64,000 nucleotides of DNA from Rhizobiales bacterium 2SD (GTDB lineage: Bacteria > Pseudomonadota > Alphaproteobacteria > Rhizobiales > Beijerinckiaceae), in assembly GCA_005502805.1 (NCBI GenBank), contig SCMY01000014.1, positions 62,001 to 126,000 on the forward strand, in the 5' to 3' direction. Shown here in pieces: positions 1 to 64,000 of the stretch (position 1 is the first letter of the stretch; every line of letters begins with the position of its first letter). The notes beneath the pieces are model-generated. The model searched no databases. It saw nothing but the letters and a program-made list of their open reading frames with translations, and had not been told where the DNA came from. A program made the translations under genes and the position numbers.

Positions 1-306
1 GCATGTCAGCTGGAACACCTTGTCCGTTGGCGTCTCGCGGGTGTTGCCGCGTTTCTGGTAGACGTTGCCTTTGAAGATGACGCCATAGCCATCCTCGTAA
101 CCCGCCTCCAGCGTGACCTGCTTGCCCTCTTCGTGGATCTTCTGAGCTGTGCGATCGCTCAGATTGGTGATCGAGATATTGGCGAGGTTACTGAAGGCGG
201 AGAGCGCCCCTTCCACCTCAAAGCGGATGCGCAGTTCCGACATGTCGATCGCTTCGTCTACGCCCTCGACCTTGAGCGTGCATTTGCGCAGCCACTGCCT
301 GGTCAT
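1..306 (-). CDS. Baseplate hub protein, N-terminal part (partial)
   Basis: This is the first 102 codons of a leftward gene that runs off the window; the stop is not visible. The pattern of an early LRIRFEVEG strand, NLSDRTAQKI and then LEAGYEDGYGVIFKGNVYQ is the N-terminal layout of gp27/gp44/XkdQ-type baseplate hub proteins, which form the ring linking tail tube and spike. The start ATG (306-304) overlaps the stop of the plug gene as ATGA, so the two are translationally coupled. The family call rests on this short pattern and the position after the plug gene. Confidence 0.7.
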   Translation of the reverse strand, partial: MTRQWLRKCTLKVEGVDEAIDMSELRIRFEVEGALSAFSNLANISITNLSDRTAQKIHEEGKQVTLEAGYEDGYGVIFKGNVYQKRGNTRETPTDKVFQLTC

Positions 307-614
307 GGCGTCACCAGCAGCACGCGGCCGTTGAGGCCTAGATTGTCATATGTCGGCTCGATGAGCGGATCGGCATCGGTCTGGACATAGATCGCGCCGC
401 CGATGCCGAGGTAATCGAACTTCTGAAGGACGTTCTCGCCGGCCGTCAGCGGCAGGCCACGGACGAGCGGAGTGCCGTCGAGGCGCGAGATGTCGACAAA
501 CCATCCACCATCTGGACTATCAGCCCAGGCGAAGCGGAAGGTCAGTTCGGAGCCTCCGATCGGGACGGTCATCTGCTGCGCGTTCGGCGACAGCGGGAAC
601 TCGAATATCGTCAT
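303..614 (-). CDS. Baseplate plug protein (cyanophage Pam3 gp18-like)
   Basis: A 103-residue beta-rich protein beginning MTIFEFPLSP, with SELTFRFAW, GGWFVDISRLDG and a C-terminal YDNLGLNGRVLLV. This is the layout of the small plug family that closes the baseplate centre in minimal contractile tails such as Pam3. The ATG at 614 follows the Dit-like gene stop by 2 nt. A longer upstream reading in the same frame is arginine/histidine-rich antisense noise and was not used. It sits exactly between the Dit-like protein and the hub, as expected for a baseplate block. Confidence 0.75.
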   Translation of the reverse strand: MTIFEFPLSPNAQQMTVPIGGSELTFRFAWADSPDGGWFVDISRLDGTPLVRGLPLTAGENVLQKFDYLGIGGAIYVQTDADPLIEPTYDNLGLNGRVLLVTP

Positions 615-616
615 GA

Positions 617-1159
617 TCAGGACCGTTGTCCGGGGCTGGCGAAGCCGGAAGTGTTGGAGCTCTTCAACTGCTGCGCCCCGGTCTTCTCGGTCGAAGCGGT
701 TTTCTGCGGCGATTGCTGGCTCGACTTGCCGGCCTCTCCGGTGCTGGTGGTCTTCGTGCTGACGATCATGATGCGCCGGCACCGGATCGTCGCCATGAGC
801 ACGTCGGGCGTGCTTTTGTCGGTAATGTGCGACACGCTCTGGATGAGCATGTTCGCGTAGTGGCGCCGCACCGTGAACACGTCGATCGGCTGGCGCTGCT
901 TCTGAAACAACAACAAGTTGATCAGCGTGCGGTTGGGATAGTCCTCGCCGTGCGGTGAGCCTGACCAAACGCAAACGATCTCGACCGACGGCGGAAGCTG
1001 GATGGCATGGTCAGAAATGACCGCGCCCGTCTCGACCGGGTGATCGGTGATCGCATAGTCGTTTCGCCCCATCTCCCGGATCGAGGCGTCCGGGATGAAG
1101 TGGGCAATGCGGGTCAGCGGGTCGCGGATGAGCGCAAACCCGGCATCGATCAGAGACAT
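617..1159 (-). CDS. Dit-like distal tail/baseplate protein
   Basis: A 180-residue protein. Residues 1-130 contain ISDHAIQLPPSVEIVCVWSG, YPNRTLINLLLFQKQRQPID and a later VLMATIRCRRI strand, matching the N-terminal beta domain of Dit-like tail proteins that ring the tail end. The last 45 residues are Ser/Thr/Lys/Gln-rich and probably disordered. It is the first gene of the baseplate block after the inserted HigBA cassette. No obvious promoter for it was found between the divergent higB start and its own start, so read-through from the tape-measure side is possible. Confidence 0.65.
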   Translation of the reverse strand: MSLIDAGFALIRDPLTRIAHFIPDASIREMGRNDYAITDHPVETGAVISDHAIQLPPSVEIVCVWSGSPHGEDYPNRTLINLLLFQKQRQPIDVFTVRRHYANMLIQSVSHITDKSTPDVLMATIRCRRIMIVSTKTTSTGEAGKSSQQSPQKTASTEKTGAQQLKSSNTSGFASPGQRS

Positions 1160-1168
1160 TGAAGAAGT

Positions 1169-1208
1169 TTCCCGATTTGGGAATTAACGCTTGTTCCCGA
1201 AATGGGAA
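1169..1208 (+). promoter_or_regulatory. Two palindromic operators upstream of higBA
   Basis: Two inverted repeats of the form TTCCC-N5-GGGAA occupy 1169-1183 and 1194-1208, with centres 25 bp apart. They lie in the 65-bp gap between divergent starts at 1159 (tail gene) and 1225 (higB). A possible -35 TTGTTC (1191-1196) and -10 GATAAG (1214-1219) overlap the second site. HigA antitoxins repress their own promoters through such sites, so these are probably HigA operators (inference). Confidence 0.7.
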
Positions 1209-1224
1209 TATGCGATAAGACGCT

Positions 1225-1521
1225 ATGCAGGTTCTCTCGTTCAGCACGCTCAGGGCATTTTGGCAGATTCACCCGAAGGCCCAAGCACCGCTGACGGTTT
1301 GGCATGCTCGCGTGAAGGCCGCTCAATGGAACGGCCCGCAGGACGTGAAGAGTGACTTCGGAGCGCTAGTCGATTTTGTCGCCGATGAACGTGTCATCTT
1401 CGATGTCGGCGGCAACAACTATCGGATCGTCGCCCGGATGTCGTACCCATTCAAACGCGTGATGATCAAATTTGTTGGAACCCACAAGGAATACGACAAG
1501 ATCAACCCGGAGACCGTGTGA
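1225..1521 (+). CDS. higB: Type II toxin HigB (mRNA interferase)
   Basis: A 98-residue protein of the HigB toxin family, a RelE-like fold that cleaves mRNA on the ribosome. The diagnostic stretch is IFDVGGNNYRIVARMSY followed by FKRVMIKFVGTHKEYDKI near the C terminus; the conserved Arg/Lys/His positions are present. It starts 16 nt after the second operator and overlaps the antitoxin gene. Toxin-before-antitoxin order is normal for HigBA. It is transcribed against the surrounding tail operon, so it is cargo rather than a structural gene. Confidence 0.9.
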   Translation: MQVLSFSTLRAFWQIHPKAQAPLTVWHARVKAAQWNGPQDVKSDFGALVDFVADERVIFDVGGNNYRIVARMSYPFKRVMIKFVGTHKEYDKINPETV

Positions 1522-1904
1522 TGCAGATGGACATCCGAGCTATCCGCACCGAGGCGGATTACGAGTGGGCGCTCAAGGAGATTGAGCAGTACTTCGACAA
1601 CCAACCCGCGCTTGGTTCTCCCGAGGCGGATCGCTTCGACGTTCTGGCCGACCTCATCGAACTCTATGAGAGCCGGAGCTTTCCTGCCGAAGCCATCGAC
1701 CCCATCGACGCGCTAAACGCGTTCATGACCGATACCGGCCGCTCACAGAAGGAGCTTGGCGACCTATTCGGATCTCGCCCCCGTGCATCTGAAATTCTAA
1801 ATCGGAAGCGAGCGCTGACGGTCGAGATGATCAATGCCCTTCATCGAGAATGGGGTATCCCGGCCGACCTCCTCATCGCTCCCTATGAGAAGCGAGCGGC
1901 CTGA
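1521..1904 (+). CDS. higA: Antitoxin HigA
   Basis: A 127-residue protein. Residues 1-65 form a helical toxin-neutralising region (TEADYEWALKEIEQYF). The C-terminal half is an XRE-type helix-turn-helix (RSQKELGDLFGSRPRASEIL then RALTVEMINAL). ATG at 1521 shares one base with the higB stop (TGATG), so expression is coupled. A GTG at 1518 is an alternative start. HigA should neutralise HigB and repress the pair at the two TTCCC-N5-GGGAA sites. Confidence 0.9.
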   Translation: MQMDIRAIRTEADYEWALKEIEQYFDNQPALGSPEADRFDVLADLIELYESRSFPAEAIDPIDALNAFMTDTGRSQKELGDLFGSRPRASEILNRKRALTVEMINALHREWGIPADLLIAPYEKRAA

Positions 1905-1957
1905 GTTTTCCTCGCGACCAGCGCTTGCTATATTCCGCGCCCTTTCAGGAGACGGAT

Positions 1958-2281
1958 ATGCGAGCGCTGGTCTTTGCGATTGCGATGGTGGCGAGCGGGA
2001 CGGCTTGGGCAGCACCCGGGCGCTGCCTCCTCGTCGTTGATGGCAAGACTTATCTGAATGGGGTGTGCAAAGTAGAGCTTCGATCTGGGGGAAATTTCCA
2101 GATACTGTCTCCAGGCAAACTTACCTACTTTGCTAATGTATCCCTAAGCGGAGACGCCCAAGCAAACGGTTTCTGGAATGAGGATATGGGCGCAAATCAT
2201 GCGCATACACCTCTAGGAATACTCCAGCGGAATGATGCCTGTTGGACCAACGAACGCGCTATCGTTTGCGCCTGGCGCTAA
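1958..2281 (+). CDS. Small secreted protein of unknown function
   Basis: A 107-residue protein with a clear signal peptide (MRALVFAIAMVASGTAWA, cleavage expected before APGRC). The mature part has Cys residues around CLLVVDGKTYLNGVCKVELR and near the C terminus (NDACWTNERAIVCAW), suggesting disulphides in the periplasm. The start was chosen because CAGGAGA lies about 8 nt upstream of ATG 1958. It shares orientation with higBA and its end overlaps the tape-measure end by 4 nt, so it belongs to the same inserted cassette. No family recognised. Confidence 0.7.
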   Translation: MRALVFAIAMVASGTAWAAPGRCLLVVDGKTYLNGVCKVELRSGGNFQILSPGKLTYFANVSLSGDAQANGFWNEDMGANHAHTPLGILQRNDACWTNERAIVCAWR

Positions 2282-4722
2282 CGCGTCGCCCCCTTCAGAT
2301 CCCTTATCATCCCAGCATTCGTGTCTATCTGGGTCTGACCGATACGCTGCGCGGTATCGTGCGGATCGCCAGAGCCGGTGACGCTGGTGTGGTTTTCCTG
2401 ATTGATGGTGATGTTCGTACCGGCTGTCGACGCGGGTGGCGGAGTGAGCGCCGAACCGTTGCCGCCCAGTCCGCCGCCTTCAACCTTCGCTGCGTTGTCC
2501 GCAGCACGGATCAGCGGCGATACCGGATTGAAAAGAGCTGCAGTAGCTTCCTTCGTCTCCGTCAGTCGGCTATCGAGCTTCTGATCTGTCAGCCCCTGGC
2601 CGCTGAACAGGCTATTTGAGGCTGCGTTGCCGCGCTCATTCTCGCCGAGTCGGTTGTCGACCTTGAATCCTGACGACTTCTCCGCCTTGCTTTCCGCTTG
2701 ATGCTTCGCAGCCTCAGCCTTGCCGTCGCCGGGAAGGTTGTTCTCGTAGGCCTGAACCCGGCCCATGTCGGTCTGGCGGTCAGCCTCGCGTTCGCGATCC
2801 TGCCAGGATTTTGGTCGAACGACGTCGTCACTCTGAGGCCCCAGCGTTGCGCCGGACTCTTTCGCCGCCCACTCTCGGACGTGCTTGTCGCTCGAATTGA
2901 GATCGGCGTTCAGATCGCGGCCGGTCTTGCGGCGATAAGCTTCCGCATCGCCGCCTTTCTCCGTTGACGACGCAAGCTCCGGAGCGCTGTCGAAAGCCTT
3001 CAAGGCGCGGTCGGTCCAGCGCTGGCGTGAGTTGTAATTCTTTACCCCGGACTTCTCGTAGCCATCCTCGAAAACCTGCATCGCCTCGGATGACGAGGTT
3101 GCGCCCTTGACTGCCCCGACGACGCTCTTGTGGGTGGTTTCCAGCTCTCGCTTCAGGAAGCCGTAGTTGGCCTCGTCCGAAGACGGATCTAAGCCCTTCT
3201 CAGCGGCCCACGCCTCATATGCGCGGCGACGTGAGCCGGTCCATTGAGCCCATCCATAGCCACCTCTGGACCCCGGGACGACAGGGTTCTTCTCCTGCAA
3301 CTCGGTAAATCCGCTGCTCTCATGTCCGAGGTTGCCGACGACACCGGCAGCCTGCTCTTTTGTGAAGCCGAAATCCTCCATAAGGCGCTTCATGACGCCT
3401 GGCGCCTTTTGGCCAAACGACGTGCCGCCAATCGGAGCCGTGCTCGCAGGACGCTCAGGCGCGTCCTTCCCGCCCAACATCTTCGGAGCAATGCGCTGCC
3501 AGAGGTTGCGACTATCCTTTGGCGCCGCCGACGCATCACCTCTCTGCTGGCCAGTTCGGGGCGTTGAACCATGACGTTTGGCCGCGTCCGCTTCCAGCTC
3601 GCCAGCCTTCGCCGGCCCGAAGGTACCCGAGGCGCGGCGGCGCGCAATTTCCTCGTCCTCACCGCCGTTCGCTTCGGTCGGCGTCATGCCGATCGCGATG
3701 GCGCCGCCAACGCCGAACAGGCGCATGAACTTGCCGAGGGCGCCGCCCAAGAGTGCCACTGATGCGGCTGTGCCTACCTGCGTGATGGCCGCGGCGACGC
3801 CCAGGAGCCAGGGCGCTACCTTCAGCGCCAGCAGCCCGACGAGCGCAGCGGTGAGGCCATCCGTGCCGGCGATGGACTGCGCCAGGTTGTCGAATTTCTG
3901 CCAGAGCGGGCCGATGATGCCGAGGAGCTTGTCGAGAATCTCCCCGAGCTCGGTCGCGACCTTTCCCAGCTTCTGGAAGAACGCGACGATGTTCTCGCTA
4001 TTGTCGAGCAGGAACCGCTCGATCTTCTTGAAGAAATCCGTCAGCCCCGGCCCGAGCCGGTCGACCAGAAGCGTCCCCAGCGCGGTGAAGGTGTCGTTCA
4101 GCGAGGTCAGCGACTGGACGAGCGCGTTGGCCTTCTTGGCCGCCTCATCCTCGTTGACCCCGAGCTTTCGAACCGTCTCCGCATGCTTGGCGGCGTGCTT
4201 GGCAAAGTCGCCGCTCTGCAGCGCCTCGAGCGTCGGTAAATCCATGCCGACGAGATCGGCATGGGCCTTCTGGACGCCCAACGGCAGCTTGGCGATGGTG
4301 AGGGCGAATTCCCGCGCCAGCACGGTGCTGTCGCGAAGCTTGCCGTTCTCGCGCGTGACGACCCCGAGCTGCTTGATATAGCCTTCGAAGCCAGGGTTCC
4401 ATTTGAGCTGCTTGCCAAAGCCCTCGATCGACGACCGTGCGCCGTCGACCGTGCCGCCCAGCTGCGAGATCGCATAGCTCGCCGACCTGATCTGACCGAC
4501 AGTCGTATTTACCCGCTGGGCTTGCCAATACAGGCTATCGAGCGACTGCCCGATCTTGATGACCGCGGCAGACACAGCGGTCGACACGGCAGCCGCAGCA
4601 GCGCCCAGCGCCACAACGGATTTGGTAACGCCTTCGACCGAATTCTTGAACTTGGCTTCCTGCCCGCCCTCGATCCGATAACCGAGAGAGACCAGGAACT
4701 CCTTGATGACCTCAGCGCCCAT
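2278..4722 (-). CDS. Tail tape measure protein with internal lysozyme domain
   Basis: An 814-residue protein whose length sets tail length. Residues 1-260 are helical with an Ala-rich segment (37-55). Hydrophobic segments lie at about 285-345. At 440-580 is a tail-lysozyme domain with GVVGNLGHESSGF, whose Glu at about 468 is the expected catalytic residue, then GGYGWAQWTGSRR. The C-terminal 230 residues are low-complexity. Such embedded lysozymes cut peptidoglycan during DNA entry. The start overlaps the chaperone frameshift product, the normal tail-gene arrangement. Confidence 0.92.
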   Translation of the reverse strand: MGAEVIKEFLVSLGYRIEGGQEAKFKNSVEGVTKSVVALGAAAAAVSTAVSAAVIKIGQSLDSLYWQAQRVNTTVGQIRSASYAISQLGGTVDGARSSIEGFGKQLKWNPGFEGYIKQLGVVTRENGKLRDSTVLAREFALTIAKLPLGVQKAHADLVGMDLPTLEALQSGDFAKHAAKHAETVRKLGVNEDEAAKKANALVQSLTSLNDTFTALGTLLVDRLGPGLTDFFKKIERFLLDNSENIVAFFQKLGKVATELGEILDKLLGIIGPLWQKFDNLAQSIAGTDGLTAALVGLLALKVAPWLLGVAAAITQVGTAASVALLGGALGKFMRLFGVGGAIAIGMTPTEANGGEDEEIARRRASGTFGPAKAGELEADAAKRHGSTPRTGQQRGDASAAPKDSRNLWQRIAPKMLGGKDAPERPASTAPIGGTSFGQKAPGVMKRLMEDFGFTKEQAAGVVGNLGHESSGFTELQEKNPVVPGSRGGYGWAQWTGSRRRAYEAWAAEKGLDPSSDEANYGFLKRELETTHKSVVGAVKGATSSSEAMQVFEDGYEKSGVKNYNSRQRWTDRALKAFDSAPELASSTEKGGDAEAYRRKTGRDLNADLNSSDKHVREWAAKESGATLGPQSDDVVRPKSWQDREREADRQTDMGRVQAYENNLPGDGKAEAAKHQAESKAEKSSGFKVDNRLGENERGNAASNSLFSGQGLTDQKLDSRLTETKEATAALFNPVSPLIRAADNAAKVEGGGLGGNGSALTPPPASTAGTNITINQENHTSVTGSGDPHDTAQRIGQTQIDTNAGMIRDLKGATR

Positions 4723-4861
4723 TCTTCGCAGCCTCCTGGGCGCGCCAGGTGTTTTCGTCGAGCACGTCGATTGCGTCGTTCAGCTCTGCGACGTCGTAGA
4801 GCGAGAGCGTGCCGTCGATCAGGTCGGTGTAGCGGCAGAGGCCGCGCAGGACCGGCCGCAT
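4712..4861 (-). CDS. Tail assembly chaperone, frameshift extension (GT-like part)
   Basis: An ORF of 49 codons (from ATG 4861) in the -1 frame relative to the upstream chaperone gene and open back to the slippery site at 4945-4951. It encodes MRPVLRGLCRYTDLIDGTLS and then a Trp-containing end, resembling the small DUF6889-type proteins found just before tape-measure genes. With a -1 shift at the slippery site it would be fused to the first 124 residues of the upstream protein, giving about 201 residues. Independent initiation at ATG 4861 is the alternative. It overlaps the tape-measure start by 11 nt. Confidence 0.7.
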   Translation of the reverse strand: MRPVLRGLCRYTDLIDGTLSLYDVAELNDAIDVLDENTWRAQEAAKNGR

Positions 4862-4902
4862 CACGAAGTCCTTGGCGTCCGGTAGCGCGATCGCCTCGAA
4901 AT

Positions 4903-5316
4903 TCAGGGCTGGACGTCGGCTTGCAAACTGGACGCCAGCCCGGAGAAAAAAGGCCCGAGCTCGTTCATCACGACCTTGGAGGTGATGGTCAGCACCTCGA
5001 ACCCGCCGAGATCATCGAATTGCGGCCGGCGCGCGCTGGCGTTCCAGATCGCCGTCCATCCGGTATCGCCCGGGCGCTTGCGTTGCACCTTGGCGAGGCA
5101 CTTCGCAATGATGTACTCGACGGCCTCATCCGAGATCTCACCGAGCGCCTCGACGGCCTTCTGCAAGGCGTTCTCACCGACGCCTTCGGCGGCGACCGAG
5201 CGAAGCGTGGTCAGGATCGGGGCCAGCCGGCGCACGATGTGCAGCTGGCTCACCGCGTCGAGCTTGCCGGCGCGATAGGTGTGCTCGCCAACGGCGAATT
5301 CCAGAACGCCGTCCAT
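4903..5316 (-). CDS. Tail assembly chaperone (G-like)
   Basis: A 137-residue helical protein (AVSQLHIVRRLAPILTTL; EISDEAVEYIIAKCLAKVQR) between the tail tube and tape-measure genes, where tail-assembly chaperones sit. Such proteins coat the tape measure while the tube polymerises and are absent from the finished virion. Near its 3' end is a canonical T-TTT-TTC slippery site in frame, after which the -1 frame stays open into the next ORF. That supports a lambda G/GT-type pair. Family assignment is from position, size and the frameshift signal. Confidence 0.75.
   Translation of the reverse strand: MDGVLEFAVGEHTYRAGKLDAVSQLHIVRRLAPILTTLRSVAAEGVGENALQKAVEALGEISDEAVEYIIAKCLAKVQRKRPGDTGWTAIWNASARRPQFDDLGGFEVLTITSKVVMNELGPFFSGLASSLQADVQP
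4945..4951 (-). promoter_or_regulatory. Programmed -1 ribosomal frameshift site
   Basis: On the minus strand the gene reads CCT TTT TTC, containing the X-XXY-YYZ heptamer T-TTT-TTC in the correct phase (4951 to 4945). After a one-base slip back, the new frame has no stop until 4712. This matches the conserved frameshift in tail-chaperone genes of many long-tailed phages. Confidence 0.75.
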
Positions 5317-5317
5317 G

Positions 5318-5779
5318 TCAGATCACCGACGGCGTGCCGGTGCCGAGGACGTATTCGATCCGGGCGGCGTTCCAGGTCCATTCGTTCAGCCCAGCGTCCT
5401 TGGCGAAGGAGACGTCCGGCGGCTTCTTCCAGCCGCATCCCAGGCAGGTGATCACGTCGCCGCTCACCGGATTGCGGATGACGATTGTGCCCTGGCCATA
5501 AACCGCTGCGGACTGCGTCTCGGTGTTGTAGGCCGCCATCAGGAGGGCGTTGACCGGCGAGGTCTTGAGGATGCGAACCGTGACGACGCCGTTCTGCGCG
5601 CGATGGAGTGAGTGGGAGCCGGAGCCGTCGGCGCCCATCAGCAATGTGCCCTTGTCGTCGGTCTGCGTGAGGCTGATGCCTTCTTCGCCAGGGCCGGCGT
5701 CGTTGCCGATCGGAAATGTCCCGCCCGGCCCCACATAGGACGCCGAGACGTCGGCGAACGAATAAGTGCCAATGTGCAT
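5318..5779 (-). CDS. Tail tube protein (DUF3277)
   Basis: A 153-residue beta-rich protein with MHIGTYSFADVSASYVGPGG at the start and VRILKTSPVNALLMAAYNTE in the middle, the DUF3277 pattern. Members form the inner tube of contractile tails and are always found next to DUF3383 sheath genes, as here (9-nt gap). The C-terminal half contains GDVITCLGCGWKKPPDVSFA. The family identification is good; tube function follows from the pairing with the sheath. Confidence 0.85.
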   Translation of the reverse strand: MHIGTYSFADVSASYVGPGGTFPIGNDAGPGEEGISLTQTDDKGTLLMGADGSGSHSLHRAQNGVVTVRILKTSPVNALLMAAYNTETQSAAVYGQGTIVIRNPVSGDVITCLGCGWKKPPDVSFAKDAGLNEWTWNAARIEYVLGTGTPSVI

Positions 5780-5788
5780 GGCGTTTCC

Positions 5789-7588
5789 TCAGCGGTTGAC
5801 GTTGATCAGGACGTCCACCGAGTGGACGGCACCAGCGAGTTTCACGGCGATCTGGAAGGGCACCGATTTGCGGGCCTCGCGATCGGCCTGGCTCTGCTGC
5901 GCGACGGGCGGCGCGAAGACGTAATAGCCCTTGGTCAGGAAATCGCCGGTCTTCAGCTGGCCGAACCCCGCGGCGTTCCACTGGCCCGGAGCGACAAGGC
6001 CGTTGCGCACGGCCTGATCCAGCCGAGCCTCCATGACCGTCTGAAGCGTGGTCATGCCTTCGTCCGTCTGCGGCACCTTCGGGAAGGTGTAGAGGACATT
6101 GTAAATCGCGGTCTGGATGTCGTTCTCCAGCCAGTCGAGGCCGTGCCACTCGTCGAAGAACGATCCGTCGCTGTTGACGCCGTGCTGGATGATCGCGGTG
6201 GCGTTGTCGTAGTTGACGAAGACGTTGCAGTGCTTGGCCTTCAAGGTGGCGGCTTGCGACTCGGTGATCGTCTCCGGCGTGACGCCCGGCTCCTGCTTGA
6301 ACATCAGAGTGATGGTCGTGTTCGAGCCCTGGAAGTTCACGGTCGAGGCGCGGCCGAAGAACGAGGCGACAGCCTGGCCGGACTTCGTCGAATACTGCAG
6401 GAAGGTCCGCTTGTAGCGGGCGTCCGACAGCTGCGAGGCGAGATCGTCGGTGATCGTGGGGTCGATGATCCGGGTATCGCCCGAGGTCAGCCCAAGACGG
6501 CGCTTCTTCTGCTGGGCTTCGATGAAATCTGCCGCGGCGAGCAGTTCGGCGATCGCGACGCCCTCCTCCGCGAGCACGGCGGCATACCAGTCGCCCGAGA
6601 CGTCAACGAGGGCTTCAAGCCCTTCCGTCAGGCTCTCCGCGTCGATGCCGTTGGCCGGAGCACTGGCGGCCGCCTGCGTCAGCTTCAGGATGCCGGAGAT
6701 GTCCGTGCCGGAGCCGCCGGTCAACGTGGCGCCCGACGCCGTGATATTGGTGCCGGTCTTCGCGATCGTGATGGCATTCCCAGGCGCGCCGGCGACCTTC
6801 GCGACCGCATAGAGCACCGACCCGACGACGGAATAGGTGCTCGATGCGAAGCCGGCATCGACGCTGGCATTGAGGAAAGCCTGCGTCGCCGCCAGCGTGG
6901 CGGCGAGGTCCGCGCCGATCTTGACCTGGTTGCCAACTGCCGTGCCGGTGACGAAAGTCAGGGCCGATCCGTTGATCGTGATGCTGTCGTTGTTGGCGGG
7001 CTGCGCTGCAAAGGTGAAGCTGCCGAATGCCGTCGGCGCCTTCGCATAGGACAGCGACCGGCCGGCGCCGGTGCCCGGCCCCTGAAGCCGGAAACGGCGA
7101 ACATTGCCATCCCAGACGAAGGCCGAACCGCCTGGAAGCTCCGCCTGCACCAACGTCGCCGCCCCGTTCAGGTTCGTGATCGTCGACCAGTTGACGCCGT
7201 CGACCGTGACAGGCACGCCGTCGATGTAGATGAAGAAGGCGCCTGCCGTGACCGCCTGAAAAACGGACAAGGCGCTCTCGGCCGAGGTCAGGACACCGCC
7301 GCGCAACGTCGACTTCGTCGCGGCGCGAGCCCAGCGACCGACATAGACCAGCGAAGGCTGCGGCGTTTGCCCGAAATGTTTCTGAGCAGCCAGGTACTCG
7401 ACGTCGGTCGCGGAGAAGTCCTGAGCGACCCCGGACATGTTGGCGTACATGCGGATGCGCTCGCCGATGTCGATGACATCCGAGCCACCGACGATGCAGC
7501 CGGCGCCGAAGTTCCGCGTCGGGGCCGCGATCGGCGCGAGGCTGATGTTGATGTTGACGATATCCGAAACGGCCAATCCCTGCGCCAT
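5789..7588 (-). CDS. Tail sheath protein (DUF3383)
   Basis: A 599-residue protein starting [20 protein letters not shown], then [11 protein letters not shown] and FFGQTP-like [16 protein letters not shown], the DUF3383 sheath pattern. The C-terminal domain (about 420-599) has [20 protein letters not shown] and ends with an [19 protein letters not shown] strand, typical of sheath polymerisation handshakes. It contracts to drive the tube through the envelope. The length is normal for the family. Confidence 0.9.
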
Positions 7589-7591
7589 CGG

Positions 7592-8176
7592 TCAGTTCTC
7601 CACGGTGAAAGGCTGGCTTGAGCCGCCTGACGTCTCGAAAGAGCCGACGGCGGAAAGCAGATTGAGGATGGGGTAGGTGCGCAGCACCGCGCGCCTGAGT
7701 GAGATTTCGAGGTCGACGCGACGCACCCAGCGTTCGTTGACGAGATCCGATGCGGTGCGCATCCGCGTGCATTCGAGGATGTTGACGCTGCCCGCTCGCA
7801 GCGCCTCGCGGTTCTGGCCGATCGTCAGGCCGTCGCGGAGCCGGCTGGCCAGGGAATAGGCCTGTGGGCCGTAGAAGCTGGCCAGCAGGTCATCGGTTTC
7901 ATGCCGCTGGAGTTCGTCGTGGCCCTCGCCTACCGGCCGATGAATCCTGACGGCGCCATAGTCGGAGGTGATGACCGTGATGCCGATCCCGCACCAATTC
8001 GTGGTGATGTCCGGATGCGGTGGCGGCTTTCGCTGCCAGCGCGGCCTAACCAGGCTCCGCGCGAGGCCGGTGATGCCGGCGACGACGTTACCGATAAAAT
8101 CCTCGAAGGCATCAGCCTCGGCAGGCGTGGTCGAGGACGGCGCCAGATAGCCGCCGGTCGCGCTGGTGTTGGCCAT
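7592..8176 (-). CDS. Neck/tail terminator protein (LIC_12616, gp12-like)
   Basis: A 194-residue protein immediately before the sheath gene. It has WCGIGITVITSDYGAVRIHR, the central HETDDLLASFYGPQAYSLAS and DLEISLRRAVLRTYPILNLL. These match the tail-terminator family that accompanies DUF3383/DUF3277 tails and caps the finished tail to join it to the head. The first 45 residues are poorly ordered. Position between connector genes and the sheath agrees. Function is by family and synteny. Confidence 0.7.
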   Translation of the reverse strand: MANTSATGGYLAPSSTTPAEADAFEDFIGNVVAGITGLARSLVRPRWQRKPPPHPDITTNWCGIGITVITSDYGAVRIHRPVGEGHDELQRHETDDLLASFYGPQAYSLASRLRDGLTIGQNREALRAGSVNILECTRMRTASDLVNERWVRRVDLEISLRRAVLRTYPILNLLSAVGSFETSGGSSQPFTVEN

Positions 8177-8185
8177 GTCGGTAGA

Positions 8186-8554
8186 TCACCTGAGCGGGAG
8201 CAACCGACAGGTCGCGACCGTGAAGCCGGCGCCGTAGCGGGAATAGTCATCCGTCGTGACGACGGTCCATTCGTTGCCGTTCCAGCGCAGGATATCAGCG
8301 TCGACGCCGTTTCCGCCCTCGGCAAGTCGAAAGGTCGAATGGACGATAATGGAGCCGTCCGAGATCGCGGCGTCCGGCGTCCGGCGCAGGTTCTGCCCCT
8401 TGTCAGAGGTGACGACGACGGAGATCGGCGTTTCAGTCGGCGTCTCGACCGTTCGCCCTGTCGCAGGATCGACGCTCACAGCCGTTCTGATGAGGACGGC
8501 GCTGTCGGCAAACAGCGGATCGCTCAGCACATCGGAGACGTCGAGGAGCGGCAC
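8186..8554 (-). CDS. Head closure/head-tail joining protein (putative)
   Basis: A 122-residue beta-rich protein (SAVLIRTAVSVDPATGRTVE; ILRWNGNEWTVVTTDDYSRY; ATCRLLPLR). Small proteins of this type between the capsid block and the tail terminator usually close the portal exit or adapt the tail. No signature strong enough for a named family is visible. The assignment is from synteny and size. Confidence 0.55.
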   Translation of the reverse strand: MPLLDVSDVLSDPLFADSAVLIRTAVSVDPATGRTVETPTETPISVVVTSDKGQNLRRTPDAAISDGSIIVHSTFRLAEGGNGVDADILRWNGNEWTVVTTDDYSRYGAGFTVATCRLLPLR

Positions 8555-8557
8555 GGC

Positions 8558-8755
8558 TCAGCCCTGCTTGTCCGCTTTCGGTTTCCGCGTCGGCTCGGGT
8601 TCGACGACCTGACAGCCGGCGGCCTTGGCAAACCAAGAGGTCGCCACAGTCTCCGGGACGTTCTCATTGATGCCTTCTCCGAGGCGATAAACGCCGCCCT
8701 CGGGCAGAGGCACGTCCACGGCCACGGCCGCGACGACAGTCTTGGTGTCGGTCAT
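8558..8755 (-). CDS. Small virion-module protein of unknown function
   Basis: A 65-residue protein: a short beta segment (VAVDVPLPEGGVYRLGEGI), then VPETVATSWFAKAAGCQVVE and a charged Pro/Lys tail. The same compact plan (gene product that positions a short beta unit, basic end) recurs in head-tail connector blocks, but I do not recognise the family. It lies 3 nt after... the next gene leftward and 30 nt from the gene to its right, so it is in the operon. Confidence 0.5.
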   Translation of the reverse strand: MTDTKTVVAAVAVDVPLPEGGVYRLGEGINENVPETVATSWFAKAAGCQVVEPEPTRKPKADKQG

Positions 8756-8785
8756 TGAGATGTCCGTTCGTTTGCTGGCCGCCGC

Positions 8786-9283
8786 TCAGCGCTCGCTCTT
8801 CTTGCGGACGACGTGCGTGACGTGATTGATGAGATCGGTGGTATCGACCAACGTGTTTTCCCGCATGTTCTTCTGCTTATTCTTGCGGTGGCGGCGATTG
8901 TAGATCGTCTTCGGTGACAGCGGCGGCCCGACGTTTGAATTCATGACCTTGCGCACTGACGGGACGGCGATCAGCCCAGCTGCTTCAAGTGCTGCGTCAG
9001 CAGCGCCAGACACACCACGAAGCGCGCCGTTAGCTCCGTTCCGAAGAGCCTTCTCGATTTTCGGCCGAGCGGCTTCTACGCCAGGCACAAGGAACGGCCG
9101 CGCGGGGATGTTCTGCGAGGGAGAGCCCGTCTCCTGCAAATATCCGATCTCGGCATTGTTGATCGGGCTATCTTCACGCCCGGCATTTTCAGCCGGGATG
9201 CCGACCAGAACCTCTTTCGAGGTCAGATCGCGGATCGCCCTCAGCAGGTCAGGAACACGATCCTTCGTGATCTTGACGGTCAC
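8786..9283 (-). CDS. HK97 gp10-like tail completion protein
   Basis: A 165-residue protein with NNAEIGYLQETGSPSQNIPA then ARPFLVPGVEAARPKIEKAL, the typical core of HK97 gp10/phage-morphogenesis proteins, in which an Ala-Arg-Pro-Phe stretch precedes a helix. The C-terminal third is very basic (YNRRHRKNKQKNMREN) and may bind DNA or the portal. The start is GTG 9283, overlapping the stop of the DUF4054 gene (GTGA). Confidence 0.65.
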   Translation of the reverse strand: MTVKITKDRVPDLLRAIRDLTSKEVLVGIPAENAGREDSPINNAEIGYLQETGSPSQNIPARPFLVPGVEAARPKIEKALRNGANGALRGVSGAADAALEAAGLIAVPSVRKVMNSNVGPPLSPKTIYNRRHRKNKQKNMRENTLVDTTDLINHVTHVVRKKSER

Positions 9284-9696
9284 GGGATCGCGACGCGCTT
9301 GTTCGGAACGTAGAGCAAGCCGGCACCGAAGGCCCTGATCATGGCGTAGAGCCGCTGACCGTGGACCGTGGCATTCCAGAGCCCAGCCCCGGCAATCATC
9401 GTGGTCGTCGTGTCATAGCTGACGCTGACCTTGTCGATCGCCTTGGAGGCGACCAGGCTTGAAGACGTCGAAACCACTCCACCGCCGCTCGTCGCTGACT
9501 TCTTCGCCTGCGCCGAGAGCACGAGGTTGTGCGCGACAAACAGCATCACCGCGAGATCGAGCGAAGCCCCGAACCGGGCGGCATTGAGCTGCAGGTACGC
9601 CTGGGCCGCCCAGAAGTCGAACTGCGACTGCGGGTAGACCGTCGCATCCGAGAACTCAGGGAACGCCGCGACAAAGTCGTTATAGGTGACCGCCAC
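9280..9696 (-). CDS. DUF4054 head-tail connector protein
   Basis: A 138-residue protein with FVAAFPEFSDATVYPQSQFD at the start, then AAQAYLQLNAARFGASLDLA and KVSVSYDTTTT, the DUF4054 layout, a helical connector found with DUF3383 contractile tails. The start is GTG 9696. It probably forms a ring below the portal. Stop and next start overlap by 4 nt. Confidence 0.8.
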   Translation of the reverse strand: MAVTYNDFVAAFPEFSDATVYPQSQFDFWAAQAYLQLNAARFGASLDLAVMLFVAHNLVLSAQAKKSATSGGGVVSTSSSLVASKAIDKVSVSYDTTTTMIAGAGLWNATVHGQRLYAMIRAFGAGLLYVPNKRVAIP

Positions 9697-9706
9697 GGCG
9701 ATGCCC

Positions 9707-10045
9707 TCAGATCTTCTTGTCCTTGGCGGCGGGGGCGGCCTCCGGCGCCGGAAGGGCCGCCTCGTAACCGTAGACGATCTCAGCGGGCGCTTCGTCGCCC
9801 GGAACCTTGCGCAGCAGGCCGTTGACGACAGCGGAATGGTTCGGATTGGCCTTCACCCAGGCATCGAAGATCGCCTCGTCAACGCCGACAGTGAGGCCCT
9901 CGACAGTGCCGAGCTCGTTGCCGGCGCCCTGGATGACAATCGATCGGCGCTCCTTGGACAGGCCCGGTTTCTCCGGGTTGCCCTCGGGCTCCTCGATGCG
10001 GATAGCCATCGGGATACGACTGGCGATGGTGACGGTCTTGCCCAT
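9707..10045 (-). CDS. Virion-associated protein of unknown function
   Basis: A 112-residue protein starting MGKTVTIASRIPMAIRIEEP, with a central IFDAWVKANPNHSAVVNGLL helix and an Ala/Pro/Lys-rich tail ending AAKDKKI. The ATG at 10045 follows the previous stop by 1 nt; a longer upstream reading is Ser/Arg-rich and unlikely. It lies between the major capsid and connector genes, so a minor head role is likely, but no family is recognised. Confidence 0.6.
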   Translation of the reverse strand: MGKTVTIASRIPMAIRIEEPEGNPEKPGLSKERRSIVIQGAGNELGTVEGLTVGVDEAIFDAWVKANPNHSAVVNGLLRKVPGDEAPAEIVYGYEAALPAPEAAPAAKDKKI

Positions 10046-10046
10046 G

Positions 10047-10481
10047 TCAGCCCCCGACGCTTGCGGTTTCGATCTTCCGGAACTCCGAGGGGAGATCTTT
10101 CGGATCGGCCGGCTCGAGCCCGGTTCGCTTGTCGGCATAGCGATCGACGTACCTCTCGATCGCGGCCGGCTGCTCGGAGGCGAAGATGAAGCCGCCTTCG
10201 ACGGCAGGATGCTCCTTGTTCTGCTCCAGCCACTTGGAGAAGAACTCGGCGTCGACATCGCGGGTCAGGGCATAGCCGCCCCGAAGCTCCTTCGACGACG
10301 GACGATCCATCGGGATGGCGCATCCGCCGATGTGGACGACCTTCCCGGTGCGTTCGTAGCGGGTGACCTTCCGCTCCGGGTTGCTCTGGGTCGGTTCGGC
10401 GACCTCGACGGGCTTCTGCAGCTGGAGCAAGAGACCGTGCGGCAGCTTGCAGGCGACGGTGACGGTTGCAGTCGCTGCCAT
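10047..10481 (-). CDS. Virion-associated protein of unknown function
   Basis: A 144-residue protein: residues 1-60 are a beta segment (TVTVACKLPHGLLLQLQKPV), the middle has VHIGGCAIPMDRPSSKELRG and residues 70-95 read YALTRDVDAEFFSKWLEQNK. It sits 2 nt after the major capsid stop and 1 nt before the next gene. The N-terminal pattern resembles small proteins encoded beside DUF2184 capsids. A head role is inference. Confidence 0.6.
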   Translation of the reverse strand: MAATATVTVACKLPHGLLLQLQKPVEVAEPTQSNPERKVTRYERTGKVVHIGGCAIPMDRPSSKELRGGYALTRDVDAEFFSKWLEQNKEHPAVEGGFIFASEQPAAIERYVDRYADKRTGLEPADPKDLPSEFRKIETASVGG

Positions 10482-10483
10482 GA

Positions 10484-11527
10484 TCAGACCCCCAGCATCT
10501 GCGAAATGGCGACCGGATAGCGGATCACCGCCCCCCAGCTGCCGGACGTCTTCTTCTGCTGCCAGGACGACAGCTGCCGGACGATCGCGTGATCGCGCAG
10601 CTTCTCGTTGAAGGCGCAGTAGCCGGTGTCATGGCCATCGAAGGCATCGGCGATCAGCTGGACGACGTTGCCGGCGGCCGTGCTGTACCGATACGAGGTC
10701 TTCACCGTCAGGTTCGGGAAGTTCTTCTTCAGCAGGTCGGAGACCGAGATGCCGAAGGTGTTGGTCGCGGTCAGCGCGACCTCCGAACCCGGCGACATCG
10801 CCAGGGTGAGCTTGTCGCTCTTCTTCACGCGGCCGGCCGTCTGGGCGACGAGCTGCGAGAACATCGCCTGGATGTCGGCGAAAACCTCGTTCGCGGTCGC
10901 GACGATCGCATTGTTGTTGATCCATTTGACACCACCGGCGGCCTTGGTGGCCGGGGTGAGCGCCGCGGACAGCGACGGGTCGTTGAGCAGGCCGTAGTTC
11001 TGCAGTCCCGAGACGCCGAAGTGGTAGGTGAAGTCGGCGAACTTATCGAGCGTCGCCGCAGCGGACGTCTGCAGCTCACCGACCCAATTCAGCTTGGCGG
11101 CGCCGGCACGATCGATCTGCAGATCGCCGTACTCGACGACAGTCTGGAACAGATAGGCCTGGCGCTGCGGCCAGGTCACGTTCGCGTCCGAGCGGCCGTT
11201 GGTATTGAAGTCGCCATAGCTTGAGACCTCGCCGGTGTTCTCGACAACCGGGAAGACGGCGGTCTGGGTGGTCCAGTCGCCGGTCTTCTTCTCGCCGAGG
11301 ATATCGGCGCCCTCGTTCGGTGACTGCAGGATGCGGACCACTTCGGGATCCACATACTGGGTCAGCCAAGCCGGGATACTGCCGCTGGCTGTCGTCGCGA
11401 GCACGGGCTGCGCGTCGAGCGCGAGCTGGTAGTTGCTGCGGTATTCGCGGGGCATCCAGTCCATCGCAAGCGGCAGATGGATGCCCCACTCGCGCTCGAG
11501 GCGAGCGAAGTCGGAATTGCGGGTCAT
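10484..11527 (-). CDS. Major capsid protein (DUF2184)
   Basis: A 347-residue protein with IPAWLTQYVDPEVVRILQSP, ILGEKKTGDWTTQTAVFPVV and later YRYSTAAGNVVQLIADAFDG, matching DUF2184 major capsid proteins of HK97 fold. The start ATG 11527 was chosen because it opens MTRNSDFARLEREWG, while the upstream in-frame extension is Arg-rich and crosses the cement-gene gap. It follows the cement protein by 14 nt and forms the icosahedral shell. Confidence 0.9.
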   Translation of the reverse strand: MTRNSDFARLEREWGIHLPLAMDWMPREYRSNYQLALDAQPVLATTASGSIPAWLTQYVDPEVVRILQSPNEGADILGEKKTGDWTTQTAVFPVVENTGEVSSYGDFNTNGRSDANVTWPQRQAYLFQTVVEYGDLQIDRAGAAKLNWVGELQTSAAATLDKFADFTYHFGVSGLQNYGLLNDPSLSAALTPATKAAGGVKWINNNAIVATANEVFADIQAMFSQLVAQTAGRVKKSDKLTLAMSPGSEVALTATNTFGISVSDLLKKNFPNLTVKTSYRYSTAAGNVVQLIADAFDGHDTGYCAFNEKLRDHAIVRQLSSWQQKKTSGSWGAVIRYPVAISQMLGV

Positions 11528-11541
11528 GTGTGGTTGCTCCC

Positions 11542-12042
11542 TCAGCCCAGCGGCGTGTCGGACATCTTGACGAGCTCGCCGGCCGCGCCCGCGGTCGTGG
11601 CGAACCATTTGGTTTCGGTGCTCCCGGCGACGGTGGCACCCGCGGCCGCGAAGCTGATCGTGCCGTCGGCGTTCTTGGCAAAGGCCTTCATGCTGACGGT
11701 CGCGGCACCGGCACCGGCGTTCTTCACCCAGAAGTCGCCGCCGTTGAACAGCTCGCCGATGCCGAAGCCCGCCGGGATCACCATGCCGGCTTCCGCAAGG
11801 TAGGTGGTGATCAGTGCCTGCAGATCACGATGCAGGAAGCCGGTCGGGGCGCCGGTGCCGGTATTGGCGAGGATGCGGTTGGTTCCCGTATCGGCCCAGC
11901 AGAAGCGGCCGATGACGAGGCCGCTGGCGCCAGCAACGAAGCCGCCCTCGACGGACAGCACCGAATGACGCGGGTTGGCGCTGGCGAAGTCGCCTTCGAC
12001 GGCCGGCGCCTGGGTCGAATAGACCTGGGTCTGGAAAGGCAT
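11542..12042 (-). CDS. Capsid structural cement protein (gp24-like)
   Basis: A 166-residue beta-rich protein (MPFQTQVYSTQAPAVEGDFA; SGLVIGRFCWADT; GFLHRDLQALITTYLAEAGM) located directly before the major capsid gene, the place and pattern of gp24-like cement proteins that decorate the shell. The start at 12042 has a good GAAGGAGA ribosome site about 7 nt upstream; the 13-codon upstream extension contains that site and is not coding. Confidence 0.75.
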   Translation of the reverse strand: MPFQTQVYSTQAPAVEGDFASANPRHSVLSVEGGFVAGASGLVIGRFCWADTGTNRILANTGTGAPTGFLHRDLQALITTYLAEAGMVIPAGFGIGELFNGGDFWVKNAGAGAATVSMKAFAKNADGTISFAAAGATVAGSTETKWFATTAGAAGELVKMSDTPLG

Positions 12043-12058
12043 GATCTGTTCTCCTTCC

Positions 12059-13438
12059 TCAAACCTTGAGGCGGTTGGCATGCGGGAAGCGCTCCTCGAA
12101 AGCCTTCGAGGCAGCCGCGTCCTGGGCGATCGGCTTGCGCGCCGGCGGGGTGTCGCCCGGCTTCTGCTGCAGCTTCAGGATTGCGGGGAACGCAGACGGG
12201 TGGACGCCGCCGACGTCGACGCCGAGCGTCGTCAGTGCCGTGCGATAGACCGCATCGGCGCTGTCATGCGCCATGGCGAGATCGCCGACATAGGGGCGGA
12301 CCACCCGTTCGGCCTCGCGGATATCCTGCTGGGTCTTGACCGCGGCGGCCGTCGCGGACTTGGTCGCCGACGTCACGGCGGCAGCGATGGCCGCATCCAT
12401 GGCGGTCTTGGTGACCTTGTCCTTGTCGTCGTCACTATCCATGGCGGCAGCATTGCCGGAACAGATGCGGGCGATCTCCTCGTCGCTGAGGCCCTTGGCC
12501 TTCAGGAGGCTGCGGAGATCGGCGTCATCGTCGTCCGAAGCGCCGCCGCCCTCGTCATCGTCGTCGCCGTCGTCCGCGGCCGCCTCGGGGACCTCCGCGG
12601 GGATGATCTGAGCGAGCGCCTCGACGACTTCGCCGATATCATCCAGCGAAGCATCCTGAGCCAACTTGCCCTCGGCCTGCTTTTTGACGCCGGCGATGAT
12701 GGCCGGCTTCTGAGCGCCGAAGTTTGCGGAGGTGACCTTGGCCAGCACCGACGCCAGGTCGATCTTGGCATCCTGGGCCAGCTTGGGGCGGAGATAAACG
12801 GCGAGCGCGGCGTGAGCCGCCGCGGCGCCGCGTGAAAGCGTCGCTTTCGGCATGTCGAATTGATCCTTGATGTTCGCGGGTTTCTGGTCGCCGACAACGA
12901 CATCGGGCCCGGCGCGGCCTTCCTTCACGAGGGCGACATGATTGCCGATCAGGTCGCGCATCACGCCGTCGTAGCGAACGCCCTCGAAAGACCCGGGCGT
13001 CATGTCGGCGCGGTAGCGATACGCGCTCGACAATTCCTTCTGCGTCTCGGCTTCTACTGCTTTGATCGCTGGGCCGTCCCAAATCGCGAGATCGGCCTTG
13101 AGGTACGGCGCTTCCCAGATCGGATTGCTGACCGAGCCAGCGACCGCTTCATGTTCATGATCATCAGCCGTGACCGGCCGGTGGATGTTCAGAAGCGGCT
13201 TGCCAGCGAACGTCGCAGCAGCCTTCGCCAACTCCTCTGGGTCCCGGAGAAGCTGGTAGAGACGATCGGGGTTGAGCCCGAGCGCTTCCCAATCCGGGAT
13301 CTCGCGCCCGTAGTACGGGCAGACGTTGGCCTTGCTGATCGGGGTTCGGGCCACGTGGAGATGGCCGTCCTGATCGTAGGTTCGCGCGGATGCGCGGTCG
13401 AAGGCGAGCGTGCCGCCTGCGTTGCCGGTCTTGGACAT
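12059..13438 (-). CDS. Prohead maturation protease/scaffold (DUF2213)
   Basis: A 459-residue protein. Residues 1-190 fit the DUF2213 protease: ARTPISKANVCPYYGREIPD, LLNIHRPVTADDHEHEAVAG (candidate catalytic His) and RDLIGNHVALVKEGRAGPDV. From about 290 there is an acidic stretch (AAADDGDDDDEGG) and then helices, as in internal scaffolds that the protease removes during maturation. It lies just before cement and capsid genes. The protease activity is by family; the exact catalytic triad was not resolved. Confidence 0.8.
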   Translation of the reverse strand: MSKTGNAGGTLAFDRASARTYDQDGHLHVARTPISKANVCPYYGREIPDWEALGLNPDRLYQLLRDPEELAKAAATFAGKPLLNIHRPVTADDHEHEAVAGSVSNPIWEAPYLKADLAIWDGPAIKAVEAETQKELSSAYRYRADMTPGSFEGVRYDGVMRDLIGNHVALVKEGRAGPDVVVGDQKPANIKDQFDMPKATLSRGAAAAHAALAVYLRPKLAQDAKIDLASVLAKVTSANFGAQKPAIIAGVKKQAEGKLAQDASLDDIGEVVEALAQIIPAEVPEAAADDGDDDDEGGGASDDDDADLRSLLKAKGLSDEEIARICSGNAAAMDSDDDKDKVTKTAMDAAIAAAVTSATKSATAAAVKTQQDIREAERVVRPYVGDLAMAHDSADAVYRTALTTLGVDVGGVHPSAFPAILKLQQKPGDTPPARKPIAQDAAASKAFEERFPHANRLKV

Positions 13439-13467
13439 CCGAGGCTCGTTCGATATCGTAAGGCTGC

Positions 13468-13701
13468 ATGACCGAACACCAATCCGACCCCACCGAAGTG
13501 ATCGAGGCGCTCAAGGAGCTGGCGCGGGCCAGCTTCGTCGATACGTTCCCAGACATCCCAGAGACCGAGACGATCGAGGGCGAAGCCGCGATCATGATCG
13601 GTCAGATGGTCGCGGACTTCCGCAAGATCGCCGCCGGGGCGCCCGATGGTGTGGCTATCGCGCAGGCCTGGGTCGATCGGACCTCTGACCCGGACGACTA
13701 G
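13468..13701 (+). CDS. Small acidic protein encoded against the head operon
   Basis: A 77-residue acidic, helical protein (DPTEVIEALKELARASFVDT; EAAIMIGQMVADFRKIAAGA). Third codon positions are strongly G/C, the wobble pattern of real genes here, and TAAGG precedes the ATG. It occupies the 260-bp gap between the Mu F-like and DUF2213 genes and overlaps the former by 4 nt tail to tail. No antisense frame is convincing. It is probably a cargo gene; function unknown. Confidence 0.55.
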   Translation: MTEHQSDPTEVIEALKELARASFVDTFPDIPETETIEGEAAIMIGQMVADFRKIAAGAPDGVAIAQAWVDRTSDPDD

Positions 13702-14462
13702 ACGTCAGGGATCACCGGTTCGGGGTAGCATCGGCAGTTCGGGAACTGGCCGGCGTGCCCGGTCATCCCGTCCAGTGTTGGTGGGCTTTTCCATGGCACG
13801 AATTTGCCGGCCATGCCGCGGTGGGAATCGCGGACATCGGTGTCATCGGCTGTTCGCCAGATATAGCCGTCGGAACCGATGCTCTGTGCCCTCACCTCCG
13901 TGAAGGCGGTGGCAGTTCGTGAAACCTCAGTTCTAGCGATCAGATTGGCACGGGCCGCGCTGACCTCTCCCGATCGCATGATCTCGGCTGCGATCTCGCT
14001 TGCGCGGGTTCCGTTGCTCAGGCCCTCGACCGTCAACTGGTGGACGCGATCTGCGGCCTCGGTCGGGAGAGACGTGATCAGCGATACCTGTTCCTTCAGC
14101 CTCTCCCGCAGGATCGCGCCCGTGGGAGCATTCTCAATCTCCCGATGGATCGCAGCTCCCATCTCACGGGATACCGCCATCCAGGCCTTGCGATCGCGAG
14201 CGGCGACGTCCGCCACCATCCGACCACCGACCGAACCGGCCCATGCCTCGATTGTTGGCGCATAGCGCCTCAGGGCCCGCTCGACGATGCCGGCCGATGC
14301 CGGGGCCGCGGCGTCGAACAGCCCCATGACGAGATCGCCGATGTGCCGGGCAACCTTGCGGAGCTGCCGGGCATACTGGACCTCAGCCTTGCGAGCTCGG
14401 AGGAAGGCGCTCTTCGCACTGGGATTTGCGCGATCGAGGGCGAAGCGATGGCGCCGGCTCAT
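13698..14462 (-). CDS. Minor head protein, phage Mu F-like
   Basis: A 254-residue protein. The C-terminal half carries the Mu F-like signature: ARTEVSRTATAFTEVRAQSI, then GYIWRTADDTDVRDSHRGMA and FPNCRCYPEP with Cys pair. This family attaches to the portal and is injected or helps head morphogenesis. It overlaps the portal gene by 4 nt. Length is typical for the short version of the family. Confidence 0.88.
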   Translation of the reverse strand: MSRRHRFALDRANPSAKSAFLRARKAEVQYARQLRKVARHIGDLVMGLFDAAAPASAGIVERALRRYAPTIEAWAGSVGGRMVADVAARDRKAWMAVSREMGAAIHREIENAPTGAILRERLKEQVSLITSLPTEAADRVHQLTVEGLSNGTRASEIAAEIMRSGEVSAARANLIARTEVSRTATAFTEVRAQSIGSDGYIWRTADDTDVRDSHRGMAGKFVPWKSPPTLDGMTGHAGQFPNCRCYPEPVIPDV

Positions 14463-16024
14463 GCCTCCGCCCCTTCGGTTTCCTCCCCGGTTCTCCCAGG
14501 CTCCGGCGGATCGCCCTCGCCTGGCGGGGGCAGCGGCACATCATCGACATCAAGTCCGGCGTAGGGCGAGTCATCGTCGCCCGCGAGACGCTTGCGGACC
14601 TCAAGCGGATCGAGAACGCCGGCGTCGATGTACACCGCATCGGCGTCCGCCTCGGCTTTGCGCATCTCAGCCTTGGTCTTGTCGTCGAGGCTCCAGAGTG
14701 GCTCGAAGACGAACCCGATATCGGGATCGACCTCTCCGAACTCCGACGTCTGGATCAGGTTGATGACCGTCGTCAGATGCGGTCGCAGGAACTTCTCCTG
14801 CAGCGCCTCGATGCCATCGTAGTAGACGCGGATCTCGCCCTCGGAGGAAGCATTGAGCCCCGATGGCGTGATGCCGGTGAACTTGACTAGCGGAATGCCG
14901 GCAACCGAGCAGATATGCTCCTGGCTCTGCGCCTGCAGGTGATCGAGCGTGCCGAGCGGCGTCGAGACGTTGAAGAATTCCTCAGCGGGATCGTTCGGGC
15001 CGGCGCCTTTATTGAGCACCATCGTTCCGCGATTGTCGCGGAGGTTGTTGAAGAGCTCGACGCGGCGGAACAGGCCGTCGGCATCGACATTGAGCGCACT
15101 GGCGAGATCGATCTTGATGCCACTGACCGAGAACGAGCTGATCAGGTCAGCGACGCTCTGGCGGGTCCGCAGCCAGTTGTCGACATACGGCTTCGCCATC
15201 TGCGACATGCTGAGGCCGCCGAAAGAATAGGCCGGTTTGAGGAGATCGGGCACCTCACGGGCAATGAAGGTCAGCAGCCGAGTCGCGTGGACCTTATGGC
15301 CCTGCACATACCAAGCCGAGGGCTTGTACCAGTTCGGCTTGAGCGGGTTGGTCGTCTCGTATTCCGCCGGATAGCACCACACAGCCTCGACGGTGCGCAG
15401 CCCCTTTAGGCCGCCCTTCCCTACCTTGGCCTTCGTGGTCTTGTCGGCGCCGTTGCCAATTGGCGTCGAGAGCTCTGGCCCTTCGGTTTGGCCGAGGTCG
15501 ACGAAGAGGTGAGCCCTTCCGAAGAAGCCATCTTGCTCTGTGACCTTCTGAAATAGCTCCTTGGCGCCGAGTTCGTTCAGCTTGTCGCCGATCGCCTTGA
15601 TCTTGTCCGCCTTGTCGTCCTCACCCGCGGCGGTGATCCTGATCCACTGACGCGTCGCTTCAGTGGCGATGATTTCCGAGATGCGGCGATATTCCGGGCG
15701 CTGCGCGAGCTCGGACAAATGCGGGAAGCCCAGCCACGCCATGCCCTCGTTGTAGAAGCCAGCAGCGGCTTGCTGGATCACCCAAGACTGTCCGGGTAAC
15801 GCGCCCTCGTCCATGGCCATCGCCTTATCGGGCAACACGCCTGGCGGCGGCGGAACGACCTTGAACGGGTTCACCCTTTCCTCTTGCGGCTTGGCGGGCG
15901 CGATCCGCGAAAGTGCCAGAGTCGCTGGGCTCACCATGACCGGCTTGCTCTGCTGCTCGACGGGGGCGGCCGGCTTAAGCTGCGGCCCTGCAATCCACGC
16001 CGCGAGACGCTGACGAAAACTCAC
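14459..16024 (-). CDS. Portal protein (DUF1073)
   Basis: A 521-residue protein with AMDEGALPGQSWVIQQAAAG, YEGMAWL-like NEGMAWLGFPHLSELAQRPE, EIIATEATRQWIRI and GYDGIEAL-type DGIEALQEKFLRPHLTTVI, the DUF1073 portal pattern. Twelve copies form the DNA gateway at one capsid vertex and the terminase dock. The first 40 and last 60 residues are Pro-rich. The start is GTG 16024, overlapping the terminase stop (GTGA). Confidence 0.9.
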   Translation of the reverse strand: MSFRQRLAAWIAGPQLKPAAPVEQQSKPVMVSPATLALSRIAPAKPQEERVNPFKVVPPPPGVLPDKAMAMDEGALPGQSWVIQQAAAGFYNEGMAWLGFPHLSELAQRPEYRRISEIIATEATRQWIRITAAGEDDKADKIKAIGDKLNELGAKELFQKVTEQDGFFGRAHLFVDLGQTEGPELSTPIGNGADKTTKAKVGKGGLKGLRTVEAVWCYPAEYETTNPLKPNWYKPSAWYVQGHKVHATRLLTFIAREVPDLLKPAYSFGGLSMSQMAKPYVDNWLRTRQSVADLISSFSVSGIKIDLASALNVDADGLFRRVELFNNLRDNRGTMVLNKGAGPNDPAEEFFNVSTPLGTLDHLQAQSQEHICSVAGIPLVKFTGITPSGLNASSEGEIRVYYDGIEALQEKFLRPHLTTVINLIQTSEFGEVDPDIGFVFEPLWSLDDKTKAEMRKAEADADAVYIDAGVLDPLEVRKRLAGDDDSPYAGLDVDDVPLPPPGEGDPPEPGRTGEETEGAEA

Positions 16025-17457
16025 CTGCGCACTCCCGCCGCCGATCGCGCAAGAACGTCATCCGAAATAGCCAATGGATCCGCCCTTGCGATCAACGTGT
16101 TGAAGGCCCGGCTGGTGCTGTCTGCATCATCGTCGTGGACCGCCTCGGGGAATGCCTCCAAGGCCGCGAACCACTGCTCGTTCCACTGCCCGCGTAGGAC
16201 AAGGACGTTGCCTGCCTCGGCTTGCGCAGAGAACGGGCTAAACCGCGTGACCTTGTCCCCCGATTCCGGTGTCGCCCTCGCGACGAAGCCAGTGAGCAAC
16301 TTCACCAGGTTCTGGGCCTGCGATTTGCCGGCTTGGCCGGGGTCCTGCGGCAGCGAGACATGTACGCCGCGTCCATCTTCCGAAGCAGTCTTCTTGATCA
16401 GGCTCTCGACGCCCGATGGCGACAGCCAATCGGTGACGTGATGCGCGACGATATAGCGCCCATCGTCCAATCGACCGATTTTTGTTCCAGCCGTTGCGTC
16501 AGGATCATTACCTTCGGTCTTTGGCGTCGCCCCGAGATCCCAGCCACGGACCCAACGGACGACATTCGCCGGGATCGTGTCGACGACCTCGCACCATCCT
16601 CGCTTGAACAGCAGGCCTGCCGCCGGCCGGATTTTCCAGTTGCCCCCGAGCAGGCGTTCCCGCTCAACGGTGGGCAGCGCCATGAGATTAGCGACATAGC
16701 CCGGATCAGCCGCCATGAGCGCTCGGTTGTCGCTCAATTTTGCCGGAATGAACGTCACCGACTTCGGCGGGATCGGCTTTTCGATGCCGTTCTCGTTGGG
16801 TGCCGTGTAGCCAGCAAGCTCCTCCGGCCGATCAGCCCAGATGATCTTGTCGCCGATCCGGACGAACCAGCGCAGCACGCCAGCCCGCTCCGGAATTGCG
16901 AAGCCGCAATCCTGGTCTATCCACCAGGCGATGAACTCGGCAACCCAACTGTCGGCGTCCGGGTTGCAGGTCGCCCGGATGTAGGGCCGTACACCGCACA
17001 TGGAGCGGTTGCGGCTAACCATGTACCAGAATTGCTTTGCACTGAAGTGCGTCAGCTCATCGAAGCAGAGCAGCGGGATCTGTGATCCCTGCCAGTTCAG
17101 GACCGTCTTGTCGTGCTCGAGATGCGCGAAACTGACCGTGCAACCGCTCGGGAACTTCCACTGCAGATCTGGCGCGCTGCGCGGCGAGGCCCGCAGATCG
17201 GGATAGAGCTTTTCGCTCTCGTCCCAAAGGCCGCCCTCATTTCGAACCTGGACCAGCGTGCGGCGGAAGAACACCGCACCGAATTCGGGGTTCGCGACGT
17301 GCCGAAGCGGCTCCATCAGGAGTGCCCATGTCTTGCCGCCGCCCGCCGCGCCTCCATAGATCGCGATATCTGCGGGACTGGCGAGGAACTGTGTCTGCGG
17401 CCCAGCCTGTGGCCTGATGACCTTCGGGGCGCCCTGCCCCTTTTCAGCCCCTGCCAT
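16021..17457 (-). CDS. terL: Terminase large subunit
   Basis: A 478-residue packaging motor. The ATPase has Walker A GGAAGGGKTW (about residues 35-44), an arginine-rich FFRRTLVQVRNEGG and Walker B PLLCFDELTHF (about 130-140), followed by the coupling motif in IRATCNPD. The C-terminal nuclease region begins at VRGWDLGATPKTEGNDPDAT, where an Asp binds metal. It pumps and cuts phage DNA. It overlaps the small subunit by 14 nt and the portal by 4 nt. Confidence 0.93.
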   Translation of the reverse strand: MAGAEKGQGAPKVIRPQAGPQTQFLASPADIAIYGGAAGGGKTWALLMEPLRHVANPEFGAVFFRRTLVQVRNEGGLWDESEKLYPDLRASPRSAPDLQWKFPSGCTVSFAHLEHDKTVLNWQGSQIPLLCFDELTHFSAKQFWYMVSRNRSMCGVRPYIRATCNPDADSWVAEFIAWWIDQDCGFAIPERAGVLRWFVRIGDKIIWADRPEELAGYTAPNENGIEKPIPPKSVTFIPAKLSDNRALMAADPGYVANLMALPTVERERLLGGNWKIRPAAGLLFKRGWCEVVDTIPANVVRWVRGWDLGATPKTEGNDPDATAGTKIGRLDDGRYIVAHHVTDWLSPSGVESLIKKTASEDGRGVHVSLPQDPGQAGKSQAQNLVKLLTGFVARATPESGDKVTRFSPFSAQAEAGNVLVLRGQWNEQWFAALEAFPEAVHDDDADSTSRAFNTLIARADPLAISDDVLARSAAGVRR

Positions 17458-17989
17458 TGTCGGGGAGCTGGAAAATCGTCACCGGCGTGACCGGCAAATC
17501 CTTTCCATCCTTGCCGGTGAGCTCGACCTTGTCCTTGAACATGCCGAGGTGCTTGCCGAGCTTTTCGAGGGCGCTGAGCTTGTCGTGCAGTTTGAACTTG
17601 ACCCGCCGGACATCGCGAGCATCCTCCCCGCGGCCCTCCTTGAAGTCCTCCACCGTCACCTCTGCGAGCGCGGCCTTCTGCTCGTCGGTCAGCTTGGCAT
17701 AGACGAAGAACGGATCGCCGCCAGTCGTAGCCTTAAGGAAGTCGCCCATATTGGCGAACCCGACCTTGGCGAGCTCGGACACGATGCGTTCGATTGTGAC
17801 ACCGGCGCGCGCGGCTCCCTCGCCAAGGAGCTCCTCGACCCGGGATCGAACCTTCTCATTCCCACTCAATCGCGATGCGTTGCTGTCGCTCTTCGCGTAT
17901 CCTGCCGCCACGTAGGCGGCCGAGGCGCTCAAACCCTTGGCCAATTCCTGAGCGAACCGCTCATGTTTCGGATTGGATAGGACAGGCAC
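17444..17989 (-). CDS. terS: Terminase small subunit
   Basis: A 181-residue protein. N-terminal ERFAQELAKGLSASAAYVAA GYA pattern is the DNA-binding helix-turn-helix of Terminase_2 small subunits, with a coiled oligomerisation region (DFKEGRGEDARDVRRVKFKL) after it. It recognises the packaging site and recruits the large subunit. The start is GTG 17989; no ATG fits. It is the first gene of the virion operon. Confidence 0.85.
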   Translation of the reverse strand: MPVLSNPKHERFAQELAKGLSASAAYVAAGYAKSDSNASRLSGNEKVRSRVEELLGEGAARAGVTIERIVSELAKVGFANMGDFLKATTGGDPFFVYAKLTDEQKAALAEVTVEDFKEGRGEDARDVRRVKFKLHDKLSALEKLGKHLGMFKDKVELTGKDGKDLPVTPVTIFQLPDNGRG

Positions 17990-18024
17990 CTACTCTACTC
18001 GCGACAAGGAATGAGGGGGAATGG

Positions 18025-18420
18025 ATGATTGACCTGCGGGAACATCGGAAAAGCGTTGTTGCCGAGCTCGAACGCTGCAAGACCGACCTTGAGCCGCTAA
18101 AAACCGGCGAGATCACGCTACGGAGCTTGACTGCAGGCGAAGACTGGAAAGACGTCACGGCCGATGCGATTACGAACACTCAGAGGGTGATTGCGACCTA
18201 CGAGATGATCATTGCCGACCTCGACCGACGGATTGAGGAGAAAGCCCGACCTGCTAAGGCCGGGCTCCTGTCACCCTTGGCGCTGGTACATCCGCAGTCG
18301 CCGGGCAAAGCTTCGCAATATGCCACTGATGAGGCGGCGCGGGTTTCGCGAGATCAACCCGACGGGCGAGGATCACACTATCGAACAAACCGTGAAAATC
18401 ATATCTCACACTTGGGGTAG
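18025..18420 (+). CDS. Small helical protein of unknown function
   Basis: A 131-codon rightward ORF. Residues 1-75 are a convincing helical protein (MIDLREHRKSVVAELERCKT; YEMIIADLDRRIEEKARPAK), with an AGGAATGAGGGGG ribosome site before ATG 18025. The last 45 residues are Ser/Arg-rich and include a hairpin sequence (18243-18266), so the true end may be disputed. It lies between the late and early leftward blocks and runs against both. Confidence 0.5.
   Translation: MIDLREHRKSVVAELERCKTDLEPLKTGEITLRSLTAGEDWKDVTADAITNTQRVIATYEMIIADLDRRIEEKARPAKAGLLSPLALVHPQSPGKASQYATDEAARVSRDQPDGRGSHYRTNRENHISHLG
18243..18266 (+). terminator. Hairpin inside the end of the 18025 ORF
   Basis: AGCCCGACC and GGCCGGGCT form a 9-bp stem with one mismatch and a 6-nt loop. 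No U-run follows, so it is a weak terminator candidate at best. It lies just upstream of the terminase operon on the other strand. Confidence 0.25.
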
Positions 18421-18436
18421 AAGCGCAATCGGAAAT

Positions 18437-18724
18437 TCACTCGGAACTGTCGGAGATCGTGGCGGTGTAAAACCATGAGCTCCCGGTTGTCATGAAGCCG
18501 AAGCGTCCACCTCGATTACGGACCACCTCCAAATCCGAGCGATAGCCTCTCGCGCTTTTGCGGAGAGACGCTCCAACGATCTCATCTGGCCCGAGGTGTC
18601 GAGACGCCAGCCTCTGTAGAAGAATTTCGATCTCTGCGTCAGATAACGAGCCGTGAGGGAGAACCCTCCGGAATGTCTTGGCGCTCCCATCGTAGCCCGT
18701 GATAATCCATTGCGGCTTGCTCAT
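18437..18724 (-). CDS. Hypothetical phage protein
   Basis: A 95-residue protein starting MSKPQWIITGYDGSAKTFRR and containing LSDAEIEILLQRLASRHLGP. The start at 18724 is preferred over upstream in-frame codons because the upstream part is Ser/Arg-rich and AAGGAGATG-type sequence precedes it. It is leftward, 31 nt after the NusG-like gene, and convergent with the 18025 gene. No family recognised. Confidence 0.55.
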   Translation of the reverse strand: MSKPQWIITGYDGSAKTFRRVLPHGSLSDAEIEILLQRLASRHLGPDEIVGASLRKSARGYRSDLEVVRNRGGRFGFMTTGSSWFYTATISDSSE

Positions 18725-18755
18725 GTCGCGGCATCTCCTTGACAGCGCGAACTGT

Positions 18756-19430
18756 TCACGCGGCTTCAATCTGTGCAAGCTCGAATTCGGCTGGCGTCTG
18801 CCTACCGAAGATGTCGATGAGGACCTTCGCGGCCTCAAGACCAATCATATCGACCACCGTCGCCTGAAAGCCTGAGAACGGGCCTTCGATTACACGAACC
18901 CGACCATCCGGTTTGAGCTTCACGGCCATCTTGGGATCGGGCGGCGGAACGGGCCTCTCGACCGGGCCCTGATATTCGATGACGGCGCGCACGGCAGGAT
19001 GAGGCACTCGGCACCAGCCGCGTTCGTCGCTCACCACCGCAACTACGCCGTCGATCTGGCGGATGTCGTCGATCGGGCGCCCGTCGATGGTGACGCCTGT
19101 CCTGCCGTCCGGGCCAACGACCGTCAGGCGCTGCGCAAGCGAGGGCAGGCCCGATGCGAAGAGGTATCGAGGATAGGTCGAGACCTTGTTCGTGATCTCG
19201 GGCTTGTTCTTGCGCTTGGTCACACGGACGAAGTGAGGCCAGAAGACCTGACATCCCGCTTCGCTGAGGCCCTTGGCCGCCCTCTCCTCGCCTCGAGGCG
19301 TCGTCCAGACGAGATACCAGTGCTTCGGCGCTTCCTTCGTGCCGAACTCAAGATCGGCCGGCGCCGGCTGCAGCGTCTCGATGATCTCGACGACTGGGAT
19401 CGGTCTGGTGCGGCGTTTCTTGCGGGACAT
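18756..19430 (-). CDS. NusG-like transcription elongation/antitermination factor
   Basis: A 224-residue NusG paralogue. After a basic N terminus (MSRKKRRTRP), residues 36-150 match the NGN domain (KHWYLVWTTPRGEERAAKGL; VFWPHFVRVTKRKNK; YPRYLFAS), which binds the RNA polymerase clamp. Residues 173-224 are a KOW domain (RVRVIEGPFSGFQATVVD; KVLIDIFGRQTPAEF). The host nusG sits with ribosomal genes, so this is a specialised copy, like RfaH or LoaP. Standing between the replication genes and the virion operon it may let polymerase read through to the late genes. That role is inference. Confidence 0.85.
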   Translation of the reverse strand: MSRKKRRTRPIPVVEIIETLQPAPADLEFGTKEAPKHWYLVWTTPRGEERAAKGLSEAGCQVFWPHFVRVTKRKNKPEITNKVSTYPRYLFASGLPSLAQRLTVVGPDGRTGVTIDGRPIDDIRQIDGVVAVVSDERGWCRVPHPAVRAVIEYQGPVERPVPPPDPKMAVKLKPDGRVRVIEGPFSGFQATVVDMIGLEAAKVLIDIFGRQTPAEFELAQIEAA

Positions 19431-19441
19431 CGGTCGCTCTA

Positions 19442-20335
19442 TCAGTGGTGGACTTGCGCGGCGAAATACCAGCCGTCGGCTTGCTGCTCGGGGTAGAACT
19501 TGCAGAGGCCTGGCTTGTGGCCGGCGGCGATACGGTCGAACCATTCGTCGGTGCCGAGCTTGACGAAAATCTGCTCCGGGCGGCCGGGCGTGGCGGCACA
19601 CGCGGTCGATAGCTTCAGCCCGGCCTTGACGCACCAGTCGGGCTCGCAGCCTTGCCAGCCTCTGAGGATCATCAAGTCGGCGGCCTTGTCGGGCTCTGCG
19701 ATCTGGCGGAATTGCTCGACCATGAGCTTGGCGGCGTGCAGGCTGAGCGGGGCCTTTTTCTTCTTCCGGTGCTCGATCACGGCCTTGGCCCGATCCTCGG
19801 AGAGAACCGTCTTCAGGCAATCGAGGATTTGAGCATGTTCCGGACGCCGCGCCTTAGCGCGCGCTCCAACAGGCTCGATAGAGACTGTTGGATCTGTATC
19901 TGTCTCTAGTTCTGCCTCTGGTGAGTTACCGTGACGTTCCTGTAACGTTACATCGCCGTTTTGCAACGGTTCTGAAACGCCAGCTCCATCTCGCTCTGCC
20001 CGTTTCCGCTCACGATGCGCAGCGACGCGCTCTTTCGACCGATCGCTCGAGAACTGACGGTTGCCCCACTTGACCACGGCACTCTCAGCCACCCGGCCGG
20101 AAGCCTGAAGGGCAACCTCCACAGCCAGAATGTCGCCCTCATCCGCCCGCAGAAAGTAAGCGACCTCGGCGGCGTCCAGCACGTATCGTCCATTGTCGTC
20201 GATCTCGGCGGCACTCTCCAGGATGGCAGCCCAGATCCAGACGACGCGCTCGACTGGCTGGCGCGACTTGATCGCGACGCTGACGAGCTTCTCGTCGCGG
20301 CATAGGCCAGCGTAGTGGCGGAACCAACGGCTCAT
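19442..20335 (-). CDS. Phage replication protein (putative initiator)
   Basis: A 297-residue protein. The start MSRWFRHYAGLCRDEKLVSV and VERVVWIWAAILESAAEIDD are typical of replication genes in phages of Rhizobiales. A basic helix follows (RSKERVAAHRERKRAER), then a low-complexity linker. The C-terminal LSLHAAKLMVEQFRQIAEPD and MILRGWQGCEPDW resemble the helicase-loader end of lambda O/DnaT-type proteins. ATG 20335 shares one base with the upstream stop. Confidence 0.65.
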   Translation of the reverse strand: MSRWFRHYAGLCRDEKLVSVAIKSRQPVERVVWIWAAILESAAEIDDNGRYVLDAAEVAYFLRADEGDILAVEVALQASGRVAESAVVKWGNRQFSSDRSKERVAAHRERKRAERDGAGVSEPLQNGDVTLQERHGNSPEAELETDTDPTVSIEPVGARAKARRPEHAQILDCLKTVLSEDRAKAVIEHRKKKKAPLSLHAAKLMVEQFRQIAEPDKAADLMILRGWQGCEPDWCVKAGLKLSTACAATPGRPEQIFVKLGTDEWFDRIAAGHKPGLCKFYPEQQADGWYFAAQVHH

Positions 20336-20850
20336 CAGAAGCGCGACTCCGTCCACACCAGCAGCTCGCGAGCGCAGCCGATTGGATCGCGCCAGAGCTC
20401 AGAACCGGTGAAACGAAAGATCGGCAGACCGGACGCGACGGCTTGCCGGTCGCGCCGGCGATCGCGGGCCGCCTGCCCCTTCGTGCGCTCGTGAAAATCG
20501 TGCCCGTTACATTCGACGATGGCATCGACCCAGAAGCTATTCCGCTCAGGAGACCACGTTTCAAACCCGATCAGGAAGTCCACTCGCCAGCCCGGCAACT
20601 GGGCCTGCGGTAGCAATATGCGACAGCTACCATTGGGCCCCGTTTTGAGGCGTTCAAAATGCTCCCAGTCAGTCGCGATAAGGAGGTCTTCGAAGCGAGC
20701 ATCCGAATAGGTTACCAACCCATAGATCGCCATGACGAAGAGACGCTCGATTGGGCTTTCGACAGGCGCCTCAGCAGTAGCGGACCGCAGATCAGCCTCG
20801 ACGACTTCCAGAATTTGCCGGACCAGCCGGTTTTCACCGAAGTCGTTCAT
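20335..20850 (-). CDS. Vsr/DUF559-like nuclease
   Basis: A 171-residue protein with a PD-(D/E)XK-like core: PGWRVDFLIGFETWS, then VDAIVECNGHDFHERTKGQA (candidate metal ligands Asp and Glu) and RQAVASGLPIFRFTGSELWR. This matches very-short-patch-repair-type endonucleases found in phage replication modules. The start at 20850 opens MNDFGENRLVRQILEVVEAD; upstream codons in frame are Arg/Ala-rich and not coding. Substrate unknown. Confidence 0.65.
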   Translation of the reverse strand: MNDFGENRLVRQILEVVEADLRSATAEAPVESPIERLFVMAIYGLVTYSDARFEDLLIATDWEHFERLKTGPNGSCRILLPQAQLPGWRVDFLIGFETWSPERNSFWVDAIVECNGHDFHERTKGQAARDRRRDRQAVASGLPIFRFTGSELWRDPIGCARELLVWTESRF

Positions 20851-20924
20851 GCGGCCCTCGCGAGGTTGTGGACACGCGATGCGAGCGCCTTGCGAGGAGC
20901 ATGCCGCAGCGGCAGGGTCGCGTG

Positions 20925-21689
20925 ATGCGGATTCTTGAGCCATGGAACGTGATTTGGCGGCGTGCGCTCGTGCCATACTGGCCTTGGCTGGTAGCGGTCG
21001 CGATGAGCGCCATTGCACTGCGAACCGCTAGCGTCGTCGCCAACTGCTGGCTCGATAGCAGCGTCACATGCAGCGACCACGCTAGACTGGCCGCGGTTGG
21101 CTGGCTGCGCTTTCAATGGGTCGTCAAGTACAAGGAGCTCATTGCAGGCATCCTTGCAGTGATTGGCGGCACGTTTGCCTACTTCGCTGCGACAGCAACG
21201 ATCAATGCCAGCGAGTCCCGCACAAGGCGCGAACATCTGCAGAAGGTCGAATCCGCCGTGGCCGGCCTCTTGAAATCGCTGACGGATGTCATGCACGCCC
21301 TCAAAGAGGAGCGCGCTGTCGATGAAAGCCTTCGATTGGCTTTGAAGACTTCGGCAGATTCGCTCTGCCAAGCAAGCCACCGGTCGTTCGGCATATTGAT
21401 AATAACCTTTGGAAGAATTGAACGAAATATTTCCACTCTTGCGCTGTCTGGCGCAAACCGAGGCGTTCGTTTCTCCGACCCGACAATACGCAAGATAAGA
21501 GACCAGCTGCTTTCTGACCTTTTTGTCGCGACAAGTTTTCTTACCAGCCGCGACCTGCCGCCGGATCCCGGCGAAACCTTGGCTGGGCAGTTGGCCGGAA
21601 AGGAAATATTGGAACACCTGCGAGACCAGAAACTCCCAGAGCCCGACCCCGGCGACGCGGTCACCGCGATGTTCGATTTCACGCGTTGA
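20925..21689 (+). CDS. Two-span membrane protein A with cytoplasmic helical domain
   Basis: A 254-residue protein. Membrane segments lie at about 18-38 (WLVAVAMSAIALRTASVV) and 70-90 (LIAGILAVIGGTFAYFAATA), separated by a loop with two Cys. The rest is a helical cytoplasmic domain (RREHLQKVESAVAGLLKSLT onwards). The DNA is AT-richer in 21400-21540. It lies rightward inside the leftward early operon and is followed by a protein with the same plan. Function unknown; superinfection exclusion or defence is possible (inference). Confidence 0.7.
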   Translation: MRILEPWNVIWRRALVPYWPWLVAVAMSAIALRTASVVANCWLDSSVTCSDHARLAAVGWLRFQWVVKYKELIAGILAVIGGTFAYFAATATINASESRTRREHLQKVESAVAGLLKSLTDVMHALKEERAVDESLRLALKTSADSLCQASHRSFGILIITFGRIERNISTLALSGANRGVRFSDPTIRKIRDQLLSDLFVATSFLTSRDLPPDPGETLAGQLAGKEILEHLRDQKLPEPDPGDAVTAMFDFTR

Positions 21690-21758
21690 CGCAACGACGA
21701 TCCACATTGCGCGCCTCGCAGATACTTGCGGGCGCGCGGCTAGAATGCGCGCGGGGGG

Positions 21759-22493
21759 ATGGGAATGAAGCGCAACATCAACTGGCCGCTGGTCGGGCTC
21801 TTCGTCGTGGCGGCGGCACTGCCGGTCGGAGCCTTCGTTTACGAGTACGTTTTCAGCCGCTGCACAGCGGCTGTGCTGGCCGAAATTGGCAAAGACAAGC
21901 CGAACTTCGGCTGCTTCGAATTCTTCTTCAACCGCTATCAGTCGTTTGCCGCAGGCGTAATTGCCTTCATCGGCGCATATCTCACCGTCTCGATTATCAG
22001 AAAGCAGATGCGCGCCGGTGAGGAGCGCGCAGCCAAGATCGCGCGCATGCGCGCACTCGCTCAACTCAATAAATTCTACGGAGAAACCCTCGATATCTTT
22101 TACGACTGCACCGCCCGGGGAACGCCGCTGTTCACGCAGCACTGGCGGCTGCCAACCCTCGACTTCAACAAGAAGCCAGACCTGCTTGCAGATCTTGATC
22201 CGTTGACCGGGCAGGTGCTTTTCATCATCGCCGATGCTGTTGACCTCGACAACGATGAGATCCGCACCGCCGTTGATTGGCTTGACGATGATGTCACAGA
22301 CTTCCTGGTGAAGGTATCCGCCGAAAAGTGTGAAATGGCCCACGACGAGATCAACGCCCTTCGCGAAGCGCTTGGGTGGCCATTGGTCAGAAACGTGATG
22401 CGTGGAGCCGCCGGCTACGAGGCTGCCGTAGAAGAAGCTCGAGCGATGCGGGAAGAGCGGTTGCGTGAACATCCCGACTACCCCGCAGCCTGA
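21759..22493 (+). CDS. Two-span membrane protein B with cytoplasmic helical domain
   Basis: A 244-residue protein. Membrane segments at about 10-30 (GLFVVAAALPVGAFVYEYVF) and 55-75 (AAGVIAFIGAYLTVSIIRKQ) flank a loop with two Cys. Then come a basic helix (EERAAKIARMRALAQLNKFY) and a helical domain with FIIADAVDLDNDEIRTAVDW. The architecture matches protein A, so they may be distant paralogues acting together. ATG 21759 or 21765 both fit; a TAGAAT hexamer at 21741 may be a -10 box. Confidence 0.75.
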   Translation: MGMKRNINWPLVGLFVVAAALPVGAFVYEYVFSRCTAAVLAEIGKDKPNFGCFEFFFNRYQSFAAGVIAFIGAYLTVSIIRKQMRAGEERAAKIARMRALAQLNKFYGETLDIFYDCTARGTPLFTQHWRLPTLDFNKKPDLLADLDPLTGQVLFIIADAVDLDNDEIRTAVDWLDDDVTDFLVKVSAEKCEMAHDEINALREALGWPLVRNVMRGAAGYEAAVEEARAMREERLREHPDYPAA

Positions 22494-22518
22494 GACGGTA
22501 CGTCGTGCGGCCACTGCA

Positions 22519-22641
22519 TCACGCGTTCCCCTCCGGCGCCTCAGCGCCCCTGATGGTCGGACAGCCCACCAGCTCTTCGACCTTGAGCGCGACAGACCAG
22601 CCCTTTTGCCCACCGTCGAGCACGGGTTGAATGCAGCTCAC
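22519..22641 (-). CDS. Small phage protein of unknown function
   Basis: A 40-residue reading frame starting at GTG 22641, whose start overlaps the previous stop as GTGA. The sequence has QKGWSVALKVEELVGCPTIR. The tight coupling to the upstream gene supports it, but it is very short and nothing is known about it. Confidence 0.4.
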   Translation of the reverse strand: MSCIQPVLDGGQKGWSVALKVEELVGCPTIRGAEAPEGNA

Positions 22642-22841
22642 GGCAGCACCTCGATCCGGCAGACCGGGATGATCGTGATTACGCCGTCTACGAATATTGA
22701 GACGCGCTCGGGTGCCGTCGGGCAACTCGCGTAGTGCTCGAGAATTTTCGCCTCCAACTGGACGCGGACGCGCCTACCCTTCAGGCGCTCAAAAGCCTTG
22801 GCAGGAGCGGGCGCCCGCGGCCGTTTGCGGGATGAGGTCAC
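22638..22841 (-). CDS. Small basic protein of unknown function
   Basis: A 67-residue protein with a basic N-terminal helix (SSRKRPRAPAPAKAFERLKG) and a C-terminal beta segment (VSIFVDGVITIIPVCRIEVL). The start is GTG 22841 in a GTGA overlap with the methyltransferase stop. It is leftward in the early operon. No family recognised. Confidence 0.55.
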   Translation of the reverse strand: MTSSRKRPRAPAPAKAFERLKGRRVRVQLEAKILEHYASCPTAPERVSIFVDGVITIIPVCRIEVLP

Positions 22842-23803
22842 GCCGCAAGCCCCGCCAGCAGATCGGTCGCAGGCCCCTCGCGCTCAGCGCGCTCTAGGTG
22901 CTTCACAGCGGCCGGGAAATAGGTCTTGCCGTTCAGTTCCGTGCCGATGAAGCGCCGGCCGTGGCGGAGGCTGACATAGCCTTCCGAGCCGATGCCCATG
23001 AAAGGGGAATAGACGGTGTCGTCGGGGTTGCTGTACTGCCGGACGATGCGCTCCGTCAGGTCGAGCGGCATCGGACACAGGTGGCGCTCTGCGTCGGGGT
23101 CGCGCGCCTGCTTGACGTTGAGCGTCCCGGTTTCGTCGGTATCGGTCCAGAGGTCCGACAGCATCCAGCCGGCGAAGTTGGGGTCGTTCGGATCGGGGTA
23201 GAGGTAGCTGGGCTGGGCATAGTTCTGCCAGGCCGGCAGCGGATATTCGCCGGGATCGTGGGTGACGGCGGGCGTCTTGCCCATCTCGTCATCCCATTTG
23301 CGGAACACGACGATGTACTCGGGCAGGCCGCCGCCGGTGCGCGCCGCGTCGGTGCGGAAGTTTTTGTAGAGTAGCCGGTCGCTCTTGGTTTTCTGCATCT
23401 CCATGACCGGGCAACGCCAGATCGTGATGCGCCGGTGATAGGTCCAGCCTTCGGCGATATGCGTGCGGATACAGTCTCCGGTGAAGTCGCGCAGGCCTCT
23501 GTCGCCCTTCTCGCTGGCGTTCGAATAGTAGACGAGATCCTTGACGTGGATCGCGGTGCAGCGCCCCGGTCTGGTCACGCGGAACAGATCTCGGATCAGC
23601 GGGCGATAGCTCTCCTGGAACTCATCGTCGCTGCGGACATTGCCCATGTCCCGCTCGCTCTCCGAATAGGTGTAGAGCGAGGAGAACGGCGGACTGTAGA
23701 CGCTGAGATCGACCGAGTTGGCCGGCATGCCGGCGGTGAATTCGACGGTATCGACATTATAGGCGGCGAACCGCTCGCCGATCTTCTGATCGAACACGTT
23801 CAT
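22838..23803 (-). CDS. Site-specific DNA methyltransferase (N4/N6, beta class)
   Basis: A 321-residue amino-methyltransferase. The catalytic motif IV is SVYSPPFSSLYTYSESERD (SPP form, usual for N4-cytosine enzymes, also seen in some N6-adenine ones), near residue 30. The SAM-binding motif I lies at the C terminus: SPFMGIGSEGYVSLRHGRRF. This catalytic-first order is the beta class. It may protect phage DNA from host restriction or mark it for regulation. It overlaps the HNH gene by 4 nt; no partner restriction enzyme is recognisable. Confidence 0.85.
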   Translation of the reverse strand: MNVFDQKIGERFAAYNVDTVEFTAGMPANSVDLSVYSPPFSSLYTYSESERDMGNVRSDDEFQESYRPLIRDLFRVTRPGRCTAIHVKDLVYYSNASEKGDRGLRDFTGDCIRTHIAEGWTYHRRITIWRCPVMEMQKTKSDRLLYKNFRTDAARTGGGLPEYIVVFRKWDDEMGKTPAVTHDPGEYPLPAWQNYAQPSYLYPDPNDPNFAGWMLSDLWTDTDETGTLNVKQARDPDAERHLCPMPLDLTERIVRQYSNPDDTVYSPFMGIGSEGYVSLRHGRRFIGTELNGKTYFPAAVKHLERAEREGPATDLLAGLAA

Positions 23804-24111
23804 GCTGCCCTCCGTTGCATCTTGCGATGCTGGTTTTCCTGATGACTGACGATTTCGAGGTGTCTCGGGTTCACACACAGCGAGAAACAGCAGGTGTGAT
23901 CGCGATGCTCGCCCGGCTGGATTGTGTTTCCGCCTATGGCGTCGCAAGCGAACCGGTGGGCGCGAACGGCCCGGCCCTTCACCTTGAAGGAGCCGTACCA
24001 TTTGCGGTTGCCCTTCCCGCGCGATCTGGCGCCGGTCCAGAACCAGCAACCGTTCGGCAACTGGTCTACGAAGCGCATGAAGCGCTCTATGTCGGCCTGA
24101 TCGAACGTCAC
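23800..24111 (-). CDS. HNH endonuclease
   Basis: A 103-residue protein. Core: CWFWTGARSRGKG, VRAHRFACDAIGG, then GEHRDHTCCFSLCVNPRHLE with the His-Asn-His arrangement and Cys pairs for zinc. This resembles homing-type HNH_3 nucleases and other phage HNH enzymes. The start is GTG 24111, overlapping the helicase stop (GTGA); its stop overlaps the methyltransferase start. The proximity suggests it is an operon member rather than an insertion. Confidence 0.8.
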   Translation of the reverse strand: MTFDQADIERFMRFVDQLPNGCWFWTGARSRGKGNRKWYGSFKVKGRAVRAHRFACDAIGGNTIQPGEHRDHTCCFSLCVNPRHLEIVSHQENQHRKMQRRAA

Positions 24112-25514
24112 GCGACCATCCACGCCGGTAGCGTGGCCTCCTTGTCGGGGTGGTAGGTGTGGAGGGTGGTGTGTTCGACGGCGGCGCGGCGCATGGCGGC
24201 GGCCATCTCGGTCTTCATCCGCTCGTGATCGCCGGCCTTGCGCTGGACGGCGGCAACGATCTCCGCCTCGGTATCGGCCATCACGACATGGGCGCTGACC
24301 GGGCGCGGCTGGCCAAAGCGCCAAAAGCGGCGGGCGGCCTGATAGAAGGCCTCGTAGCTGAAGCTCAGTCCGGTGAAGACGGCCTGGTTGCAATGCTGCC
24401 AATTGAGGCCGTAGCCGGCGATAGAAGGCTTCGTCAGGAGAATGCGCAGCTCGCCGCGGCTGAAGGCAGACAAGCGCTCCTCCTTCAGATCGGGATGCAT
24501 CTTGCCGCTGACCTCGATCGCCTCCGGCACGGCGGCACGCACGGCCTCCGCCTCGTAGTCGGTATCGACCCAAATGCAGACCGGATCTCCGCCGGGAACG
24601 CTTGCGACGATCTCGGCAACCTGCGCAGCCCGGTCGGCTGCCGTCAGGCGCTTCTCTTTGTGGATCGAAGTTGCGGATCGCTCCGGGATGCGGAACATCC
24701 GGAACTGGCCGTTCCTCTCCTCGCCGGCATCCTGCATCCGATCGGCGCGCACGAGGTGCTTGACGATGTCGAGCGCCGGTAGGTCGTAGCCCACATCACT
24801 GAAGCCGAGGTCGGACGGCTTCGACACGCAACGCGCCCAGCTCGCCACCCAATCCCAGAACGGACGGATGGCGGCCTTCTTCAGCCGATAGACGCCGGCA
24901 TTGGCCTGATCCGCGATGAAGAACCGCGAGAGCATTTCGGAAGACGGCATGACGCCGAGGAAGGCTGAATGCTGGCCCAGTTCGCTATGGTCGTTCGGCG
25001 CCGGGGTGGCGCTGCCGGCGAGCCGGAACGGCGTTTGCCGGAAGGCCTCGATCAGCTTGCGCGTCGTCGCTCCGGTGAAGCTCTTCAGGATCGACGACTC
25101 GTCGAGGATCACGCCGGCATAATCGTTCGGGTCGAAGCGCTCCAGGCGCTCATAGTTCGTGATGACGATGCGCGGCGACGAAGGTGGCTGGCCGAATCGA
25201 GAAATCGACGCCTCGACGCCCATGGCTTCAGCTTCGCGCAGGTGCTGCTCACCGACAGCGAGCGGCGCCAGCATCAGCACCGGCTTGTTCAAATATTCGA
25301 CGACGCAGCGGCCCCAATCGAGCATCATGCGGGTCTTGCCGAGGCCGGTATCGTAGAAGAGGGCTGATCGGCCGGCGCGCAAGGCAAACTCGACACCGAC
25401 GCGCTGATGGTCGCGCAGCGTCGAGTTGAGCTCTGGCGTACGACTGATGCCGGCGCGCAGCGGTTCGGAACGCTTGGAGGCGCAGAGCGCGCGATAAGCT
25501 GAGAGGTGCTGCAC
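24108..25514 (-). CDS. SNF2-family DNA helicase/translocase
   Basis: A 468-residue superfamily 2 helicase. Motif I is ALFYDTGLGKTRMML (about 50-64), motif II VILDESSILKSF, motif III RLAGSATPAPND. The C-terminal RecA lobe contains LRILLTKPSIAGYGLNWQHC and FYQAARRFWRFGQPRPVSAH with the arginine finger region. Phage SNF2-like helicases remodel replication forks or displace proteins from DNA. It starts at GTG 25514 and is in the early operon with the methyltransferase. Confidence 0.88.
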   Translation of the reverse strand: MQHLSAYRALCASKRSEPLRAGISRTPELNSTLRDHQRVGVEFALRAGRSALFYDTGLGKTRMMLDWGRCVVEYLNKPVLMLAPLAVGEQHLREAEAMGVEASISRFGQPPSSPRIVITNYERLERFDPNDYAGVILDESSILKSFTGATTRKLIEAFRQTPFRLAGSATPAPNDHSELGQHSAFLGVMPSSEMLSRFFIADQANAGVYRLKKAAIRPFWDWVASWARCVSKPSDLGFSDVGYDLPALDIVKHLVRADRMQDAGEERNGQFRMFRIPERSATSIHKEKRLTAADRAAQVAEIVASVPGGDPVCIWVDTDYEAEAVRAAVPEAIEVSGKMHPDLKEERLSAFSRGELRILLTKPSIAGYGLNWQHCNQAVFTGLSFSYEAFYQAARRFWRFGQPRPVSAHVVMADTEAEIVAAVQRKAGDHERMKTEMAAAMRRAAVEHTTLHTYHPDKEATLPAWMVA

Positions 25515-25762
25515 TAAGCCGCCCTCCGCTCTTCATCCCGGGCACGTGCGATGCCATTGGCCGCTGCGGATGGTGTGCATTCGAGTCGCCATGCGATATC
25601 GACAGTGTCGAGGCCTTGTCGGAAGAGGCTAAGCGCAGCATCCGCGCCAATCTCATCCAGCTCATCGTGCCGAGCCGGCATTCCGGTCCCGATCAGCATC
25701 ACCGGACGCTCGGTGAAGAGACGCGCGTGGCGAAGGCTGTAGTTGGTGGCGCGCAGCGTCAT
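25514..25762 (-). CDS. Small helical protein (HTH-like)
   Basis: An 82-residue protein: YSLRHARLFTERPVMLIGTG, then a possible helix-turn-helix in ALSLFRQGLDTVDIAWRLEC and TPSAAANGIARARDEER. The start at 25762 opens MTLRATN and overlaps the GcrA-like gene stop by 4 nt. A DNA-binding role is suggested by the helix pattern only. Confidence 0.55.
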   Translation of the reverse strand: MTLRATNYSLRHARLFTERPVMLIGTGMPARHDELDEIGADAALSLFRQGLDTVDIAWRLECTPSAAANGIARARDEERRAA

Positions 25763-26370
25763 GCCACCCTCCGAGCGAATGCCTTGAGGTTCAGCTTGCG
25801 GTCGATGTCGCGAGTGTATGCGGGCGAATAGCTGAGCCCGGAGCAGTGCGAGCAGTAGGATTGGCCGGGCTCGACGAGGTTGCCGCAGTACCGCTTCTCG
25901 CTCGGCGCAGTGTTGTTCGGCCAGAGCGGCCAGCGACATTGCCCGTCGCGCAGATCGGCGAAGCTGAGGCGCGCGGGGTGCCAGTCGACCGGCGGTGCGT
26001 CCTCGGCCGTTGTCACGGCGACGCTGGGCTTCGCTCGGGCGACCGCCGCATCACGGCGCTCCTGTGCTCGCCGCAACCGCTCCTGCGCGCGAGCCAACGC
26101 TGCCACGCTGGCGTCGGCATTCGCCTTGCGAATGATGGCGCGGCGCGCTTCGGTCCCCTTGAGCGCAATTCCCTTCCGGAAGCAGCGCCCGATGACGGCG
26201 TTCCGGCTGCAACCGAGAATGGCGCCGATCTCCGATGCCGAATGGTCGCGGCCGAGCTCCCGCAGCGTCGCGTCGAGCTGATCGGTCCATTTGAACTTGC
26301 CCGTCACGCCGACCGGCTTCAGCCGACCGTTGACGCGCGCCCATGTAATGCAATCCTGCTGCATGGTCAT
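25759..26370 (-). CDS. GcrA-like cell-cycle transcription regulator
   Basis: A 203-residue protein. Residues 27-70 match the GcrA DNA-binding domain (KWTDQLDATLRELGRDHSAS; CSRNAVIGRCFRKGIAL). Residues 134-185 match its C-terminal domain (LSFADLRDGQCRWPLWPNNT; YCGNLVEPGQSYCSHC), which in host GcrA touches sigma70. GcrA normally activates promoters carrying methylated GANTC sites. The linker (85-120) is an Ala/Arg-rich helix. It may redirect host polymerase to phage promoters. Host GcrA itself must be elsewhere. Confidence 0.85.
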   Translation of the reverse strand: MTMQQDCITWARVNGRLKPVGVTGKFKWTDQLDATLRELGRDHSASEIGAILGCSRNAVIGRCFRKGIALKGTEARRAIIRKANADASVAALARAQERLRRAQERRDAAVARAKPSVAVTTAEDAPPVDWHPARLSFADLRDGQCRWPLWPNNTAPSEKRYCGNLVEPGQSYCSHCSGLSYSPAYTRDIDRKLNLKAFARRVA

Positions 26371-27104
26371 TGCTCGACGGACATTGAAGGGGCTTCCCGG
26401 CTGCGGCGCAGGAAGGCGGGGATTTCAGGCATTTCGCCGCTGGCGGCGATGACCTTGGCGCGCTCGACCGAGGCCGCGGCCTGGCGAGCGATGGCGTTCG
26501 CCGCCGCAAGGCCTCGGATGACGGGCTCGCCTGCCGGCTCGTCGGGAACATCCCCCTGTCCGCCGGCAGACGGCCCTGCCCCGGCCGGGGTCTGTGAATT
26601 CATGGGCGTCTCGGGGAGAGGCTGACGCCCCTCCCCGCCCGACGCTGCGGGCTCGCTTCCCGGCTCATTCCGGATGTGCGGCTCGACCGCGCTTTCTTGC
26701 TCCGATCCCGCCGTAAATGACGGGCTTTCGCCCCCAGCGCCGCCCTCGGAATCGGAGCCGTGTTGAGCAGACTGCGGGTCGCGTTCTGCCAGAGGACGGG
26801 CGGGCTGGTGTTCGGTGGTCTGACGCGTGCGCGCACCCGCGTCGCGCGCCACGTGCGCACGAGAGGGGACGGTCGCGGAAGCCTGATGATAGGCCTGCAG
26901 GTAGAGATCGAAGATCGCGTCGAATTCTGCGACCTCGTCCTGATCCTTGCCGAGGTGCTTGACGACGGCACGCAGCACCTTGACGTCGTAGCCATTGCCA
27001 CGGGCCTCGGCATAGACCTCCTTGATGTCGTCTTCGATCGTCCTCTTCTCCTCCTGGAGGCGCTGGACGCGTTCGACGATCGACCGAACCTGATCGTCGC
27101 TCAT
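26367..27104 (-). CDS. GapR-like (DUF2312) protein with long disordered tail
   Basis: A 245-residue protein. Residues 1-75 are a full DUF2312/GapR unit: RSIVERVQRLQEEKRTIEDD, IKEVYAEARGNGYDVKVLRA and EFDAIFDLYLQAYH. Host GapR is about 90 residues, coats overtwisted DNA ahead of polymerases and stimulates topoisomerases. Here about 150 residues of Pro/Ser/Gly-rich sequence follow, with a final helix (AAANAIARQAAASVERAKVI). The extension may recruit a partner. It lies next to the GcrA-like gene. Confidence 0.85.
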   Translation of the reverse strand: MSDDQVRSIVERVQRLQEEKRTIEDDIKEVYAEARGNGYDVKVLRAVVKHLGKDQDEVAEFDAIFDLYLQAYHQASATVPSRAHVARDAGARTRQTTEHQPARPLAERDPQSAQHGSDSEGGAGGESPSFTAGSEQESAVEPHIRNEPGSEPAASGGEGRQPLPETPMNSQTPAGAGPSAGGQGDVPDEPAGEPVIRGLAAANAIARQAAASVERAKVIAASGEMPEIPAFLRRSREAPSMSVEQ

Positions 27105-27496
27105 GACCGCTTCTCCATGAGGGTGCGCGCTGTCGCCAACGCCGCCTCCACCTCCGCCACCGCAGACAGACGAGGGTCTGCGCCCGTTGCGCGAAGGCCC
27201 GCCAGCTCAGCTTCAAGGGCCGCGATTTCATGCTCGATTTCCCGGATAAGGAGGGTTTCGGCTCTGGCTCGCAGCCAATCATCGACGCGCTTCAGCCGGC
27301 CGCGCGCCATCGACTCCAGCGTTCCGGGAAGCGTGCCGAGGCGGGATGCCAGCTGCCGCCGGCCGTCGCGAACAGACCCAGTCCGGCGGGCGGCCCTCAA
27401 CTCCAGTCTCGCGATGATGTCGCGACTCTGGTCCTGATACTCGACGGTACTCATAGCTGGTTGATCCGTCCGCGTGGCGTGGATGATCGGTCGCAT
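27101..27496 (-). CDS. Coiled-coil phage protein of unknown function
   Basis: A 131-residue protein, largely helical: DQSRDIIARLELRAARRTGS, LLIREIEHEIAALEAELAGL (a likely coiled coil) and EVEAALATARTLMEKRS. ATG 27496 was chosen because GGAG lies 8 nt upstream; ATG 27454 (MSTVEYQ) is a shorter alternative. Overlaps the GapR-like gene by 4 nt. Confidence 0.6.
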   Translation of the reverse strand: MRPIIHATRTDQPAMSTVEYQDQSRDIIARLELRAARRTGSVRDGRRQLASRLGTLPGTLESMARGRLKRVDDWLRARAETLLIREIEHEIAALEAELAGLRATGADPRLSAVAEVEAALATARTLMEKRS

Positions 27497-27834
27497 CGGT
27501 TCGTGCTCCATGGGGGAGCTTGGAGACACGAACTGAGGGTTCCCGGATGCGAAGGCTGGATTCGATCGTCGCCGAACTGCTGGCAGGCGTGCGGGCGAGG
27601 ATCGATGCCCAGGAACTCAAGGGCGTTGCCGACAACGACAACGGGACCGGCCCGCGCTTTCAGCGCGTGGCCGCCGAGTTGGAAGAACGTGGAAGGCGAA
27701 ACCGCCGGAAGCGGCGCCGAAAGACTTGCGTCGCCGCAGTGCCGGCAAAGATGGCGCGGTAACGAGCTCTGGCTGGTGATAACAGCCATCGGCTCGCCGC
27801 AGCGCGCCCAGATCGTCGCGTCTCGGGCCGCCAT
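27451..27834 (-). CDS. Putative zinc-ribbon protein
   Basis: A 127-codon frame whose ATG 27834 shares one base with the stop of the Cro-like gene. The N-terminal part has IWARCGEPMAVITSQSSLPR and HLCRHCGDASL, a Cys-X2-Cys-containing ribbon. The last 40 residues are Pro/Ser-rich and overlap the next gene's start, so the true C terminus is uncertain. A rightward frame at 27547-27762 competes for the same DNA. Confidence 0.45.
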   Translation of the reverse strand: MAARDATIWARCGEPMAVITSQSSLPRHLCRHCGDASLSAPLPAVSPSTFFQLGGHALKARAGPVVVVGNALEFLGIDPRPHACQQFGDDRIQPSHPGTLSSCLQAPPWSTNRCDRSSTPRGRINQL

Positions 27835-28082
27835 CAGGCAACCTCTTTTTCGCAGGGCTGCGGCCTTGCGATGCCGACCGGCCAAGTGGCGCTGTCCGGC
27901 CAATTCTCCGAAAGCCAACGGAGCCCGCGCGCGACACGACGCGCACCCATGTCGCCGCCCTCCCGCAAATGCTTGAGCCTTGTTCCCTCCCCGAACACCA
28001 GCGTCGAAACCCTGGATTCGGACAGCTGACGGGCGTCGGCATACGCTCGGGCGACCGCGAGAAATGTGTCGATGGCATTCAT
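27834..28082 (-). CDS. Cro-like/early regulator (putative)
   Basis: An 82-residue protein, the first gene of the leftward early operon and divergent from the repressor. It reads NAIDTFLAVARAYADARQLS, then STLVFGEGTRLKHLREGGDM and RRVARGLRWLSENWPDSATW. A helical DNA-binding fold is likely, and the position is that of cro. Start ATG 28082 is 14 nt left of the proximal operator. Regulator function is inference from position and helix pattern. Confidence 0.65.
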   Translation of the reverse strand: MNAIDTFLAVARAYADARQLSESRVSTLVFGEGTRLKHLREGGDMGARRVARGLRWLSENWPDSATWPVGIARPQPCEKEVA

Positions 28083-28090
28083 GCCACCAT

Positions 28091-28119
28091 TCTTGGAGCT
28101 ATTTTTAGCTCGAAGTCAA
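28091..28119 (-). promoter_or_regulatory. Leftward early promoter
   Basis: On the minus strand TTGACT (28119-28114) is a good -35 box. The operator at 28111-28096 fills the spacer, and a poor -10 (CAAGAA, 28095-28090) follows. The arrangement of TTGAC, then operator, then -10 mirrors the rightward promoter at 31164-31191. Confidence 0.5.
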
Positions 28120-28133
28120 GGCTATTTTTAGCC
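28096..28133 (+). promoter_or_regulatory. Repressor operators OL1 and OL2
   Basis: GAGCTATTTTTAGCTC (28096-28111) and GGCTATTTTTAGCC (28120-28133) share arms and the same TTTT centre; centres are 23 bp apart. They lie between the Cro-like start (28082) and the repressor start (28171). A partial copy, GAGCTAAATTTG, begins at 28154 just before the repressor ATG. The same element recurs at 31142-31185. Binding by the adjacent repressor is inference. Confidence 0.8.
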
Positions 28134-28170
28134 CGCGCATACCGCGCATTGTCGAGCTAAATTTGTCCCC

Positions 28171-28914
28171 ATGCCCGACAAAAGCCTACAACCACCCGAT
28201 ACCCTCGCAGGCCGAATTGACAAGCGCCTTGCCGCAACCGGCAAGACAGCTAAGGGGGCATCGCGGGAAGCTGGTCAGGGCGAGAGCTTCATCAAGAATA
28301 TTCGGACCGGGGCATCCAAGTCGCCGCGCACAGAAGGGTTGCGAGAGTTAGCAAGGGTCCTCCGCACCAGCCTTGAATGGTTGGCAGATGGGAGGGGCCC
28401 AGAGGAAGTTGAGCCGGCCGCGGGCGATGCCCCACCGCCAGATGCTAGTCTGCGCATTCCGCTGACCGCGCATCCGCAGAAGGGCGGAAAGCCGGATTTA
28501 GCCGTCCGCGGCATTGCTCTGGGTGGCAAGGAAGGCGACGGCGACTTCCAGCTCAACGGCGACGCGCTGCAGTACCTCGAGCGTCCGGCTGGGCTGATCA
28601 ACAAGCCCAATGCCTTCGCAGTCATCCTCCGCAACACCAGCATGGAGCCGGTCTACAAGCACGGCTGGCCGATCTTCGTGGATCCGGACGGTCGCAAGCC
28701 CGTCGACGGCGAGGACGTGCTGATTGAGCTGCACGGCGAGAGCGAGCACGAACCCGGCCCGGCTTTCATCAAGACGCTAGTCGGGCGCCGCGGCGGCCAG
28801 GTCCATCTCTCGCAATACAACCCGCCCCCGGCTGACCTCAGTTTTCCCGCCGATCGTGTGAAGCAGATTCTGCGGGTCATCCCCTATGTCGAGGCAATGG
28901 GGCTAGGCGTCTGA
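28171..28914 (+). CDS. CI-like phage repressor (S24 peptidase family)
   Basis: A 247-residue repressor. Residues 10-75 are a helix-turn-helix domain (TAKGASREAGQGESFIKNIR). The C-terminal S24 domain has the catalytic Ser in ILRNTSMEPVYKHG (about 155) and the Lys in FIKTLVGRRGG (about 200). Such repressors keep lysogeny and cleave themselves when RecA is activated. The expected Ala-Gly cleavage bond is not obvious; VRGIALGG (about 112-119) is the nearest candidate. No ribosome site precedes ATG 28171, so translation may be leaderless. Confidence 0.9.
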   Translation: MPDKSLQPPDTLAGRIDKRLAATGKTAKGASREAGQGESFIKNIRTGASKSPRTEGLRELARVLRTSLEWLADGRGPEEVEPAAGDAPPPDASLRIPLTAHPQKGGKPDLAVRGIALGGKEGDGDFQLNGDALQYLERPAGLINKPNAFAVILRNTSMEPVYKHGWPIFVDPDGRKPVDGEDVLIELHGESEHEPGPAFIKTLVGRRGGQVHLSQYNPPPADLSFPADRVKQILRVIPYVEAMGLGV

Positions 28915-28921
28915 GCGCAGG

Positions 28922-29590
28922 TCAAATGGGGCCGAATTCGAATAACCCCAATTGGCTCTCGCGAATCTGCTCCTCCTCCCACCCGAGCATTCTGTCGCGT
29001 TGTTCATTTACGCGGCGCCCGATAGCGACTCCGCACAGAACTTTGCAGCCGGCCTCCTCCAGAATCTCCTTCATCGCGAACATCTGTGAGCCGGTATGGA
29101 CGAAATCATCGAACAGGACGACTGGCGCTTTCGGCGCACTCATTAGCTTCAAATTTGCCTTCTGCAGTTCTTTGGATCTACGCCCGCCCGCTTCATGCTG
29201 CTTGGGTAGAGCTTGCTTCCAAAGCACCGCGGCTGCAGAGCCAGCAAGTTTTGCCTTCCGCGCGATATCTGCAGCCATCATCGCGGTAGCAAAATTGAGA
29301 TCACCGCCAACAATGCCCTGACGATTAGGGACGGGCACAATTACGGCTTCTGATGGCAGACGGTCACGAAGATAGAGCGCCGCATCACCCGCCAAGATCG
29401 GCAAAAAATCGCGGGCATTATTATTATTGAACCGGCGCTGAACGCCACCTACCATGAAATCCACATACCCATTAAAGGGCTCACATTTGGTCATTTTAAC
29501 ATAATTGCGAGCCGAATAGTCTTGTGACCGCCATTGAACATCTACATTCACCAGATAGCGCACCCGATGGTGCACCAATAGCTCGGTCAT
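28922..29590 (-). CDS. ComF-like phosphoribosyltransferase-domain protein
   Basis: A 222-residue protein. The PRPP-binding loop is PVVLFDDFVHTGSQMFAMKE (about 155-175) with the usual acidic pair, and an upstream VIVPVPNRQGIVGGD strand-loop matches the PRTase fold. ComF's zinc-finger N terminus is absent; instead there is a beta-rich start (RYLVNVDVQWRSQDYSARNY). It overlaps the DprA-like gene by 4 nt and ends 7 nt from the repressor end. The DNA is AT-richer than its neighbours. Likely partner of the DprA-like protein; reaction unknown. Confidence 0.8.
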   Translation of the reverse strand: MTELLVHHRVRYLVNVDVQWRSQDYSARNYVKMTKCEPFNGYVDFMVGGVQRRFNNNNARDFLPILAGDAALYLRDRLPSEAVIVPVPNRQGIVGGDLNFATAMMAADIARKAKLAGSAAAVLWKQALPKQHEAGGRRSKELQKANLKLMSAPKAPVVLFDDFVHTGSQMFAMKEILEEAGCKVLCGVAIGRRVNEQRDRMLGWEEEQIRESQLGLFEFGPI

Positions 29591-30330
29591 TTTAAAACTC
29601 GATTGAGAATGTCAGCGGTCTCGGTAAGAACCTCGACGCGTGGCTTGCCAATAAAGCTTGCCGGCCATGTAAGCCGGGGATCAGTCGCGACGGATTTCGT
29701 AATGAAAAGCCACCGGCCTAGCTTCTGACATTCAGCCGCCTGGTGGAGTGTGCCGGATGAATCCGACGCCTCAATGATCACAGTTGCGTCGCTGAGCGCC
29801 GCCATTACGCGGTTGCGTGCGGGAAAATTGCTCCGGAACACTTGAGTGCCAGCCTTGAATGGCGATACGAGCAAATGGCTGCGGTAAATCTCCATCTGCA
29901 GGTCGGCATGCTCTGCAGGATAGGCCTTATCAATCGGCGTGCCTATTACGGCCATGGTACGGCCGCCGGCGTCGATCGCGCCGCGATGAGCCTCGAAATC
30001 GACGCCGCGCGCCAATCCGCTAGTAACGACAACGCCAGACAGCGCGAGCTCACGCGCTAGGCGCCGGGCTCGGCGACGTCCATCATCGGAGACTTCTCTA
30101 GTTCCGACGATCGAGACGCAAGGAGCCTTCAAGAGGTCGATGTCGCCTGAAAGATAGATTTGCCCGGGGCGCTCGGCGACATCGCGCCTTAGCATCTCGA
30201 GTTGCCGAACTTCGAGTGCCGGACGCCCAGCAAACTGCAGGACGTCGTTCAGCCCATCCTGCCGCACGTTCGCGGGCGGGCGATAACGCGAGCGTCCGCG
30301 CGGTGCGTCACTATGGAGGGCCATTGCCAT
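29587..30330 (-). CDS. DprA/Smf-like SLOG-fold protein
   Basis: A 247-residue protein comprising mainly the Rossmann core of DprA: PCVSIVGTREVSDDGRRRAR, VVTSGLARGVDFEAHRGAID, GTPIDKAYPAEHADL, and FPARNRVMAALSDATVIIEA then SGTLHQAAECQKLGRW. All Smf motifs are kept. Host DprA loads RecA on incoming DNA and is longer, with extra end domains missing here. SLOG proteins elsewhere bind nucleotides. ATG 30330 or 30324 fits better than TTG 30336. Function with the PRTase is inferred to be phage defence or conversion. Confidence 0.85.
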   Translation of the reverse strand: MAMALHSDAPRGRSRYRPPANVRQDGLNDVLQFAGRPALEVRQLEMLRRDVAERPGQIYLSGDIDLLKAPCVSIVGTREVSDDGRRRARRLARELALSGVVVTSGLARGVDFEAHRGAIDAGGRTMAVIGTPIDKAYPAEHADLQMEIYRSHLLVSPFKAGTQVFRSNFPARNRVMAALSDATVIIEASDSSGTLHQAAECQKLGRWLFITKSVATDPRLTWPASFIGKPRVEVLTETADILNRVLK

Positions 30331-30458
30331 ACCCAATCGAGCTGTCTCCCGAATCGTGGGTCAATAGCCGAACAACATGCCGATCTTGTGGATTATGGTG
30401 GAAAACACAACCGACGGTTCGACTGCTGACAAATATTTTCAAAGCTTGCATCAGGAAA
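30331..30458 (-). promoter_or_regulatory. Gap upstream of the DprA-PRTase pair
   Basis: A 128-bp gap with AT-rich patches. CATAAT on the minus strand (30397-30392) could be a -10 box, but no matching -35 was found at the right distance. The gap is consistent with the cassette having its own promoter, active in the lysogen. No repressor operator of the GAGCTA type lies here. Confidence 0.35.
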
Positions 30459-30764
30459 TCAGGACAATGCTGACCTTGCGAGGTCGAAAGCACTCAGCGC
30501 GGCCTCGATCTCGCGCAGCTTGTCCTCCGATGGCGGCGCCAATATCCCGCCGGTCGCACCATCTCCCACTATGCCACACATCGGGATGACGCTGGCCTCG
30601 TCGTAGAGGCCGCTGTCGGCGAGCTCGAACTCGTAGCCAGGGAAACGCTCGCGCAAGTGCGCATCCAGCCGCTCCTTGGCGGCTTCGAAAGCCTTCTCCT
30701 GTCCCAGCGGCGGGAACACGACGATCCGCTTCGTCTCAGGCCGGCCTTCGTGCCAGGGCTTCAT
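30459..30764 (-). CDS. Hypothetical phage protein
   Basis: A 101-residue protein with RIVVFPPLGQEKAFEAAKER, FPGYEFELADSGLYDEASVI and a C-terminal helix EDKLREIEAALSAFDLARSA. It overlaps the preceding zinc-ribbon gene by 4 nt. Leftward, upstream of the DprA-like gene. No family recognised. Confidence 0.6.
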   Translation of the reverse strand: MKPWHEGRPETKRIVVFPPLGQEKAFEAAKERLDAHLRERFPGYEFELADSGLYDEASVIPMCGIVGDGATGGILAPPSEDKLREIEAALSAFDLARSALS

Positions 30765-31009
30765 CGCTCACCTCGCTTGATCGGGTAGAGGTTGATGTTC
30801 TTGCCGAGGCCGCCGCGCTCACGGCAGAGCGAGCAATGCAGGCGGTTGTGCAGGCCGAAAAGGCTGTAAGTGCCTTGAACGATGATGTCGGCGATGTCCG
30901 ACGCCTGCAGGCGCTTTGTCCTGCCGCAATCATCACAGCTGATGTCGATCGCGCGATACTGCGCGAGCTCCGGGCGCCGTGGAGCACCCTCCCCCCATGG
31001 CAAGCTCAT
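30761..31009 (-). CDS. Small zinc-ribbon protein
   Basis: An 82-residue protein with Cys pairs CDDCGRTK (about 25-32) and CSLCRERGG (about 58-66), a four-Cys zinc site. The middle reads DIIVQGTYSLFGLHNRLHC. Similar small zinc proteins are common in early regions of phages of Rhizobiales. It starts at 31009, divergent from the rightward operon, and may share the operators at 31142-31185. Confidence 0.65.
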   Translation of the reverse strand: MSLPWGEGAPRRPELAQYRAIDISCDDCGRTKRLQASDIADIIVQGTYSLFGLHNRLHCSLCRERGGLGKNINLYPIKRGER

Positions 31010-31141
31010 CGATACGCAACCCCTTAATGTTCTGTTTACGTTCTCATTGAAGGCAGAAACCGGGTGGCGAGTCGAGCCGGACCTTCGCGGCTATCCTGAC
31101 GGCAGATGTCAGGAGGTCGGGTCAAGGCTTGGATGCATAAA

Positions 31142-31185
31142 GAGCTATTTTTAGCCCTACACTCTTGACGAGCTATTTTTAGCTC
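31142..31185 (+). promoter_or_regulatory. Repressor operators OR1 and OR2
   Basis: GAGCTATTTTTAGCCC (31142-31157) and a perfect GAGCTATTTTTAGCTC (31170-31185), centres 28 bp apart. They copy the operators beside the repressor gene 3 kb away. The second lies between the -35 and -10 of the rightward promoter. This is the expected layout for a lysogeny switch with two controlled promoters. Confidence 0.82.
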
Positions 31186-31191
31186 TCTAGT
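31164..31191 (+). promoter_or_regulatory. Rightward early promoter
   Basis: TTGACG (31164-31169) is a near-consensus -35. After 16 bp, all operator, comes TCTAGT (31186-31191) as -10. The first gene starts at 31218. Repressor binding would block polymerase directly. Confidence 0.65.
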
Positions 31192-31217
31192 GTCTCTCCA
31201 TCGAACGGAGAGACGCG

Positions 31218-31508
31218 ATGTCCTCAGCAACCTTCACCCCGACCGAACTGTTCTGCGCCACGATGGCGATCTGGGACGGCATCTGCACCGCGCTGATGCC
31301 GGCGCGCGAGGGCGATATCAGCATTCCGGCGCCGGGCCATAGCATGGGCGCCCATGATGCCGCGCTATACTGCCAGGAGCAGATCATCCGCCTTGAGCAG
31401 GAGGAGCGCCGCGCGTTCTTCCGCGACTGCCTCGCCAAGCTCGACGCCAGCCTCGCCCGCATCGCCGCAAGCGATGACATCACCCGCTACTCGATCGCAG
31501 CGGAGTGA
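31218..31508 (+). CDS. Early phage protein of unknown function
   Basis: A 96-residue protein, first of the rightward operon: TPTELFCATMAIWDGICTAL and a helical C-terminal half (QEQIIRLEQEERRAFFRDCL). GGAGAGACGCG precedes ATG 31218. It lies immediately downstream of the operator-controlled promoter. No family recognised. Confidence 0.65.
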   Translation: MSSATFTPTELFCATMAIWDGICTALMPAREGDISIPAPGHSMGAHDAALYCQEQIIRLEQEERRAFFRDCLAKLDASLARIAASDDITRYSIAAE

Positions 31509-31512
31509 GGTC

Positions 31513-31743
31513 ATGAACCAGACCTATCTCAGCGGCTTCGATTTCTGGATCACCTCGGCGCGAGACGAACTCGCCGGCCATGGGATCGGCAAGGACCTGA
31601 GCTGGCGCGGGCTGCTGAGCCTCGCGCTCCGCTTCGTTCGGACCGCCCTCACCTACGCCAACCGGCTCGGCTGCCCCGCCCGCACGGCACTCTGCCTTCG
31701 CCTGATGAACTGGCTCCGCGCCGACATGCGGAGGGCAGCATGA
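31513..31743 (+). CDS. Early phage protein of unknown function
   Basis: A 76-residue protein (MNQTYLSGFDFWITSARDEL; LSLALRFVRTALTYANRLGC). GAGGTC precedes ATG 31513, which was preferred over a longer upstream reading that overlaps the previous gene. Its stop overlaps the next start by 4 nt. Confidence 0.6.
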   Translation: MNQTYLSGFDFWITSARDELAGHGIGKDLSWRGLLSLALRFVRTALTYANRLGCPARTALCLRLMNWLRADMRRAA

Positions 31744-31967
31744 TCCGCCGCCTCGCCCGTCAGGCGCTCGCTGCCTTCACATCATGGCGCCATGCCCGCC
31801 GCGTCGCCAAGACGGCCCCCGAGGTCGCTGAACTGCAGCGTGAGATCGCCAAGCGCTCGCGCCGCCACCGCAAGACTGAGCCTCTTCGACGCGAGCTCCG
31901 CGCCCGCGTCACGGCAGCACTCGCCCGCGAGCAGGGCATCACCATTCAGGAGAGGAAATTCTCATGA
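31740..31967 (+). CDS. Small very basic phage protein
   Basis: A 75-residue protein rich in Arg/Lys (ASWRHARRVAK-type HARRVAKTAPEVAELQREIA; KRSRRHRKTEPLRRELRARV). The charge suggests nucleic-acid binding. Coupled by ATGA overlaps on both sides. No family recognised. Confidence 0.6.
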   Translation: MIRRLARQALAAFTSWRHARRVAKTAPEVAELQREIAKRSRRHRKTEPLRRELRARVTAALAREQGITIQERKFS

Positions 31968-32479
31968 ACGCCCAGCCCGACATCGCCAAGGTTCAGCGCG
32001 ACCTCGAAGCCGCCAAGGTGCTCCGCGACCAGATCGCCCAGCTTGCCGACGGCGATGAGGAATTCGTCCGAGACACGCTGCAAGGCGAAACCGACCTAGA
32101 AGGCATCGTTCGCTCGCTCCTTGCCGGCATCGGCCTAGACGAGGCCATGGCCGACGGCATCGATGCCTTCGGCAAGGAACTTGCCACCCGTAAGGAGCGG
32201 CTCGCCAGCCGCGCCAAGCTCAAGCGTACGTTGGTTTGCACCGCGCTGGAGATCGCGGGCCGCAAGACGTTCGAGACCGACGTCGGCACCGTTACGCTGT
32301 CGGCGGTCAAGCCGAAGGCGATCGTCAACGAGGAAGCCGACATCCCGGCCGAGTTCTTCAAGCCACAGCCCCCGAAGCTTGACCAATCCGCGCTATCCGC
32401 CGCCCTCCGCGAGGGCCGCGAGGTACCCGGCGCTGTGCTTTCCAACGGCGGCAACACCATCCGCATTCTGAGGAAGTGA
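31964..32479 (+). CDS. Gp157-family phage protein
   Basis: A 171-residue protein: helical N-terminal half (EGIVRSLLAGIGLDEAMADG; ATRKERLASRAKLKRTLVCT), then TFETDVGTVTLSAVKPKAIV and DIPAEFFKPQPPKLDQSALS with a final NGGNTIRILRK. This is the Siphovirus Gp157 layout. In other phages it is found directly before recombinase genes, as here. It is associated with recombination or nuclease control; the molecular action is not established. Confidence 0.85.
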   Translation: MNAQPDIAKVQRDLEAAKVLRDQIAQLADGDEEFVRDTLQGETDLEGIVRSLLAGIGLDEAMADGIDAFGKELATRKERLASRAKLKRTLVCTALEIAGRKTFETDVGTVTLSAVKPKAIVNEEADIPAEFFKPQPPKLDQSALSAALREGREVPGAVLSNGGNTIRILRK

Positions 32480-32482
32480 CCG

Positions 32483-33457
32483 ATGAACGCTGTCGTCCCC
32501 CTGCGCTCGCTCGATTTCACGAACAACCAGCTCGCGCTGATCCGCAAGACGGTCGCGGCTGACACGAACCAGGACGAGTTCGAGCTCTTCGTACACACCG
32601 CCAAGCATCTGCGGCTCGATCCGCTGCGCCGCCAGATCTACGCGTTTGTCTTCTCGAAGAACGACGCCGAGAAGCGGCGCATGTCGATCATCGTTGCGAT
32701 CGACGGCTTCCGCGCGATTGCAGATCGCACCGGCGCCTATCGGCCCGACGAAGACGAGCCGGCCTTCGAAATCGACCCGGCCGCGATCAATTCCGATACC
32801 AATCCCATCGGTCTTGTGAAGGCGACAGTCCGCGTCTGGAAGCACTCGCACGGCGCCTGGCACAAGGTCACCGCCTCGGCCTACTGGGACGAGTACGCAC
32901 CGATCAAGCAGTCAGCTGACGAATACGAGTGGGTTGAAACGGGCGAGGTCTGGCCCGACAGCAAGAAGCCAAAGAAGAAGAAGGTCCCCGTCGGTGATGT
33001 CCGCGCCAAGCTCGACACCTCCGGCAACTGGGCGAAGATGCCGCGCCTGATGCTGGCGAAGGTCGCCGAGGCGCTCGCGCTGCGCAAGGCATGGCCGGAC
33101 GATTTCAGCAACGTCTACGCCGCCGAGGAAGTCGATCGCAGCAGGGCGCAGGATATGACCGCCTGGGAGGCGGCCGAGGCCGGCGCGACCGAGAAGCGCC
33201 TGCAGCAGATCGGCCAAGGCCAGACCATCCTGTTCCAGTTCGATCCGACCGGGCCGCTGGAGCCTGTGCCGCTCGGCAAGATCGCCGATCGGGTCGCCGA
33301 ATTCATCCGGGACAACCGTGACGAGGTGTCTGCAATCGGCCTGTTCGAGAGCCGCAACCGCCACGCCCTTCGCGAGTTCTGGGGGCGCCAGCCCGGCGAT
33401 GCGCTCGAAGTGAAGCGCATCCTCGAAGCCGCAATGAAGGAAGGAGCAGCAGCATGA
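32483..33457 (+). CDS. bet: Single-strand annealing protein Bet/RecT
   Basis: A 324-residue recombinase of the Bet/RecT group. Key stretch: TKHLRLDP-like HTAKHLRLDPLRRQIYAFVF, then MSIIVAIDGFRAIADRTGAY and GLVKATVRVWKHSHGAWHKV, with MPRLMLAKVAEALALRKAWP later. These are the conserved annealase motifs. It pairs complementary strands during phage recombination and end repair. A Lys-rich insertion (KKPKKKKVPVG) follows residue 150. No partner exonuclease of the Exo/YqaJ type is found beside it. Confidence 0.92.
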   Translation: MNAVVPLRSLDFTNNQLALIRKTVAADTNQDEFELFVHTAKHLRLDPLRRQIYAFVFSKNDAEKRRMSIIVAIDGFRAIADRTGAYRPDEDEPAFEIDPAAINSDTNPIGLVKATVRVWKHSHGAWHKVTASAYWDEYAPIKQSADEYEWVETGEVWPDSKKPKKKKVPVGDVRAKLDTSGNWAKMPRLMLAKVAEALALRKAWPDDFSNVYAAEEVDRSRAQDMTAWEAAEAGATEKRLQQIGQGQTILFQFDPTGPLEPVPLGKIADRVAEFIRDNRDEVSAIGLFESRNRHALREFWGRQPGDALEVKRILEAAMKEGAAA

Positions 33458-33954
33458 ACGCCGCCCTGCCCTTCCGCTGGGACGGCTCGATCATGCAGCC
33501 CTTGCCCGGCTTCGCGAAGCGCTGCGATGCTGCCTTCGTCATTGGCGAGGTTTACAACCTTGAAGCCATCGAACAGCGCTCGGCGAAGTCGCATGCCCAC
33601 TACTTCGCCTCGATCAACGAGGCTTGGCAGACACTGCCTGAGCAGCACGCCGAACGCTTCCCCACAGCTGAGCACCTTCGCAAGTGGTGCCTGATCCGCG
33701 CCGGCTATGCCGAGCAGCGGCAGATGGTGGCGTCGAGCAAGGCGGAGGCCCTGCGCCTTGCTGCCTTCATCAAGCCCATGGACGGCTACGCCGAAGTCTC
33801 AGTTCGGGAGAGCGTCGTCATTGTCTTCACGGCCGAGAGCCAGTCGATGAAGGCGATGGGCAAGGAGCGTTTCCAGGCGAGCAAGACCGCCGTGCTGGAG
33901 CTTCTCGCCGTCATCCTCGAATGCGAGGTGACCGAGCTTGGGAGGGCGGCATGA
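33454..33954 (+). CDS. Conserved phage protein linked to the recombinase
   Basis: A 166-residue protein starting MNAALPFRWDGSIMQPLPGF, with KSHAHYFASINEAWQTLPEQ, FPTAEHLRKWCLIRAGYAEQ and KERFQASKTAVLELLAVILE. The start overlaps the bet stop by 4 nt. I recognise the pattern from replication/recombination modules of phages of Rhizobiales but know no function. A DNA-metabolism role is inferred from position. Confidence 0.7.
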   Translation: MNAALPFRWDGSIMQPLPGFAKRCDAAFVIGEVYNLEAIEQRSAKSHAHYFASINEAWQTLPEQHAERFPTAEHLRKWCLIRAGYAEQRQMVASSKAEALRLAAFIKPMDGYAEVSVRESVVIVFTAESQSMKAMGKERFQASKTAVLELLAVILECEVTELGRAA

Positions 33955-34355
33955 TGCCCTTCGTCTGCGAGGATGTTGGTACCACCAAGCGCCGGCGAAT
34001 GACGCCGACCCGCGCTCTCAAGGCCTGGGAGAACACTGGCGGCGTCTGCGTCACCTGCGACCTCAGGATCGACGGCACCAAGGAAGACTGGTTCGTGGAG
34101 CATATCCGCGCGCTGGAGCTTGGCGGCGCCGACGACGACCAGAACATCGGCCCGGCCCACCTGGAACGCTGCAAGGCGACCAAGGACGCCGACGATCACT
34201 CTCGTACCGCCAAGGCCAAACGCAACAAGCGGGCCGCGCTCGGCATTCGTCCGCCGACACGGCTGAACGGTCCCGGCTTCCAGAAATTCGCGCCTCAGCG
34301 GCGCGCCTCAACCCCTCTCAGCAAACCACTGCCGCCCCGGAAGCTGGCTCCATGA
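33951..34355 (+). CDS. HNH endonuclease
   Basis: A 134-residue protein: GGVCVTCDLRIDGTKEDWFV, then EHIRALELGGADDDQNIGPA and HLERCKATKDADDHSRTAKA. The His-Asn-His positions and a Cys pair are visible. The C-terminal 45 residues are basic and Pro-rich. It could act in recombination beside the annealase or in packaging. ATGA overlaps on both sides place it in the operon. Confidence 0.8.
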   Translation: MMPFVCEDVGTTKRRRMTPTRALKAWENTGGVCVTCDLRIDGTKEDWFVEHIRALELGGADDDQNIGPAHLERCKATKDADDHSRTAKAKRNKRAALGIRPPTRLNGPGFQKFAPQRRASTPLSKPLPPRKLAP

Positions 34356-34675
34356 CCCGTACCCTATGGATTCCCGAGCGTTCTAACGAGTTGGCGATCA
34401 AGATCGCCTATGCCGTCCAAGCCGGGCGTGTTCCGTGCCTCGGACAATATCTTGATGAGGACCGCGCAAAATTGACGGCGACTACGCTCGCCACTTTGTA
34501 CGGCGATCCCGCGTTCAAGGCGCGTTGCGTCGTCATCGAGATGCGCACGCACGATGATGGCCGCATTCCGGTCGCCCGCATTGTCGACCAGATCGGCGAG
34601 CTGGCGGCGGCGATCATCCTCTTCGCCATGATTGTACTCGTCGGCATCGGCAGCCTCTACGAGGTGATGGCATGA
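34352..34675 (+). CDS. Small membrane-anchored phage protein
   Basis: A 107-residue protein. Residues 1-80 are soluble (MTRTLWIPERSNELAIKIAY; RCVVIEMRTHDDGRIPVARI) and a C-terminal hydrophobic segment (AAAIILFAMIVLVGIGSLYE) would span the membrane. Coupled to both neighbours by 4-nt overlaps. Function unknown. Confidence 0.6.
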   Translation: MTRTLWIPERSNELAIKIAYAVQAGRVPCLGQYLDEDRAKLTATTLATLYGDPAFKARCVVIEMRTHDDGRIPVARIVDQIGELAAAIILFAMIVLVGIGSLYEVMA

Positions 34676-34824
34676 CTGCTTGGCAGGCTTTTGTCCTCGG
34701 TTGCCTCGTGACGCTCGCCATCGAAGCCTTGATTCGTGCCGCTCTCTGGATCGTCAACTCCCGTCCCCTTGCTGAACCAATGGAAGACGCACCGGGCGAC
34801 TGGCCTCACATGGACGGAAGGTGA
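34672..34824 (+). CDS. Single-span membrane microprotein
   Basis: A 50-residue protein with one strong hydrophobic segment (WQAFVLGCLVTLAIEALIRA) and a short acidic tail (MEDAPGDWPHMDG). ATG 34672 overlaps the previous stop (ATGA), supporting translation. Function unknown; the early-operon setting argues against a classical holin. Confidence 0.55.
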   Translation: MTAWQAFVLGCLVTLAIEALIRAALWIVNSRPLAEPMEDAPGDWPHMDGR

Positions 34825-34900
34825 AGATGGCCCACGCGCGATTCCTGCTGGAGCTGCCGCGTCTGGATCGGCGGCGCGGCGCATTGGGAGCGCCATCGGC

Positions 34901-35215
34901 ATGGCTGACGCCATCGACAAATGGAAGGCTGAGGAGCAGCGGCAGTCGCACATCTTCGCCGCCGCGATGCAGAAGGCGATCGACGGCGCCGCGGCCGAGC
35001 TCATCGCTGCGGGGCAGCCGCCCATCATGAACGCTCTCGCCGGCGCATTCGTATCGGTCGAGGCGGGCTTCCTGGCAGGGCTTGCAGATCCCCGCAGCGT
35101 GAAAGCTGTGCGCGCCGCCATGGACAAGGCGAGGCCGCGAGCGCTCGCCCAGGCGCGTGAGCAGAACGTTAGCCGCGCGACGGCGGTGATCGTTGGGAGG
35201 CGATCCGATGGCTGA
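34901..35215 (+). CDS. Helical phage protein of unknown function
   Basis: A 104-residue protein (MADAIDKWKAEEQRQSHIFA; MNALAGAFVSVEAGFLAGLA). GGGAG precedes ATG 34901 by about 9 nt. The upstream in-frame region is Pro/Gly/Ser-rich and probably not coding, leaving a 76-bp gap after the microprotein gene. Its end overlaps the next start by 8 nt. Confidence 0.55.
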   Translation: MADAIDKWKAEEQRQSHIFAAAMQKAIDGAAAELIAAGQPPIMNALAGAFVSVEAGFLAGLADPRSVKAVRAAMDKARPRALAQAREQNVSRATAVIVGRRSDG

Positions 35216-35363
35216 CTTTCCTTACCTCTACCGCTGGAACCGCTGCGACCGCAAAGGCCAGCGCTGCCGCGTCTTCGCCCGCGGCACGATGAACTCCGTG
35301 GGCCTCGAGTTCGAAGACGGCTTCACCATGGTCTCCTCCGGCAATGCGCTGAGGAGGGCGTGA
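35208..35363 (+). CDS. Small phage protein of unknown function
   Basis: A 51-residue protein (MADFPYLYRWNRCDRKGQRC; NSVGLEFEDGFTMVSSGNAL) of a beta-like pattern seen in early phage operons. TGGGAGGCG precedes ATG 35208. Its stop shares one base with the excisionase-like ATG. Confidence 0.6.
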   Translation: MADFPYLYRWNRCDRKGQRCRVFARGTMNSVGLEFEDGFTMVSSGNALRRA

Positions 35364-35767
35364 TGTTGTCGCGCGCTGACCTAGCCGAAGATCTCCTGAC
35401 GCCCTGCGAGGCAATGGAACTCCTCCGCTGCACGGAGAAGGTTCTGCGCCAGTACGTCCAGAGCGGAGCACTCTCCTACATCATCAAAGGCGCTGGCTTG
35501 AAGCGACCACGGCGGCTGTTTCATCGTGACGATATCGCCGCCTTCATCGCCCGCCAGCGGAGAACAGAATGTCCGTCTACAAGCCGAAAGGACGGGACTG
35601 CTACGTTATCGACTTCCAACTTGGTGGTCGTCGATTTTGCATCAGTACCGAGGCCACAACGAAACGCGCCGCTCAGGAACTTGAACAGCGCGGGCGCGAA
35701 AAGGCCAAGCAACTCATCGCAGCCGAGAAGGCCGCAGCTGCCGCATTCAGAGGCGAAACCCCGCTGA
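35363..35767 (+). CDS. Excisionase-like helix-turn-helix protein
   Basis: Residues 1-68 form a MerR/HTH_17-type domain (LLTPCEAMELLRCTEKVLRQ; YVQSGALSYIIKG; RRLFHRDDIAAFIARQ), typical of excisionases that bend DNA beside the attachment site and set the direction of integrase. The frame continues 65 residues further, overlapping the integrase gene by 199 nt; that tail is Ser/Pro-rich and may be dispensable. ATG 35363 shares a base with the previous stop. Confidence 0.65.
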   Translation: MLSRADLAEDLLTPCEAMELLRCTEKVLRQYVQSGALSYIIKGAGLKRPRRLFHRDDIAAFIARQRRTECPSTSRKDGTATLSTSNLVVVDFASVPRPQRNAPLRNLNSAGAKRPSNSSQPRRPQLPHSEAKPR

Positions 35768-36729
35768 CGATGGGGCTCGCCGTCTCGAAATATTGGGAAG
35801 AAGCCGGGAAGCATCAGGTGAACGCCGCGACGACATGGACCGATCTGAACCGCGCGCTTGCGTTCTTCGGTAGCGACAGGCGGATCGACGACATCCGCGA
35901 TGCGGATATCTCCACGATGGTCGCCAAGCGCCGCGGCGAGACGATCAAGGGCCGGAAGAAGCTGGCCGATGGCTCGCCGGCGCCGCTGATCAAGCTCTCG
36001 ACGGTCAACCGCTCGACCACCGACCTGATGCGCAAGCTTCTGACCCACGCTCGGAAGAAGTGGAAGATCGCCCTGCCGCACGAACCCGAATGGAAGACCC
36101 ATCGTCTCAAGGAGGGCGGAGAACTCGTCCGCGAGATGAAGGCCGGCGCCCAGGAGACCGATATCTCCGCAGCGTTAGGAGACGGTTATCGCGACCTCTG
36201 GCGATTCGCCGTTGCTAGCGGTCTGCGCCTCGCGGAATGCTTCCTGCAGTGGTCGCAGATCGATTGGGAAGCTGAGACCATAACGGTGATTCAGAAGGGC
36301 AGCCGATCGCACACGATCCCCCTCACCCGCGAGATGCGCGCCATCCTGGCCTCCAACCGCGGGCACGATACCAACTGGGTGTTCTGCTACATCGCCAGCC
36401 GGACCAAGCGCGAAGGCACGAAGGTCCTCCGCGAGCGCAAGAAGCGCTATCCCGTCACCTACGAGGGGATGAAGACCGAGTGGCGCCGGAAGGTGAAGAC
36501 CGACCTGGACCTTGAGCTTCGATTCCACGACATGCGGCACACCCGCGCGACGCGGACGCTGAGAGCCACCGGGAACATCAAGGTCGTGCAGCGCCTTCTA
36601 GGTCATGCTGACGTGGCAACGACCGCCGCCTACTATGCTCATGTAACGATGGACGATGTGCGAGACGCGCTCGAACGCGACACAAAATCCCGACAGACGT
36701 CCCGACGCACCAAGAAGCAAGCTTCCTAA
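35569..36729 (+). CDS. int: Tyrosine site-specific integrase
   Basis: A 386-residue recombinase. N-terminal arm-binding domain (DFQLGGRRFCISTEATTKRA) and SAM-like core-binding domain (about 65-170) precede the catalytic domain. Active-site residues: Arg in ASGLRLAECF, the HxxR box HDMRHTRATR (His 320, Arg 323), His in LLGHADVATT (345) and the nucleophile Tyr in AAYYAHV (356). It lies 40 bp from the tRNA fragment, so it inserts the phage into tRNA-Pro(GGG). Confidence 0.93.
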   Translation: MSVYKPKGRDCYVIDFQLGGRRFCISTEATTKRAAQELEQRGREKAKQLIAAEKAAAAAFRGETPLTMGLAVSKYWEEAGKHQVNAATTWTDLNRALAFFGSDRRIDDIRDADISTMVAKRRGETIKGRKKLADGSPAPLIKLSTVNRSTTDLMRKLLTHARKKWKIALPHEPEWKTHRLKEGGELVREMKAGAQETDISAALGDGYRDLWRFAVASGLRLAECFLQWSQIDWEAETITVIQKGSRSHTIPLTREMRAILASNRGHDTNWVFCYIASRTKREGTKVLRERKKRYPVTYEGMKTEWRRKVKTDLDLELRFHDMRHTRATRTLRATGNIKVVQRLLGHADVATTAAYYAHVTMDDVRDALERDTKSRQTSRRTKKQAS

Positions 36730-36768
36730 GGCTAGACTGGATCAGCGAAAATGGATATTGGACGTGAG

Positions 36769-36815
36769 GTCTGGGGGACAAGGGGTCGGAGGTTCGAATC
36801 CTCTCGCTCCGACCA
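36769..36815 (+). other. Attachment site: 3' fragment of tRNA-Pro(GGG)
   Basis: The sequence from the anticodon loop (CTGGGGG, anticodon GGG) through ACAAG, the variable loop, the T arm (GGAGG-TTCGAAT-CCTCT), the acceptor strand CGCTCCG and ACCA matches the 3' half of a proline tRNA. The 5' strand of the anticodon stem and everything before it are missing: the bases upstream cannot pair. So this is the phage-side or left-over repeat made by integration, and the intact tRNA gene should lie at the other end, left of the window. About 47 bp should be repeated there. Confidence 0.85.
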
Positions 36816-36851
36816 TTTCACCATCGAAGGTCAGCGATTTGAACGCGCCCG

Positions 36852-37067
36852 TCAGGGGCGTGGTTCCTCGTGCGACGGAGGCGCGACCTCTGCCGGGGTG
36901 ATGCCGCGCCGGCCGAAGCGGCGGACGATAGTCCGCAAGAGACCAGCGAAAACGATCACCAGCGGCAGGGCCAGGGCTGCACTGTCCTCCAGCGCGAGCC
37001 AGATCGAGCCCGCCAACGTCGCAATGGCCGCGACGACGAGCAGAAGATTGGTCATGCCGGCCACCAT
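36852..37067 (-). CDS. Small inner-membrane protein
   Basis: A 71-residue protein with two hydrophobic segments (LLLVVAAIATLAGSIWLALE; ALALPLVIVFAGLLRTIVRR) and a basic/Pro tail. Start ATG 37067; ATG 37055 is an alternative. First gene of the host flank beyond the attachment site. No family recognised. Confidence 0.55.
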   Translation of the reverse strand: MVAGMTNLLLVVAAIATLAGSIWLALEDSAALALPLVIVFAGLLRTIVRRFGRRGITPAEVAPPSHEEPRP

Positions 37068-37453
37068 CCGGCCACGACACGGCGACGCGACAAGGCCACC
37101 TCGCGCGCGGCGGCCAATCCAGAGTTCAGCCGACCAACCATGTCCCGACCTTTTCGATGCAAAGCGGAAGCGTCAAGCGACGTTCGCAGCCGGCCTCCGG
37201 CGCGACCATCCCTTGGCCGGCTGGTGCCCATGACGCCGCCGTGCGCACTGTTGGTTCTCAAGCGCGGCGACCGCAACTCGATACCGCCGGCCGCTGTGGT
37301 AACCGGCGTCGCATCTGCGATCGCACCAGTCATTCCGAACGGCTCCATGACATGCGACAGCGCGCACGAACCGATTCGTGCCTGCGCCTCCGCATAGTCG
37401 TCGGCCTGTCGACGTACCCTGTCGGCGACGGCCTCGAAAAGCTCGAACATCAT
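37052..37453 (-). CDS. Hypothetical protein
   Basis: A 133-residue frame starting MMFELFEAVADRVRRQADDY, helical for 40 residues, then low-complexity. AGAGCAG... GGAGCAG lies 8 nt before ATG 37453. A longer upstream reading is Ser/Pro/Arg-rich antisense of the SH3 gene and was not used. It overlaps the membrane-protein start by 16 nt. Confidence 0.45.
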   Translation of the reverse strand: MMFELFEAVADRVRRQADDYAEAQARIGSCALSHVMEPFGMTGAIADATPVTTAAGGIELRSPRLRTNSAHGGVMGTSRPRDGRAGGRLRTSLDASALHRKGRDMVGRLNSGLAAAREVALSRRRVVAGWWPA

Positions 37454-37580
37454 GGCATTCTGCTCCGTGCCGTATCGCGGCGTCGCGAGAACAACGCGCG
37501 AGAACGGGGCCGGTGCCGCCAGAGGCGACGGCGGAGATGTTTCGCGGCATTGTGAGCGCCTGGAACCAAGGACCGGCGCC

Positions 37581-37883
37581 ATGACCCGCCTTACCCTGCT
37601 CGCTCTGCTCGGCCTCCTGCTGCATGGCGGCGACGCCAGTGCATCACTGTTCTGTGTGCTCCCCGCGACGACCGACGGCTTCGTTGCGCTCCGCGCCGCC
37701 CCTAGCGTGCAGGGCCGGTTGATCTTGCGCATGAAGGCAGGCGACGAGGTCCAGATCATCGACGGCGGGCGCGGCGGCTGGAGCAAAGTCAGGCACTGGC
37801 CCGGCGATACCCGGCTGGCGAAGGGCTATGACGGTTTCACCGAAGGCCACGCCGCGCGGCGCTTCCTCAAGGATTGCGGCTGA
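37581..37883 (+). CDS. Secreted SH3-domain protein
   Basis: A 100-residue protein with a signal peptide (MTRLTLLALLGLLLHGGDAS) and a bacterial SH3-like fold: TDGFVALRAAPSVQGRLILR, MKAGDEVQIIDGGRGGWSKV and KGYDGFTEGHAARRFL. Such domains bind the cell wall. Two Cys (FCVLP and KDCG) may pair. It is divergent from the hypothetical gene to its left. Confidence 0.7.
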   Translation: MTRLTLLALLGLLLHGGDASASLFCVLPATTDGFVALRAAPSVQGRLILRMKAGDEVQIIDGGRGGWSKVRHWPGDTRLAKGYDGFTEGHAARRFLKDCG

Positions 37884-38201
37884 GCGACGGGAGACAAACC
37901 CAACCCATGAAACGCCAGCCCCGGCTTTGCCGGAGCGAACAGAAGTGTCCTCGGTAAAGCGAAACTGGAGGCCACCAGGCATGGAATGGCCCAGCGCTCC
38001 AAGGAACAGCGGTGCGCCCGGCAGCGAGAGCGAGCCGGCCTGGGACAATGGCGAGGGCAGCGAGGCAATCGCCGAACCTGCCGCCCATCGCATGAGGAGG
38101 CGCCAGCAAACGCAAGATTCTATTAACGTATTCTGTTCAAATGCGGTTCACAGGGTGAACCTTATCTTCATGATGTAGGCACCGATTCGTGGAGGCCCGT
38201 C
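37884..38201. other. Gene-poor stretch with a short dispersed repeat
   Basis: No convincing gene here. Frames on both strands are Ser/Pro/Arg-rich. It includes a 40-bp segment at 38017-38056 that is 39/40 identical to part of the ring-cleaving dioxygenase gene (39559-39598, opposite strand). An AT-rich tract (38110-38175) may carry the promoter of the 38202 gene. Confidence 0.6.
38017..38056 (+). repeat. 40-bp repeat shared with the dioxygenase gene
   Basis: Matches the minus strand of 39559-39598 with one difference (GGACAATGG versus GAACAATGG). In the gene it encodes PGSESEPAWNNGE, a linker between the two glyoxalase halves. The intergenic copy is outside any clear gene. Confidence 0.7.
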
Positions 38202-38351
38202 ATGACCCTGGACTGGCGCAACAGCTTGATGCTCGGCTTCATCGCAGCCGTATTCGTCGCCTGCCTGTTCGGCCCCTACATGATCTCCGTGGTGCTCGGC
38301 GGGCTCGGCCTGACGTGCTATTTTTCGAAGCACATCAGGCCGGGGGCTTAA
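38202..38351 (+). CDS. Single-span membrane microprotein
   Basis: A 49-residue protein with one or two hydrophobic segments (LMLGFIAAVFVACLFGPYMI; VVLGGLGLTCYF). GTGGAGG precedes ATG 38202 by 6 nt, a strong ribosome site. Converges with the esterase gene. Function unknown. Confidence 0.6.
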   Translation: MTLDWRNSLMLGFIAAVFVACLFGPYMISVVLGGLGLTCYFSKHIRPGA

Positions 38352-38357
38352 GCCCGC

Positions 38358-38987
38358 TCAAGCTGCGAGCGCAGAGCGCTCAGCCAGCCAATCCCGCACC
38401 AGCCTCAGATCAGCCTGGGACAGGCCATGACCAGTCGGCAGGCTGCGATGCTCGACCGAAGCCCCTGCCCCCACAAGTGTCGCCGCCAACCGGGCCGCAT
38501 TCTCTTCCGGAATGATCGGATCGAAGCTGCCGGAGACGATCAGCACCGACTTGCCATCCAGCGATGCTGCCGGCGGCTTGGCGAAGGGCGACATCGCCCG
38601 TAGCAGGATGGCACCCGACAATACCTCCGGCCGCAGCAGCAGCATCGCGGCGGCGATATTGGCGCCGTTCGAGAAGCCAAGAGCGATCGGGGCCGGCAGC
38701 CCGTATTCCGCCCGCGCCCGCTCGATGAAATCGGCGAGCTCATGGGTGCGCAGACGCAGATCGTCCTCGTCGAACACGCCCTCGGCCAGGCGGCGGAAGA
38801 AGCGCGGCATGCCGGCTTCCAGCGTCCGGCCGCGCGGCGAGAGCAAGCCTGCGCCCGGCGCGACGGTGCGCCCGAGCGGCAGGAGGTCGTTCTCGTCGCC
38901 GCCGGTGCCATGCAGCAGCAGGAGCGGTGCCTGGCCAGGCGCGGTCGCCGGCTCGAAGCGATGGACGAAGGTCTCGGGCGTGCTCAT
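38358..38987 (-). CDS. Alpha/beta-hydrolase esterase (MhqD/YpfH-like)
   Basis: A 209-residue carboxylesterase/phospholipase-family enzyme. The oxyanion region is LLLLHGTGGDENDLL; the nucleophile elbow is ALGFSNGANIAAA (Ser); SGSFDPIIPEENAARL supplies Asp and LPTGHGLSQADL the His. AAGGAGG precedes ATG 38987. It lies 68 bp after the ring-cleaving dioxygenase gene on the same strand, as MhqD and MhqO accompany each other in quinone-stress loci. Substrate unknown. Confidence 0.82.
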   Translation of the reverse strand: MSTPETFVHRFEPATAPGQAPLLLLHGTGGDENDLLPLGRTVAPGAGLLSPRGRTLEAGMPRFFRRLAEGVFDEDDLRLRTHELADFIERARAEYGLPAPIALGFSNGANIAAAMLLLRPEVLSGAILLRAMSPFAKPPAASLDGKSVLIVSGSFDPIIPEENAARLAATLVGAGASVEHRSLPTGHGLSQADLRLVRDWLAERSALAA

Positions 38988-39055
38988 GACACGGCCTCCT
39001 TTCATGATGACGTTTGCTGAGGAGCGCCCCGCCGAAGGCGGAGCGCATTCATGGA

Positions 39056-39988
39056 TCAGGCCAGGGCCGGCAGCACGGCCTCGATCTCGGCGCGGCGCGT
39101 CTCGTACTGCGGCGGCAGCTTGAGGGCGCCGCCGAGGTCCTCGGCCGGCTCGTCGATGGCGAAGCCGGGCGCATCGGTCGCGATCTCGAACAGCACGCCA
39201 CCGGGCTCGCGGAAGTAGACGGAGCGGAAATAGTTCCGATCCCTCTGCTCGGTGGGGCGCAGGCCGAACGTCTCGACCAGCGTCTTCACCATGCGGGCCT
39301 GCTCCGCGTCGTCGCCGGCGCGGAAGGCGATGTGATGCACCGAGCCGGCGCCCATCCTTGCCGGCAGGAAGCCGCCAGCGGCGCGCAGGTCGACGACGCC
39401 GCCATGGGCGGTGCCCTCCGCCCGCATGCGGATCGTGTTGCCCTCGCGGCCGGCTTCGACGAAGCCGAACACGTCGCGCAGGATCGCGGCGGTCGCCTCA
39501 GTCTTGTCGAGCAGCAGCGTGACGCCGTGGAAGCCGCGGATGGCGGATTCGACGGGCACCTCGCCATTGTTCCAGGCCGGCTCGCTCTCGCTGCCGGGCA
39601 CCGCGACCAGAGAAAGCCGCATGCCGTCCGGATCGCGGAAGCTCAGCACGGTCTCGCCAAAGCGCTTCTGCGGCGCATCATGGGCGACGCCGTTGGCGAT
39701 GAGGCGATGCGTCCAGTAGCCGACCGCCGCCGCGGGAATGCGGAAGGCGGTTTCCTGCGTCTCACCGACGCCGAGCCGGCCTGGTGCGACATGCTCCCAG
39801 GGGAAGAAGGTCAGGATCGTGCCCGGATTGCCGCCGGCATCGCCGAAATAGAGGTGCCAGGTGGTCGGATCGTCGAAGTTCACCGTCTTCTTGACCAGGC
39901 GCAGGCCGAGCACCCGGCTGTAGAAGTCGAGATTGCGGCGAGCGGGCCCCGCGATGGCGGTGACGTGGTGGATGCCGTTGATCTGCAT
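39056..39988 (-). CDS. Ring-cleaving dioxygenase, glyoxalase family (MhqO-like)
   Basis: A 310-residue protein with two vicinal-oxygen-chelate halves. First half: MQINGIHHVTAIAGPARRNL (metal His) and FYSRVLGLRLVKKTVNFDDP; second: IRGFHGVTLLLDKTEATAAI, then SVHHIAFRAGDDAEQA and FREPGGVLFEIATD (metal Glu). Members open hydroquinone rings and are induced by quinones. It is divergent from the DoxX gene across a 184-bp gap. ATG 39988 follows GAGGACGAC. Confidence 0.88.
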   Translation of the reverse strand: MQINGIHHVTAIAGPARRNLDFYSRVLGLRLVKKTVNFDDPTTWHLYFGDAGGNPGTILTFFPWEHVAPGRLGVGETQETAFRIPAAAVGYWTHRLIANGVAHDAPQKRFGETVLSFRDPDGMRLSLVAVPGSESEPAWNNGEVPVESAIRGFHGVTLLLDKTEATAAILRDVFGFVEAGREGNTIRMRAEGTAHGGVVDLRAAGGFLPARMGAGSVHHIAFRAGDDAEQARMVKTLVETFGLRPTEQRDRNYFRSVYFREPGGVLFEIATDAPGFAIDEPAEDLGGALKLPPQYETRRAEIEAVLPALA

Positions 39989-40172
39989 GATGTCGTCCTC
40001 CGGGCTGCGAGAAGCGGCCCTCGTTGGCCAAGAGATGATTGCGGCTCGGCGAAATGCCAGACCGCATTCATTGCACCACGGCAATGCAACTATCCTGAAA
40101 TGCCAATTTGAATTGCAGAACCGAGATCGACATTCTCTGCGTCAGACCAAACCGGTCCTTCGGAGAAAGACC

Positions 40173-40598
40173 ATGATCGACACTCGTTTCGCCCCCTATG
40201 GCGCCCTCATACTGCGTGTCGCGCTCGGCGCGATGTTCATCGCCCACGCCTATCTGAAGTTCGTTGTCTTCACCGTTCCGGGCTTCACCGGCTTCCTCGG
40301 CCAGGTCGGCCTGCCCGGCTTCCTCGCCTGGCCGATCATCCTGGCGGAAGTGCTCGGCGGGCTCGCCATCCTGACCGGCTTCTATGGCCGCTACGTCTCG
40401 GTCCTGCTGCTGCCCATCCTGCTCGGCGCGCTCTTCATCCACGCCCCGAATGGCTGGGTCTTCAACGCGCCGAACGGCGGCTGGGAATATCCCGCTTTCC
40501 TCGCTCTGACCGCCCTTGCTCACGCCTTGATCGGCGACGGCGCACTGGCGCTGCGCTCGGCCGGTCTCCCGGTCGCAGGCAAGCCCGCTCTGGCCTGA
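40173..40598 (+). CDS. DoxX-family membrane protein (MhqP-like)
   Basis: A 141-residue inner-membrane protein with four hydrophobic segments. Motifs: ALILRVALGAMFIAHAYLKF at the start, then LGQVGLPGFLAWPIILAEVL and YEPAFLALTAL-like WEYPAFLALTALAHALIGDG. DoxX-type proteins work with oxidoreductases of thiol and quinone metabolism; the Bacillus copy MhqP is in the same regulon as MhqO. GGAGAAAGACC precedes ATG 40173. Confidence 0.85.
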   Translation: MIDTRFAPYGALILRVALGAMFIAHAYLKFVVFTVPGFTGFLGQVGLPGFLAWPIILAEVLGGLAILTGFYGRYVSVLLLPILLGALFIHAPNGWVFNAPNGGWEYPAFLALTALAHALIGDGALALRSAGLPVAGKPALA

Positions 40599-40623
40599 GC
40601 CTCTCGCCGGCGATTGCGACAGA

Positions 40624-40656
40624 ACGGGCGACAGGTTGCTGCAACCTGTCGCCCGT
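40624..40656 (+). repeat. Perfect 33-bp palindrome
   Basis: Two 16-bp arms (ACGGGCGACAGGTTGC and its complement) separated by a single T, located 26 bp after the DoxX stop and 42 bp before the LysR start. No U-run follows, so a regulator operator (LysR or other) is as likely as a terminator. Confidence 0.75.
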
Positions 40657-40697
40657 ACCATGTATCTGGGATAGCTGACTCGCCCGGAGCCGCCCGC

Positions 40698-41666
40698 TTG
40701 CCGACCGCCACCTCCTCAGTCGCCTGGGACGATTTCCGGCTGATCAAGGCCATCGCCGAGGCGCGCAGCCTGCCCGCTGCCGCCGAGCTGATCGGCCTCA
40801 ACCATTCCACGGTCTTCCGCCGCCTCGGCCAGATCGAGGAGAGCCTCGGGACGCGGCTGTTCGAGCGTCATCGCTCCGGCTATGTGCCGACGCCGGCGGG
40901 CGAGGAGATGGCCGTCCTCGCCGAGCGCCTGGAGACCGACATCGCCGGCTTCACCCGGCGCCTGGCCGGCCGCGAAATCCTGCCGGCCGGCGAATTGCGC
41001 GTCACCACCAACGACTCGCTGCTGGTCGAATTGCTGACGCCGCTCTTCGCCACGTTCATGAAGCAGTGCCCGGACATCAAGCTCGACGTGCTGCTCGGCA
41101 ACCAGGCGCTCAATCTCAGCAAGCGCGACGCCGATGTCGCGATCCGCGCCACCGACAACCCGCCGGAGAATCTCGTGGGACGGAGGGTCGCCCAGATCGG
41201 CTGGGCGCTCTACGGGCGAGCTGCGGATTTCCCTGAGGGGGCTCCCGCCGACCAGTCCCAGCTTGTGCAACAGCGCTGGATTTCGCTCGGCGACCAGTTC
41301 AGCAATTTCAAGGTCGTCCAGTATCGGCAAAAGCACATCCCGGCCGATCAGACCGTCTACAAGCTCAACACGGTGCTCGGCCTGGCGGAGGCGGTCGAAG
41401 CCGGCATCGGCATCGGCTTCCTGCCCTGCTTCATCGCCGACAAGCGCCCGGGCCTGACCCGGCTCGCGCCGCCTCAGACCGGCTATGCCGCCGATCTGTG
41501 GCTGCTGACCCATCCGGATCTGCGCCATTCGCCGCGCGTGCGCCTCTTCCTCGACTTCATGGCAGCGGAACTGACGAAGCTGCGGCCGCTGATGGAAGGT
41601 GGTGCAAGCCTGCAAACCGAGGCGGAGGCCGGCGTTGAAGGCAGCGCCGATCAGGCGCTAGGATGA
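40698..41666 (+). CDS. LysR-family transcription regulator
   Basis: A 322-residue regulator. N-terminal winged helix: WDDFRLIKAIAEARSLPAAA, ELIGLNHSTVFRRLGQIEES and LGTRLFERHRSGYVPTPAG. The effector domain starts at GELRVTTNDSLLVELLTPLF. Start TTG 40698 gives the usual N terminus length; upstream in-frame codons run into the palindrome. It follows the DoxX gene in the same orientation and may control the divergent dioxygenase/DoxX pair (inference). Confidence 0.85.
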   Translation: MPTATSSVAWDDFRLIKAIAEARSLPAAAELIGLNHSTVFRRLGQIEESLGTRLFERHRSGYVPTPAGEEMAVLAERLETDIAGFTRRLAGREILPAGELRVTTNDSLLVELLTPLFATFMKQCPDIKLDVLLGNQALNLSKRDADVAIRATDNPPENLVGRRVAQIGWALYGRAADFPEGAPADQSQLVQQRWISLGDQFSNFKVVQYRQKHIPADQTVYKLNTVLGLAEAVEAGIGIGFLPCFIADKRPGLTRLAPPQTGYAADLWLLTHPDLRHSPRVRLFLDFMAAELTKLRPLMEGGASLQTEAEAGVEGSADQALG

Positions 41667-41670
41667 CGCC

Positions 41671-41841
41671 ATGGAGCTTCTCATCCCCCTCATCGCGGGC
41701 CTGGCGCTGATCTGGCTGATCGGCCGCGGCGTGCCCTGGAACGCCAAGCTGATGACGGTCGTCGTGACGCTGGCGGTGATCGTCGCGATCCTGCTGCTCG
41801 AGCGCAACGACCTCTGGCCCGAGGCGTTCCGGCGGCGCTGA
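41671..41841 (+). CDS. Small two-span membrane protein
   Basis: A 56-residue protein with hydrophobic segments ELLIPLIAGLALIWLIG and LMTVVVTLAVIVAILLLE and a basic tail (FRRR). It starts 4 nt after the LysR stop (TAGGATGACGCC before ATG). Converges with sugE. Function unknown. Confidence 0.6.
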   Translation: MELLIPLIAGLALIWLIGRGVPWNAKLMTVVVTLAVIVAILLLERNDLWPEAFRRR

Positions 41842-41863
41842 GACACCGCCGGCCCGGCCTGCT

Positions 41864-42178
41864 TCAGGAAACCAGCTTCAGCCCGACGATGCCGGCGACG
41901 ATCAAGCCGACACAGACCAGGCGTAGCGCCGTCGCCGGCTCGCCGAACAGGACGATGCCGAGAATGGCGGTGCCGATCGTGCCGATGCCGGTCCAGATCG
42001 CATAGGCGGTGCCGAGCGGCAGGCTCTTCAGCGCGAGGCCGAGCAGCCCGAGGCTCACCGCCATGCTGGCAACGGTCAGCACCGTCGGGACGAGGCGCGT
42101 GAAGCCATGTGTGTATTTCAGGCCGATGGCCCAGCCGATCTCGAACAGGCCGGCGAAGAAAAGGTAAGTCCAGGCCAT
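41864..42178 (-). CDS. gdx: Guanidinium exporter Gdx/SugE (SMR family)
   Basis: A 104-residue four-helix transporter. [20 protein letters not shown] contains the essential membrane Glu; [20 protein letters not shown] has the conserved Trp-Thr-Gly of the SugE/Gdx branch rather than EmrE. Dual-topology dimers exchange guanidinium for protons. The leader carries a probable guanidine-II riboswitch, which fits the Gdx branch and argues for guanidine control. Confidence 0.92.
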
Positions 42179-42198
42179 GGCGGCCCTCCTCTGGGAAG

Positions 42199-42261
42199 GG
42201 CGGGGTCGTCCACGCCTATTGGAAAAACACAGGTAACAGTCCCTGCGGAGGCCGTCCTCGC
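42199..42261 (-). promoter_or_regulatory. Probable guanidine-II (mini-ykkC) riboswitch
   Basis: On the minus strand two hairpins, each capped by an ACGR tetraloop: P1 at 42261-42245 (GAGG-ACGG-CCTC, loop 42255-42252) and P2 at 42216-42199 (GGCGTGG-ACGA-CCCCGCC, loop 42209-42206, with one T-C mismatch). The linker is 28 nt. The second hairpin ends about 13 nt before the AGAGGAGGG ribosome site of gdx. This is the mini-ykkC layout; guanidine binding would free translation. Confidence 0.75.
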
Positions 42262-42319
42262 GGGCTCATCTAGCGAGCCGAAGTCCAAGATTCAAGCGAA
42301 GAGACTGCTATCAGGGCGC

Positions 42320-42916
42320 TCACGCATCGTCGCCCGCGCTCACGGTCGCCAAGGCGCCGTGCAGTAGGCGGCGGCACTCGATCAGCTCGGACAGTGTCGC
42401 CTTCAGGAAAGCAAGATCATCGGCGCCAACCAGTGGCTGCGCCGAACGCGGCAAGGATGAAAGCAGCGCCTTGGCGGCAAAGCCGGGCTCGGCGCCGGCT
42501 ACCGGACGATGCGGTTGAGCCGTTGGTATCGGCTCTGCGCGCGGAGGAGCCATCTGGGCCGCGGACACCGCAGGCGGAGGCGCACTGCTGCCCGCGATCT
42601 CGCCGCCGCGGCCGATCGCCTGGACATAGCGCGGCCCCTGCTCCTTCAGAATGCGCTGCAGGCCCTTGATGGTGTAGCCCTCGCCGTAGAGCAGACGGCG
42701 GATACCCTTGAGCAGGGCGACATCGTCCGGCCGGTAATAGCGCCGGCCGCCGCCGCGCTTCAGCGGCTTGATCTGGGAGAAGCGCGTTTCCCAGAAACGC
42801 AGGACGTGCTGGGGAATGTCGAGGTCTTCGGCGACCTCGCTGATGGTTCTGAATGCGTCTGGGCTCTTGTTATCCAATTCGGCCTCGTATCCGCCGTCGT
42901 GGAACTCCAGAGTCAC
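42320..42916 (-). CDS. MerR-family regulator linked to ihfA
   Basis: A 198-residue protein. The MerR winged helix is [40 protein letters not shown] and [21 protein letters not shown] Pro/Ala-rich linker (about 105-150) leads to a C-terminal helix ([20 protein letters not shown]). Start GTG 42916 overlaps the ihfA stop (GTGA). This MerR-ihfA pair is conserved in Rhizobiales; its target is not known to me. Confidence 0.88.
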
Positions 42917-43227
42917 TCCTCCTCACCCGCGCCGTTCAACCCGTTGATCCGCGCCTTCATCACGTTCGACGGCTTGAACACCATCACGCGACGCGGCTCG
43001 ATCGGGACTTCGACGCCGGTTTTCGGATTACGCCCGATTCGCTCGCCTTTGTCGCGCACCACGAACGAGCCGAACGAGGATAGTTTGACGTTTTCCCCAC
43101 GCGCGACCGCGTCGCAGATCTCGTCCAGCACCGCCTCGACCAGCTTGGACGACTCCGTCCGTGACAGGCCGATCTTCTGGTAGACCGCCTCGCACAAATC
43201 GGCCCGCGTAATCGTTTGCCCCGCCAT
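42913..43227 (-). CDS. ihfA: Integration host factor subunit alpha
   Basis: A 104-residue DNA-bending protein. [20 protein letters not shown] and [20 protein letters not shown] with [14 protein letters not shown] (beta arm, Pro insertion) are IHF-alpha features. It pairs with IHF-beta. Start ATG 43227 with GGAGGAATTG upstream; the four-codon upstream extension was not used. Located after fabH with a terminator between, so it has its own promoter. Confidence 0.95.
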
Positions 43228-43345
43228 CAATTCCTCCAAGGCGTTTCTTTCAGCAGCGGCGTCCCCGTTAACCCTTGCCCCACCGGAGCCGGACGCTAGG
43301 CGGCGAGGCGACTGCGGTCAATCCTCGCAGCACCCGCATAGGTTG

Positions 43346-43365
43346 AAAAACGCGGAAAATCCGCG
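43346..43365 (-). terminator. Rho-independent terminator of the plsX-fabH operon
   Basis: On the minus strand CGCGGA (43365-43360), loop TTT, TCCGCG (43356-43351), then TTTTTC (43350-43345). It lies 64 bp after the fabH stop and separates it from ihfA. Confidence 0.85.
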
Positions 43366-43429
43366 CTGACAGCCGCTAAGAAAACGTCATAAATCCAAAG
43401 CGCTTAGCTTGAGCGGCCGAACCGGACCA

Positions 43430-44398
43430 CTACCAGCGGATCAAGGCTGAACCCCAGGTGAAGCCCCCGCCCATCGCTTCGATCAGCACGAGCTGGCCGG
43501 GCTTGATCCGGCCGTCCATATGGGCCTGGGCCAGCGCCAGCGGAATCGAAGCCGCCGACGTGTTGCCATGCTGGTCGACCGTGACGACGACCCGGCTCTC
43601 GTCGATGCCGAGCTTGTGGGCGGTCGCGTCGATGATGCGGCGATTGGCCTGGTGCGGCACGAACCAGTCGATGTCCGAGCCGGTGAGCCCGGTCTCCTCG
43701 AAAGTGTGACGCACCGTATCGGCCAGGTTGACCACGGCGTGCTTGAAGACCTCGCGGCCCTCCATGCGCAGCAAACCGACCGTCTTCGTCGAACCCGGCC
43801 CGCCATCGACATAGAGCTTGTTCATGTAGCGTCCGTCGGAACGGACATGTGTCGTCAGCACGCCGCGATCGGCGAGTGTCCCAGCGCCCTCCTCCGCCCG
43901 CAGCACGACGGCGCCGGCGCCGTCGCCGAACAGCACGCAGGTGGTGCGGTCCTCCCAGTCGAGGATACGCGAGAACGTTTCGGCACCGATGACCAGCGCG
44001 GTCTTGGCGGCGCCGCTGACTAGGAACTTGTCGGCGGTGGCGAGCGCGAAGACGAAGCCGGAGCAGACGGCCTGCAGATCGAAAGCCGCGCCTTGCGTCA
44101 CCCCGAGCGCGGCCTGGATCTCGGTCGCGGTCGCGGGAAAGGTATGGTCGGGCGTCGCGGTCGCAACGATGATGAGGTCGACCTCGCTCGCCGGGATGCC
44201 GGCATCGGCGAGGGCCGCCTGCGCCGCCCTGAGGCCGAGCGTGCCAGTGGTTTCATCGTCGGCGGCGATGTGGCGGGCATGAATGCCTGTGCGCTGGACG
44301 ATCCACTCGTCGCTGGTGTCGACCTTCTGCGCCAGCTCGGCGTTGGTCATGATGCGCGCCGGCAGATAGGAGCCGCAGCCGCGCAGGACGGATCGCAT
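43430..44398 (-). CDS. fabH: Beta-ketoacyl-ACP synthase III
   Basis: A 322-residue condensing enzyme that starts fatty-acid synthesis from acetyl-CoA and malonyl-ACP. Catalytic residues: Cys 112 in [12 protein letters not shown], His 249 in [13 protein letters not shown] and Asn 279 in [18 protein letters not shown] 44398 opens [14 protein letters not shown]; a TTG three codons upstream is possible. It follows plsX by 24 nt, the standard order. Confidence 0.96.
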
Positions 44399-44422
44399 TC
44401 TGGACAAGGACGTTTCTCTTCC

Positions 44423-45490
44423 CTACTCGCCGCTGGCGACCTGTTGCAGGCTTGCCGGTGCCGCACTGGGCCGCGCCGTCGCGGCGACCATCTCGCGCAC
44501 CTTCGCCATCAGATTCTCGCGCGCCATCTCGTAGCCCAGTTCGGTCGCGCTGGCGAACCCGACGGCATCGGTGCCGCCATGGCTCTTGATGACGATTCCT
44601 TCCAGGCCGAGGAAGACGCCGCCATTGACCTTGCGGGGATCCATCTTCTCCTTCAACGCGGAGAAGGCGCCGCGGGCGAGAAGATAACCGATCTTCGACA
44701 TCAGCGAACGGCCCATGGCGGCGCGCAGATATTCGCCGATCTGCTTGGCCGTGCCTTCGGCCGTCTTGAGCGCAATGTTGCCGGTGAAGCCCTCGGTGAC
44801 GACGACGTCGACCGTGCCCTTGCCGAGATCGTCGCCCTCGACGAAGCCGTGATAGTCCAGATGCGGCAGACCGCTCTCGCGCAGGATGCGGCCAGCCTCC
44901 TTGACCGCCTCGACGCCCTTGATCTCCTCGACGCCGACATTGAGCAGGCCGACGCTCGGCCGGTCGATGTCGAAGACGACGCGCGCCATCGCCGCGCCCA
45001 TCACGGCAAGGTCGACCAGATGCTGCGCGTCGGCGCCGATGGTCGCGCCGACATCGAGCACGACGCTCTCGCCACGCACGGTCGGCCACAGGCAGGCGAT
45101 CGCGGGACGATCGACCTGCGGCATCGACTTCAGGCAGAACTTCGACATCGCCATCAGCGCGCCGGTGTTGCCGGCCGAGACGGTCACGTCGGCTTCGCCT
45201 GTCTTGGTCGCATCGATGGCGCGCCACATCGACGACTTGTACCGGCCATAGCGCAGCGCCTGACTCGGCTTGTCGTCCATCTTCACCGACACTTCAGTGT
45301 GATGGAAGGTGGTGACGGCTTTCAGCTTCGGATGCGCGTCCAGCAGCGGCAAGACCTGCGCTTCGTCGCCGAAGACGACGAAGCGCGCGTCAGGGCGCCG
45401 TTCGAGCGTGAGGGCGGCGCCCGGGATGACCACGGAGGGGCCGTGATCTCCGCCCATGGCGTCGAGCGCAATTGTAACCGGGCGTGTCAT
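44423..45490 (-). CDS. plsX: Phosphate acyltransferase PlsX
   Basis: A 355-residue enzyme making acyl-phosphate from acyl-ACP for phospholipid synthesis. Signature: [57 protein letters not shown] and [18 protein letters not shown] 45490 (MTRPVT) replaces a Pro/Arg-rich upstream extension. Followed by fabH. Confidence 0.96.
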
Positions 45491-45602
45491 GAGGCGGTGG
45501 TCAGTTCCAGGGGCCGCGCCCCCTGCCGGGGCGGCCGGGCGGGCGGCGGACAATAGCGGGTTGGCCAACCGCCGCAAGCGCAAGCGCCAAGGTTTTTACC
45601 GA

Positions 45603-46154
45603 TCATTCGTCGCGCTTCAACTGCAGGAGGGCGACGAAAGGCGATTCGGCCGGCGTCTCGGGCGACGGCTCGCTGAACGCGACGCCGGGCTTGCGCGGAT
45701 AGGGATCGAGCGACAGCGCCAGAAATTCGAGCGTGACCGTTCCCAGATCGATCATACCGTCGATGATCGGCTCCGGCGGCTCTTCCTCGTTGAGGAGCAC
45801 CTCGATATCGATCTCGTCATCCTCGGACGGCTTGGCCATTGCCGCGATCTCGGCCTCCGGCGCGAAGTCGAGCTTGACCGGCACGTTGAGCTCGACCGGG
45901 AAGGGATCGAGGGTGACCACACAGTTCTGGTGCAGCCCCGCTTTGATCATGCCCTCGAGCTTGACCCGATCGCCATTGCGCGAGAGCGAGTAGTTCGCCT
46001 TCAGCGCCTCGACCGAGGCGACGCCGAGAAAGGTCGCGATCGCGGGAAGGTCATCGCCGCCCGGCGCGATCTCGACCGCGACGGGACGCAAGGTGATGCT
46101 CTCGACGCGGATCGGGTGGCTGAGCGGCAGGATATCCTGGCTGGATGCGGTCAT
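45603..46154 (-). CDS. DUF177 (YceD-like) protein
   Basis: A 183-residue protein: LPLSHPIRVESITLRPVAVE, GMIKAGLHQNCVVTLDPFPV (Cys) and EPPEPIIDGMIDLGTVTLEF, the DUF177 pattern. Relatives bind or process 23S rRNA; in this order it sits before plsX in place of rpmF. The start overlaps the chaperone stop by 4 nt (ATGA). The upstream frame belongs to antisense of the chaperone gene. Confidence 0.85.
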   Translation of the reverse strand: MTASSQDILPLSHPIRVESITLRPVAVEIAPGGDDLPAIATFLGVASVEALKANYSLSRNGDRVKLEGMIKAGLHQNCVVTLDPFPVELNVPVKLDFAPEAEIAAMAKPSEDDEIDIEVLLNEEEPPEPIIDGMIDLGTVTLEFLALSLDPYPRKPGVAFSEPSPETPAESPFVALLQLKRDE

Positions 46155-46687
46155 GCTTTGAAGCTGTCGGCGAAAGACGGAAACAACGGATTGGCGGCAA
46201 GGATATCGTCGAGCGAGCGCGTGGCCAAGACGGCGGCGGCCGCCCTGACATGGTGCGCGAGCGCCGCCGCGTCGATGCTTGCGGCGATATTGCGGACGAG
46301 CGCTTCGGCGAGCGCAGCGGGTTCCGATTCGGCGAGTGCTTCTTCGTAGCCGCCGAGGCGGCCATAGAAGCTGCGGCCGATCTTCTTCATCCGCTTCGGC
46401 ACGGCGACGTCGCTGATGCCGCCCTGGCGGAAGCCGAGCTCGAGATAGGCAAAGCTGGCGTCGATCAAGTCCTGCGACACATCGGCCGCCGGAGCCGGCA
46501 AGTCGCGCAGGCGCCGCAGCACCAGGAAGAGATGCAGCGTCAGTGCTTCGAAGCGGCCTTCGAAATTGTCGGGGACACCGCCCTGCAGGTACAGGGCAGG
46601 CTCGCGCGAAGCGCCGACGATACGCTCCAGCAATGCATTGACCGGCGCCATGCGCGCACGCTTCCTGCCGAACAGGCCGAAGATCAC
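46151..46687 (-). CDS. Ubiquinol-cytochrome c chaperone (CBP3/UQCC1-like)
   Basis: A 178-residue protein: FEGRFEALTLHLFLVLRRLR, SQDLIDASFAYLELGFRQGG and VPKRMKKIGRSFYGRLGGYE, the core of the CBP3 family. It aids synthesis or assembly of cytochrome b in the bc1 complex. Start GTG 46687 (MIFGLFGRKRA). Divergent from the BamE-like lipoprotein gene. Confidence 0.9.
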   Translation of the reverse strand: MIFGLFGRKRARMAPVNALLERIVGASREPALYLQGGVPDNFEGRFEALTLHLFLVLRRLRDLPAPAADVSQDLIDASFAYLELGFRQGGISDVAVPKRMKKIGRSFYGRLGGYEEALAESEPAALAEALVRNIAASIDAAALAHHVRAAAAVLATRSLDDILAANPLFPSFADSFKA

Positions 46688-46826
46688 AGCCTCTACCCCG
46701 CCTTTCCCAACTTGCTTTGGCTAAAAGGCGACTTGCCTTGCCAAAGCCATGCTCGGGCGTTACGCCAAGCGCACCCACCCTGACAAGCGCGGCAGCTCCG
46801 CGCGCCTTCCCTCGGATCCGCCAAGC

Positions 46827-47318
46827 ATGACTGCTCCGACCCGCCGTACCGTCCTGATCGGCTCGCTGGCCGCCGCCCTGCCGCTGGCCGGCTGCGGCAA
46901 CGCCACCAATCTCGGCTTCCGCACCCCGACCTCCGCCGGCCTCAACGAGGAATTCACCCGCGGCTTCGTCATGGACGACGAGCTGATCGCCAAGGTGAAG
47001 CCCGGCATGGACGTGCAGACGGTGCTGACCACGCTCGGCACGCCCTCGACCACCTCGACCGTCGGCAACCGCACCTTCTACTACATCAGCCAGAGGGTTC
47101 GCCGGCGCTTCCAGTTCCAGGACTTCACCGTCATCGACCAGAACGTGCTGGTGATCTATTTCAACAAGAGCTTCAAGGTCGAGCGCATCGCCAATTACGG
47201 CCTGCAGGACGGCGTCATCTTCGACTTCATCAGCCGTACCACCGCGACCGGCGGCGAGGAGCAGAGCTTCCTGCGCAACCTGTTCCGCGGCGTCACCAAA
47301 TTCACGCCATTCGGCTGA
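46827..47318 (+). CDS. bamE: Outer-membrane assembly lipoprotein BamE/OmlA
   Basis: A 163-residue lipoprotein. Signal sequence with lipobox LPLAGC (Cys about 23), then the BamE fold: VKPGMDVQTVLTTLGTPSTT, TFYYISQRVRRRFQFQDFTV and VLVIYFNKSFKVERIANYGL. It is part of the complex inserting outer-membrane proteins. ATG 46827 starts the signal peptide; a terminator follows directly. Confidence 0.9.
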   Translation: MTAPTRRTVLIGSLAAALPLAGCGNATNLGFRTPTSAGLNEEFTRGFVMDDELIAKVKPGMDVQTVLTTLGTPSTTSTVGNRTFYYISQRVRRRFQFQDFTVIDQNVLVIYFNKSFKVERIANYGLQDGVIFDFISRTTATGGEEQSFLRNLFRGVTKFTPFG

Positions 47319-47343
47319 CGAGGTTTTTTCCTCGCGATATGCG

Positions 47344-47374
47344 AAAGCCCCGCGACGCCGTCACGGGGCTTTTT
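47344..47374 (+). terminator. Rho-independent terminator after bamE
   Basis: AAAGCCCCG (47344-47352), loop, CGGGGCTTT (47364-47372) followed by TTC. Nine base pairs with a run of T. It ends the bamE transcript 26 bp after its stop. Confidence 0.85.
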
Positions 47375-47397
47375 CTTGAGCAGCGGCCTGACGCTCC

Positions 47398-48318
47398 TCA
47401 GGCAGCTTTCGATTTTCGTTCCGGTAGCGTCATCGCGAACACGCCGACGACCACCAAAGCGAGCCCGGCCCAGGCGGTCGGGCTCAGACGCTCGCCGAGG
47501 AAGAGGACGCCGATGGCGACGCCGGTCGGCACGCGCAGATAGGCGACCGACGTCGTCCCGACCGTACCGAGCCGGTCGATCAGCCGAAAATAGAGGATGA
47601 AGGCGAGCGCGGTCGAGAACACCGACAGCGCCAGCAGCGCCTGGATCGACGTACTGGATGGCGAAAGCGTCCAGGGCCGATCGACGAGCAAGCTGAACGG
47701 GATCAGGATCACGGCGCCACAGATCAACGAGCCGGCGGCCGGCATGATCGGGTCGAGCCCCTTGAAATTGCGCCCGAACAGCGCCGCGCCACCATAGCAG
47801 GCCGCTGCCGCGACGAGAGCGAGCTGTGCCCAGAGCTCGCGGCCGAAACCCGACAGAGCCTCGATACCGATGATCAGGCAGACGCCGAGCATGCCGGCGG
47901 CGACGCCGAGGAGCTTGCGGCCCGCGGCCGCCTCGGTACGGAAGAGCAGCAGGCTCAGCAGGAAAGCGAAGATGGGCGAGCCGGCGTTGAGAATCGAGGC
48001 GAGGCCGGCATCGACGCTGGTCTCCGCCCAGGCGATCAGCGTGAACGGCACGGCGCTGTTGAGGCAAGCCTGGATCAGGAAGCGGCGCCAGATGACAGGA
48101 TCACGCGGGAGCGTCAGCCCGCGCCAGCGGATAACGACGAGGAGGAGTGCCCCGGCGATCAGCGTACGCGCCGCGATCAGGGTCAGCGGCGGGATCGTCT
48201 CGACACCGAGCTTGATGAAGCTGTAGGAGCCACCCCAGAGCGTCGCCAGCAGAAGCAGCGCGGCGAGATCGGTCATATGTCCGGATCGTCCGGTGGCGGA
48301 AGCGGTTGGGGCAGTCAT
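47398..48318 (-). CDS. EamA/DMT-family transporter
   Basis: A 306-residue membrane protein with ten hydrophobic segments in two EamA repeats: LLLLATLWGGSYSFIKLGVE at the start and LSVFSTALAFILYFRLIDRL then LRVPTGVAIGVLFLGERLSP in the second repeat (typical GE). Probably exports a metabolite; substrate unknown. ATG 48318 has AAGGAGGACCCG upstream; the nine-codon upstream extension was rejected. Confidence 0.88.
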   Translation of the reverse strand: MTAPTASATGRSGHMTDLAALLLLATLWGGSYSFIKLGVETIPPLTLIAARTLIAGALLLVVIRWRGLTLPRDPVIWRRFLIQACLNSAVPFTLIAWAETSVDAGLASILNAGSPIFAFLLSLLLFRTEAAAGRKLLGVAAGMLGVCLIIGIEALSGFGRELWAQLALVAAAACYGGAALFGRNFKGLDPIMPAAGSLICGAVILIPFSLLVDRPWTLSPSSTSIQALLALSVFSTALAFILYFRLIDRLGTVGTTSVAYLRVPTGVAIGVLFLGERLSPTAWAGLALVVVGVFAMTLPERKSKAA

Positions 48319-48418
48319 CGGGTCCTCCTTGAACGGGCGGACCATGACAGGCGGTGGCCAGTCCGTCGTGCCGGAACGCTACGGTCTCGGCCGTAGGCTC
48401 GCGAGCCTCAGCGATCGT

Positions 48419-48730
48419 TCAGCGAAACGAGGCAAGCGCGGCGATCACCATCGCGCCCCAGAAGAACAGCCCGTACCAGCCGGCCATGGTCGCCTCAAGC
48501 TGGCAGGAACCGTCGGCGCCGCGCGCGAAGCCGAACCAGTTGTGCCGCTGCGGTCCGGCACGAAGAGGCTGCACACGAACGCGCCCGAGCGTCAGAAGCG
48601 GAACCAGCAAGCGGGCAGTCGTGTAGCCGAGTGCATCCAGAAGGATGCTGCCGATCAGGTCGATCAAGTCCGGGCTCCGAAACCGATTCAAGCGGCTGAG
48701 ACATTGAATCTGATTCGCCTTCCAACTCAT
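48419..48730 (-). CDS. Small membrane protein of unknown function
   Basis: A 103-residue protein: SPDLIDLIGSILLDALGYTT, GPQRHNWFGFARGADGSCQL and a C-terminal membrane segment (GWYGLFFWGAMVIAALASFR). I recognise the layout as a conserved small protein beside hppA in related genomes but know no function. Start ATG 48730. Confidence 0.55.
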   Translation of the reverse strand: MSWKANQIQCLSRLNRFRSPDLIDLIGSILLDALGYTTARLLVPLLTLGRVRVQPLRAGPQRHNWFGFARGADGSCQLEATMAGWYGLFFWGAMVIAALASFR

Positions 48731-48743
48731 TTAAAACGCTATG

Positions 48744-48770
48744 AAAAACCCCGCGGATCGCTCCGCGGGG
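48744..48770 (-). terminator. Rho-independent terminator of hppA
   Basis: Minus strand: CCCCGCGGA (48770-48762), loop GCGA, TCCGCGGGG (48757-48749), then TTTTT (48748-48744). It lies 28 bp after the hppA stop. Confidence 0.9.
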
Positions 48771-48798
48771 CCATGTTTCGACAGATCGCCTTTCGTGC

Positions 48799-50955
48799 TC
48801 AGCTATGCGCCAGGATGGCGAGCAGCAGCAGCGCGATGATGTTGGTTATCTTGATCGCCGGGTTCACGGCGGGACCCGCCGTGTCCTTGTAGGGGTCGCC
48901 GACGGTGTCGCCGGTGACCGAGGCCTTGTGCGCCTCCGAACCTTTGAGATGGCGCACGCCGTCCTTGTCGACGAAGCCATCCTCGAAGCTCTTCTTGGCA
49001 TTGTCCCAGGCGCCGCCGCCCGAGGTCATCGAGATCGCGACGAAGATGCCGGTGACGATCACGCCCATCAGCATGGCGCCGACCGCGGCGAAGGCCTGGT
49101 TCTTGCCGGCGATGGCGTTGATGACGAAGAAGGTGATGATCGGCGCCAGCACCGGCAGCAGCGAAGGCACGATCATTTCCTTGATCGCGGCGCGGGTCAG
49201 CATGTCGACGGCGCGGCCGTAATCGGGCCGGTCCGTGCCTTCCATGATGCCGGGCTTCTCCTTGAACTGCCGCCGCACCTCCTCGACGACCGAGCCCGCA
49301 GCCTTGCCGACCGCGGTCATGCTCATGCCGCCGAACAGGAACGGGATCAGGCCACCGAGCAAGAGGCCGACGACGACGTAGGGGTTCGACAGGGTGAAAT
49401 CGACGGTGACGCCCTTGAAGTACTGGAAGGTGGTCGATCCCGCCTTGTTGGCCTCGGCGACGAAGAAGTTGAGGTCCGAGGTATAGGCAGCGAACAGCAC
49501 CAGCGCGCCAAGACCAGCCGAACCGATGGCGTAGCCCTTGGTGATCGCCTTGGTGGTGTTGCCGACCGCGTCGAGCGCGTCGGTGGAGTGGCGGACCTCC
49601 TTGGGCAGGCCGGCCATCTCGGCGATGCCGCCGGCATTGTCGGTGACCGGACCGAAGGCGTCGAGCGCCACGACGACACCGGCCAGCGCCAGCATGGCGG
49701 TGGTGGCGATGGCGATGCCGAACAGGCCGGCGAGGCCGTAGGCGACGATGATGCCGGCGATGATCACGATGGTCGGCAGCGCCGTCGATTCCAAGGAGAC
49801 CGCGAGGCCCTGGATGACATTGGTGCCATGGCCGGTGACCGAGGCCTGGGCGATCGAGACGACCGGACGCTTGCCCGTGCCGGTATAATATTCCGTGATC
49901 ACCACGATCAGGAGCGTCACCGCCAGGCCGACCAGCGCGCAGCCGAACAGTGCGCCGGAGGTGAACGCCGCGCCGCCGCCCGTCAAGAACGAGACCGAGA
50001 AGCCGCCGAACATGACATAGGTCACGGCTGCGATCGCGCCGACCGACAGAACGCCTGAAGCGATGAAGCCCTTGTAGAGCGCGCCCATGATCGACTGGTT
50101 GGCGCCGAGCTTGACGAAGAAGGTGCCGATGATCGAGGTGACGACGCAGGCCGCGCCGATTGCCATCGGATAGAGCATCATCACCTTCAGCGCCGGCTGC
50201 CCGGTGAAGAAGATCGCGGCGAGCACCATGGTCGCGACCAGGGTCACCGCATAGGTCTCGAAGAGGTCGGCCGCCATGCCGGCACAGTCACCGACATTGT
50301 CGCCGACATTGTCGGCAATCGTCGCCGGGTTGCGCGGATCGTCCTCCGGAATGCCGGCCTCGACCTTGCCGACGAGGTCAGCGCCGACATCGGCGCCCTT
50401 GGTGAAGATGCCGCCGCCGAGACGGGCGAAGATCGAGATCAGCGAGGCGCCGAAACCGAGCGCGACGAGCGAGTCGATGACGGTCCGGCTGGAGGGCTCG
50501 AAGCCCTTCATGCCGGTGAGGAAGCCGTAATAACAGGCGACGCCGAGCAGTGCGAGGCCGGCGACCAGCATACCGGTAACCGCGCCGGCCTTGAAAGCGA
50601 CGTCGAGCCCCTCGCCAAGAGACTGCATCGCCGCCTGCGCAGTGCGTACGTTCGAGCGGACAGAGACGTTCATCCCGATGAAGCCGGCGACGCCCGACAG
50701 CACGGCGCCGATCAGGAAGCCAATGCCGACATAGGCGCCGAGCAGCCAGGTCAGGCCAAGGAAGAGTACGACGCCGACCATACCGATCGTCATATACTGG
50801 CGCTTGAGGTAGGCCTGCGCGCCTTCCGCCACCGCGCCGGAAATCTCCTGCATGCGCTGGCTGCCGGCGTCGCGTTTCATCACGTCGCCATAGGCCCATA
50901 AGCCGTAGACGATCGATAACGCACTCAAGACAATGATGATGAGCAAGGCCGACAT
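48799..50955 (-). CDS. hppA: Membrane-bound H+-translocating pyrophosphatase
   Basis: A 718-residue pump with about 16 membrane spans that couples pyrophosphate hydrolysis to proton export. The substrate loop is [20 protein letters not shown] and a later [39 protein letters not shown] carries Lys in GNTTKA, the mark of the K+-independent subclass. Normal length. Flanked by its terminator and preceded by a 255-bp gap that should contain the promoter. Confidence 0.97.
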
Positions 50956-51210
50956 CGAATTTCCTATCCCTGAGATTTCGTCATCCGGGGCAGGACACCC
51001 CGACGGAGCCGGTTTTCCGGTTCTTCAAACGCAAGGAACGGCGCCGTCGGCCTAACAAAGAATCAGGCCTGCAGCGCCGATCTCCAGTGTCGGGTCGGAT
51101 TGTTGCCCAGTTTCCGCCAGAATCGCAAACGGGTCGGCTGACAATTTTCAAGAGATGTCAGGTAGCGGCCCATCGGCCAGCCGATCGGCCGCGAGCTTTT
51201 GAGAGAGGCT
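50956..51210. other. Intergenic region between hppA and allE
   Basis: 255 bp with no reading frame of coding character. It holds short inverted repeats (GGCCT...AGGCC around 51038-51070) and presumably the hppA promoter. No clear terminator for allE was found. Confidence 0.6.
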
Positions 51211-52011
51211 CTAAAGCGCCACGTCCCGATTGACGTTCTTGTAGAGCAGGTAGCAGGCGTCGCCGAAGCCGGTCGGATAGAATTGCTGCGGGCAGTAGCC
51301 GCCCATCCAGATGAAGTCCTCGGCCCAGATCTCGTGCCAGTCCTGTCCGAGCAAATAGAGCCCCTGCCCTTCCAGCATGTAGAGCCCATGTTCCATCACA
51401 TGGGTCTCGACATCGGGGAAATAGGCGCCGGGCTTGAACCACATCAGGTTCATCTCGAAATCGAAGCGCAGGTCGCCATAGGGCAACAGGAACTGGAAGC
51501 CGCGTCCCTCCATGCCGGTGTGATTGGTCAGCGGCACCGCGTCCCGATGCGACAGGATCGGCTCGGGCACGGCAAGGCCGGGCGCCGACTCATAGCGCTT
51601 GCGCAGGCCGAGCACGCGGACCGGCGCGCCACTGTCATTGCGCAGCGAGAACCGCGTCCCGCCCGGGACATAGGCGAAGCTGCCGGGGTGGAAGGAGCCG
51701 CTCGCCGAGCCGTCGACGGCAAATGCCGCCTCGCCGGAGAGGCCGTAGTAGAAGTGCTGGACGCCGTCCTCGGCGAAGGGTGCGAGCGTGCCGCCGCCGG
51801 GCTCGATCTCGAGCACGTATTGCGCGAACTGGGCGCCGAGCACGGGGGCCGCGAGAATGCGCGCGATGGTCTTGCCGAAATGCGGCAGCCGACTGACCAG
51901 CACGCCCTCGGGCGGCATGAAGGCGTAGTTCCTCTGCACGACGCCGCGGTTGTGGCCGATCGCGCCAGCGACGGGGCGACCGGCGAACTGGGGAAGCTGG
52001 TGGGGGCGCAT
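51211..52011 (-). CDS. allE: (S)-ureidoglycine aminohydrolase
   Basis: A 266-residue bicupin that deaminates ureidoglycine in purine (allantoin) breakdown. Diagnostic C-terminal cupin: VETHVMEHGLYMLEGQGLYL (metal His/Glu), then WAEDFIWMGGYCPQQFYPTG and CYLLYKNVNRD. The first cupin has YVPGGTRFSLRN. Other allantoin genes are not in the window. It follows an MFS transporter by 38 bp on the same strand, which may import its substrate. Confidence 0.92.
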   Translation of the reverse strand: MRPHQLPQFAGRPVAGAIGHNRGVVQRNYAFMPPEGVLVSRLPHFGKTIARILAAPVLGAQFAQYVLEIEPGGGTLAPFAEDGVQHFYYGLSGEAAFAVDGSASGSFHPGSFAYVPGGTRFSLRNDSGAPVRVLGLRKRYESAPGLAVPEPILSHRDAVPLTNHTGMEGRGFQFLLPYGDLRFDFEMNLMWFKPGAYFPDVETHVMEHGLYMLEGQGLYLLGQDWHEIWAEDFIWMGGYCPQQFYPTGFGDACYLLYKNVNRDVAL

Positions 52012-52049
52012 ACGAGGTCTCCTGCTTGGGCCGGGCTACCTCGCAAGGA

Positions 52050-53252
52050 TCACGCCGGCACGCGCCTCTGCAAGGCCTGCCAGGCGACCAGCGCCAGCGC
52101 GACCGCGACCGGCGGGAAGACCAGCCAGTTGACGCTGTCCCAACCACCGGCGCTGAGCAGGCCGCCGGAGGAGAACGAGGCGATCGCGACCGAGCCGAAG
52201 ACGAGAAAATCGTTGGCGGCCTGGACCTTGACCCGCTCTTCCGGCCGGTAACAGTCGGTCACCAGCGCGGTCGCGCCGATGAAGCCGAAATTCCAGCCGA
52301 CGCCCAGCAGGACGAGGGCGATCCAGAAATGCGCGACGCTCAGGCCGGCGAGGCCGACCACGGCCGCGAGCGCGGTCAGCAGCAGGCCAGCGGCCGTGAC
52401 CTTCTCCTTGCCGAAGCGGGCGATCAGCCGGCCGGTGAAGAAGCTCGGCGCGAACATGGCGAGCACATGCCACTGGATGCCGAGTGCGGCATCGCCGACG
52501 CTATGCCCGCAGCCCACCATGGCGAGCGGCGCGGCCGTCATGACGAAGCTCATCAGCCCGTAGGCGACCAGCGCCGCGATCACCGAAGCGATGAACTTGG
52601 GCTGCCGCATGATCTCGGGGAGCGGGCGGCCGCCGCCCGACTTCACGTCCTTCACCGGTGGCGCGCGCAACGCCAGGACAACGCCGACGGCGATGAGGGC
52701 GAGCACACCCTGCGCCAGGAAACTCGCCGCGAAAGGCGCGGCTGGCGTCAGATCGCGCGTCCAGTAGACCGATTGCGGCCCGATCACGCCAGCGGCCAAC
52801 CCACCAATCATCACCCAGGAGATGGCGCGCGGCCTGAAGCTCTCGCTCGCCGTATCGGCAGCAGCGAAGCGATAGCTCTGAACATAGGAGCCGTAGAGCC
52901 CGCATAGGAAAGTGCCGAGGCAGAACAGCCAGAACATCCGGCTGCCTGCGCCGGCCGCGGCGATGCTTGCCGCGACGGCGCCGATCAGTGCGCCGATGAC
53001 ATAGCTGTTGCGGCGGCCGATCCGGCGCATCAGGAAGGCGGCCGGGATGACGCCGCAGGCGAGGCCAAGCTGCATCAGGCTGACCGGAACGGTCGCGAAG
53101 GCTTGATTCACGACCAACTGCGAGCCGACGATTCCGCCGAGCGAGATCACGATTGACGGGCTCGCGCCGCCCAGTGCCTGAGCGCCGGCGAGCACAAGTG
53201 CGTTGCGCTTGGCGAGCGCGTCGCCGTCGATCACCGGAACATGCTGGTTCAT
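52050..53252 (-). CDS. MFS transporter
   Basis: A 400-residue 12-span transporter: QLGLACGVIPAAFLMRRIGR with the MFS loop motif, SYVQSYRFAAADTASESFRP and LVLLGVGWNFGFIGATALVT. The YRFAAADTA stretch and the central GVGWNFGF belong to a common alphaproteobacterial MFS subgroup. Its substrate is unknown. It is placed between thiL and allE on the same strand (37 and 38 bp gaps). Confidence 0.88.
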   Translation of the reverse strand: MNQHVPVIDGDALAKRNALVLAGAQALGGASPSIVISLGGIVGSQLVVNQAFATVPVSLMQLGLACGVIPAAFLMRRIGRRNSYVIGALIGAVAASIAAAGAGSRMFWLFCLGTFLCGLYGSYVQSYRFAAADTASESFRPRAISWVMIGGLAAGVIGPQSVYWTRDLTPAAPFAASFLAQGVLALIAVGVVLALRAPPVKDVKSGGGRPLPEIMRQPKFIASVIAALVAYGLMSFVMTAAPLAMVGCGHSVGDAALGIQWHVLAMFAPSFFTGRLIARFGKEKVTAAGLLLTALAAVVGLAGLSVAHFWIALVLLGVGWNFGFIGATALVTDCYRPEERVKVQAANDFLVFGSVAIASFSSGGLLSAGGWDSVNWLVFPPVAVALALVAWQALQRRVPA

Positions 53253-53288
53253 CGCAGCCGCCGACCCTTCGCGGCCGCCCGGCCGCTG

Positions 53289-54296
53289 TCAGAAATGAGT
53301 GAAGGAGCCGCGCGCGAAATCTCGCGGCCGGCCCGCTTCGACATAGCGTACGCTTCCCGTCTCGGCGGTGATCCGCCCGATGCGTGCCAGGCCGAGCCCC
53401 GCCGCCTCGACGGCAGCAACAAGAGAAGAAAATTCTTCTTCTGGAACCGTACAGAGAATTTCGTAGTCGTCTCCACCCGTCCAGGCCAGTTCCGCCAATG
53501 CGGGATCGGCCATGACGACAGTGCGGGCCGCGGAAGAGAGCGGCACGGCATCGAGGTCGATCTCTGCTCCCGCCTTCGAGGCCGCCAACAGCTTGGCGAG
53601 ATCGCCGACCAGGCCGTCGGAAATGTCCATCGCGGCCGAGGCATGGGCCTGCAAGGCGGCGGCGAGCGCAATACGCGGTTGCGGGTGCAGATAGCGGTCG
53701 GCGAGGAAGGCGCGATCAGCTTCCGAGAGATGGCCGACCCAGCTAGGCCGGTCAGGCCCATGCGCCTTCAGCCCAAGCGCAGCGTCGCCGATCGTGCCTG
53801 TCACGGCGACGATATCGCCCGGCTTTGCCCCGGAACGCAGCACCATCCGGCCGGCGGGCACGCTGCCGAAGGCGGTGATCGACAGCGTCAGCGGGCCGGA
53901 GGTCGAGACGGTGTCGCCGCCTATCAGCGGGCAGCCACCCTCGTTCGCCATGGCGCCAAGTCCATCGGCGAAGCCGGCCAGCCATCCTTCCGTCCAGCCC
54001 TTGGGCAGAGCGAGCGTCAGGACGAAGCCGTCGGGCTTGGCGCCCTTGGCGGCGAGATCCGACAGATTGACGCCCAGCGCCTTGCGCCCGATCGAAGCCG
54101 GCGGGTCGTCCGGGAAGAAGTGCACGCCGGCGACCAACGCATCGGCGGTGACGACGAGCTCATAGCCGCGCGCCGGCCGCAGCAGGGCGGCGTCGTCGAC
54201 CAGGCCGAGCCCGGCGCGGCCGGCGATCGGCGCAAAATAGCGCGCGATCAGCTCGAATTCGCCGGGGGACTGAGTTCCCGCCACGGCGCTGCTCAC
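53289..54296 (-). CDS. thiL: Thiamine-monophosphate kinase
   Basis: A 335-residue ATP-binding enzyme making thiamine pyrophosphate. Motifs: GLVDDAALLRPARGYELVVT, DALVAGVHFFPDDPPASIGR, NLSDLAAKGAKPDGFVLTLA and SAAMDISDGLVGDLAKLLAA, all Mg-ATP ligands, and ELAWTGGDDYEILCTVP. Start GTG 54296 overlaps the nusB stop (GTGA), as in many Rhizobiales. Confidence 0.96.
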   Translation of the reverse strand: MSSAVAGTQSPGEFELIARYFAPIAGRAGLGLVDDAALLRPARGYELVVTADALVAGVHFFPDDPPASIGRKALGVNLSDLAAKGAKPDGFVLTLALPKGWTEGWLAGFADGLGAMANEGGCPLIGGDTVSTSGPLTLSITAFGSVPAGRMVLRSGAKPGDIVAVTGTIGDAALGLKAHGPDRPSWVGHLSEADRAFLADRYLHPQPRIALAAALQAHASAAMDISDGLVGDLAKLLAASKAGAEIDLDAVPLSSAARTVVMADPALAELAWTGGDDYEILCTVPEEEFSSLVAAVEAAGLGLARIGRITAETGSVRYVEAGRPRDFARGSFTHF

Positions 54297-54760
54297 GCTG
54301 CCGGCGCGTCGAATTCCTCGGCGCGGACGTCGCGGGCCATCTTGTCGAGCACCGCGTTGACCATGCCGACCTCCTCGCCCTCGTAGAAGGAGCGGGCGAC
54401 CGCGACATATTCCGAGATCACGGCGCGGGCCGGCACGTCCTTGCGGAAGGCGAGTTCATAGGCGCCGGCGCGCAGGATGGCGCGCACCACCGCCTCGACG
54501 CGCTTCAGAGGCCAACCGGAGGCGAGGAGCTCGTCGACCGAGCGATCGACCAGGCGCTGCTCGCGGACGACACCACCGAGCAGATCGCGAAAGAAAGCGA
54601 TCTCGGCCTTGGGCAGCTCGATATCCTCGACCTCCTTGCCGATCCAGAAGGCCTCGAACTCGGCCATCGCCTCGACGACACCGCGTCCGCCGACCTCCAT
54701 CTCGTAGAGCGCCTGGACGGCCGAGAGCCGCGCGCCGCGGCGCATCTCGGATCGGCTCAT
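54293..54760 (-). CDS. nusB: Transcription antitermination factor NusB
   Basis: A 155-residue helical protein: [20 protein letters not shown] at the N terminus and [20 protein letters not shown] then [16 protein letters not shown] at the C terminus. It joins NusE to the rRNA antitermination complex. The start overlaps ribH (ATGA), the usual ribH-nusB pair. NusB binds RNA and helps rRNA synthesis. Confidence 0.96.
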
Positions 54761-55254
54761 TTCGACTCCTCCGCCAGCGAGCGCTTGTAACGCAGCACCG
54801 CGAGCGCAGCTTCCGCCGCGCCGCCGCCCTTGTCCATCTCGCTGCGGTTGGCGCGAGCCCAGGCCTGGGCGTCGTTCTCGACAGTGAGGATGCCGTTGCC
54901 GAGCGGCAGGGCGAAGGCGACCGACAGGTCCATCAGCGCGCGCGAGCTCTCGCCGGCGACGATGTCGTAGTGGCCAGTCTCGCCGCGAATGACGGTGCCG
55001 AGCGCGATGACAGCCTCGTAAGGGTCGACCGCCTCGTCAGCAGCGCGCAGGCCGATGACGATGGCGGAGGGAATTTCGAGCGCACCGGGAACGGTGACGA
55101 CATCGACGCGGCAGCCGGCCTTCTCGAGCACGGCGGTCGCGCCGGCAAGCAGTTCGTCGGCGAGCTTGTCGTAGAAGCGGGCCTCGACGACGAGCACGCG
55201 AGCGCCGTCGAGCGGGGTGACCGAAACGGCCGATGATTGCCGGGGTCCGGCCAT
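54757..55254 (-). CDS. ribH: 6,7-dimethyl-8-ribityllumazine synthase
   Basis: A 165-residue riboflavin-pathway enzyme: [60 protein letters not shown] (catalytic His) and [23 protein letters not shown] 55254 is the natural start; the upstream in-frame codons are Arg-rich. It precedes nusB and follows ribE by 34 bp. Confidence 0.97.
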
Positions 55255-55288
55255 GGTGAATTTCCTCGTCTGGGATTGAGGACGCTGG

Positions 55289-55936
55289 TTAGCCGCCCGG
55301 ACGCGCCTCCGCAAGCCGCGCGGCATACCGCGCCATCAGATCGACCTCGACATGGACGCCGTCCCCCTTCCGGCGCTCCCCCCACGTCGTGACGCTGAAG
55401 GAATGCGGGATCAGCAGCACGGTGAAGACATCGTCCTCGACCGTGTTGACCGTCAACGAGGTGCCGTCGAGGCAGATCGAGCCCTTGGCGGCGATGAAGC
55501 GGGCGAGCCCCTGCGGCGCACGGATGTGGAAACGAGCCGTAGCACCCCAGGGCTCGTTCGGATCGGCCGCGATCTCGTCGATCTTCAGGATGGTGCCGAC
55601 GCCGTCGACATGGCCGGTGACGAGATGGCCGCCAAGCTCATCGCCCATCTTCAGGGAGCGTTCGAGATTGACCTTCGTGCCGGGCGCCCATTCGGCGACG
55701 CGGGTCTTCGCCAGGGTCTCGGCTGCGGTCTCGACCTGGAAGATGCAGCCCGCTTCGCCATCTTCCCGCGGCTTGAGTGCCGTCACGGTCAGGCAGACGC
55801 CGGCGCAGCAGATCGAGGCGCCGAGCTCGATGCCGGAGGCTTCCCAGGGACAGGAGATATCGAACTGCTTCAGGCTCGGGCCCTTGGTCTGCGCGCGGGT
55901 GACGGTGCCGATGGCGGTGACGATGCCGGTGAACAT
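55289..55936 (-). CDS. ribE: Riboflavin synthase alpha subunit
   Basis: A 215-residue enzyme that dismutates two lumazines to riboflavin. Start [32 protein letters not shown] in the first half and [20 protein letters not shown] in the second are the repeated lumazine sites. ATG 55936 shares one base with the ribD stop. Confidence 0.97.
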
Positions 55937-57066
55937 CAGGCGATCCTCGTGAACACTTCGAAACGGTCGCAGCCGATCTGCCCGGCTTCGGTGACGGCGT
56001 AGATTTCGGGATCGGCGAGCAGCGCCGCAAGACCCGGCCTGACGGCGAGGATGCCGTCAGCGCCGAGCGGCTTCGGCGAGGTCGAGACGATGACCTCGTC
56101 GGCGAGGCCTCGCAGCGCCAGTTGCTCGCCGATCGTCGGACCGCCCTCCGAGAAGACGCGGGTGATGCCACGCGTCGCCAGCAGGCGCAGCGCTTCAAGC
56201 AGGTCGAGATGGCCGTCGGCACCACGAGAGACACGCATGACCTCGACGCCGGCAGCGACGAGCTTCTCCTCGGCCGCGACCGGTGCGTCCTCCGCAGCGA
56301 TCACCCAGAGCGGCACGGTCGCCGCCCCCTGCACCAGCTTGGCGTTCAGCGGCAGGCGCAGCGAGGAATCGAGCACCACACGGATCGGCGAACGGATTTC
56401 GAGGCCGGGCAGGCGCACGGTCAGCAGCGGATCGTCGGCGAGGACACTGCCGATGCCGAGCATGATCGCATCATGGCTGGCGCGCAGGCGGTGCACCCAT
56501 TCGCCCGATTCCGGGCAGGAGATGGCGAGGCGCGCGCCCCCTGCCCCGCCAGCGAAGCCGTCGGCGGTGCGTGCGACCTTGAAGGTCACCATCGGCCGCC
56601 CCTCGGTCACCCGCAGGACATGGCCGCGATGGCTGCTCTGCGCCTGGTCCTCGAGCACGCCGGTGACGACCTCGACACCCGCCATGCGCAGCAGGGCATG
56701 GCTGAGCCCGGCGATCTGCGGGTTGGGGTCGGCCATGGCGGAAACGACCCGCTTGACGCCGGCGAGCAAGGTGCGCTCGACGCAAGGCGTGCCGCCGCGA
56801 ATGGTCCGGTGCGAGCAGGGCTCCAGCGTGACATAGAGTGTGCCGCCACTCGCGGCTGCGCCGGCTTGCTCGAAGGCCATCGCCTCGGCATGCGGGCGAC
56901 CGCCCGGTTGCGTGCGACCCTCGCCGACAACCACGGGACCGTCCGGACCATCGCGCACAACGACGGCGCCGACGCTCGGATTCGGCCAGGTCTGGCCGAG
57001 CCCGCGCGCGCCGAGCTCCAGCGCCCGCGCCATGAAGGCGCGGTCGATCGTGTCCTGGTCAGGCAT
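55936..57066 (-). CDS. ribD: Bifunctional deaminase/reductase RibD
   Basis: A 376-residue enzyme. Residues 1-150 are the deaminase with zinc ligands in [14 protein letters not shown] and [20 protein letters not shown]; the rest is the reductase ([20 protein letters not shown], then [20 protein letters not shown]). It makes the pyrimidine precursor of riboflavin. ATG 57066 overlaps nrdR by 8 nt. No FMN riboswitch was found upstream; the gene is led by nrdR. Confidence 0.97.
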
Positions 57067-57556
57067 CGTCGCGGGCAGGCGCCGGCTTGCTGTCGGGCTC
57101 GATTTCGTCGCCGCCAAGCTGGCCGAGCAGCTCCTCGAAATCGCGCGCCTCGCGGAAGTTCTTGTAGACCGAGGCAAAGCGGACATAAGCAACGTCGTCG
57201 AGCGATTTCAGCCCTTCCATCACCAGCTCGCCGATGGCCGAGCTCTGAATCTCGCCCTCGCCGGAGCTTTCGAGCTGGCGGACGATGCCGTTGACCATGC
57301 GCTCGACGCGCTCGGGCGCGACCGGACGCTTGCGCAGCGCCACCTCGATCGAGGTCTGCAACTTGTCGCGGTCGAAGACAGTGCGCCGGCCCGAGCGCTT
57401 GACCACGGTGAGCTCGCGCAGCTGGACGCGCTCGAAGGTGGTGAAGCGGCCGCCGCAATCGGGACAGACGCGCCGACGCCGGATCGAGGCGTGGTCATCG
57501 GTCGGCCGTGAATCCTTCACCTGGGTATCGAGCGAGCCGCAATAGGGACAGCGCAT
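57059..57556 (-). CDS. nrdR: Transcriptional repressor NrdR
   Basis: A 165-residue zinc and ATP-cone regulator that represses ribonucleotide reductase genes. [17 protein letters not shown] and [20 protein letters not shown] are the four-Cys ribbon; [20 protein letters not shown] begins the ATP-cone. First gene of the nrdR-ribD-ribE-ribH-nusB-thiL run. Confidence 0.97.
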
Positions 57557-57833
57557 GAATGAGGCCTTCAGGTTAGCTTGGGGGACGATATCGCCCGCGG
57601 CTCTTCATTGCCCCAGCCATGCCGTCGCAGGCCAGCGAAAAACGACCAGCCGGCGGCAAGGGGCCAAGCACGAGATTGCATGACGCTTCGGCCAACGGAG
57701 CGCGGCCCCTCGAACAAGGAACGCAGGGCGGGCCGCCTTTCTCTCATGGCGGGATGACGCCCCGCCCCCGCCTGCCGCTCACCGCTTGCGCCTGCCTGCC
57801 GATCCCCATCGCCTGCCAATCGGAGTTTCGCAG

Positions 57834-58784
57834 ATGTCCAATGACAACATGGGCGACGCCTTCGGAGGCCTGATCGTCCTGGCGTTCGACCTTCTCGACA
57901 GTGAGATCCACAGGTCTCCCGAACGCCTCGCCGAGATCCTGAAAAGCCCGGTCGTGCTGTCGACGGCGCAGAAGGGCTTGCTGAGCTTCGCGAACGCCAA
58001 GCTCAAGAGCCAGACGACCCAGCTCTCGCCCGAGGACATCAAGAAACTCCGCTCGATCGGCGACGATGTCCTGTCCAAGGCCGCCGACGAATATTTCAAG
58101 CAGATCAAGAAGTCGTCGAACTACAAGGCTCTGGAGAAGCAGGTCGACGCTTTCAAGCAGGCTGCCAGTTCATCGGCGCTCGGCGTCTGGGTCGACCAGC
58201 ACAAGGGCATCGTCTACGTCGTCGGCGCGGCGCTCGCGCTCGGGGCAGGCGCGGCTCTCTTCGTCACCAAGCCGAACAATGGTGCGGTGACGCTCGGCCT
58301 GCAGCAGCTCGAGAAGTTGAAATTCGAGGTCGTCAAGCTCGGCGCGCTCAAGCTCGGCGTTGGCGGCATCGTCTTCGACCCGACGGCCGAACTGGTCGGC
58401 GCCAAACTGACCGGCAAGCTGAAATGGGAGCGGCTGAAGCTCGATCTTTCGCTTCAGGTGGTGACGAAGTCGGCCGCGATCGAGAAGGTCGAGGGCGAGG
58501 TCATGGTCCAGTACGGCTCGTTCGAGCTCAGCGGCATCGTCAAGAAGGACGTGGCCAAGCCGACCGTAGACCTCAATCTCAAGCTGAGCGCGACGGATGA
58601 TCGCTTCAACGTCGCCGTCGCCGCACAGGTCAAGGACGGCCAGTTCGGCGGCAGCGCCTCGGCCGGCTACAAGATCACCAAGGGGCTCGATCTCAACGCC
58701 GAACTCAGCCGGGCCAACCGGAGCGATGCGCCCGGCGGCCCGGAGAACCTGTTCATGATCAAGCTGACCGGGACCTTCCCATAA
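57834..58784 (+). CDS. Hypothetical protein with membrane segment and beta-rich end
   Basis: A 316-residue protein starting MSNDNMGDAFGGLIVLAFDL. A helical N-terminal 120 residues (LAEILKSPVVLSTAQKGLLS) lead to a hydrophobic segment (GIVYVVGAALALGAGAALFV, about 120-140). The last 170 residues alternate as short strands (KLTGKLKWERLKLDLSLQVV; KITKGLDLNAELS), like an amphipathic or barrel-like fold. CGGAG precedes ATG 57834. Converges with glyA. No family recognised. Confidence 0.65.
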   Translation: MSNDNMGDAFGGLIVLAFDLLDSEIHRSPERLAEILKSPVVLSTAQKGLLSFANAKLKSQTTQLSPEDIKKLRSIGDDVLSKAADEYFKQIKKSSNYKALEKQVDAFKQAASSSALGVWVDQHKGIVYVVGAALALGAGAALFVTKPNNGAVTLGLQQLEKLKFEVVKLGALKLGVGGIVFDPTAELVGAKLTGKLKWERLKLDLSLQVVTKSAAIEKVEGEVMVQYGSFELSGIVKKDVAKPTVDLNLKLSATDDRFNVAVAAQVKDGQFGGSASAGYKITKGLDLNAELSRANRSDAPGGPENLFMIKLTGTFP

Positions 58785-58805
58785 AAGAGATCCCGTCGCC
58801 CCTGC

Positions 58806-60104
<1,299 letters not shown>

Positions 60105-60199
60105 GTCCGGCTCCTGAAAATGCGGCGGCCGATCGCGGCCGATCCCCGCGCGGTCCCTATCACGCGAGATCAGCCTGTCCAAGCGCTAGATGGACGCCG

Positions 60200-60646
60200 C
60201 TAAGGAGCTGTTCGACGTGCGCCCGAGCGCCTGACGGAAGGCCGGTAGACGAGCTTCCGGCGCGAAGCGGCCTGCATCAGCTTGCGGAAGGTCGGGCACT
60301 CCAGATGGCTCGGCGCAGGACAATCGGCGACATGGCGCAGGATGTCGCGCAGCGTCCGCAGCTCGGCCATCTGGCGCTGCAGCTCATCCGCCCTTTCGCG
60401 CAACTGGTCGCGGGGAATGTCGGGCCTGCCGTCGCGGCCGAACATGCCGGCGATCTCCTCCAGCGAGAAGCCTGCCGCCTTGCCCATGGCGATCAGCGAC
60501 AGCTTCAGCAGCACGTCGCCATCGAACTGCCGCCGCAGGCCTCGCCGCCAGAGCGAGGCGATCAGGCCAATCTCCTCGTAATAGCGCAGGGTCGAGGGCG
60601 CGACACCGGAGCGTTCGGCGACCTCGCCGATATCGAGAACAACCAT
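60200..60646 (-). CDS. MerR-family regulator
   Basis: A 148-residue MerR protein: LDIGEVAERSGVAPSTLRYY EEIGL pattern and a GLRRQFDGDVLLKLSLIAMG wing, then GFSLEEIAGMFGRDGRP and a Cys pair in ADCPAPSHLECPTFRKL. That Cys arrangement differs from the SoxR iron-sulphur motif. Divergent from the MFS gene across a MerR-type promoter; start ATG 60646. Likely activates the efflux gene on binding a drug. Confidence 0.9.
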   Translation of the reverse strand: MVVLDIGEVAERSGVAPSTLRYYEEIGLIASLWRRGLRRQFDGDVLLKLSLIAMGKAAGFSLEEIAGMFGRDGRPDIPRDQLRERADELQRQMAELRTLRDILRHVADCPAPSHLECPTFRKLMQAASRRKLVYRPSVRRSGARRTAP

Positions 60647-60648
60647 GC

Positions 60649-60679
60649 TTGACCTCAAGTCGACTTGAATTCGTACGCT
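60649..60679 (+). promoter_or_regulatory. MerR-type promoter of the MFS gene
   Basis: TTGACC (60649-60654) and TACGCT (60674-60679) are separated by 19 bp, the long spacer typical of MerR-activated promoters. The spacer holds the palindrome TCAAGTCGACTTGA (60656-60669), similar to a SoxR box. Confidence 0.75.
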
Positions 60680-60713
60680 CTGCCGAACCCACCTATTCGG
60701 CAAGAGAGAAATC

Positions 60714-61919
60714 ATGGAAACCGTTCTTGCAACAAGGCAAATCCCGGTCTGGCAGGACCGCCGCGCCATTGCGCTCCTGATGGCAGCATCGCTCACCACC
60801 ATGGCGAACGCGACGATCGCCCCGGCCTTGCCCGGGCTCGAGCGCCTGTTCGCCGGCGATCCCAACGCCGCGCTGCTCACGCGGCTTCTGGTGCCGGCGC
60901 CATCGCTCAGCGTCGCGATTTTTGCGCCGCTTGCGGGCATCGCGGCCGACCGGGTCGGGCGGCGCCGGATGCTGCTCTTCGGCGTGATCCTGTTCGTGCT
61001 GTCGGGTTCAGCCGGGCTCGTCCTGCCCGACCTGCCGACGATCTTCCTAAGCCGCCTCGTGCTGGGCATCGCGGTGGCCCTGATCATGACGGCGCAGACG
61101 GCGCTGATCGGCGACTATTTCACCGGAGACGACCGCAATGCCCTGACCGGCCTGCAGATCTCGGCCCGCAATCTCGGCGGCCTCGTCTTCATCCTGACCG
61201 CTGGCTGGGTCGCGACGCTCTCGCCGCGCCTGCCCTTCGCGATCTATGGGTTCGCCGCCGCCTTCCTGCCGTTGATGTGGCTGGTCATCGTCGATCCGCC
61301 GCACCTGTCGCGGAGCAGTGGCCCGGGATCGAGCGCGAGTGACGATCTTCCCTCCTGGCGCCTGCCCCTCGCCCTGCTGGTGCTGTTGCAGGGCGCGACC
61401 AACATGATCTTCTTCATCATGCCGACGCAGCTCTCCTTCTTCCTGGATGCGCAGGGCTATGACAGCGCGATCATGACCGGCTCGGCCCTTGGCGTGCTGA
61501 TGCTCTCGGGCGGAGCCTCCGCACTGCTCTATCCAAGCGTCCGGCGCGCCGTCGGCTACGCCGGCATCTTCGCACTGGGCTATGGCGCCATGGCCGTGGG
61601 CTTCTTCGCGCTAGTGCTTGGCGCGGCACCAGCCGCGATCTTCGGCGCCGCCGCCGCGATCGGCGCAGGCTACGCGCTGGTCTCGCCAAGCTTCGTGGCG
61701 CTCGCCCTCAACCTCTCACCAGCACAGAAGCGCGGGCTGGCCGGCGGCATCCTGACCGCCTCGATCTTCATCGGCCAGTTCTGCTCACCGCTGCTCAGTA
61801 CGCCCCTGATCGCCGGACACGGCTACGTCGGCCTGTTCGGCGGTACGAGCATTCTGCTCGCGATCATGACCGTCGCGGCCGGCTTTACCGGCGCCACCAA
61901 CTGGCGGCGCCGGCAATAG
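60714..61919 (+). CDS. MFS efflux transporter
   Basis: A 401-residue 12-span transporter. ANATIAPALPGLERLFAGDP and LAGIAADRVGRRRMLLFGVI (MFS loop motif, RVGRRR) and LSRLVLGIAVALIMTAQTAL in the first half; RGLAGGILTASIFIGQFCSP near the end. A small-molecule exporter, probably controlled by the divergent MerR regulator. ATG 60714 preceded by AGAGAGAAATC. Confidence 0.88.
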   Translation: METVLATRQIPVWQDRRAIALLMAASLTTMANATIAPALPGLERLFAGDPNAALLTRLLVPAPSLSVAIFAPLAGIAADRVGRRRMLLFGVILFVLSGSAGLVLPDLPTIFLSRLVLGIAVALIMTAQTALIGDYFTGDDRNALTGLQISARNLGGLVFILTAGWVATLSPRLPFAIYGFAAAFLPLMWLVIVDPPHLSRSSGPGSSASDDLPSWRLPLALLVLLQGATNMIFFIMPTQLSFFLDAQGYDSAIMTGSALGVLMLSGGASALLYPSVRRAVGYAGIFALGYGAMAVGFFALVLGAAPAAIFGAAAAIGAGYALVSPSFVALALNLSPAQKRGLAGGILTASIFIGQFCSPLLSTPLIAGHGYVGLFGGTSILLAIMTVAAGFTGATNWRRRQ

Positions 61920-62076
61920 TGCGACGATATGGAGTGCCACCATGGGCGCACTCTGCTTTATTCACGAGCCGGAAAGGCCGACTCGTCGCCAGAAGATGCA
62001 GGGTCGGCTGCAATCGAAACGACATCGAGGTGTCGCAACAGACCGGTGAAACGGAAGCCGGTGGAAGGAGGCCGAT
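61920..62076 (+). promoter_or_regulatory. Structured leader of nhaA (candidate ion-sensing element)
   Basis: 157 bp between the MFS stop and nhaA. GAGTGC...GCACTC, CGACA...TGTCG and ACCGG...CCGGT hairpins follow one another, the last just before AAGGAGG. Leaders of nhaA in alphaproteobacteria often carry nhaA-I or nhaA-II motifs, linked to lithium or sodium sensing. I could not match either consensus by eye, so this is a candidate only. Confidence 0.35.
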
Positions 62077-63336
62077 GTGGCGCAGCAGACGGACGAGATC
62101 GAGGCTCACACCCCGGACTGGCCGCCCAAGCGCCGCTCACCCCTGCACGCCTTCCTCGAAAGCGGAGCAGCCGCCGGCGTCCTCCTAGTCTTTTCCGCCG
62201 CACTGGCGCTGACCATCGCCAACTCCGCGCTCGGTATCGTCTATTTCACGCTGCTTGAGGCCAAGGTTGCCGGCCTTTCCGTCCTGCACTGGATCAACGA
62301 CGCGCTGATGGCGGTGTTCTTCCTGGTCGTGGGACTGGAGATCAAGCGCGAGTTCATCGAAGGCCAGCTCGCAACCTGGAGCCGGCGCGCCCTGCCGGCG
62401 CTGGCCGCGCTCGGCGGCATGATCGCGCCGGCGCTGATCTACGCCACGCTCGCCCGCAGCGATCCGGAAGCCTTGCGTGGCTGGGCGATCCCCGCCGCCA
62501 CCGATATTGCCTTTGCCCTCGGCGTGCTCGCCATCCTCGGCTCGCGCGTGCCGGTCTCGCTCAAGATCTTCCTGACCGCGCTCGCCATTCTCGACGATCT
62601 CGGCGCGATCCTGATCATCGCCCTGTTCTATTCGGGCAATCTCTCGCTGCCCATGCTCGGCGGCGCCGCCGCTTGCCTTGCCGTGCTGATCGCGCTCAAC
62701 CTGCGCGGCGTTCGCCTGCTGCCGCTCTATCTCGCGATCGGCGCCCTGCTCTGGTTCTTCGTGCTGAAGTCGGGCATCCACGCGACCCTAGCCGGCGTCG
62801 CGCTGGCGCTGACCATTCCGCTGGCCGGCCGTGGCGCGGAGAGCGACGAGCCCGAGCATTCACCGCTGCACACGCTGGAGCACAGGCTCCATCCCTGGTC
62901 GTCCTATCTGATCGTGCCGGTCTTCGGTTTCGCCAATGCGGGCGTCTCGATCGCCGGCATGTCGCCGTCCCTGCTGTTGACGCCAGTGCCGCTCGGCATC
63001 GTGCTCGGGCTCTTCCTCGGCAAGCAGATCGGCGTCTTCGGCTTCGCCTGGCTCGCAGTGCGGCTGGGGCTCGGCACCATGCCGGCAAAGGCGACATGGG
63101 CGCAGCTCTACGGTGTCTCGCTGCTCTGCGGTATCGGCTTCACCATGAGCCTGTTCATCGGAGCGCTCGCCTTCGCGAACAATGCCGCGCTCAACGACGC
63201 CACCAAGATCGGCGTGCTTGCGGGCTCGGCGCTGTCGGCGGTGATCGGCTATGTCGTGCTCCATATCGCCGGCCGGCATCTGGCGATTCCGGAAGAACCC
63301 ATGCCGGCGACCGTCCCCCGGAAGCGGGCGCGCTGA
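62077..63336 (+). CDS. nhaA: Na+/H+ antiporter NhaA
   Basis: A 419-residue 12-span antiporter: [25 protein letters not shown] pattern, [20 protein letters not shown] and the ion site [20 protein letters not shown] with the two Asp. It exports Na+ (or Li+) for protons. Start GTG 62077 follows AAGGAGG by 6 nt. The C terminus is basic. Confidence 0.95.
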
Positions 63337-63424
63337 GAAGCGCCCTGACCATCACAAAATCGTCGCAGCTGCGGCGGAACCAAGGCGAGCGAACTGCGTT
63401 GCCTCCCCAGCGGTGGAGGCGGCA

Positions 63425-63508
63425 ATGGGCTTCAGTCTCTTGGAAATTTCGATCGTGATGGCAGGCATCTCGCTGCTCGGCTTCCTGATTGCCGACAACG
63501 TGGCCTGA
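63425..63508 (+). CDS. Possible 27-residue membrane microprotein
   Basis: ATG 63425 has GTGGAGGCGGC immediately upstream, a strong ribosome site. The product is almost wholly hydrophobic (FSLLEISIVMAGISLLGFLI) and would span the membrane once. It resembles a pilin N terminus by chance or descent, but no pilin gene follows. Short, so uncertain. Confidence 0.4.
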   Translation: MGFSLLEISIVMAGISLLGFLIADNVA

Positions 63509-63529
63509 TCGAACGGCCCGCAGGCGGAA

Positions 63530-64000
63530 TCAACCCGCCTGCGCCAGCCGCCGCAGCCGCTCCCGGCCAGCGGCCCTGATGTGATCGCGGGCGGCGGCCT
63601 CCGCCCTGGCGGGGTCGCGAGCTTCCACCGCGGAGACGATGGCGTCGTGCTCGGCATGCGCCTGTGCGGCCCGGCCCGCATCCAGCAAGGTCGAAGCGCC
63701 GAGCAGCGCGCGCGCGTCCCGTAGCGCGTTCAGCGCCTTCAGCAGATAGCGGTTATGCGCCGCGCCATAGAGCGCCGAATGGAAGCGCTCATTGTGGCGC
63801 GCCAATTCCTGCGGACGCGCGAGCAGCCCGGCCTCGATCGCGTGCAGGTCGCGCAACAGCGTGACTTCGCCTTCGGATGCATGACGCGCAGCGAAGCCAG
63901 CGACAGTCCCCTCCAAAACCTCGCGCATCGCATAGAGTTCGGACACCGCCTGGTGATCGAGCGTCATCACGACGAGCGTGCGCGAATCGCGGGTGAAGAA
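63530..64000 (-). CDS. GntR-family regulator, FCD domain (partial)
   Basis: The C-terminal 156 residues of a leftward gene whose start lies beyond the window; no stop occurs up to base 64000. LYAMREVLEGTVAGFAARHA, HNERFHSALYGAAHNRYLLK and HAEHDAIVSAVEARDPARAE (metal or ligand His) form the FCD effector domain. The DNA-binding end is outside. Substrate unknown. Confidence 0.9.
   Translation of the reverse strand, partial: FFTRDSRTLVVMTLDHQAVSELYAMREVLEGTVAGFAARHASEGEVTLLRDLHAIEAGLLARPQELARHNERFHSALYGAAHNRYLLKALNALRDARALLGASTLLDAGRAAQAHAEHDAIVSAVEARDPARAEAAARDHIRAAGRERLRRLAQAG

Follow-up and report, generated by a model that had tools for sequence, protein, structure and literature searches.

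A two-gene cassette in a prophage

The window, by which we mean the whole stretch of 64,000 nucleotides analysed here (G000:C5:62001-126000, from an assembly of 6.27 Mb in 29 contigs), contains two adjacent genes on the minus strand, a predicted antitoxin gene followed by a predicted toxin gene. The first (29587-30336) encodes a ShosA-like protein with a DprA/SLOG Rossmann domain, 249 aa long when read from a TTG at 30336; an in-frame ATG at 30330, where the original prediction ended the pair, is the other candidate start. The second (28922-29590) encodes a ShosT-like, stand-alone phosphoribosyltransferase (PRTase) of 222 aa. According to the ORF positions, the antitoxin stop and the toxin start share 4 nt (29587-29590, minus strand), which confirms the proposed overlap of a DprA-like gene with a PRTase gene. 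Both frames are open. A promoter scan limited to the sigma-70 type found no such promoter on the minus strand near the pair. The pair also lies in AT-richer DNA, as had been noted, with a GC content of 0.53-0.59 in three 500-base bins (29000-30499) versus 0.596-0.690 in the remaining bins of 24000-35999.

Upstream of the pair and in the same direction are two small minus-strand ORFs, at 30459-30764 and 30761-31009, the latter with two CxxC motifs. Their best family match in four libraries was no better than E 0.07. We considered them as possible members of the system and rejected them, as a BLASTP search of the 58 related loci described below, at 1e-5, gave no match for either.

A PHROGs scan of 19 window proteins placed the pair among phage genes. 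On the minus strand, these encode a tape measure protein (2278-4722) and a tail sheath protein (5789-7588), as well as a major head protein, head protease, portal, terminase, antiterminator, methyltransferase and helicase. On the plus strand are Gam-like (31964-32479), RecT-like (32483-33457) and NinB-like (33454-33954) genes and an integrase gene (35569-36729). Judged from these annotations, the surrounding prophage is of the contractile-tailed type, and with head, tail, packaging and integrase genes around it, the pair is prophage cargo, as the original prediction held. A 588-aa ORF inside the prophage (20847-22613, minus strand) had no PHROGs match at 0.001.

Next to the pair lies a predicted prophage repressor of the S24 peptidase type (28171-28914, plus strand; Pfam Peptidase_S24, 1e-8; phrog_4 transcriptional repressor, 4.4e-21). 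The pair had been described as downstream of this repressor, which is correct as to position and not as to transcription: the two are convergent, with 7 nt separating their stop codons. Upstream of the repressor gene, a motif search found two exact copies of the near-palindromic 12-mer GCTATTTTTAGC (at 28098 and 28121; 28098-28132). Two more exact copies (at 31144 and 31172; 31144-31183) lie in the stretch that separates the leftward block from the rightward early genes. Allowing up to two mismatches, the window contains seven matches versus 1.0 expected. The four exact copies are probable repressor operators, which would place the pair inside the immunity region, and the repressor might control its leftward transcription.

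A firm DprA fold and a divergent phosphoribosyltransferase

The assignment of the larger ORF to DprA is firm, with a match to Pfam DNA_processg_A at 1e-53. An alignment of 36 family members (A6) has G78, R80, G107, L108, A109, G111, D113, F171, P172, R174 and N175 among its invariant positions. These include G78 and R80 of the G-T-R of the Rossmann domain (residues 78-80; 30097-30105, minus strand) and five residues (G107, L108, A109, G111 and D113) of the SGLARGVD motif (residues 106-113; 29998-30021, minus strand). The G-T-R arginine, which we take to be the one that contacts single-stranded DNA in Helicobacter pylori DprA, is thus kept in the window antitoxin. The lysine that is presumably its partner corresponds to R168 here, at a position that varies in the family. 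The stretch ahead of the DprA domain is short, about 50-60 aa, throughout the family. The description of this protein as a truncated DprA therefore holds for its length; it does not hold as a sign of decay, because the short form is family-wide. The host's own dprA is a separate gene, with a 402-aa frame at G000:C23 that stands apart in the tree, so the window gene is a second DprA and not the housekeeping copy.

The PRTase was harder to recognise. Against Pfam Pribosyltran, the toxin scored weakly (E 0.0078, 16 bits versus a cut-off of 26.3), and up to E 1 only PRTase families were matched in Pfam; its 222 aa include no added N-terminal HAD or pyrophosphatase part. The suggestion that it is ComF-like found little support, with NCBIfam comF at 0.001 and 19 bits versus a cut-off of 233.55. 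An alignment of 38 chosen relatives without the most divergent toxins (A5) has invariant K35, P88, R138, D161, D162 and G167. The last three lie in the predicted PRPP-binding loop VVLFDDFVHTGS (residues 157-168; 29087-29122, minus strand). When the divergent toxins are included, reading by eye shows that 54 of the 55 paired loci keep the Asp pair of the loop, with L051 having E-D instead. The predicted conservation of Smf and PRPP-loop residues is thus found across the family. A profile of the 38 relatives matched solved chains of PRPP synthetases (ribose-phosphate pyrophosphokinases) and PRTases, the best at 5.3e-8. Weak from the window sequence alone, the PRTase identity is firm with the family profile.

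The PADLOC models matched both proteins, ShosA at 5.7e-66 and ShosT at 9.1e-12. The ShosA model gave the window antitoxin 219.9 bits versus 221.9 for the best 412-aa DprA frame and so does not separate it from housekeeping DprA, and the ShosT model has matches in 295 of 297 genomes sampled from the order, presumably through ordinary PRTases. Because both models are unspecific, we did not accept their names as proof and instead relied on co-occurrence and phylogeny.

The pair recurs in bacterial genomes and viral contigs

With the window PRTase as query, no relatives were found in phages, plasmids, viral contigs or genome contigs. It shares just 16-20% identity with seven aligned phage toxins. 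Because the PRTase diverges fast, relatives were sought with the antitoxin. A scan with a two-row antitoxin alignment (A4) identified 58 genome loci and 23 viral contigs. We kept the 35 genome loci with E ≤ 1e-45, a cut set after the list had been seen, and all 23 viral contigs, giving 58 short-antitoxin loci; the 23 genome loci set aside look like other, mostly housekeeping, DprA.

An abutting or overlapping PRTase gene is present in 55 of the 58 loci, 48 codirectional and seven convergent. Among the 23 set-aside DprA loci there is no PRTase partner, although in L089, L092 and L100 the available sequence stops no more than 35 nt from the gene; for all 81 loci together the count is 55. Codirectional genes are spaced from -20 to +16 nt, and 16 of the 48 share the -4 spacing of the window, with the toxin start codons of the relatives picked by script as those nearest to the antitoxin stop. 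The three exceptions are L072, with 345 nt to the contig end, L117, with no partner, and L123, with a truncated toxin remnant. Three of the 58 loci are repeats: L044 and L102 have identical antitoxins, as do L069 and L121, and the DNA of L012, which is the locus in the same-genus genome G034, is contained in L058. The L069 toxin is in two frames and that of L121 in one. Homologues are therefore not always single, an outcome that the original prediction had named as counting against it, and the pairing is repeated beyond chance.

Judged by record title, most of the 35 genome loci (28) are from Alphaproteobacteria. Among close relatives the pair is rare, occurring in two of 101 genomes, the window's own included. 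A two-toxin profile run over 67 genomes of the genus recovered the same two, by construction, at more than 400 bits and nothing else above 33 bits. Of the phage records, 37 have a DprA match; we inspected eight of these, and seven have a PRTase neighbour (that of SopEPhi detected by the toxin profile only); the eighth, L008, carries an ordinary-looking dprA without one. In the order sample, nine places had strong ShosA matches at a cut of about 240 bits, set after the list had been seen, and seven of them have an adjacent PRTase, some on weak scores. Two ShosA-like genes of this sample, L154 and L155, have no recognisable PRTase neighbour. Another locus, L159 (G258:C2:19500-27500), contains two tandem DprA-PRTase cassettes, of which one has a bare PRTase and the other a long toxin of the P24C9 type.

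Both genes are under purifying selection in relatives. Omega was measurable for both in two of 11 pairs; in the other nine, dS was saturated for one or both genes. The window is in none of the 11. The values for antitoxin and toxin were 0.15 and 0.15 (L043-L101) and 0.07 and 0.06 (L119-L121).

When we compared 26 phage genes of the window with the 58 loci by BLASTP, just five matches were found, in four loci; the pair moves between contexts. For 20 of the 35 genome loci we identified one long flanking protein per locus, and five of these 20 were integrases. When all flanking frames were compared with one another, no third partner gene came up repeatedly: the two widest groups, spanning eight and six of the 58 loci, both contain frames identified as integrases.

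Phylogeny of antitoxins and toxins

In a midpoint-rooted tree of 77 antitoxin rows, the window antitoxin belongs to a 60-row clade of short ShosA proteins (support 100/95). Next to this clade come the DprA proteins of the Mana and Riah phages, followed by those of phiOH2 and Vasanti (100/97 for all together), and in each of these phages the DprA gene is directly upstream of a PRTase gene. The host's 402-aa DprA and nine other housekeeping rows fall outside the clade of the window antitoxin. The antitoxins of P24C9, PfAC02a and SopEPhi are found elsewhere, on long branches apart from the window lineage, so that the tree speaks neither for nor against kinship with characterised ShosA within the DprA family. 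Among solved structures, the entry 9vzo ('DprA-like antitoxin protein ShosA') is hit by the family profile at 1.3e-28; the match is confined to the DprA domain, and other solved DprA proteins match in the same way.

We also considered separate histories for the window antitoxin and toxin. The toxin tree rejects a grouping of the window toxin with L043 and L101 (p 2.5e-8), and the antitoxin tree does not reject a grouping of the window antitoxin with the toxin's relatives L044, L045, L102 and L103 (p 0.32). Separate histories were not borne out by these tests.

Comparison with characterised systems

The original prediction knew of no characterised system with this pair, yet ShosTA has it, and so do PsyrTA and RqlHI, with a helicase-fused toxin. 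Published work describes several such systems. In Rousset et al. 2022 (PMC9122126), a DprA and PRTase pair from a P2-like phage hotspot protects Escherichia coli against T7 and lambda; the authors propose DprA as the sensor of phage DNA and the PRTase as the killing component, note that DprA proteins bind single-stranded DNA, and point to shosTA, syrTA and rqlHI as earlier examples of toxin-antitoxin pairs. In RqlHI, the PRTase domain confers toxicity, most of which is abolished by mutations in the PRPP pocket, and the DprA-like partner physically binds the PRTase-bearing protein (PMC4670107). According to a review (PMC12593503) that draws on Pu et al. 2025, ShosT works both as a PRTase and as a pyrophosphatase, upsets purine metabolism and brings about DNA duplications and filamentation, whereas ShosA binds DNA and probably promotes recombination, with T7 Gp0.7 as a trigger. 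Elsewhere, ShosTA is listed among systems activated by a phage single-stranded-DNA-binding protein (PMC10732053).

Like the window pair, ShosTA (for example that of Peduovirus P24C9) consists of a DprA-fold antitoxin and a PRTase toxin encoded adjacently on temperate phages, and in P24C9 the antitoxin gene also comes first. PfAC02a differs in having the toxin gene first, with its toxin annotated as HAD and PRTase. The bare PRTase of the window is 222 aa long versus 424 aa for the P24C9 and 478 aa for the PfAC02a toxin, and lacks the N-terminal part of both. The window antitoxin is about 60 residues shorter ahead of the DprA domain than 9vzo (domain at 51-211 versus 114-275). Since the extra toxin domain of characterised ShosT is missing, we call the pair ShosTA-like rather than ShosTA on the basis of its domain content.

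Closer in layout are phages Mana (Burkholderia), Riah (Pseudomonas), Vasanti (Gordonia) and phiOH2, all with the gene order of the window. The toxins of the first three (201-249 aa) are near the window toxin in length, unlike the 401-aa toxin of phiOH2. Nearly the whole of the 237-position PADLOC ShosT model is covered by the bare PRTases of Mana and Riah, so the additional N-terminal part may or may not be a defining feature of ShosT. Their antitoxins are longer than that of the window (282-410 aa) but 33-43% identical to it and on the same side of the ShosA tree, while the toxins of all four are just 16-20% identical to the window toxin. In PsyrTA and RqlHI, as in the ShosTA arrangement, a DprA-like protein restrains a PRTase domain; there the PRTase is fused to a RecQ-like helicase, a domain that the 222-aa window toxin lacks. 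Competence proteins ComF and DprA share the folds of the pair, but the curated ComF cut-off was missed and the host dprA is separate.

Proposed function and alternatives

Taken with its relatives, the pair is likely a compact ShosTA-type toxin-antitoxin module against phages, in which PRPP-dependent toxicity would be held back by a DNA-responsive antitoxin. ShosA, made first, would hold the PRTase in check. Infection or damage that yields abnormal or single-stranded DNA would engage ShosA, and ShosT would then be freed or left unneutralised. With PRPP and a purine base, a nucleotide or a similar compound as substrates, ShosT may unbalance nucleotide pools, which would lead to DNA damage and stop the infected cell. 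The toxin and antitoxin roles, phage protection, pool disturbance and DNA binding by ShosA are carried over from the literature on relatives, and we infer a like action for the window pair, with its toxin without the extra ShosT domain. Several results count against this reading: the PADLOC models are unspecific, the window toxin has low identity to the phage toxins and lacks the N-terminal part of the long ones, the tree sets the window antitoxin apart from those of P24C9, PfAC02a and SopEPhi, two of the nine strong ShosA places have no recognisable PRTase, and L123 retains just a toxin remnant. As prophage cargo, the module probably serves superinfection exclusion or abortive infection, and the predicted role in defence is to that extent probable by homology to anti-phage ShosTA. 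If so, the ShosTA kind of system, characterised in E. coli, would extend to a compact, mostly alphaproteobacterial lineage and 23 viral contigs, and minimal single-PRTase toxins would show whether the PRTase alone suffices for toxicity.

Toxin-antitoxin architecture alone predicts post-segregational killing equally well, and the cassette is within the putative immunity region, which would also suit an addiction module, one that keeps the prophage in place and does little or nothing against other phages. We consider this unlikely, given that an integrated prophage generally needs little stabilisation and that the related phage-borne pair protects against T7 and lambda (PMC9122126). The neighbourhood of the pair offers another reading, since Gam-like, RecT-like and NinB-like genes lie on the other strand, the Gam-like and RecT-like ones about 1.6-2.1 kb away: given the single-stranded DNA binding ascribed to DprA proteins (PMC9122126), the DprA protein could load a recombinase or annealing protein on phage single-stranded DNA together with the prophage RecT/Bet-like and Gam-like proteins. 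That the PRTase partner in 55 of 58 loci is left unexplained, and that the three recombination proteins have no BLASTP match at 1e-5 in the 58 loci (flanks mostly 5-6 kb, some much less), makes such an accessory role very improbable.

The original prediction had suggested a nucleotide signal, made by the PRTase and sensed by the SLOG protein, or processing of incoming single-stranded DNA, and both are less well supported than toxin-antitoxin action. For the signal speak the kept PRPP loop and the binding of nucleotides or sugar phosphates known for both fold families. However, no third, effector-like gene recurs, the widest flanking group (eight of 58 loci) being apparently integrase, and characterised relatives behave as toxin and antitoxin (PMC9122126, PMC4670107, PMC12593503), so that we give signalling a low probability. 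Lastly, folds as in competence and an antitoxin shorter than the host DprA might indicate duplicated or decayed host competence genes, captured by the prophage and without present function. This is hardly credible for a paired family that is conserved throughout, has low omega in relatives (the window itself being in no omega pair) and is represented here by open frames, with the host dprA distinct and outside the clade.

Convergent toxins and a possible exchange of partners

Returning to the ShosTA-like pairs, we looked at the seven of 58 loci with the abutting PRTase on the opposite strand (L048, L049, L054, L063, L104, L105 and L115). Their gene ends overlap by 4-21 nt (for example L049:6729-7280, minus strand). 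This group was set by orientation before tree building. Its toxins form one clade (99/89), with an omega of 0.05 for L049-L054, the sole measurable pair. The antitoxins do not form one clade and require three changes on the tree (AU p 9e-5). As the toxins are one clade and the antitoxins are not, toxins seem, on these trees, to have been exchanged among antitoxins.

We tentatively suggest that the short DprA-fold antitoxin is an exchangeable guard, whose lineages were repeatedly re-paired with different PRTase toxins, the convergent clade included; we hold this to be possible rather than likely. Swappable toxins would mean that ShosA must either recognise a common PRTase surface or act on shared DNA damage. 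If it acts on the damage and not on the partner, ShosA would be an antitoxin that repairs or masks harm. In the convergent layout, the two genes would share neither a promoter nor translational coupling, and such pairs are a testable case of antitoxin action without co-translation. A literature search, mostly of journals outside subscription, found no paper that describes the short-antitoxin lineage or DprA-PRTase pairs in convergent orientation. At one of the seven convergent loci, L048, a second, codirectional PRTase gene is located 658 nt further on.
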